A stretch of 24,870 bases of DNA. Origin: Hyphomicrobiales bacterium. Lineage in GTDB: Bacteria; Pseudomonadota; Alphaproteobacteria; Rhizobiales; Kaistiaceae. The DNA lies in NCBI GenBank assembly GCA_017305815.1, contig JAFKJZ010000333.1, positions 1-24,870 of the forward strand, in the 5' to 3' direction. Under the pieces are notes generated by a model. The model had not been told where the DNA came from. It ran no database searches and worked only from the letters and a program-made list of their open reading frames with translations. This document shows, piece by piece, positions 1-24,870 of this stretch (position 1 is the first letter of the stretch; every line of letters begins with the position of its first letter). The position numbers were made by a program, and so were the translations under genes.

Positions 1-692
1 TCGAGGGCGACGCCGGCGCGGGAAAGCTCCTGCTCGGCCAGGGTCGCGAATTCGATCATCAGCTCGTAGGAGGCTTCAGCCGTGTCGGCGAAGCTGAACA
101 GGCCGTGATTTTCGAGCCAGAGCCCCTCGCAGCCGGGATTGGCGCGATAGACCTTGTCGCCCTCGATCGAGAGGTCGAAGCCGGGCATGACATAGGGCAC
201 CCAGGCGAGGCGGTCGCCATAGACGCGCTTCACGGTCTCCTGCATGTCGGGTTGGTTGGCGAGCGCCATCGCCGCCGTCGCGTGCGTATGGTCGACGAAG
301 CGGAACGGCAGGAAGCCGTGCAGCAGCGCCTCGACGGAAGGATTGGGCGAGGCCGCGTCGAGCAGGGCGGAGCGCAGCAGCGCGACCATCTCGGGGTCGG
401 AGAGCTTGCCGCCGTCGCGCGCCGCGAGCAGCGGCTCCATCCGCACGGCCGGCAGGCCCGGCGCCTCGATCGTGTCGAGATCCCAGCCGCTGCCCTTGAT
501 GTGCATGATCTCGCTGCCGTCCTCGGCCGTCACCTTGGCCGAGGTATTGCCGCCGCCATGCAGCACGAGATCCGGATCCTGGCCGATGATGCGCGAGGTG
601 TAGATGCGCAGCCCGAGCGCTTCGCTCTGGCCGGCGGCAAGGGCTGCCTGGATGAAACGATTGGCCTCGTCGCCGTTCCAGCGGCTTTGCAT
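1..692 (-). CDS. Class II (RhaD/FucA-type) aldolase, N-terminal part of a probable aldolase-SDR fusion; cut by window edge
   Basis: The frame opens at an ATG (690-692) and is still open at residue 230 when it leaves the window. Class II aldolase signatures are clear: LHGGGNTS (44-51, phosphate loop), IKGSGWD (65-71), an acidic residue E121, DHTHA (H135 and H137) and LENHG (H196). These match the zinc ligands and catalytic glutamate of fuculose/rhamnulose-1-phosphate aldolases, which cleave ketose-1-phosphates to DHAP and an aldehyde. The N-terminus (SRWNGDEANRF, then YTSRIIGQDPDLVLHGGGN) resembles the rhizobial bifunctional aldolase/short-chain dehydrogenase proteins of about 700 residues, and the frame already exceeds a stand-alone FucA (about 215). 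The reductase half is therefore an inference, since it lies outside the window. The gene follows lsrB by 74 bp on the same strand, where lsrF sits in enteric lsr operons. Its Shine-Dalgarno is weak. It could instead belong to an unrelated rhamnose-type operon. Confidence 0.8.
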   Translation of the reverse strand, partial: MQSRWNGDEANRFIQAALAAGQSEALGLRIYTSRIIGQDPDLVLHGGGNTSAKVTAEDGSEIMHIKGSGWDLDTIEAPGLPAVRMEPLLAARDGGKLSDPEMVALLRSALLDAASPNPSVEALLHGFLPFRFVDHTHATAAMALANQPDMQETVKRVYGDRLAWVPYVMPGFDLSIEGDKVYRANPGCEGLWLENHGLFSFADTAEASYELMIEFATLAEQELSRAGVAL

Positions 693-726
693 GGGTCTGG
701 ATCCGTTTGTTTTGGGAAAATGGATC

Positions 727-750
727 GGGCGGCTCCGACTGGAGCCGCCC
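727..750 (-). terminator. Perfect 10-bp stem-loop after lsrB
   Basis: GGGCGGCTCC (727-736) and GGAGCCGCCC (741-750) form a perfect 10-bp stem around a 4-nt loop, 16 bp past the lsrB stop. On the minus strand it is followed by CGATCCATTTTCCC, a weak U-rich stretch. It may act as a partial terminator or 3' RNA stabiliser that gives lsrB more transcript than the downstream aldolase gene. Confidence 0.6.
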
Positions 751-766
751 GTATTGGCTTCGCGAA

Positions 767-1798
767 CTAGAAGTCGAAGTTGCCGATGTTTTCCTTGGTG
801 AACACGGTCCGCTCGGGCAGCAGCACGATGCCGTTGCCGTCGGCCTCGTAGTCATAGCCCTGGACGCTGTTCGGCGAGACTTCGATCGTGCCGACGCCCG
901 GAATGTCGAGCTTGTCGCCGACCTTCATCTTGCCGTTCTTCAGCACGTGCTCGGCGACATGGATCGAGATCTTGCCCTGCTGGGTGACGTCCCAGAGGCC
1001 GAAGCGCTTGATCGTGCCGCGCTCGACATAGGGGCGCATGACATTGGGGGTCGAGAAGCCGACGATGTTGACGCCATCGGCGCGCTTCAGGTTTTCCGCC
1101 GCCTGGGCTGCGGCCGGCAGCGCATTGGCGTCCGGCGCGATGATGATGTCGAGGTCGGGGTAGGTCTGCAGGATGCTTTCGGCCGTCTGCAGCGACTTCT
1201 GCGCGTCATTGTAGCCGTACTGGGTGGTGACGATCTCCCAGCCCGGATGCTCCTTGGCGATCTTCGCCTTGGCGGCTTCGGCCCAGGCGTTCTGGTCGGT
1301 GACGGTCGGGCTCGAATAGAAGAACGCCACCTTGGCCTTCTCCTTGGTCACGCCTTCCTTCGCCATGTCGACCAGCAGGCCGCCGAGCTGGTCCGGGGTG
1401 CCCTGGTTGATGTAGTAGCTGCGGCAGTCCGGGTTGACGTCGCTGTCCCAGGTCATGACCAGCACGCCGCGATCCATGGCGCGCTTCAGCGCCGGGCAGA
1501 GACCGTCGGGCGACACCGACGACACGACGATCGCGTTGTAGCCCTGGTTGACGTAGTTGTTGATGAACTGGACCTGGGCGGAGACGCTCGGCTCGGTCGG
1601 GCCGTCATAGGTGACCTTGGCGCCGACTTCCTCGCCGGCCTTGACCGCACCGGCGCCGCCGCTGGTGAAGAAGCCGACGCCGACCAGCTTCGGAATGAAG
1701 GCGATCTGGGATTCGGCCTGCGCCGCGCCCGAGGCGAGCATGGTGCCCGCGAGTAGCGTTGCCGCCATCAGTCCGGACTTCAGGAATTTCATCGTCAT
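767..1798 (-). CDS. lsrB: LsrB, periplasmic autoinducer-2 binding protein
   Basis: This 343-residue periplasmic receptor delivers AI-2 to the LsrACD importer. The start is the ATG at 1796-1798, 7-8 nt after a GGAGG; the longer upstream frame lies over lsrD and is not credible. A signal peptide (residues 1-28, ending AQA) precedes mature [13 protein letters not shown]. The six residues that contact AI-2 in enteric LsrB (K35, D116, D166, Q167, P220, A222) appear here as K37, D118, D168, Q169, P222 and A224, all at a constant offset of two. Long identities such as [48 protein letters not shown] and [20 protein letters not shown] make this a true LsrB rather than a generic ribose-type binding protein. 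It is the last transporter gene of lsrACDB and lies 13 bp after lsrD. Confidence 0.97.
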
Positions 1799-1811
1799 TG
1801 TCGTTTCCTCC

Positions 1812-2813
1812 TCAAAAGGCCGTCGCCTGATCGTTTCGTTTCTGTCGGGCGACAGCGATGAAATCGGCCAGCAGCGCGCTCCCGTGGCGCAATGCGACCG
1901 CCGCAACCAGCAAACCTCCCGAAAGCGCGCTGGAAATCTGGCTTGGTACCCCGCTCGCCTGCAGGCCCTGCTGCAGGTAGCCGATGACGAAGGTCGCGAG
2001 CAGCGTGCCGAGGATCGAACCCTGGCCGCCATAGATCGACGCGCCGCCGAGCACCGCCGCGGTGACGGCCGGCAGCAGGGTCGAGGCGCCGAGATCGACG
2101 CGGGCCGAGCCGAAATAGGCCGACATGACCAGGCCCGCGATCGCGGCGCAGACGCCGGTGATCACATAGGTGATGGTCTGGGTCGTCGCGACCGACAGGC
2201 CCGAATAGCGCGCGGCTTCGGCCGACTGGCCGATCAGGAACACGGCGCGGCCGAAACGGGTGAAGTGCAGCAGCACGACCAGCACGGCGGCGAGGCCGAG
2301 GAAGACGGCGAGCGGCGCCGGCAGGCCGAGGAACTCGGCATAGCCGAACGAGGTGAAGCTGGCGGGGAAATTGCCGATGCCCTCATAGCCGCCGGCGCCG
2401 ACGACGCCAGACAGCACCGTGGCGGCGCCCTGGAACAGATAGAGGCTGCCCAGCGTGACGACGAGCGGCTGGATCTTCGACAGATGGATGACGGTGGCGT
2501 TGAGCAGGCCGGCGAGGGCGCCGGCGACGAGCGCCAGGCCGATCGCCAGCGGCAGCGGCAGGCCGAAGAAGTTGGAGACGCCGAAGACGATGGCGCAGAG
2601 GCCGATCGCGGAGGCGAAGGAGACGTCGATGCCGCCGGCGATGATGACGAGCGTCAGCGCCAGCGCGACGATGCCGACCTGGACGAAGTCGGACGTGCCG
2701 TAGATGAGGTTGCCGACATTCAGGAAGCGCGGGTTGATGAAGCCGAACACGGCGAGCTCGGCAACGAGCATCAAGAACAGCGCCGCTTCCCAGCGGAAGA
2801 ACAGGTTTTTCAT
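1812..2813 (-). CDS. lsrD: LsrD, AI-2 ABC importer permease
   Basis: A 333-residue integral membrane protein of the BPD_transp_2 (ribose-type) family, close to the 330 residues of enteric LsrD. It has about eight to ten hydrophobic helices. Family-specific stretches include [69 protein letters not shown] and [22 protein letters not shown], which I recognise from enteric LsrD. With LsrC it should form the membrane channel for AI-2. Its ATG overlaps the lsrC stop (TCAT at 2810-2813, ATGA on the coding strand), implying translational coupling. Confidence 0.95.
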
Positions 2814-3865
2814 CGGCTTGCCTCCGCCAGCAGGGTCTTGTCGGCGATCTTGTCGGCCGGGTTTCCGGGCGCCTCGGCGCTGTGCGGCGCGCGGGCATGG
2901 ACGGCGTAGCGGCGGGCGCGGATGCGCCGGTCGATCAGGAGCCGGATGCGGCCGTCGAGCAGCAGCACGATCAGCAGGATCGCGCCGGCGATGAAGTCGT
3001 TCCAGAACGCCGGGATCTTCAGGAAGACGAGCGCGCTGTCGATCGAGGTCAGGAAGATCGCGGCGGTGAAGACGCCGGCGACCGAGCCGCTGCCGCCGAG
3101 CAGGCTGACGCCACCGAGCACGTTGACGGCGATCGCCTTCAGCTCGATGCCGTTGCCGGCCTGGTTGGGGATGAAGCCGATCTGCGCCGCGAAGATCAGG
3201 CCGGCGATCGCCGCGCAGGCGCCCGATGCGACGAAGGCGGTGAACTGCACGCGCCGGACCGGCACGCCGAGATGACGCGCCGCCTCGCGGTTGTCGCCGA
3301 CGGCGTAGAAATAGCGGCCGAAGCGGGTGCGGCGCAGGAAGAACCAGGCGATGGCGAACAGCGCCAGCACGGTGACGGTCAGGATCGAGATGCCGAAGCC
3401 GATGCTGCCGGCGAGCGCTTTCAGATCCTGCGGCAGGTCCTCGATCCAGCGGCCGCCGGTCTGGATCAGCATGATGCCGCGATAGAGGCCGAGCGTGCCG
3501 AGGGTGGCGACGATCGAGGGGATGCGGAGATAGGCGACGAGCAGGCCGTTCACCGCGCCGGCAACGATGCCGGTCAGGATGCAGAGCGCGATGGCGAGCG
3601 GCAGGCTGACGCCGGCATTGAGCGACAGGCCGAGCGTCGCGGCGCTCAAGCCCAGGATCGAGCCGCTGGAGACGTCGATGTTGCGCGTCAGGATGACAAG
3701 CATCGTGCCGAGCGAGATCAGGAGCAGCACGAGGCTGTTCGACAGGATCACCGAGGCGGTGGCGGCCGAGAGATAGCCGGGCGCGGCGAAGCCGAGCGCC
3801 AGGCAGGCGACGGCCATCACCAGCACCAGCATGATGACGCGGTTGCGGGCGATGATGTTAAGCAT
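2810..3865 (-). CDS. lsrC: LsrC, AI-2 ABC importer permease
   Basis: A 351-residue BPD_transp_2 permease that pairs with LsrD. The ATG at 3863-3865 gives MLNIIARNRV, matching the start of enteric LsrC (MLKFIQNNR); a longer frame to 3994 only adds out-of-frame lsrA sequence. Diagnostic stretches include ILTRNIDVSSGSI, IVATLGTLGLYRGIML, GDNREAARHLGV, AAQIGFIPNQAGNGIELKAIA, NVLGGVSLLGGSGS and PAFWNDFIAG. The C-terminus is a charged cytoplasmic tail rich in R, A and P. The start overlaps the lsrA stop by 8 nt and the stop overlaps the lsrD ATG, so lsrA, lsrC and lsrD are probably translationally coupled. Confidence 0.95.
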   Translation of the reverse strand: MLNIIARNRVIMLVLVMAVACLALGFAAPGYLSAATASVILSNSLVLLLISLGTMLVILTRNIDVSSGSILGLSAATLGLSLNAGVSLPLAIALCILTGIVAGAVNGLLVAYLRIPSIVATLGTLGLYRGIMLIQTGGRWIEDLPQDLKALAGSIGFGISILTVTVLALFAIAWFFLRRTRFGRYFYAVGDNREAARHLGVPVRRVQFTAFVASGACAAIAGLIFAAQIGFIPNQAGNGIELKAIAVNVLGGVSLLGGSGSVAGVFTAAIFLTSIDSALVFLKIPAFWNDFIAGAILLIVLLLDGRIRLLIDRRIRARRYAVHARAPHSAEAPGNPADKIADKTLLAEASR

Positions 3866-5354
3866 GGGCCTGCTCCCCCGCGCCGAATGCCAGGCGGGCA
3901 ATCGCGTCGACGCTGATCTTGTCGGTGAGTTCGCCGCCGAGCTGGCCGAAGGCCATGACGGTGACGCGGTCGGCGAGCAGCTCGATCTCGTCAAAATCGG
4001 ACGAGATCAGGATGACGGCGACGCCATCGGCCGCGAGTTGGCGGATCAGCGCGTAGATGTCGTTGCGTGCCGCCACGTCGACGCCGCGCGTCGGTTCGTC
4101 GAGCACGAGCACCTTGGGTTTCGCCGACAGGCATTTCGACATCAGCACCTTCTGCTGATTGCCGCCGGAAAGCGCCTTGGCCGCTTGGCCGGGGCCGGTG
4201 CACTTGATGCCCATGCTCTGGCGGAAGCCGTTGAAGAGGCCGCGCTCGCGGCCGGGCCGCAGCAGGAAGGGCAGGCGGTGGATCAGGTAGGATGAGGTGT
4301 TCCAGTAGAGCGGCGCATCGAGGAACAGGCCGTTCTGCTGGCGGTCTTCCGGCAGGTACACGAGGCCGGCGTCGATGCAGCGGCGCGGCGAGCGGTTCGA
4401 AAGCTCGACGCCGTCGAGTGTGACCGAGCCGCCGCTCTGGCGGCGCAGGCCGAACAGGGTTTCGGAGAATTCGGTGCGGCCGGCGCCGACGACGCCGGCA
4501 AGGCCCAGCACTTCGCCGGCGCGCACATCAAGGCTGATATCGCGAAACCCTTCGCCGCTCAGCTTGCGCACCGAGAGGCGCACGGCGCCGTCGTCGCGGC
4601 CGGACTTCGCGGCGACGACCGGCGTGGCGCCCGTGGCGACGCGGCTCATCGCGTCGATGATCTCGGCGTCGCTGTAGCCATCGAGCGGGCCGCTCAGGAC
4701 CACCGCGCCGTCGCGCAGCACGCTGATCGTGCCGCAGATCTCGCGGATCTCGCGCAGCTTGTGCGAGATGAAGAAGATGCCGACGCCCTGGGCCTGCAGC
4801 TTGCGGACGCGCTGGAAGAGGGCGTGCACCTCGAAGGGCGTCAGCGCCGAGGTCGGCTCGTCGAGGATCAGCACGCGCGCTTCGCGGATCAGGCCGCGCA
4901 GGATCTCGACGATCTGGCGCTCGGCGATTTCCAGTGTCGCCGCCTGCGCGTCGAGGTCGAGGGTGACGGAGAGTTCGGCGATCAGCTGCTCGACCCGCTT
5001 GCGCAGCGCGCGCGGCGACGGGCGCAGGCCGAGGCAGATGTTCTCCAGCACCGACTGGTTGCCGAGGATGTGCGCTTCCTGCGGCACCAGATAGAGGCCG
5101 AGCTGCTGCGCCAGCGCCGGCGAGGCATGGGTGAGCTTCTCGCCGTTGACCTCGATCGAGCCGGCATTGGCCGGCACGAGGCCGGACATGATCTTCATCA
5201 GGGTGGACTTGCCGGCGCCGTTGCCGCCGAGCAGCGCATGCACCTCGCCCTTCTGCAAGGCGAGCGAAACCCCCTTCAGGACCGGAACGGGACCGTAGGA
5301 TTTCCATATGCCGGTGAGCTGTGCAGCCCTCCCGGCCGCTGTGTCCGCAGTCAT
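3858..5354 (-). CDS. lsrA: LsrA, AI-2 ABC importer ATPase (two nucleotide-binding domains)
   Basis: A 498-residue double ABC ATPase that energises AI-2 import. Domain 1 has Walker A GGNGAGKST (43-51), a degenerate signature LEIAERQ (141-147) and Walker B LILDEP (162-167). Domain 2 has a lysine-free Walker A (GLAGVVGAGRTE, 284-295), a full signature LSGGNQQ (395-401) and Walker B VLVLDEPTRGVD. The asymmetric pattern is normal for sugar-type (CUT2/RbsA-like) ATPases. The assignment to LsrA rather than RbsA rests on the operon (lsrC, lsrD and lsrB downstream; lsrR and lsrK divergent) and on length (511 in E. coli). The ATG at 5352-5354 follows a modest AGGTGCGGA. It is the first gene of the minus-strand operon, read from the shared spacer with lsrR. 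Confidence 0.93.
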   Translation of the reverse strand: MTADTAAGRAAQLTGIWKSYGPVPVLKGVSLALQKGEVHALLGGNGAGKSTLMKIMSGLVPANAGSIEVNGEKLTHASPALAQQLGLYLVPQEAHILGNQSVLENICLGLRPSPRALRKRVEQLIAELSVTLDLDAQAATLEIAERQIVEILRGLIREARVLILDEPTSALTPFEVHALFQRVRKLQAQGVGIFFISHKLREIREICGTISVLRDGAVVLSGPLDGYSDAEIIDAMSRVATGATPVVAAKSGRDDGAVRLSVRKLSGEGFRDISLDVRAGEVLGLAGVVGAGRTEFSETLFGLRRQSGGSVTLDGVELSNRSPRRCIDAGLVYLPEDRQQNGLFLDAPLYWNTSSYLIHRLPFLLRPGRERGLFNGFRQSMGIKCTGPGQAAKALSGGNQQKVLMSKCLSAKPKVLVLDEPTRGVDVAARNDIYALIRQLAADGVAVILISSDFDEIELLADRVTVMAFGQLGGELTDKISVDAIARLAFGAGEQAHA

Positions 5355-5430
5355 TCCGCACCTGTTCAGATGTCTCTTGTTGCTTTCAAGTGATCACAAG
5401 ATTCGAGGGGCGTCAATATGGTCAGATCTG

Positions 5431-5459
5431 GCAATATCGCGATGCGGTCTCGATATTGC
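5431..5459. promoter_or_regulatory. 9-bp inverted repeat, candidate LsrR operator
   Basis: GCAATATCG (5431-5439) and CGATATTGC (5451-5459) are perfect inverted copies separated by 11 bp, so their centres are 20 bp apart (two helical turns). Another GCAATAT follows at 5463-5469. It lies mid-spacer where a dimeric or tetrameric SorC-family repressor would be expected. Confidence 0.5.
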
Positions 5460-5531
5460 GGTGCAATATAAGGATTTTATTGGATTTCTGGCGGTTGTGC
5501 CGGCTTCCAAACGCAGGCCGGGCTTGCGCGG

Positions 5532-5560
5532 TTGACGTATCAAATGTTTTTACGATATCG
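5532..5560 (+). promoter_or_regulatory. Possible lsrR promoter
   Basis: TTGACG (5532-5537) is followed after 16 bp by GATATC (5554-5559), a poor -10 match. The predicted start would fall at about 5566, inside the GTGATCAC palindrome, which suits repression. The call is read by eye from loose consensus matches. Confidence 0.3.
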
Positions 5561-5596
5561 ATGTGATCACAAGTCGCGAGAAGGGAAGCTCGGCGG

Positions 5597-6544
5597 ATGG
5601 CCTTGGACAGCAACGAGTGGAGCTATGGCGATGCCGACGAGGAGATCCTCACGCGCATCGCCTGGTACTATTACAATGACGGCCTGACGCAGAACGAGAT
5701 CGGCGAAAAGCTGAACATGTCGCGGATCAAGGTCTCGCGCCTGCTCGAGAGCGGCCGGCGATCCGGCATCATCCAGGTCCGCATCAACTCGCGCTATCAG
5801 GGCTGCCTGTCGCTCGAGCGCGAGATCAAGAGCCGCTACGGCTTGCTCGAAGCCTATGTCGTGCCCGAATTGCCGGAGCAGAGTTCGAGCGATCGGCTCG
5901 GCCAGGCGGCGGCGCAGTTCCTGATGCAGCGGCTGCAGCCGGACGACCTGCTCGCCGTCGGCTGGGGCGCCACGGTCAGCAACGCCATCCAGCGCCTCGG
6001 CCATCTCGCCAATGAACGCAATATCGGCTTGGTCAGCCTGACCGGCGGCGTCGGCACCTATGTCGACGGCATGCGCACGGCCAACTGGGGCAGTAGCGTC
6101 CATCTCGTGCCGGCCCCGCTGGTGGTGCGCGACCCCGACGTCGCCAAGAACCTTTCCTCCGAGCCTGCCGTCGCCAACCTGCTCGATATGGCGCTGAACG
6201 CTTCGTACCAGCTGGTCGGCATCGGCGAGCTTTCGGGCGCCTCGACGGTGGTGCGCTCCGGCTATGTGACGCCGGACGAGGTCGAGCCGCTGCGCCGCAA
6301 GGGCGCCGTCGGCGACATCCTCTGCCAGTTCTTCAACGACAAGGGCGAAGTGCTGGATCTGCAGCTGCACGACCGGGTCATCGGCGTGAAGCTCGCCGCG
6401 CTGTCGCGGGCGGAAAAGGTCGTCGCGGCGGCCGGCGGGCTGGAAAAGGTGCCGGCCATCCATGCCGCGCTCAAGGGGAAGTTCGTCGGCATCCTGATCA
6501 CGGATGAAACGACGGCGCTGGGTCTGATGGACCTCAAGGACTAG
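5597..6544 (+). CDS. lsrR: LsrR, SorC-family transcriptional repressor of the lsr genes
   Basis: A 315-residue regulator, the same size as enteric LsrR (317). An N-terminal helix-turn-helix (about 28-52: DGLTQNEIGEKLNMSRIKVS) is followed by a SorC sugar-phosphate-binding domain. Shared stretches with enteric LsrR include RIAWYYYNDGLTQ, SGIIQVRINSRYQGCL, LTGGVGTY, VPAPL, IIRSGY-like VVRSGYVTP and RRKGAVGDIL. In the family, phospho-AI-2 binding releases LsrR from DNA and derepresses both its own operon and lsrACDB. The gene is divergent from lsrA and 10 bp upstream of lsrK. Its ribosome binding site is weak (AAGGGAAG lies about 11 nt or more upstream), which may keep repressor levels low. Confidence 0.94.
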   Translation: MALDSNEWSYGDADEEILTRIAWYYYNDGLTQNEIGEKLNMSRIKVSRLLESGRRSGIIQVRINSRYQGCLSLEREIKSRYGLLEAYVVPELPEQSSSDRLGQAAAQFLMQRLQPDDLLAVGWGATVSNAIQRLGHLANERNIGLVSLTGGVGTYVDGMRTANWGSSVHLVPAPLVVRDPDVAKNLSSEPAVANLLDMALNASYQLVGIGELSGASTVVRSGYVTPDEVEPLRRKGAVGDILCQFFNDKGEVLDLQLHDRVIGVKLAALSRAEKVVAAAGGLEKVPAIHAALKGKFVGILITDETTALGLMDLKD

Positions 6545-6554
6545 GGAGAGGGTT

Positions 6555-8120
6555 ATGGCGGGGACATATCTTCTGGCGGTCGACGCCGGGACGGGAAGCG
6601 GCCGCGCGGTCGTCTTCGACGCGGCCGGCAACCAGATCGCCGCCGCCCAGCACGAGTGGTGGCACAAGCCTGATCCGCGCTTCGACGGCTCGATGGATTT
6701 CGACGTCGAGGGCAACTGGGCCCATCTCGCCCGCGCCATCCGCCAGGCGATTTCGAGCGCCGGCATCTCGGCCGCCGACATCGCCGCCGTCAGCGCCACC
6801 AGCATGCGCGAGGCGCTCGTCGTCTATGACGCCGAGGGCCGGGAAATCTGGGCCTGCGCCAATGTCGACAGCCGCTCGAACAGCGAAGTGCGCGAGCTGA
6901 AGCAGGAATTTCCCGAGCTGGAGGCGAAGCTCTACCAGCATTCCGGCCAGACCTTCGCGCTCGGCGCGCTGCCGCGCCTGCTCTGGCTGAAGCGCAACCT
7001 GCCCGAAGTCTATGACCGCATGCACCGGATCAGCATGCTGTCGGACTGGGTGCTGGCGCGCCTCTCCGGCGTCCTCGTCAGCGAACCGTCCAATGCCGGC
7101 ACCACCGGCCTGCTCGATTTGCGCGAGCGGCGCTGGCTGCCGGAGGCGATGCGCTGGGCGGGTATGCGCGACGACATCTTCCCCGAGACGGTCGAGCCCG
7201 GCGTGGTGATCGGCCATGTCACCGCCGCCGCCGCCGAGGCGACCGGGCTCCAGGCCGGCACGCGGGTCGTCGCCGGCGGCGGCGACTGCCAGATCGGCAC
7301 GGCCGGCCTCGGCGTCGTCAACAAGGGCGATTGCGCGGTGCTCGGCGGCACGTTCTGGCAGCAGATCGTCAATGTCGACCAGACGCTGACCGATCCCTCC
7401 ATGAACCTCCGCATCAATCCGCATGTCGTCGACGGCCTCAACCAGGCGGAGGCGATCAGCTTCTTCGTCGGCATCGTCATGCGCTGGTTCCGCGACAGCT
7501 TCGGCGCGGCCGAGGTGGCGGCGGCCAACGCCGGCGGCGGCGATGCCTATTCGCTGCTCGAGGCGCAGTCGGCGCATGTCCCGCCCGGCGCCTATGGCAT
7601 CATCCCGGTGTTCTCCGACGTGATGCGCTACGGCAAGTGGTACCACGCGGCGCCGTCGCTTCTGAACCTCTCGATCGATCCGGAAAAATCCGGCAAGGCG
7701 GCGATCTTCCGCGCCCTGCAGGAGAATGCGGCGATCGTCGCGGCGCGCAATCTCGCCGCCATCTTCAAGCTCTCCGGCGTGACGCCGAAGCAGATTGTCT
7801 TCGCGGCCGGCGCGGCCAAATCGGCCCACTGGGCGCAGATCCTGTCGAGCGCGACCGGCTTGCCGGTGGTGACGCCGGTGGTCAAGGAGGCGACCGCGCT
7901 CGGCTGCGCCGCCGCCGCCGCGATCGGCGCCGGCCTGCAGCGCGACTTTGTTTCCGCCGCCGAAAACTGGGTGCGCTGGGACCGGCATTTCGAGCCGGAA
8001 GCGGCCCACAAGGCGATCTATGACGACGCCGGCGAGCGCTGGGCGCGGGCCTATGCCTTGCAGCGGCAGCTCGTCGACGAGGGCATCACCACGTCGATGT
8101 GGAAGGCGCCCGGCCTCTGA
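6555..8120 (+). CDS. lsrK: LsrK, autoinducer-2 kinase (FGGY family)
   Basis: A 521-residue FGGY carbohydrate kinase that phosphorylates the linear form of AI-2 (DPD) on C5, trapping it and creating the inducer of LsrR. Visible motifs are VDAGTGSGR (9-17, phosphate loop), SATSMREALVVYD, ACANVDSRS, SNAGTTGLLDL, GGGDCQIG (241-248, D244 the likely catalytic base), LGGTFWQQ and VKEATALGC. The end, TTSMWKAPGL, is nearly identical to that of E. coli LsrK (530 residues), which separates it from xylulose or glycerol kinases. The ATG follows GGGAGAGGG closely. Translation is probably coupled to lsrR, whose stop lies 10 bp upstream. Confidence 0.96.
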   Translation: MAGTYLLAVDAGTGSGRAVVFDAAGNQIAAAQHEWWHKPDPRFDGSMDFDVEGNWAHLARAIRQAISSAGISAADIAAVSATSMREALVVYDAEGREIWACANVDSRSNSEVRELKQEFPELEAKLYQHSGQTFALGALPRLLWLKRNLPEVYDRMHRISMLSDWVLARLSGVLVSEPSNAGTTGLLDLRERRWLPEAMRWAGMRDDIFPETVEPGVVIGHVTAAAAEATGLQAGTRVVAGGGDCQIGTAGLGVVNKGDCAVLGGTFWQQIVNVDQTLTDPSMNLRINPHVVDGLNQAEAISFFVGIVMRWFRDSFGAAEVAAANAGGGDAYSLLEAQSAHVPPGAYGIIPVFSDVMRYGKWYHAAPSLLNLSIDPEKSGKAAIFRALQENAAIVAARNLAAIFKLSGVTPKQIVFAAGAAKSAHWAQILSSATGLPVVTPVVKEATALGCAAAAAIGAGLQRDFVSAAENWVRWDRHFEPEAAHKAIYDDAGERWARAYALQRQLVDEGITTSMWKAPGL

Positions 8121-8177
8121 TCTCGCGATTTCGCCGCGCTCCTGGCGTGGCGACGACCTGTTTGCAAAGGAGTGAAA

Positions 8178-8495
8178 ATGCTCATCCAGATGGTGACCAT
8201 CATGGTCAAGCCGGGCCACGCCGACGATTTTCTCGAGGCCTTCCGCATCAACTACGAAGGCACGCGCCAGGAGCCGGGCAATCTGCGCTTCGACGTGTTG
8301 CGCGACCCGGACGACGCCAACAAGTTCCTGATCTACGAAGTCTTCAGGTCGGAAGCCGCGCTCGAGGAACACCGCCGCACGCCGCATTACCAGAAATGCG
8401 TCAGCCTGCTGGAGCCGATCCAGACCGGCCCGCGCACCAAGGTGTTCTATCATGCCGAGATGGCGGATTTCCTCGCTGACGCGACGGCCGACTAG
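8178..8495 (+). CDS. lsrG: LsrG, phospho-AI-2 isomerase (ABM-fold)
   Basis: A 105-residue protein of the antibiotic-biosynthesis-monooxygenase fold. LsrG converts phospho-DPD to 3-hydroxy-2,4-pentadione-5-phosphate. Matches to the 96-residue E. coli protein include EPGNLRFDVLRDPDD, IYEVFRSEAALEEH, RTPHYQKCVSLLEP and TGPRTKVF. I place the start at the ATG 8178, 6-7 nt after AAAGGAG; a GTG two codons upstream lies inside that ribosome binding site. It follows lsrK by 57 bp, whereas in enterics lsrG ends the lsrACDBFG operon, so the gene has been moved to the regulator-kinase side. No lsrF follows. A hairpin overlaps the stop codon. Confidence 0.93.
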   Translation: MLIQMVTIMVKPGHADDFLEAFRINYEGTRQEPGNLRFDVLRDPDDANKFLIYEVFRSEAALEEHRRTPHYQKCVSLLEPIQTGPRTKVFYHAEMADFLADATAD

Positions 8496-8505
8496 GCGTC
8501 GGCCG
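8485..8505. terminator. Stem-loop over the lsrG stop codon
   Basis: CGGCCGAC (8485-8492) and GTCGGCCG (8498-8505) form a perfect 8-bp stem with a 5-nt loop containing the TAG. There is no T-run on either side. It lies between convergent genes only 36 bp apart and may block read-through, possibly in both directions. Confidence 0.4.
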
Positions 8506-8531
8506 CGCCACTTGCTGCGGGGCGCGCCGGG

Positions 8532-10073
8532 TCAGCCCAGCGCCCCGGCGGTGAGCTTGCCGCCGATCGCGGCCGGGCCGGACGAAACGGTGGCGTCCGG
8601 CAGGCTCTCGAACCGCGCCAGTTGTTCGCCGAGCGCAGGGATGTCGTCGATCGTCGCCATGTCGATGCGTCCGACGATCCGGCCGCGGGCCAGCACCACC
8701 ACCTCGTCGGCGACGTCGAAGATCTCCTGCACCTCGGTGCAGAAGACGACGACCGAGCGGCCCTGGGCGGCGAAGTCGCGCAGCAGCTCGTAGATGTCGG
8801 CCTTGCTGGAGATGTCGACGCCGCGCGTCGGCTCCTCGATCACGACGATGTCGGTGTTCTCCTCCATCGAGGCGCCGAGCACGACCTTCTGCTGGTTGCC
8901 GCCGCTGAGCGACGTGATCGGGTGCTCGATGCTGCCCGTCTTCACCCGGTAGCGGGCGACGCCCTGGCGCGCCAGCGCTTCCAGCCGCGCGGGATCGAGC
9001 AGCTTCGTGGCGCCGCCAAGCGCGCCGAGGCCGAGCCGGGCGGCGAGGTTCTCGCCGACGCTCATATTGTGGAAAACCGTGTGCCGGCGGCTGGCCGCGA
9101 GATAGGAGACGGTGGTGCGGCCGCGCGGCGTCAGGCTGCGGCGGTCCGCCTCGCACATCGGGCGGAAGGCGCCGATCGCCTGCGCCAGTTCGCGGGCGCC
9201 GGATCCCTCGACGCCGGAAAGCGCGACGATGCGACCCGGCATCAGGTCCATCGAGATATCGCGAAACGCGTTGAGCCGGTCGGCGCAGTTGCTCAGCCGC
9301 CAGACCGGCGATAGAGCCTGGCCGGACGCGCTTCTTGCGCCCGAGCGGACGGCTTCCGGCTTCTTGTCGCCGGCATGGCTTGCCGTCAGATGCGCGGCGA
9401 TCGCCGTTTCGCTGATCTCCGCCCCGTTGATCTCGGCGCTGATGCGGCCGTCGCGGAGAACCAGAACGCGATCGCAGCAGCGGACGAAGTCGTTCAGCCG
9501 ATGCGTGATCAGCAGGACGATGCGGCCGTCCGCTGCCAGTTCGCCCATGGTGGTGAACAGCGCTTCCGATTCCTGCTCGGTCAGCGCCGAGTTCGGCTCG
9601 TCGAAGAGATAGACGTCGGCGTCGCTCAGCATGGCGCGGGCGATCTCGACGCGTTGCTGCACGGCGAGCGACAGGTCGGTCAGTTCGTAATGCGCGAAGG
9701 CGGCGATGCCGAGCCTGGTCAGCACCGCCTTGGCCGCCGCCGGATCGACGGCGATGCGGCCGAACCAGTTTCCTTCGCGGCCGACGGCGAGGTTCTGCTC
9801 GACGGTCATGTTCGGCCAGACATGCGGCTCCTGGTGCACGACGGCGACGCGCCGCCAGACATCGGCGACCGGCCCATCCGGGCGGAGCAGGGTGATCTCG
9901 CCGCTATCCGCCTGTTCCTCGCCGGCGAGCATCCGCATCAGCGTGCTCTTGCCGGCGCCGTTCGGGCCGGCGATGCCGATGATGCTGCCGGACGAGATGT
10001 CGAGATCGAGCCCGTTCAGCGCCCGCGTCGCGCCATAGCGCTTGGTGATGCCCTTGCCGGTGAGGCGGATCAT
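8532..10073 (-). CDS. CUT2-like ABC importer ATPase (two nucleotide-binding domains)
   Basis: A 513-residue sugar-type double ABC ATPase. The start at 10071-10073 gives MIRLTGKGITKRYGATRALNG and overlaps the permease stop (ATGA); the longer frame upstream is permease antisense in another frame. Domain 1 has Walker A GPNGAGKST (36-44, K42) and Walker B VYLFDEP (154-160), with NSAL where TSAL is usual. Domain 2 has a lysine-free Walker A (ALSGVEGSGARE), a signature LSGGNQQ (389-395) and a Walker B reading VVIEEPTRGVD, with E413 where aspartate is usual. It powers the importer encoded by the two upstream genes. The substrate is unknown; the neighbouring hyuAB genes hint at an amide or heterocycle, but the fold family mostly handles sugars. 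It ends 36 bp from lsrG, convergently. Confidence 0.88.
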   Translation of the reverse strand: MIRLTGKGITKRYGATRALNGLDLDISSGSIIGIAGPNGAGKSTLMRMLAGEEQADSGEITLLRPDGPVADVWRRVAVVHQEPHVWPNMTVEQNLAVGREGNWFGRIAVDPAAAKAVLTRLGIAAFAHYELTDLSLAVQQRVEIARAMLSDADVYLFDEPNSALTEQESEALFTTMGELAADGRIVLLITHRLNDFVRCCDRVLVLRDGRISAEINGAEISETAIAAHLTASHAGDKKPEAVRSGARSASGQALSPVWRLSNCADRLNAFRDISMDLMPGRIVALSGVEGSGARELAQAIGAFRPMCEADRRSLTPRGRTTVSYLAASRRHTVFHNMSVGENLAARLGLGALGGATKLLDPARLEALARQGVARYRVKTGSIEHPITSLSGGNQQKVVLGASMEENTDIVVIEEPTRGVDISSKADIYELLRDFAAQGRSVVVFCTEVQEIFDVADEVVVLARGRIVGRIDMATIDDIPALGEQLARFESLPDATVSSGPAAIGGKLTAGALG

Positions 10074-11134
10074 GTCGCCGCCCCCGCGCCGGAGCGGACC
10101 GAACGCTGGCCGGCGCTGCGGATCAGCTTCTGCGAGACGAGATCGAGCCAGACGGCGCCGATCGTCACCAGGCCGATGAAGAGAAGCTGGACGAAGGAGG
10201 AGACGCCGAGAAGCGCGAGGCCGTTGTTGAGCAGCGCCAGCAGGATCACGCCCAGAAGCGTGCCGAGGATGGTGCCGCGGCCGCCATTCAGGCTGGCGCC
10301 GCCGATGACGACCGCCGCGATGACCTGGAAGGACAGCGAGCTCGACTGGGTCGGGCCGACCGAGCCGACATAGGAGAAGTCGAGGATGCCGGCGAGCCCG
10401 GCCATCAGCGCGCTCAGGATGAAGACGACATACTTGTACTTCTTGAGCGGCAGGCGGGCGACGCGCGCCGCCTCGGCATTGCCGCCCATCGCCATTAGGC
10501 GAAAGCCGAAGACGGTGCGGTGGCGCAGGATCCAGAACAGGATGAAGGCGCCGACCAGCCAGAGCGTCTCGACGGGAATGTTGTAGGCCATCAGCGCGCC
10601 GCCGAGGCCGTGGAAGAACGACAGCTCCCACTCCGGCGGCAGCGGGTCGTTATAGGCCGGCGTGAAGGTGGTCGCGTTGCTGATCAGGAGCGACAGGCCG
10701 TCGGCGACGTTCAGCATGCCGAGCGTGGTGATGAAGGAGGGCAGGCCGGCGCGCACGGTCAGGAAGCCGTTGAGCAGACCGGTCAACAGGGCTACGCCGA
10801 GGCCGGCGGCGAGCGCGACCAGCAGGGACGTCGTGAAGGGCAGGCTGCCGCCGCCGAGCCAGAGCGTCGCCGTCACCGTGCCGGCCAGTCCGTAGACGGC
10901 GCCGACGGAAAGGTCGATCTCGCCGAGCAGGATCACCAGCATCTGGGCGAACGCCACCATGCCGAGCGCCACCATGGAGCGGACCAGCGTCAGCATGTTC
11001 TCCGGGCTGAGAAAGGCCGAGCGCTGCGACTGGACGATGGCGGCGATGAGAAGGATTGCCAGCGCCAGGCCGAGGGTTCGCAGGCTGTTCAGGACTTTTT
11101 GCTGCCCCAGGAGGGCAAGGGCGGATTGGGTCAT
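10070..11134 (-). CDS. CUT2-like ABC importer permease
   Basis: A 354-residue BPD_transp_2 membrane protein with about ten hydrophobic helices. Family landmarks are LVILLGEIDLSVGAVYGLAGT, LTVRAGLPSFITTLGML, AMGGNAEAARVARLPL, VVIGGASLNGGRGTILGT and LLNNGLALLGVSSFVQ. It is the only permease in this operon, so it probably works as a homodimer, as is common for RbsC-type systems; region 1 uses two different permeases instead. GGAG lies 7 nt before the ATG. It follows the binding-protein gene after an 86-bp gap containing a stem-loop, and its stop overlaps the ATPase start. Confidence 0.9.
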   Translation of the reverse strand: MTQSALALLGQQKVLNSLRTLGLALAILLIAAIVQSQRSAFLSPENMLTLVRSMVALGMVAFAQMLVILLGEIDLSVGAVYGLAGTVTATLWLGGGSLPFTTSLLVALAAGLGVALLTGLLNGFLTVRAGLPSFITTLGMLNVADGLSLLISNATTFTPAYNDPLPPEWELSFFHGLGGALMAYNIPVETLWLVGAFILFWILRHRTVFGFRLMAMGGNAEAARVARLPLKKYKYVVFILSALMAGLAGILDFSYVGSVGPTQSSSLSFQVIAAVVIGGASLNGGRGTILGTLLGVILLALLNNGLALLGVSSFVQLLFIGLVTIGAVWLDLVSQKLIRSAGQRSVRSGAGAAT

Positions 11135-11169
11135 GGTGGCTCCGGGACGGCAGAGTCAGGGGACAGGCG

Positions 11170-11202
11170 AAAACGGCGCGGAGATGCTGGATCGCCGCGC
11201 CG
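11170..11202 (-). terminator. Stem-loop plus T4 between binding-protein and permease genes
   Basis: Read on the minus strand, CGGCGCGG (11202-11195) pairs with CCGCGCCG (11181-11174) around a 12-13-nt loop and is followed at once by TTTT (11173-11170). This resembles a partial intrinsic terminator that would leave more transcript for the binding protein than for the membrane and ATPase genes. Confidence 0.5.
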
Positions 11203-11220
11203 CCATGTCGGCGCTGGAGG

Positions 11221-12342
11221 CTAGCGGGCGGCCTTGAGGCGCTCGCGGCCTGCGTCCACGGTCAGTTCGTTCTCGCCACCGGCCTGGGTGATGACGATCG
11301 GGCGCAGGAACTGCATCGGATCGGCCGGCGTCTCGCCCTTGGCCAGGAACTGGGCGCACTGCTCGACGGGAGCCTGGGCCTGGTTGTCGAAGCCCTGGTC
11401 GATCGTGACGAGCGTCGTGCCCTCGCCGATGGAGTCGAGGATGGCGCCGCTGACGTTGAAGCCGGAAGCGTACACCTTGCCGTTGAGCTTCAGGTTGCGG
11501 ATGACGTTGCCGACGCCCTCGATGCCCTGGTCGGTGTGGAAGAACAAGGTAACGTCGGGGTTGGCGGTCAGGAAGGGCGTGACCGAGTTCAGCACTTCCT
11601 GCGTCGTGAAGTTCTTGCCGGTCGGGATGCCGCTCTTCACGTCGTTGAAGAACTTCGCGTCGGGGAAGACCGACTTGTAGCCTTCCATGAAGCCTTCCAT
11701 GCGCGCCTGCGCCCAGGGCTGGTCGGGAGCGCCGCTGCCCATGGCGATCTTGTTGACCTGAACGCCCTTTTCCTTGATCAGCCGGGCGGTCGTCTCGCCG
11801 TTGATCTTGCCGGCCTGGACCTCGTTCAGGGCGTAGAAGGCGAAGCGCTTGGCCTTCGGCGCGTCGATGTTCAGCGTGAACACCGGAATGCCGGCGTCGG
11901 CATATTTATTGATGATGCCGGTGAACTGGTTTGGCAGCGGCGGCTGCAGCGCCAGGCAGTCGACCTGGCCGGAATTCAGCAGCGTCTCCAGCTCGGAAAG
12001 CTGCTTGGCGGTATCGGGATTGACCGGGCCGACCATGCGGCACTCGGCCGAAAGCGCCTTGTTGGCGTTCTCGCAGCCCTTCTTGGTGCCGATGCGCATT
12101 TCCGCGCCCTGGATCGGCAGGCCGGTGCCCTCGATGCCGACCACGATGTTGGCGGTCTCGCCCGCCTCGAGCTTCTTGACGATGCGCGGAGCAAGCTTGA
12201 ACTCGCCCCAGGGCATGGTGCGGCTCTTCGCACCGTCCGGCACGGTGATGCCGGCGGCATGCGCCGATGTGGCTGCGCCGCAAACGCCGGCAAGCAGCGC
12301 GGATCCGATTACCGCGAGCATGCGGCTTCTCAGGCAGGACAT
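11221..12342 (-). CDS. Periplasmic substrate-binding protein (ribose/galactose-type, Peripla_BP_4-like)
   Basis: A 373-residue secreted binding protein. The ATG at 12340-12342 follows GGAG by 8-9 nt. A signal peptide (MSCLRSRMLAVIGSALLAG..., cleavage near residue 29, SAHA/AG) is clear. Family features are VVGIEGTGLPIQGAEM, GQVDCLALQPP, GIPVFTLNIDAP, LFFHTDQGIEGVGNVIR, YASGFNVSGAILDSIGEG and TLVTIDQGFDNQAQAPVEQ. The mature protein has several cysteines (for example KKGCENANKALSAEC), so a disulfide is possible. It is the first gene of the importer operon, with its own promoter and the GCATAACAGAAC word about 30 bp upstream. I do not recognise the ligand. Confidence 0.9.
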   Translation of the reverse strand: MSCLRSRMLAVIGSALLAGVCGAATSAHAAGITVPDGAKSRTMPWGEFKLAPRIVKKLEAGETANIVVGIEGTGLPIQGAEMRIGTKKGCENANKALSAECRMVGPVNPDTAKQLSELETLLNSGQVDCLALQPPLPNQFTGIINKYADAGIPVFTLNIDAPKAKRFAFYALNEVQAGKINGETTARLIKEKGVQVNKIAMGSGAPDQPWAQARMEGFMEGYKSVFPDAKFFNDVKSGIPTGKNFTTQEVLNSVTPFLTANPDVTLFFHTDQGIEGVGNVIRNLKLNGKVYASGFNVSGAILDSIGEGTTLVTIDQGFDNQAQAPVEQCAQFLAKGETPADPMQFLRPIVITQAGGENELTVDAGRERLKAAR

Positions 12343-12369
12343 GAGGATCTCCGTTCGGTTCTGGAAAGT

Positions 12370-12386
12370 GTTCTGTTATGCAGAAC
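12370..12386. promoter_or_regulatory. Palindromic operator GTTCTG-N5-CAGAAC upstream of the importer operon
   Basis: GTTCTG (12370-12375) and CAGAAC (12381-12386) are perfect inverted arms with TTATG between. On the minus strand the 12-mer GCATAACAGAAC reads from 12381 to 12370, and the same 12-mer occurs at 13487-13498 near iclR. Another GTTCTG lies at 12358-12363. It is a candidate site for the adjacent IclR regulator. Confidence 0.6.
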
Positions 12387-12404
12387 TATGTTTTGTGCAC
12401 TTGA

Positions 12405-12432
12405 ACTGTAACGGAGGGCCGACGCTTGTCAA
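12405..12432 (-). promoter_or_regulatory. Probable importer operon promoter
   Basis: On the minus strand a perfect TTGACA (12432-12427) is followed after 16 bp by TACAGT (12410-12405, 4 of 6). Transcription would start near 12398, so the palindrome at 12370-12386 lies just downstream, a position suited to repression. Confidence 0.5.
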
Positions 12433-12480
12433 TACGGCCTCGGGGGCATCCGATTTCGGGCGGGAGCGGAGGTTCGCCGA

Positions 12481-12498
12481 GGCGCGCGTCAGCGCGCC
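12481..12498. terminator. GC-rich stem-loop downstream of the IclR-family gene
   Basis: GGCGCGC (12481-12487) and GCGCGCC (12492-12498) form a perfect 7-bp stem with loop GTCA, about 50 bp beyond the iclR-family stop and upstream of the importer promoter. No T-run follows, so termination is uncertain. Confidence 0.3.
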
Positions 12499-12546
12499 CC
12501 TGCGGCATTCAGGTGCGGGCCCGGTCGAAAGCGAGGCGGGTAGCGG

Positions 12547-13368
12547 CTAGCGGCGGGGCGGCAGCGCGGCGTGCGTCGGGCCGCCGAGCAGGACGCTGAC
12601 CCGGTCGGCGTGGGCGCGGACGATGGCGCCGAGCCGGTGGATATCCTCGTCGGTGCCGAGCTTCATCGTGGTGACGCTGATCGCCGCCACGGCGTCGCTG
12701 CTGCGGTCATGGATCGCGGCGCCGACACAGAGCACGCCGACATTGTCCTCCTCGTTGTCGAGGGCATAGCCGCGTTCGGCGACGATCTTCAGCTCGTCGA
12801 TCAGCGCCGCCGGGCTGGTCAGCGTATGCTCTGTCCGGCGCGGCATGCCGAGCCGTTTCAGGATGGCCTCGACCTCGTCCTTCGGCAGGCCGGCGAGGAG
12901 CGCCTTGCCGACCGAGGAGCAATGCGGCAGCTCGCGCCTGCCGAGTGACGACATCATCCGGAACGGGCCGGGCGCATCGACGCGCCCGATCGCCACCGCA
13001 TAGCCGTCGTCGAGCACGGCGAGGCGCGAGGTCAGCCGCGTCGTGTCGGTCAACTGCTGGAGGATCGGGGTGGCGAACTGGGTGATGCCCATTCCGGCGA
13101 CGGCCCGGTCGCCGAGATGCACCAGCGCCAGGCCGAGCCGGTAGAGCCGGCCGTTGCCGATGCGGGTGTCGGCAACGAAGCCGCGCGCCACCATCGTTTG
13201 CAGCAGCGTGAAGGCGGTGCTGCGCGAGACGCCGATGGCGGCGGCGATCTCGCCGACTCCCATGCCCTTGCTGTCGCCTGCGCCCAGCGCCTCGAGCACG
13301 TCCAGCGCCCGGCCGACGCTGCGCAGCGGGTATTTGTCGTTGGGGCTCTCTTCCGGGGTCGTCGACAC
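12547..13368 (-). CDS. IclR-family transcriptional regulator
   Basis: A 273-residue regulator with an N-terminal winged helix (about 15-70; recognition region VGEIAAAIGVSRSTAFTLLQTMVARGFV) and a C-terminal IclR effector domain (HCSSVGKALLAGLP, GYALDNEEDNVGVLCVGAAIHD, ISVTTM). The start is the GTG at 13366-13368, with AAGAGG about 8 nt upstream; longer in-frame extensions begin without a ribosome binding site and do not resemble the family. IclR proteins usually bind palindromes and respond to small catabolic intermediates. Its position between the importer and hyuAB, and the shared GCATAACAGAAC word in both control regions, suggest it governs both. The effector is unknown. Confidence 0.9.
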   Translation of the reverse strand: MSTTPEESPNDKYPLRSVGRALDVLEALGAGDSKGMGVGEIAAAIGVSRSTAFTLLQTMVARGFVADTRIGNGRLYRLGLALVHLGDRAVAGMGITQFATPILQQLTDTTRLTSRLAVLDDGYAVAIGRVDAPGPFRMMSSLGRRELPHCSSVGKALLAGLPKDEVEAILKRLGMPRRTEHTLTSPAALIDELKIVAERGYALDNEEDNVGVLCVGAAIHDRSSDAVAAISVTTMKLGTDEDIHRLGAIVRAHADRVSVLLGGPTHAALPPRR

Positions 13369-13454
13369 GTTTGCGCCTCTTGCTTTTTGGTCTCGCCTGA
13401 AACTGCAGGTCGGATCGGGCCATTCGTACAACCGATAAGCGGAACGATGGCCCG

Positions 13455-13484
13455 TTGACAACATCCACGAACTGCTCCTACGAT
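13455..13484 (+). promoter_or_regulatory. Probable hyuAB promoter
   Basis: A perfect TTGACA (13455-13460) is followed after 18 bp by TACGAT (13479-13484, 4 of 6). The start would fall near 13491, inside the first AACAGAAC word. The overlapping reverse sequence TTGTCA could serve iclR on the other strand. Confidence 0.45.
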
Positions 13485-13486
13485 TT

Positions 13487-13518
13487 GCATAACAGAACCA
13501 TGTTCGGCTTAACAGAAC
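13487..13518. promoter_or_regulatory. Repeated operator words near the hyuA promoter
   Basis: GCATAACAGAAC (13487-13498) is identical to the word upstream of the importer operon. TAACAGAAC recurs exactly 20 bp further on (13510-13518), and GAAC-CAT-GTTC between them forms a small palindrome. The second TAACAGAAC begins about 25 bp past the -10, and the copy at the importer promoter about 26 bp past its -10, so the layout is conserved. Confidence 0.6.
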
Positions 13519-13591
13519 AGATAATGGTCTCGACAGGGAAATGCAGGATGCGGTCCGAAAGCTCGACTTGCGGGACCGGGGGAGGCGCTTG

Positions 13592-13708
13592 ATGCCGATC
13601 CCGTCCGAACTGGCCAATGCCGTCTTGGTTCGAGCCGCCTGGCGCTCCCGGCGGATCGCGATGTCGCCGCCCCGTGACGCGCGCCGGGCGATCGCCACGC
13701 TTTTCTAG
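13592..13708 (+). CDS. Possible 38-codon leader ORF upstream of hyuA
   Basis: An ATG at 13592 is preceded by a very strong GGGGGAGG about 7 nt upstream and opens a 38-residue frame (begins MPIPSELANAVLV, ends IATLF). The product is basic and arginine-rich with no recognised domain. It lies in the long hyuA leader, 101 bp before hyuA, and is followed by an imperfect hairpin. It could be a leader peptide or chance; the ribosome binding site is the only positive evidence. Confidence 0.3.
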   Translation: MPIPSELANAVLVRAAWRSRRIAMSPPRDARRAIATLF

Positions 13709-13809
13709 GTTCAGCCTGTTTCCGGAGCCGCGATCGGCCTCCGGCTTTCACCGATCTCTTCCTGAAGGCGCCGCCGAACTCGGTCGCGCCCGCATCCCTG
13801 GAGCCGACA

Positions 13810-15873
13810 ATGGGCCTTCGTTTTGCCGTCGATACCGGCGGCACGTTCACCGACCTGATGGTCGCCACGGAAGATGGCGTGCTCAGCATGCACAAGGCGT
13901 CGACGACGCCCTCCGACCCCGTAGCCGGCGTGATCGACAGCCTGCGGATCGCGGCGGAGGCGGCCGGCGAGGAACTCGGTTCCTATCTCGGCCGGGGCGA
14001 GATCCTCGTCCACGGCACGACGCACGCGATCAACGCCATCGTCACCGGCTCGACCGCCCGCACCGCCTTCCTGACCACCAAGGGCCACCCGGATACGCTG
14101 GTCTTCCGCGAGGGCGGGCGCATCGAGCCCTTCAACTTCACCGTCCCCTATACCGAGCCCTATGTGCCGCGCGCGCTCACCTATGAGGTGCCGGAGCGCA
14201 TCACCGTCAGCGGCGCGGTCAAGACGCCGCTCGACGAGGCGGCGGTCGTCGAGATCCTCGCTTCCCTGAAGGCGGCCAAGGTCGAGGCGATCGGCGTGTC
14301 GTTCCTTTGGTCGGTGGTCAATCCGGCGCATGAGCTGGCGGTCGGCGCGCTGATCGAGAAGCATCTGCCGGGCGTGCCCTATACGCTCTCGCACGAGATC
14401 AACCCGTCGATCCGCGAATATCGCCGCGCCTCGTCGACCTGCATCGACGCCTCGCTGAAGCCGGTGATGGGCGCCTATATGCGCGGTCTTGAACAGCGCC
14501 TGCGCGACGCCGGCTTCCAGGGCCGCGTGCTCGTCGTCACCTCGCAGGGCGGCGTCATGGACGCCGCGCGGGTGGCCGAGGCGCCGGTGCACCTGATCAA
14601 TTCCGGACCGAGCATGGCGCCGGTCGCCGCCAAGGCCTATGGCGCCGACGACGCGGCCGAGACTCTGATCGTCGGCGATACCGGCGGCACCACCTTCGAC
14701 GTCTCGCTGGTGCGGCGCGGCCGCATTCCGCGCAGCCGCGAGACCTGGCTCGGCCAGCCCTTCCGCAGCCATATGACCGGCATGCCGTCCGTCGACGTGA
14801 AGAGCATCGGCGCTGGCGGCGGATCGATCGCCTGGGTCGATGCGGGCGGCTTGCTGCATGTCGGCCCGAAGAGCGCCGGCGCGGTTCCGGGTCCGGTCTG
14901 CTACGGCCGTGGCGGCACCCGTCCGACGCTGACCGACGCCTCGGTCGCGCTCGGCTTCATCGATGCCGAGTTCTTCCTCGGCGGCAAGATGGCGCTGAAC
15001 AAGGCCGGCGCGCTCGACGCCATCCGCACCGACGTCGCCGAACCGCTCGGCAAGACCGTCGAGCAGGCGGCCGAGGTGATAGTCGCGCTTGCGACCGAGC
15101 ACATGGTCCAGGCGATCATGGACATCACCGTGAACCAGGGCATCGACCCGACGCAGGCGACCTTCGTCGCCGGTGGCGGCGCTGCCGGCATCAACTGCGT
15201 CGCCATCGCCCGGCGTCTCGGCTGCAGGCGCGTTCTGGTGACCGAGGCCGGCGCGGCGCTCTCCGCTTCCGGCGCGCTGATCTCCGACCTGACGGCGCAC
15301 CAGCAGGCGATGTTCCATTCGCGCAGCGATGGCTTCGACGTCGAGGGCGTCAACAAGGTGCTCGCCGGCCTCCAGGCCGCCTGCGACGCTTTCGCGGCAG
15401 GCCCCGGCGCCGGCGCCAAGGCGGTCGAGATCGATTGGTCGACGGAGGCGCGCTATCAGGACCAGGCGTGGGAGATCGAGGTGCCGCTGCGGGTGCCGCG
15501 CTTCGCCGGCGGCGACGACGTGCGCGAGCTGGTTTCCGACTTCCACCAGATGCACCAGGACATCTTCGCCGTCAGCGACGACAAGGCTGAGATCGAGACG
15601 GTGAGCTGGAACGCCGAGGTGCGGTGCCGCATCGGCTCGGGCGTTCCCGGCCGTCTCGCGGCCGACAGCCGGCCGGCCAAGCTGCCGTCGCGCCCGGTCC
15701 GTTTCCTCGGCACCGACTGGATCGACGCCGACGTCTGGCGTCTCGAATCCATCGCGGAGGGCCAGCCGCTGCTCGGCCCGGCCATCGTCGAATCCGATTT
15801 CACGTCGATCGTCATCGATCCGGGCGCGAAGGCCTGGCGCGACGCATCCGGCAATCTGGTCATTGAAGTCTGA
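13810..15873 (+). CDS. hyuA: Hydantoinase/oxoprolinase subunit A (HyuA family)
   Basis: A 687-residue ATP-dependent subunit of the hydantoinase A/5-oxoprolinase/acetone-carboxylase-beta family, which activates an amide or carbonyl by phosphorylation so its partner can complete hydrolysis or carboxylation. Two nucleotide-binding motifs are visible: VDTGGTFTD (7-15) and GDTGGTTFD (289-297). Other family marks are VHGTTHAINAI, HEINPSIREYRRASST (about 195-210), SQGGVM, KSIGAGGGSIAWVD and VAGGGAAGINCVAIARRLG. GGAG lies about 7 nt before the ATG. hyuB follows after 14 bp. The real substrate (hydantoin, N-methylhydantoin, lactam, oxoproline or a ketone) cannot be read from the sequence, and the symbol is a family name only. 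No gamma subunit typical of acetone carboxylase is nearby, which favours an amidohydrolase role. Confidence 0.88.
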   Translation: MGLRFAVDTGGTFTDLMVATEDGVLSMHKASTTPSDPVAGVIDSLRIAAEAAGEELGSYLGRGEILVHGTTHAINAIVTGSTARTAFLTTKGHPDTLVFREGGRIEPFNFTVPYTEPYVPRALTYEVPERITVSGAVKTPLDEAAVVEILASLKAAKVEAIGVSFLWSVVNPAHELAVGALIEKHLPGVPYTLSHEINPSIREYRRASSTCIDASLKPVMGAYMRGLEQRLRDAGFQGRVLVVTSQGGVMDAARVAEAPVHLINSGPSMAPVAAKAYGADDAAETLIVGDTGGTTFDVSLVRRGRIPRSRETWLGQPFRSHMTGMPSVDVKSIGAGGGSIAWVDAGGLLHVGPKSAGAVPGPVCYGRGGTRPTLTDASVALGFIDAEFFLGGKMALNKAGALDAIRTDVAEPLGKTVEQAAEVIVALATEHMVQAIMDITVNQGIDPTQATFVAGGGAAGINCVAIARRLGCRRVLVTEAGAALSASGALISDLTAHQQAMFHSRSDGFDVEGVNKVLAGLQAACDAFAAGPGAGAKAVEIDWSTEARYQDQAWEIEVPLRVPRFAGGDDVRELVSDFHQMHQDIFAVSDDKAEIETVSWNAEVRCRIGSGVPGRLAADSRPAKLPSRPVRFLGTDWIDADVWRLESIAEGQPLLGPAIVESDFTSIVIDPGAKAWRDASGNLVIEV

Positions 15874-15887
15874 GCGGAGAGAGAACC

Positions 15888-17654
15888 ATGTCCGACACCA
15901 ACAAGATGGATGGCTCGACGCTCGCGGTGCTGACCGCCCGCTTCGAGGGCATCGCCCGCAAGATGGCGAACACGCTGCACCGGACCGGTCGCTCCGGCAT
16001 CCTGACGATCGCCCGCGACTTCTCCTGCGTGGTGCTGACGGCGAAGCATGAACTGCTCGCCACGGCGGAAAGCCTGCCCAACCACGTCCTGCGCGGGCCC
16101 GACATCATGTCGCGCACGATGACCGACAATCATCCCGTGCTGAAGCGCGGCGACGCGTTCCTGCACAATTCGCCCTATCACGGCTGCACCCATCCGGCCG
16201 ATCACTCGATCCTGATCCCGATCATCGACGAAGCGGGCGTGCATCGCTTCACCGTGCTCGCCAAGGCGCACCAGGCGGATTGCGGCAACTCGCTGCCGAC
16301 GACCTACATGGGCGCCGCGCTCGACGTCTATAATGAGGGCGCGCTGATCTTCCCGGCCGTGAAGGTGCAGGACAACTACCAGCACGTGATGGACATCATC
16401 CGCATGTGCCAGATGCGCATCCGCGTTCCCGACCAGTGGTGGGGTGACTATCTGGCGACGCTCGGCGCCGCGCGCGTCGGCGAGCGCGAGATCCTGGCGC
16501 TCGGCGCCGAGATCGGCTGGGACCGGCTGGAGGATTATTCGCAGCAATGGTTCGACTACAGCGAGAAGCGGATGATCGAGGTGATCCGCGCGCTGCCGAA
16601 GGGCCGCGTCACCCGCACCAGCACGCATGACGCCTTCCCGGGAACGCCGGCCGAGGGCGTGAAGATCACCGCGACGGTCGAGGTCAAGCCGGAAGAGGCG
16701 ATGATCGAGGTCGACATGACCGACAACCCGGATTCGATGCCGAACGGCCTCAACCTGTCGGAAGCCTGCTCGCTGTCGGCGCCGATGATCGGCATCTTCA
16801 ATTCGATCGATCATACCGTGCCGAAGAACGAGGGCAGCTTCCGGCGGGTGAAGATCCATCTGCGCGACGGCTGCGTCGTCGGCAGGCCGCGCCATCCGAC
16901 CTCCTGCTCGGTCGCGACCACCAACATCGCCGACCGCGTCGCCAATCCGGTGCAGGCGGCGCTGGCCGAACTCGCCGATGGCCTCGGCCAGGCCGAGACC
17001 GGCGCGCTGATCCCGCCCTCCTGCGGCGTCGTCTCGGGCGTCCATGACGGCAAGCCCTTCGTCAACGAGGTCTATCTCGGCTGCACCGGCGGCGCCGGCA
17101 CGCCGTGGACGGATGGCTGGCTGACCATCCTGCATGTCGGCAATGCCGGCATGTGCTACCAGGACTCGATCGAGATCGACGAGCTTCGCCACCCGATCTT
17201 CGTGCATGAGCGGCGTCTGATCGCCGATTCGGAGGGCGCCGGCCGGTTCCGCGGCGCGCTCGGCGCCTATTCCGAATTCGCGCCGGTCGATTGCTCGATG
17301 ACGGTCGCCTATGTCAGCGACGGCAACGTCAATCCGGCGCTCGGAACGCGGGGCGGCCTCGCCGGCGCGACCTCCGCGCAGTTCCGCCGATTGGCCGATG
17401 GTTCGCTGCAACCGGTGCCGGCCTGCGCCGAAGTCGTCATCGGCCCCGACGAGACCATGGTCTCGATCAGCGGCGGCGGTGGCGGCTACGGTCATCCGCA
17501 CGAGCGCGATCCGGCCCGCGTCCTGCATGATGTGAGGGAAGGCTGGGTCAGCCGCGAGCGGGCCGCCTCCGTCTATGGCGTGGTGCTGACGGATGACGGC
17601 CAGGTCGATCCGGAGCGGACCGCGCGCGCAAGGGGCCAACTGGTTCCCGCCTGA
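15888..17654 (+). CDS. hyuB: Hydantoinase/oxoprolinase subunit B (HyuB family)
   Basis: A 588-residue partner of HyuA. Family features include the N-terminal TLAVLTARFEGIARKMANTLHRTGRSGI, a metal-type segment AFLHNSPYHGCTHPADHSILIPI, TTYMGAALDVYNEGALIFPAVKVQ, NGLNLSEACSLSAPMIGIFN and the C-terminal glycine-rich SISGGGGGYGHPHERDP. GGAGAGAG precedes the ATG. Together the pair should form an ATP-dependent cytoplasmic ring-opening enzyme or carboxylase. No signal peptide is present, so the substrate must be imported, and the importer at 8532-12342 is the obvious candidate. The gene ends just before a strong hairpin, closing the two-gene operon. Confidence 0.88.
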   Translation: MSDTNKMDGSTLAVLTARFEGIARKMANTLHRTGRSGILTIARDFSCVVLTAKHELLATAESLPNHVLRGPDIMSRTMTDNHPVLKRGDAFLHNSPYHGCTHPADHSILIPIIDEAGVHRFTVLAKAHQADCGNSLPTTYMGAALDVYNEGALIFPAVKVQDNYQHVMDIIRMCQMRIRVPDQWWGDYLATLGAARVGEREILALGAEIGWDRLEDYSQQWFDYSEKRMIEVIRALPKGRVTRTSTHDAFPGTPAEGVKITATVEVKPEEAMIEVDMTDNPDSMPNGLNLSEACSLSAPMIGIFNSIDHTVPKNEGSFRRVKIHLRDGCVVGRPRHPTSCSVATTNIADRVANPVQAALAELADGLGQAETGALIPPSCGVVSGVHDGKPFVNEVYLGCTGGAGTPWTDGWLTILHVGNAGMCYQDSIEIDELRHPIFVHERRLIADSEGAGRFRGALGAYSEFAPVDCSMTVAYVSDGNVNPALGTRGGLAGATSAQFRRLADGSLQPVPACAEVVIGPDETMVSISGGGGGYGHPHERDPARVLHDVREGWVSRERAASVYGVVLTDDGQVDPERTARARGQLVPA

Positions 17655-17702
17655 GATGCGGCAAACCCGCGTCAACGCGCGGATGGCAGATCGATGAAGT
17701 GG

Positions 17703-17730
17703 AGGCCGGGCCCCTCGCGGGGCTCGGCCT
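17703..17730 (+). terminator. hyuAB terminator hairpin
   Basis: AGGCCGGGCCCC (17703-17714) pairs along all 12 positions (one G-U) with GGGGCTCGGCCT (17719-17730) around the loop TCGC, 48 bp after hyuB. The trailing TCATCGTTCT is only moderately T-rich. It is a good candidate for the end of the hyuAB transcript. Confidence 0.6.
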
Positions 17731-17973
17731 TCATCGTTCTGGCGGTCGGCATCCGGGTGCCGGTGAGGCGTCCGGATGGTCCAGTATTAGTTTTTCGATA
17801 TGAATTAAATTTTTATTAAAATCTCTCGTCGCGCCCGGGCGAGAAATGGACGCGAAGACAACTTTCCGGATCCCCTGATAACGACCGGCCCCTTCAGGGT
17901 TGATACCGTCAATCATCAAACACAAGAACATCTATGGACGTATAGGTGCTCGGCATCGTCGGGCATTGGGGGA

Positions 17974-17991
17974 ATTTTCTGAAGATTTTCT
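17974..17991 (+). repeat. Direct repeat ATTTTCT-N4-ATTTTCT
   Basis: ATTTTCT at 17974-17980 and 17985-17991 are 11 bp apart start to start, one helical turn, about 40 bp before the uxs start. Tandem half-sites of this kind suit an AraC-type activator. In S. meliloti the homologous cluster is activated by the AraC-like CuxR; no such gene is in this window. Confidence 0.3.
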
Positions 17992-18010
17992 TGTATTCTC
18001 GGTGATTGGT

Positions 18011-18029
18011 CAGAATTTCAACCATTCTG
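18011..18029 (+). repeat. Inverted repeat abutting the uxs start codon
   Basis: CAGAAT (18011-18016) and ATTCTG (18024-18029) are perfect inverted arms with a 7-nt loop, ending right at the ATG 18030. In RNA it would cover the region where a ribosome binding site should be; none is visible there. It could be a DNA operator half-site pair or an RNA control hairpin. Confidence 0.35.
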
Positions 18030-19055
18030 ATGGAGGGCGAATTGGGCGAGCTTTTTAGAGCTTCGACTGTAATCTCGGAGAAGAAGCCAAGACGTCGCAT
18101 ACTTGTTGCCGGTGGCGCGGGGTTCCTGGGATCGCATCTGTGCGAACGACTTCTGCAGGAAGGCAACGCAGTCATCTGTGTCGACAGCTTTTCGACGGGC
18201 CGGATGGAGAATGTCCAGGGCCTGCTGCGCTCGGATGCCTTCACGGTCATCCGGCACGACATCGTCGATCCGCTCGATCTGCCGGTCGACGAGATCTACA
18301 ACCTGGCCTGCCCGGCGTCGCCGCCGCACTACCAGGCCGATCCCATCCATACGATGAAGACGAGCGTCATCGGCTCGCTCAACCTGCTCGAGCTGGCGCT
18401 CCAGCACAAGGCGCGCATCTTCCAGGCCTCCACATCCGAGGTCTATGGCGATCCGCATGTGCATCCGCAGCCGGAAGCCTATTGGGGCAACGTCAATTCC
18501 TTCGGTCCGCGCTCCTGCTACGACGAAGGCAAGCGTTCGGCCGAGACGCTTTTCCACGACTTCCACGATCGCCATGGCGTCGATATCCGCATCGTCCGCA
18601 TCTTCAATACCTACGGTCCGCGGATGCGCGCCGACGACGGTCGCGTCGTCTCCAACTTCATCGTCCAGGCCCTCAAGGGCGACGACATCACCGTCTATGG
18701 TGATGGCTCGCAGACGCGCTCCTTCTGCTATGTCGACGACCTGATCGAAGGGTTCCACCGGCTCATGTACAGCCGGAGGGCGATCCGCACGCCCGTCAAT
18801 CTCGGCAATCCGGGCGAGTTCACAGTTCGCGAGCTCGCCGAGCGGATCATCGCGATGACCGGCTCCTCGTCGAAGATCGTGCATCGGCCGCTGCCGACCG
18901 ACGATCCGCGCCAACGCCGGCCCGACATCTCGGTCGCCAGGCGAGACCTCGACTGGTCACCGGACATCAGCCTGGCGGAAGGGCTGACATCCACCATCGC
19001 CTATTTCGAACGCCAGCTGACCAGGCAGGTCGGGAAACTCGTCGGGGTATCGTGA
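18030..19055 (+). CDS. uxs: UDP-glucuronate decarboxylase (UDP-xylose synthase)
   Basis: A 341-residue extended SDR enzyme that decarboxylates UDP-glucuronate to UDP-xylose with bound NAD. It shows GGAGFLGSH (28-36), the UXS-specific block [24 protein letters not shown] (133 onward), then [15 protein letters not shown] with catalytic Y164 and K168, and FNTYGPRM. These match UXS rather than dTDP-glucose dehydratase. The start is uncertain: ATG 18030 has no clear ribosome binding site, TTG 18006 is possible, and TTG 18042 follows GAGGG. Conserved sequence begins only at about residue 22. It heads the six-gene operon, and its TGA shares one base with the next ATG. UDP-glucuronate is supplied by ugd downstream. 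Confidence 0.9.
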
Positions 19056-20041
19056 TGAGCAGGCAAGCCGTCCTCGTGGTCGGTGGCGCGGGCTTTATCG
19101 GCAGCCACACGGCCAAGCTCCTTGCCGGACAGGGCTATGATCCGGTCGTCTACGATAATCTTTCGACGGGAAGCGCCGGCTCGGTTCGCTGGGGGCCGCT
19201 GGTCGAGGGCGACATTCTCGAAACAGACCGGCTGATCGCGACGATCGAGGCATTCGAGCCTGTCGCGGTCATCCACTTTGCCGCCTCCGCCTATGTCGGG
19301 GAGTCGGTCGAGAATCCGGCCAAGTACTACCGAAACAATGTCAACGGCACGCAGTCCCTGCTGGAGGCGTGCCGCCGGACCAGTGCGCCGCCCGTCATCT
19401 TCTCGTCGAGCTGCGCCACCTATGGCGTGCCGGACCACCTGCCGATCCGCGAGGGCGAGGCCCAGCATCCGATCAATCCCTATGGCCGCACCAAGCTGAT
19501 CGCGGAGCAGATGCTGGCCGACTACGCGACAGCCTATGGAATCCGCTACGTGGCGCTGCGCTATTTCAACGCCTGCGGCGCCGATCTCGATGGCGAGCTT
19601 GGCGAGGCGCATGATCCGGAGACCCACCTGATCCCGCGCGCCATGCTGGCGGCGGCCCGGTTCATCGATTTCCTCGAGGTCTATGGCGACGATTACGACA
19701 CGCCGGATGGCACCTGCATCCGCGATTATATCCATGTCATCGACCTAGCGCGGGCGCATGTGCTGGCCGTGGATCACCTGATCCGCGGCGGCGGCAATAT
19801 CGCCGTCAACCTCGGCACCGGGCGCGGCACCTCGATCAAGGAGATCCTTGACGCGATCGGCCGGCTGACCGGCCGCGAGGTGCCCGTGGCGCTGCGCGCG
19901 CGGCGGGCCGGCGATCCGCCGATCCTCTATGCCGATCCGGCGCTCGCGGCGGAGACGCTCGGCTTCCGCGCCCAGCATTCGGATCTCGACACGATCATCC
20001 GCACCGCGGCCCCCTTCTTCGGCCTCGAGGTGCGGACATGA
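19055..20041 (+). CDS. uxe: GalE-like NAD-dependent epimerase, probably UDP-xylose 4-epimerase
   Basis: A 328-residue GalE-family SDR with GGAGFIGSH (10-18), the FSSSCATYG loop, catalytic NPYGRTK (Y143, K147), RYFNACGAD and the family block YGDDYDTPDGTCIRDYIHVIDLARAH. Sequence alone allows UDP-glucose/UDP-galactose 4-epimerase. Placement directly after the UDP-xylose synthase, as in the S. meliloti uxs1-uxe pair, favours conversion of UDP-xylose to UDP-L-arabinose. The ATG at 19055 overlaps the uxs TGA (TGATG); a GTG one codon earlier is an alternative. Its stop overlaps the glycosyltransferase start by ATGA. Confidence 0.82.
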   Translation: MSRQAVLVVGGAGFIGSHTAKLLAGQGYDPVVYDNLSTGSAGSVRWGPLVEGDILETDRLIATIEAFEPVAVIHFAASAYVGESVENPAKYYRNNVNGTQSLLEACRRTSAPPVIFSSSCATYGVPDHLPIREGEAQHPINPYGRTKLIAEQMLADYATAYGIRYVALRYFNACGADLDGELGEAHDPETHLIPRAMLAAARFIDFLEVYGDDYDTPDGTCIRDYIHVIDLARAHVLAVDHLIRGGGNIAVNLGTGRGTSIKEILDAIGRLTGREVPVALRARRAGDPPILYADPALAAETLGFRAQHSDLDTIIRTAAPFFGLEVRT

Positions 20042-21879
20042 AAACGCCCCGCATTGCGGCGCCGGATGGAGCGGAGGCGCCGTTCCTGGAGCCGATCTTC
20101 GTCGGCCGCAAGCGGGTCGAGTATTGGGCCATCGTTGCCCTGTGGGCGGCGGCCGTCGGCTATTTCTGGCACTGGTGGTTCTTCACCGCCGTGCATCTCC
20201 ATCCCATTGGTTCGGCCTTCGTCTCGGTGGTTCTTGCGTGGGTGACGATCCAGCCGGGCTATTTCATCGGCGTCTTCAGCCATGCGCGCCGGCCTTCCGG
20301 GCCGCTTCGCATCCCGAGCGACAGCCGTGTCGCCATGGTCGTCACCAAGGCTCCCTCCGAACCATTCCCGGTTGTCGCGGAGACGCTCAGGGCCATGCTG
20401 GCGCAGGACGTGCCGCATGATACGTGGCTCGCCGACGAGGATCCTTCGCCGGAGACGCTCGCCTGGTGCCGCGAGCATGGCGTGTTCGTCTCCACCCGCA
20501 AGGGACGCGAGGACTATCACCGCAAGACCTGGCCGCGCCGCACGCGCTGCAAGGAAGGCAACCTCGCCTTCTTCTACGACCACTATGGCTATGATCGGTA
20601 TGACTTCGTGGTCCAGCTCGACGCGGATCACGCGCCGCAGCCTGGCTATCTCCTGGAAGTCCTGCGCGCGTTCTCAGATCCGGCCGTCGGTTATGTCACG
20701 GCGCCGAGCATCTGCGATCGCAACGCCGGCGAAAGCTGGTCGGCCCGGGGCCGTCTCTATTACGAGGCCAGCCTGCATGGCCCGCTGCAGGCCGGGTACA
20801 ATGGCGGCGGCTTCACGCCGATCTGCTTTGGCTCGCACTATGCCGTCCGCACGGCGGCGCTGAAGGAGATCGGCGGCCTTGGACCGGAGCTGGCCGAGGA
20901 TCATTCGACCACGCTGTTCATGGCTGCGCATGGCTGGCGCGGCGTGCATGCAATCGACGCGATTGCCTATGGCGACGGGCCGCGGACCTTCTCCGACCTG
21001 ATCACGCAGGAATTCCAGTGGTCGCGCAGCATGGTGATGATCCTGCTGCAATACACCCCCGGGCTCCTGAAGCGGCTGCCGGCGCGGCTGAAGTTCCAGT
21101 TCCTCTTCGCGCAGTTCTGGCATCCGATCTACACGACCTTCCTCGCCATGACGTTCCTGATGCCGATCATCGTCCTGGCCTATGGCGAGAGCATCGTCGA
21201 CGTCACCTATCCGGATTTCCTGCTTCATTTCCTGCCGCAGACCCTGGTTCTGCTGGCGCTGTCGTTCTGGCTGCGGTCGCAAAAGACCTTTCGCCCGGTC
21301 GATGGCAAGATCTTCAGCTGGGAATCGACCTTCTTCGTCCTCGCCCGCTGGCCCTGGGGACTGGCCGGATCGCTGGCGGCGTTGCGCGACTGGGCGACGG
21401 GTTCCTTCGTCAATTTCCGCGTCACCCCGAAGGGCGCCTCTGAAGTCGATCCGCTGCCGTTCCGGGTGCTGGCGCCCTATGGCCTGGTGGTCTTCTTCTC
21501 GATCCTGCCGGTGCTTTGGGTGGACGAGGCCTATGACACGCGCGGCTTCTATCTCTTCGCGATCATCAATGCATGCTTCTACCTGCTGCTGATCGCCATG
21601 ATCGTGCTGCAGCACGCCCGGGAAAACCGGGTTCGGACGCGCAGTCGCCTCTATCGCCCGGTTCTGGCGAGCAGTCTCGTCACGCTCTGCGCCTTCATCA
21701 CCGTCGCAGCCGCCGAGCGCGGCATGGACGGCATGGCGGCGCTGACCCGGGGTTCCAAGAGTTTCTCCCTCTTCGACGACCGTTTCGCCGCCGCCGGCGC
21801 GGGCGTCGGGCGCCGCGACCTGCACAGAACGGTCTTCAACCCCCGTTGGCGCGACAGTTCGGCCGGCGGGCAGGAATAA
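20038..21879 (+). CDS. Membrane glycosyltransferase family 2, processive polysaccharide synthase-like
   Basis: A 613-residue inner-membrane glycosyltransferase built like cellulose/hyaluronan synthases. Two N-terminal helices (about 29-50 and 57-80) precede a cytosolic GT-A domain with LADED (131-135), LDADH (D195, D197), AEDHS (E287, D288, the TED-like catalytic acid region) and QEFQW (324-328), a variant of QxxRW with arginine displaced to 330. About six helices follow (around 350-560), then a roughly 50-residue hydrophilic tail with no PilZ domain. It probably polymerises and exports a chain from UDP-sugars made by neighbouring genes; pentose, glucose or glucuronate are all possible donors. 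It starts within the uxe stop (ATGA). It is not BcsA, being shorter and lacking PilZ. From memory it corresponds in position to S. meliloti SMb20460. Confidence 0.88.
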   Translation: MKTPRIAAPDGAEAPFLEPIFVGRKRVEYWAIVALWAAAVGYFWHWWFFTAVHLHPIGSAFVSVVLAWVTIQPGYFIGVFSHARRPSGPLRIPSDSRVAMVVTKAPSEPFPVVAETLRAMLAQDVPHDTWLADEDPSPETLAWCREHGVFVSTRKGREDYHRKTWPRRTRCKEGNLAFFYDHYGYDRYDFVVQLDADHAPQPGYLLEVLRAFSDPAVGYVTAPSICDRNAGESWSARGRLYYEASLHGPLQAGYNGGGFTPICFGSHYAVRTAALKEIGGLGPELAEDHSTTLFMAAHGWRGVHAIDAIAYGDGPRTFSDLITQEFQWSRSMVMILLQYTPGLLKRLPARLKFQFLFAQFWHPIYTTFLAMTFLMPIIVLAYGESIVDVTYPDFLLHFLPQTLVLLALSFWLRSQKTFRPVDGKIFSWESTFFVLARWPWGLAGSLAALRDWATGSFVNFRVTPKGASEVDPLPFRVLAPYGLVVFFSILPVLWVDEAYDTRGFYLFAIINACFYLLLIAMIVLQHARENRVRTRSRLYRPVLASSLVTLCAFITVAAAERGMDGMAALTRGSKSFSLFDDRFAAAGAGVGRRDLHRTVFNPRWRDSSAGGQE

Positions 21880-21914
21880 CCAAGACGAATGAGAATTCAG
21901 CAAGGAGGCTCAGC

Positions 21915-23339
21915 ATGAAAGTTGCCGTAATTGGAACAGGTTATGTCGGGCTGGTGAGCGGTACCTGCCTTGCCGCCTGGGGACACGACGTCGTTTGCGT
22001 CGACAAGGATGCCCAGAAGATCGCCGGTCTCCAGAAGGCCGTGCTGCCGATCTACGAACCGGGCCTGGCCGATCTGGTCGAGAGCAACGCCGCCGCGGGC
22101 CGGTTGAACTTCACCTGCAACCTCGCCGAGGCCCTGGCGGGCGCGGCGCTGGTGCTGATCGCGGTCGGCACGCCGGCCCGAGCCGGCCATGGCGATGCGG
22201 ATCTTTCCTTCGTCTACATGGCGGCGCGCGAACTGGCGCCGCATCTGGAGACGGGGGCGGTCGTGACGATCAAGTCGACTGTTCCGGTCGGCACGGGCGA
22301 CGTCGTCGAGAAGATCATCGGCTCGATCCGGCCGTCCGGCAGCTTCTCGGTCGCCTCCAACCCGGAATTCCTGCGCGAGGGCGTGGCGGTCCGCGACTTC
22401 CTCGACCCCGACCGGGTCGTGATCGGCGTCGAGGACGAGCGTGCGCGCAAGGCGCTGATGGACCTCTACCGGCCGCCGCTCGAGATGCGTGGCACGCCGA
22501 TCGTCGTCACCCGTCGCCGCACCTCGGAGCTGATCAAGTACGCTGCCAACGCGTTTCTGGCGACCAAGATCACCTTCATCAACGAACTGGCCGATCTCTG
22601 CGAGGAGGTGGGCAGCGATGTCGGCGAGCTTGCGCTCGGCATGGGCCTGGACAAGCGCATCGGCGCGAGCTTCCTGAACGCCGGGCCCGGTTATGGCGGC
22701 TCCTGCTTCCCGAAGGATACGCTGGCACTGCTGCGCACGGCGCAGGATCATGGCGTGTCGCTGCGGCTGGTCGAGGAGACCGTCACCGCCAACGAGGCGC
22801 GCAAGCGCCGCATGGCCCTGAAGGTGATCGACGCGCTCGACGGCGACGTCGACGGCGCGACGATCGCGGTGCTTGGCCTGACCTTCAAGCCGGACACCGA
22901 CGACATGCGCGATGCGCCTTCCGTGCCGCTGATCGAGACGCTGCAGCGCTTCGGCGCCAATGTCCGCGCCTACGATCCCGTGGGCCAGGAAAACGCCAGC
23001 CGCCTTCTCTCCGACGTTGAATTCTGTCTCGACGCCTATGAGTGCGTTCGCGGCGCCGACGCGGTGGTGGTGGTGACCGAGTGGGAGAGCATCCGCAAGC
23101 TCGACCTCGCCCGCGTCAAGCGGGCGATGCGGCAGCCGGTGCTGGTCGATCTGCGCAATGCCGTGTCTCAGGGCGTCGCCAGGGAGCTCGGCTTCCATGT
23201 TTCGGCGATCGGCCGGTCGGCTTCGGCATGGCGGGAAGCGGAGGGCACGCAGGCGGGCGAGCGGCGCGCACGCTCGCGACTTGGTGGGGGCGACAAACAG
23301 ACAACGGCAGGAGGTTCGAATGAGAGGATGGAATTCTGA
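21915..23339 (+). CDS. ugd: UDP-glucose 6-dehydrogenase
   Basis: A 474-residue enzyme that oxidises UDP-glucose to UDP-glucuronate with two NAD, feeding the decarboxylase in the same operon. The start ATG 21915 follows AAGGAGG; the frame continues upstream only as glycosyltransferase overlap. Motifs are VIGTGYVGLVSG (NAD fold, 5-16), IAVGTP, KSTVPVGT (120-127), SNPEFLREG, ELIKYAANAF (K208) and PGYGGSCFPKD with catalytic C264. The C-terminal domain has LGLTFKPDTDDMRDAPS. The family norm is about 435-440 residues; about 35 extra residues (from SASAWREAEG on) are hydrophilic, rich in G, A and R, and overlap the next gene by 20 nt, so the tail may simply be read-through after drift of an earlier stop. 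Confidence 0.95.
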   Translation: MKVAVIGTGYVGLVSGTCLAAWGHDVVCVDKDAQKIAGLQKAVLPIYEPGLADLVESNAAAGRLNFTCNLAEALAGAALVLIAVGTPARAGHGDADLSFVYMAARELAPHLETGAVVTIKSTVPVGTGDVVEKIIGSIRPSGSFSVASNPEFLREGVAVRDFLDPDRVVIGVEDERARKALMDLYRPPLEMRGTPIVVTRRRTSELIKYAANAFLATKITFINELADLCEEVGSDVGELALGMGLDKRIGASFLNAGPGYGGSCFPKDTLALLRTAQDHGVSLRLVEETVTANEARKRRMALKVIDALDGDVDGATIAVLGLTFKPDTDDMRDAPSVPLIETLQRFGANVRAYDPVGQENASRLLSDVEFCLDAYECVRGADAVVVVTEWESIRKLDLARVKRAMRQPVLVDLRNAVSQGVARELGFHVSAIGRSASAWREAEGTQAGERRARSRLGGGDKQTTAGGSNERMEF

Positions 23340-23883
23340 GGCGCGTCGGGCCTCGACCCGGCTGAAGGCCGGCGGGCTTGCGATCCTGATGGCGTCCGCC
23401 CTGGCCGGAGCGGCCGCGGCATCCACCACAGCCGCGGCGGACAATGGTTTGCCGGCGGGGGCGACGCCCCTGTCCGCGGCCGAGCTCTACGCGCTCTACC
23501 ACGACAAGAGCTGGCAGTGGCCGGACGGCGCCGGCCGGATGGACACCGCCGACCGGCGTTTTACCGCCTGGGTCGACGGCGAGAAGGGTAAGTCCTGGGC
23601 CGAAGGTCGCTGGCAGATCACCGATGCCGGCAATCTGTGCTTCACCGCCGACTGGCATGTCGGCCAGGAGGTCTTTCCCGCAAGGACCTGCTTCGCCCAT
23701 CGCGTCGCCGGCGGCACGATCTACCAGAAGAAGGAGCCGGACGGGCAATGGGTCGTGTTCCGCCACGCCCCCCTCCGCGCCGACGACGAGGCGACGAAGC
23801 TCGTCTCGGAGGACATCGTTTCCGGTCGCCTCGATGAGTTCAAGTCGGCGCCTCCGGCTCTGAAGCAACAAGCCAAGCAGTGA
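23320..23883 (+). CDS. Secreted DUF995-like protein
   Basis: A 187-residue exported protein of unknown function. The ATG at 23320 has an excellent AGGAGG 5 nt upstream, inside the 3' end of ugd (20-nt overlap); the longer upstream frame is ugd out of frame. A signal peptide with twin-basic start and an alanine-rich core (about 15-40) is followed by LSAAELYALYHDKSWQWPDGAGRM, KSWAEGRWQITDAGNLCF, CFAHRV and GGTIYQKKEPDGQWVVF, which I recognise as the rhizobial DUF995 pattern. C107 and C124 could form a periplasmic disulfide. In this operon it may assist polymer export, modification or surface retention, but no activity is known to me. Confidence 0.8.
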   Translation: MRGWNSEARRASTRLKAGGLAILMASALAGAAAASTTAAADNGLPAGATPLSAAELYALYHDKSWQWPDGAGRMDTADRRFTAWVDGEKGKSWAEGRWQITDAGNLCFTADWHVGQEVFPARTCFAHRVAGGTIYQKKEPDGQWVVFRHAPLRADDEATKLVSEDIVSGRLDEFKSAPPALKQQAKQ

Positions 23884-23890
23884 GGCGGTC

Positions 23891-24847
23891 ATGAAGCCGC
23901 AATTCGTAATGGTCGCGGCCCTGCTGTGCGGGGCCTTCTTCTCCGGCGCGGTCTATGCCGCCAGCGGCGTTTCCGGCGCCAATGTCGACAACCGGAGCCA
24001 GTTCCAGGACAAGCGGCCGGTCATCGGGCCGCAGTCGCTGGTTGCCGGCGCCTATGATCCGCACGGCGACTTCGCCACCGACACCAATTCCAGGATCGAG
24101 CATCTCTTCCTGCCCTGGGAAGACGTCGACCTGGAGAGCCTCGCCGTGGCGGATGCCTACGCTCTCCAGCGGGGCCGCTCTCTGCTCATCAGTGTCGAGC
24201 CCTGGTCCTGGGCCCGGGACTGGCGGGCCACGCCCGAGGACCTGCTGCACGGCATTCTCACGGGACGCTACGATTCCAACATGGCGGGCGTCTGCTCGGC
24301 GGCCGCGAAGCTGAAGAGCCCCGTGACGATCCGCTGGGCCCAGGAAATGGACGACAAGTCGGGGCAGTTCACCTGGTCCGCCTGGAAGCCGGAAGACTAC
24401 ATCAAGGCCTATCGGCACGTGGTGGACGTGTGCCGGCAGCATCTGCCTTCCGCGCAATACATGTGGTCTCCGAAGGGCGAGGAAGGTCTCGAGGCATACT
24501 ATCCGGGCGACAACTATGTCGACACGATCGGCCTGTCCGTGTTCGGCTACCAGCCCTACGATCACCTGACGATGGGGCGGGACGTCGGCTTCGTCGAGCG
24601 CACCCGGCCCGGCTATGACCGCGTCAAGGGCTATGGCAAGCCGGTCGTCGTCGCCGAGCTCGGCTATGCCGGCAAGGACGACTATGTCCGCGCCTGGGCG
24701 CTGGAGGCGAACCGGCCCCATCCGGAATTCCCGGGCATGACGGCGGTGATCTACTTCAACGACCGGGAAGTCTATCCCTGGCCGAAGAACGTGGGACGCC
24801 CGGATTGGCGGGTCGCGAACCATCCCCTCGACTGGCCCATGAACTGA
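23891..24847 (+). CDS. Secreted GH26-like glycoside hydrolase
   Basis: A 318-residue exported protein with a signal peptide (residues 1-23, VYA/AS). It resembles glycoside hydrolase family 26 of the (beta/alpha)8 clan GH-A. The acid/base candidate is E152 in IRWAQEMD, the nucleophile candidate is E256 in PVVVAELGY, and EPWSW, YMWSPKG and DTIGLSVFGY match strand-end positions. GH26 members include beta-mannanases and mixed-linkage or xylan hydrolases; specificity cannot be read here. Placed last in the operon, 7 bp after the DUF995-like gene, it probably trims or releases the polymer, like the cellulase in bcs operons. GAGG lies about 6 nt before the ATG. The remaining 23 bases of the window show no clear terminator. 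Confidence 0.8.
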   Translation: MKPQFVMVAALLCGAFFSGAVYAASGVSGANVDNRSQFQDKRPVIGPQSLVAGAYDPHGDFATDTNSRIEHLFLPWEDVDLESLAVADAYALQRGRSLLISVEPWSWARDWRATPEDLLHGILTGRYDSNMAGVCSAAAKLKSPVTIRWAQEMDDKSGQFTWSAWKPEDYIKAYRHVVDVCRQHLPSAQYMWSPKGEEGLEAYYPGDNYVDTIGLSVFGYQPYDHLTMGRDVGFVERTRPGYDRVKGYGKPVVVAELGYAGKDDYVRAWALEANRPHPEFPGMTAVIYFNDREVYPWPKNVGRPDWRVANHPLDWPMN

Positions 24848-24870
24848 TCCTGGAAGCGGCCCCGCTCTTC

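Follow-up and report, generated by a model that had tools for sequence, protein, structure and literature searches.

Introduction

Alphaproteobacteria that import AI-2 without producing it, of which S. meliloti is the known case, are read as eavesdroppers, and in the literature covered we found no explanation of how the signal is ended inside such cells. The reference point for AI-2 uptake and breakdown is the lsr operon of E. coli K-12 (lsrKR-ACDBFG), whose final enzyme, LsrF, is a CoA-dependent thiolase with a barrel fold of the class I aldolase type, as described in the accessible parts of its source papers (PMC2728841, PMC8016206). Two further systems bear on the locus presented here. Substrates of DrdA from B. 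thuringiensis and of Ald2 from E. coli are 5-deoxy five-carbon 1-phosphates, according to the available portions of the corresponding reports (PMC6079011, PMC12632272), and RhaEW, a fusion of rhamnulose-1-phosphate aldolase with lactaldehyde dehydrogenase, carries a short-chain dehydrogenase/reductase (SDR) half and is located in rhamnose loci, as far as the accessible text of its description goes (PMC3870299).

A Kaistia lsr locus without lsrF

The locus lies in a 24,870-nucleotide stretch of DNA from the genus Kaistia (the window), whose first nucleotide marks the end of contig C51 in a draft genome of 719 contigs (92.07% complete, 5.28% contamination). Genes were called by NCBIfam profile search against curated cut-offs, supplemented with Pfam. 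On the minus strand we found lsrB, for the AI-2 binding protein (767..1798; NF011937, 630.7 bits, cut-off 384), the permease genes lsrD (1812..2813; best match NF011612, 378.9 bits, under the cut-off of 500) and lsrC (2810..3865, with a chosen start codon; NF011961, 393.1 bits, cut-off 388), and the ATPase gene lsrA (3858..5354; NF011967, 696.6 bits, cut-off 586). The plus strand carries the SorC-family regulator gene lsrR (5597..6544; best match NF011947, 319.4 bits, under the cut-off of 486; PF04198), the AI-2 kinase gene lsrK (6555..8120; NF008187, 837.2 bits, cut-off 528) and the P-DPD isomerase gene lsrG (8178..8495, its start picked by ribosome-binding site; single match NF007791, 108.9 bits, under the cut-off of 135; PF03992). 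For the LsrD, LsrR and LsrG frames, those families rank first at scores below the curated cut-offs. By alignment, LsrB is 77.6% identical to its E. coli counterpart and retains 6/6 of the positions that we take to contact AI-2. The top matches were to LsrB, LsrK and LsrG and not to RhaS, rhamnulokinase or mutarotase, which excludes a rhamnose locus misread as lsr.

Taking LsrD, LsrR and LsrG by best family match, the transporter, kinase, regulator and isomerase genes and their divergent layout are common to this locus and E. coli K-12; the differences are that a class II aldolase gene occupies the place of lsrF, that lsrG travels with lsrRK and not behind lsrF, and that the genome holding the window has no match to LuxS. 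The first-pass annotation had listed the same seven lsr genes and the missing lsrF, and the observation was confirmed, with LsrD, LsrR and LsrG assigned by best match below cut-off. Across the whole draft genome, window included and 92% complete, no protein scored higher than 13.6 bits with the LsrF model (NF006081), whose cut-off is 297. The three PF01791 matches in the genome comprise two DeoC proteins and one tagatose-bisphosphate-aldolase-like protein. On these profile searches an lsrF elsewhere in the genome is excluded, with the caution that attaches to a 92% complete draft, and none lies downstream of the aldolase on contig C563, where its second half was recovered.

The lsr aldolase has no SDR domain

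The aldolase gene (1..692, minus strand; residues 1-230) breaks off after 230 residues because contig C51 ends at window position 1. Its frame (3-692) matches PF00596, and its top match is the aldolase half of NF006192, 'bifunctional aldolase/short-chain dehydrogenase' of the PRK08324 group (302.8 bits, model positions 1-229), a model of 685 positions that two complete homologues match over 1-429 and 1-428. The remainder of the protein, residues 236-415, opens contig C563 (6-548), is 92% identical to a K. adipata protein and ends in a stop after residue ~415; a 415-residue database protein, P0002, matches both halves (226/230 and 179/180 residues). From the N-terminus it had been proposed that the aldolase is fused to a short-chain reductase, and this did not hold: extension past position 1 onto C563 brought no SDR domain, nor does one occur in any of the 41/41 complete relatives at lsr loci, which measure 413-425 residues. 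A fusion hidden beyond the contig end is excluded by the C563 half and the P0002 match. The aldolase adjoins lsrB and not rhamnose genes, and on the side opposite lsrB its neighbor on C563 is, by eye, an oxygenase-like gene. The metal-binding histidines and the catalytic glutamate are present in 41/41 lsr aldolase rows; in a 60-row alignment (A3) the histidines are invariant, Glu121 only nearly so.

Aldolase and LsrF exclude one another at lsr loci

We surveyed the best 80 of at least 424 confirmed LsrK relatives, retrieved with the LsrK of the window as query, a sample in which other lsr branches are under-represented. Of these 80 loci, 35 carry the aldolase, 35 carry lsrF, 10 carry neither and none carries both. 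In all 35 aldolase-type loci, each from a different genome and spanning several alphaproteobacterial groups, the aldolase gene sits behind lsrB; recurring in 35/80 lsrK loci from different genomes, this adjacency is not due to chance. What had been noticed in a single stretch of DNA, a class II aldolase gene after lsrB in LsrF's place, is therefore a regular feature, and the class II aldolase is a regular occupant of that place in one branch of lsr operons. Among 14 genomes of the genus Kaistia, the 7 that carry lsrK are also the 7 that carry the aldolase, and in none of these 7 does LsrF score above cut-off. LsrF is encoded elsewhere in 4/35 aldolase-type genomes and likewise in 1/6 plasmid records.

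The S. meliloti 1021 pSymB locus (L011) has the identical gene order, aldolase included. It belongs to a different genus; its aldolase has 416 residues and is about 72% identical over the part present in the window, and a search of pSymB gave no LsrF above cut-off (best score 112.5 bits). A 2008 paper on the S. meliloti lsr locus reportedly, going by its title, concerns the response to AI-2, and an LsrF-less operon could have been read from print since then.

Because of gene order, mutual exclusion and co-occurrence, we favor, on balance, the reading that this operon is an LsrF-less variant of AI-2 uptake and breakdown in which the aldolase would take over LsrF's last step. It could instead serve some other substrate that is imported or made together with AI-2, the phosphorylated products of AI-2 being handled otherwise or left. 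Loci L025 (at the scope of the locus) and L037 (with a 53-residue aldolase remnant) belong to the aldolase branch and have neither aldolase nor lsrF beside the rest of the module, and the L044 genome encodes neither protein, so the aldolase step is not indispensable; the fold family is also functionally diverse, with pyruvic oxime dioxygenase among its members. We nonetheless regard a different substrate as improbable, given the one-to-one co-occurrence of lsrK and aldolase in the genus (7/7), the exclusion of lsrF throughout the best 80 of at least 424 loci and the position behind lsrB in 35 loci from several groups.

Near relatives include fused aldolase-SDR enzymes

The aldolase tree holds 41 of 47 lsr loci, leaving out five with no aldolase in the stretch and one cut gene; the cut gene of the window is absent and its Kaistia homologues are included. 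The lsr aldolases group beside fused aldolase-SDR enzymes, some of which adjoin mtnK/mtnA. RhaEW-like fusions are separate from the clade with the lsr aldolases (98/95 and 100/99; RhaEW-like, 100/99). RhaEW belongs to the same superfamily, and the NCBIfam model TIGR02632 covers the greater part of the lsr-type protein in alignment. Long branches lead to L144 and L139, and support for the lsr group alone drops to 22 (SH-aLRT) without L139; L156 was excluded from the SDR count, and L162, L134, L135 and L140 from the tree reruns. This topology implies that the SDR domain would have been lost once. Within the ten-row 'mtn-linked' group, mtnK and mtnA were seen beside three members, L136 (by scan), L137 (by eye) and L143 (by annotation), the remaining rows being assigned by similarity. 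The fused relative L144 adjoins mtnA, and neither mtnK nor mtnA was seen in the stretches around the fused relatives L141, L142 and L145. The genome of the window itself encodes a fused protein, RhaEW-like by similarity, on contig C513.

A kinship with 5-deoxyribose salvage had been guessed on chemical grounds, and the tree bears it out in that the nearest fused relatives include mtnK/mtnA-adjoining enzymes. The lsr aldolase has near relatives in the mtnK/mtnA-linked aldolase-SDR fusions of rhizobia, which represent the DHAP shunt of 5-deoxyribose and 5-methylthioribose, and it shares its fold with DrdA. Compared with the shunt aldolases, the lsr enzyme lacks the SDR half, neither mtnK/mtnA nor drdK/drdI were seen adjoining it (the annotated stretches of four plasmid aldolase loci contain no mtn genes) and its expected substrate would be one oxidation step higher.

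No reductase recurs beside the module

The flanks of the 35 loci were surveyed over 173 genes, at most three per side, with a simple codon-usage gene finder and with some contigs ending early. The largest shared groups, SDR-like and ABC ATPase, each occur at 5 loci, and no reductase or aldehyde dehydrogenase recurs beside the module among these genes. Over the genes surveyed, a conserved neighboring reductase or aldehyde dehydrogenase is thus excluded, since at just 5/35 loci is an SDR-like gene among the three nearest to the module on either side. Single loci differ: in K. defluvii an SDR gene stands immediately behind the aldolase, in strain XES5 an aldehyde dehydrogenase gene lies two genes off on the opposite strand, and a sister cluster in Celeribacter combines such an aldolase with an LsrK-like kinase and a D-2-hydroxyacid dehydrogenase-like gene.

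These data bear on the earlier proposal that a fused reductase reduces the ketone of the LsrG product, 3-hydroxy-2,4-pentanedione-5-phosphate (P-HPD). With the SDR domain absent and no reductase recurring beside the module, that chemistry falls away; moreover, in RhaEW the SDR half (RhaW) oxidises the aldehyde cleavage product and does not reduce the substrate, as stated in the accessible part of its description (PMC3870299). A separate reductase encoded elsewhere could still convert the methyl ketone of P-HPD to give 5-deoxypentulose-1-phosphate, which the aldolase would split to DHAP and acetaldehyde. The kinship to mtnK/mtnA-adjoining fusions and the Celeribacter, K. defluvii and XES5 neighbors speak for such a route. 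We consider it unlikely, however, as an SDR domain occurs in 0/41 complete genes and not in the window's genome, the SDR-like genes at 5/35 loci are scattered in position and on both strands, and the K. defluvii neighbor was not seen at two other Kaistia loci examined.

A predicted CoA-free end to AI-2 breakdown

Judging from family membership, LsrACDB would import AI-2, LsrK would phosphorylate it and LsrG would isomerise phospho-AI-2 to P-HPD. At the last step, a metal-dependent class II aldolase would replace the CoA-dependent thiolase LsrF, whose operon position and expected bond it matches across an unrelated fold. The aldolase's near relatives are expected to act on substrates of the 5-deoxypentulose-1-phosphate type, of which P-HPD is the 4-keto form, and the three histidines would hold the DHAP half on the metal. 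The aldolase probably cuts the same bond as LsrF and releases DHAP. Less surely, acetate formed by hydrolysis is the leading candidate for the other half, because the hydrated ketone would act as the 'aldol' hydroxyl. Such a hydrolytic route would make CoA, a reductase and an aldehyde dehydrogenase all unnecessary, and the dispensability of aldehyde processing would explain the lost SDR domain. We therefore put forward, tentatively, that a 5-deoxypentulose-1-phosphate aldolase has become a metal-dependent beta-diketone hydrolase that ends AI-2 signalling by converting P-HPD to DHAP and acetate with neither CoA nor redox cofactor, its SDR lost since no aldehyde is made. The known activity of class II aldolases is retro-aldol cleavage, and the literature covered yielded no case of beta-diketone hydrolysis by one; hydrolytic cleavage, should it occur, would to our knowledge be a new activity for this aldolase superfamily.

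Fold searches with the lsr aldolase returned DrdA, pyruvic oxime dioxygenase, ribulose-phosphate 4-epimerase and APIP among the matches listed. A family with epimerases and dehydratases such as the latter two leaves room for an enzyme that cleaves, dehydrates or epimerises phospho-DPD or an isomer of it, either ahead of LsrG or in parallel with it. This seems very improbable to us, for LsrG was found in 35/35 aldolase-type loci (from the best 80 of at least 424) and, by chemical reasoning, P-DPD has no aldol bond where a DHAP aldolase needs one. LsrF's position and the same expected bond would equally suit a metal-dependent thiolase, convergent with LsrF, that turns P-HPD and CoA into DHAP and acetyl-CoA; we would be greatly surprised by this outcome, and no CoA-using enzyme appeared by title among the 50 matches listed in each of two fold searches, which weighs weakly against it.

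Cleavage of P-HPD by the aldolase would make a dedicated enzyme of a different fold in LsrF's place an answer, testable in a laboratory strain, to the fate of phospho-AI-2 in such Alphaproteobacteria. Our survey suggests that many AI-2-importing soil and marine bacteria without LsrF carry a metal-dependent aldolase related to enzymes of 5-deoxy-sugar breakdown and may have with it a second, CoA-free ending for the signal. We found no paper on this substitution, in a literature coverage that is incomplete for central papers, and do not present it as unpublished.

Annotation and intergenic elements

Several lsr-type aldolases are annotated as rhamnose aldolase/dehydrogenase or as short-chain dehydrogenase. 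These labels are corrected here: the proteins have no dehydrogenase and are lsr-module members wherever the locus was inspected.

In the window, the divergent control region (5355..5596) contains TGATCACA at 5391 and 5564, which are candidate LsrR sites. The gap between lsrB and the aldolase gene (693..766, minus strand) holds a hairpin that is GC-rich and strong, with an MFE of -29.0 kcal/mol. Such gaps reach -18.7 or less in 36/36 cases, the window and 35 loci taken together, and the fold has z < -2 in 33/36 when compared with 100 dinucleotide shuffles each.

A class II aldolase takes the place of LsrF in alphaproteobacterial lsr loci

The window comprises bases 1-24870 of the 30,283-base contig C51 from a draft genome of 719 contigs that is 92.07% complete. 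On the minus strand, its left 8.5 kb carries lsrA, lsrC, lsrD and lsrB, followed by the first part of a class II aldolase gene, inside which the window ends; lsrR, lsrK and lsrG lie on the plus strand. LsrA, LsrB, LsrC and LsrK pass their curated NCBIfam cut-offs, and for LsrD, LsrR and LsrG the expected family is the best match with scores under the cut-offs. The encoded LsrK shares 94% identity with its counterparts in Kaistia defluvii, K. adipata and K. terrae, and genomes assigned to the window's genus have the aldolase at the same locations as these three species, so that the window is taken to derive from Kaistia. In a computed alignment LsrB keeps all six residues that contact AI-2. A search of the genome for LuxS returned no match.

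To define the distribution of the aldolase, we sampled the best 80 of at least 424 confirmed lsrK loci, one genome per species, and sought the lsr genes, lsrF and the aldolase at each by tblastn. Among these best 80 of at least 424, the aldolase lies directly behind lsrB in 35, all from Alphaproteobacteria by name (Kaistia, Shinella, Rhizobium, Agrobacterium, Thalassospira, Arsenicitalea, Celeribacter, Cereibacter, Thioclava and others), LsrF is present in 35 (31 Gammaproteobacteria and four Alphaproteobacteria, namely one Pseudovibrio and three Cohaesibacter), no locus holds both and ten hold neither. Three of the ten run into a contig end (L043, L044 and L048), five are Serratia loci in which tblastn found only lsrG and lsrK within 10 kb (L071, L073, L091, L093 and L094) and two are otherwise complete (L025 and L037); since aldolase residues 1-53 remain behind lsrB in L037, this locus has lost the gene. 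On an LsrK tree of 88 rows built by a quick method, the aldolase and LsrF states are separated by one change when the ten undecided rows are left out. The substitution of an aldolase for LsrF, as proposed in the first-pass annotation, is thus real and widely conserved.

Genome-wide searches gave a similar picture. LsrF scored over its cut-off elsewhere in four of the 35 aldolase-type genomes (three Shinella and one Celeribacter) and in none of the other 31, and all eight lsrF-type genomes searched contain LsrF and none an aldolase match. Seven of 14 genomes of the window's genus encode LsrK over cut-off, including the three Kaistia genomes already sampled among the 80 loci; exactly those seven carry the lsr-type aldolase and none has LsrF over cut-off. 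In G439, the sole LsrF-bearing genome of the 14, no LsrK match reached E <= 1e-100. The aldolase gene order also occurs in six plasmid loci including S. meliloti 1021 pSymB, two identified by tblastn and four by annotation, one of the latter labelled unverified Roseateles. Among the six plasmid records, only Shinella p1_Teo12 carries LsrF over cut-off, distant from its lsr locus, and none was found over cut-off (112.5 bits) on pSymB.

We then compared the genes flanking the module, up to three per side, at the 35 aldolase-type loci; a simple self-written gene finder called 173 of them. No flanking family recurs in more than five of the 35 loci; the two largest, one SDR-like and one of ABC ATPases, reach five, in varying positions and strands, and no other transporter family recurs widely. 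The recurring module is therefore the eight genes aldolase-lsrBDCA/lsrRKG.

The lsr-linked aldolase lacks a reductase half

The first-pass annotation had suggested that the aldolase is fused to a short-chain dehydrogenase/reductase (SDR) and that sequence below position 1 be inspected for this domain and for lsrF. The complete K. adipata protein aligns over residues 1-230 with the end of C51 (93% identical) and over residues 236-415 with the start of a second contig, C563 (92% identical). A single database protein of 415 residues (P0002) agrees with the first gene half in 226 of 230 residues and with the second in 179 of 180. On C563 the aldolase ends in a stop codon, followed further on by an oxygenase-like and a PLP-enzyme-like gene (labels by eye), and neither an SDR nor lsrF was seen within the first 6,000 of its 6,261 bases. 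The predicted fusion was likewise not borne out elsewhere: the aldolase is complete in 41 of 47 lsr loci examined and measures 413-425 residues in all 41. Of the best 120 homologues listed from the protein database, 119 have PF00596 alone, one has PF00596 with PF12840 and none has an SDR domain. The best-fitting NCBIfam model represents a fusion of 685 residues; two complete lsr-linked proteins align to its positions 1-429 and 1-428. The database names 'rhamnose utilization protein RhaD (predicted bifunctional aldolase and dehydrogenase)' or 'short-chain dehydrogenase' are attached to several of the lsr-type aldolases that lack an SDR; the dehydrogenase domain is absent from them.

Close relatives include fusions next to DHAP shunt genes

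The next-closest relative in the lsr aldolase-bearing genomes is a stand-alone Celeribacter paralogue (L139, 54%), after which come aldolase-SDR fusions whose reading frames span about 685-780 residues, at 45-48% identity. Fusions in Shinella (L136) and Rhizobium subbaraonis (L137, neighbours labelled by eye) adjoin genes for a SorC-family regulator, an ABC transporter, MtnK and MtnA; in L136, a profile scan scored MtnK at 493.1 bits (TIGR01767, cut-off 275) and MtnA at 501.8 bits (NF004326, cut-off 271). An Ensifer plasmid fusion has annotated mtnK and mtnA alongside and a Ruegeria plasmid fusion has mtnA (463.9 bits); no mtn gene was seen in the stretches inspected around three further fusions (L141, L142 and L145). 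The DHAP shunt consists of MtnK, MtnA and a class II aldolase and serves to split 5-deoxyribulose- or 5-methylthioribulose-1-phosphate (PMC12632272, PMC6079011). A Shinella fusion of a more distant clade adjoins LsrF.

All 41 lsr aldolases cluster together in a 70-row aldolase tree (98/95), joined outward by L139 (91/60), the mtnA-linked fusion L144 (98/98) and the mtnK/mtnA-linked fusions (84/68), with rhamnose-type RhaEW-like fusions apart (100/99). The enzyme kinship guessed in the first-pass annotation fits this arrangement. Each of four reruns, which included or excluded the long rows, requires one change in the SDR label, and because all outer groups are fused, a single SDR loss would be the simpler direction. 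The long branches of L139 and L144 weaken this placement, and across the reruns the lsr group by itself received support of 93, 89, 22 and 95, the lowest value when L139 was omitted.

A possible hydrolytic route would fit the loss of the SDR

LsrF is a CoA-dependent thiolase: it transfers acetyl from the LsrG product onto CoA and leaves DHAP (PMC8016206). By chemical reasoning, the LsrG product, drawn as a ketose phosphate, corresponds to a 5-deoxypentulose-1-phosphate that carries another ketone at C4. Glu121, His135, His137 and His196 are kept in all 41 lsr aldolase rows, and across a 60-row alignment the histidines never vary and Glu121 hardly does. Tyr167, presumably the equivalent of FucA Tyr113, is likewise found in 41 of 41 lsr rows, and the nine RhaEW-like rows have Trp there. 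In the aldolase DrdA, the DHAP enediolate is held on the metal by two oxygens, with a glutamate as base (PMC6079011). From gene order, mutual exclusion and co-occurrence we infer that the lsr aldolase probably takes over LsrF's step. If the methyl ketone of the LsrG product were hydrated, the same metal and glutamate machinery might cleave the C3-C4 bond to give acetate and DHAP. Because such a ketone-level substrate would yield the acid directly, an SDR would have no task, and its loss would therefore fit hydrolysis better than reduction followed by aldol cleavage. The latter route, put forward in the first-pass annotation, would yield acetaldehyde and require a reductase; with an aldolase gene that has no SDR it is unsupported.

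Relation to published lsr operons

The S. meliloti and Rhodobacter operon is given as lsrBDCARKG by Rezzonico and Duffy (PMC2561040), so the absence of lsrF has been readable since 2008; the word "aldolase" is absent from that text. Quan and Bentley (PMC3420918) describe lsrF and lsrG as the least common lsr genes, and one of their figure legends gives lsrACDBFG for a set including a Rhodobacter sphaeroides strain; the lsr locus of its relative Cereibacter johrii (L050) contains the aldolase. A 'putative Lsr system in Rhizobiales' in the same paper combines a glycerol-3-phosphate dehydrogenase gene with an LsrF-like aldolase and is similar to the Shinella LsrF-family/fusion/GlpD-like cluster of L135 and L140. 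Among the papers covered by our search, none reports a class II aldolase standing in for LsrF, and we do not claim priority.

Other clusters and features of the locus

The L135 and L140 cluster, assigned partly by eye, comprises a DeoR-type regulator, an LsrF-family gene, an aldolase-SDR fusion, an ABC transporter, an FGGY kinase and a GlpD-like dehydrogenase; a third Shinella locus (L134) was considered with them. LsrF adjoins a similar fusion in G439. LsrF might also serve a process other than the degradation of AI-2. A Celeribacter cluster (L138, 5077-10181) contains genes for LsrF (501.7 bits), a GlpD-like dehydrogenase, an FGGY kinase and, judged by eye, a SorC-like regulator, in a genome whose own lsr locus is of the aldolase type. 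In L139 (6340-11294), an LsrK-like kinase (487.2 bits, cut-off 528), the stand-alone lsr-type aldolase and a D-2-hydroxyacid dehydrogenase-like gene lie together, possibly a sister pathway with a real reductase.

A GC-rich hairpin occupies the lsrB-aldolase gap in the window (693-766, minus strand) and in 35 other loci; sequences differ, MFE is -18.7 or lower in 36 of 36 and z is below -2 in 33. It could perhaps set the ratio of LsrB to aldolase mRNA. The lsrA-lsrR gap contains two copies of TGATCACA, at window positions 5391 and 5564, which are candidate LsrR sites; a third copy lies inside lsrD at 2159. K. defluvii has two copies at similar spacing, and K. adipata and K. terrae have one each.

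Beside lsrG lies a second sugar-type ABC transporter (ATPase, permease and binding protein; 8532-12342, minus strand). A hydantoinase A and B pair (13810-17654, plus strand) adjoins an IclR-type regulator (12547-13698), and a polysaccharide-like cluster (18006-24847, plus strand), judged by eye, contains two nucleotide-sugar epimerase/decarboxylase-like genes, a large glycosyltransferase, a UDP-glucose dehydrogenase-like gene and a glycosidase-like gene.
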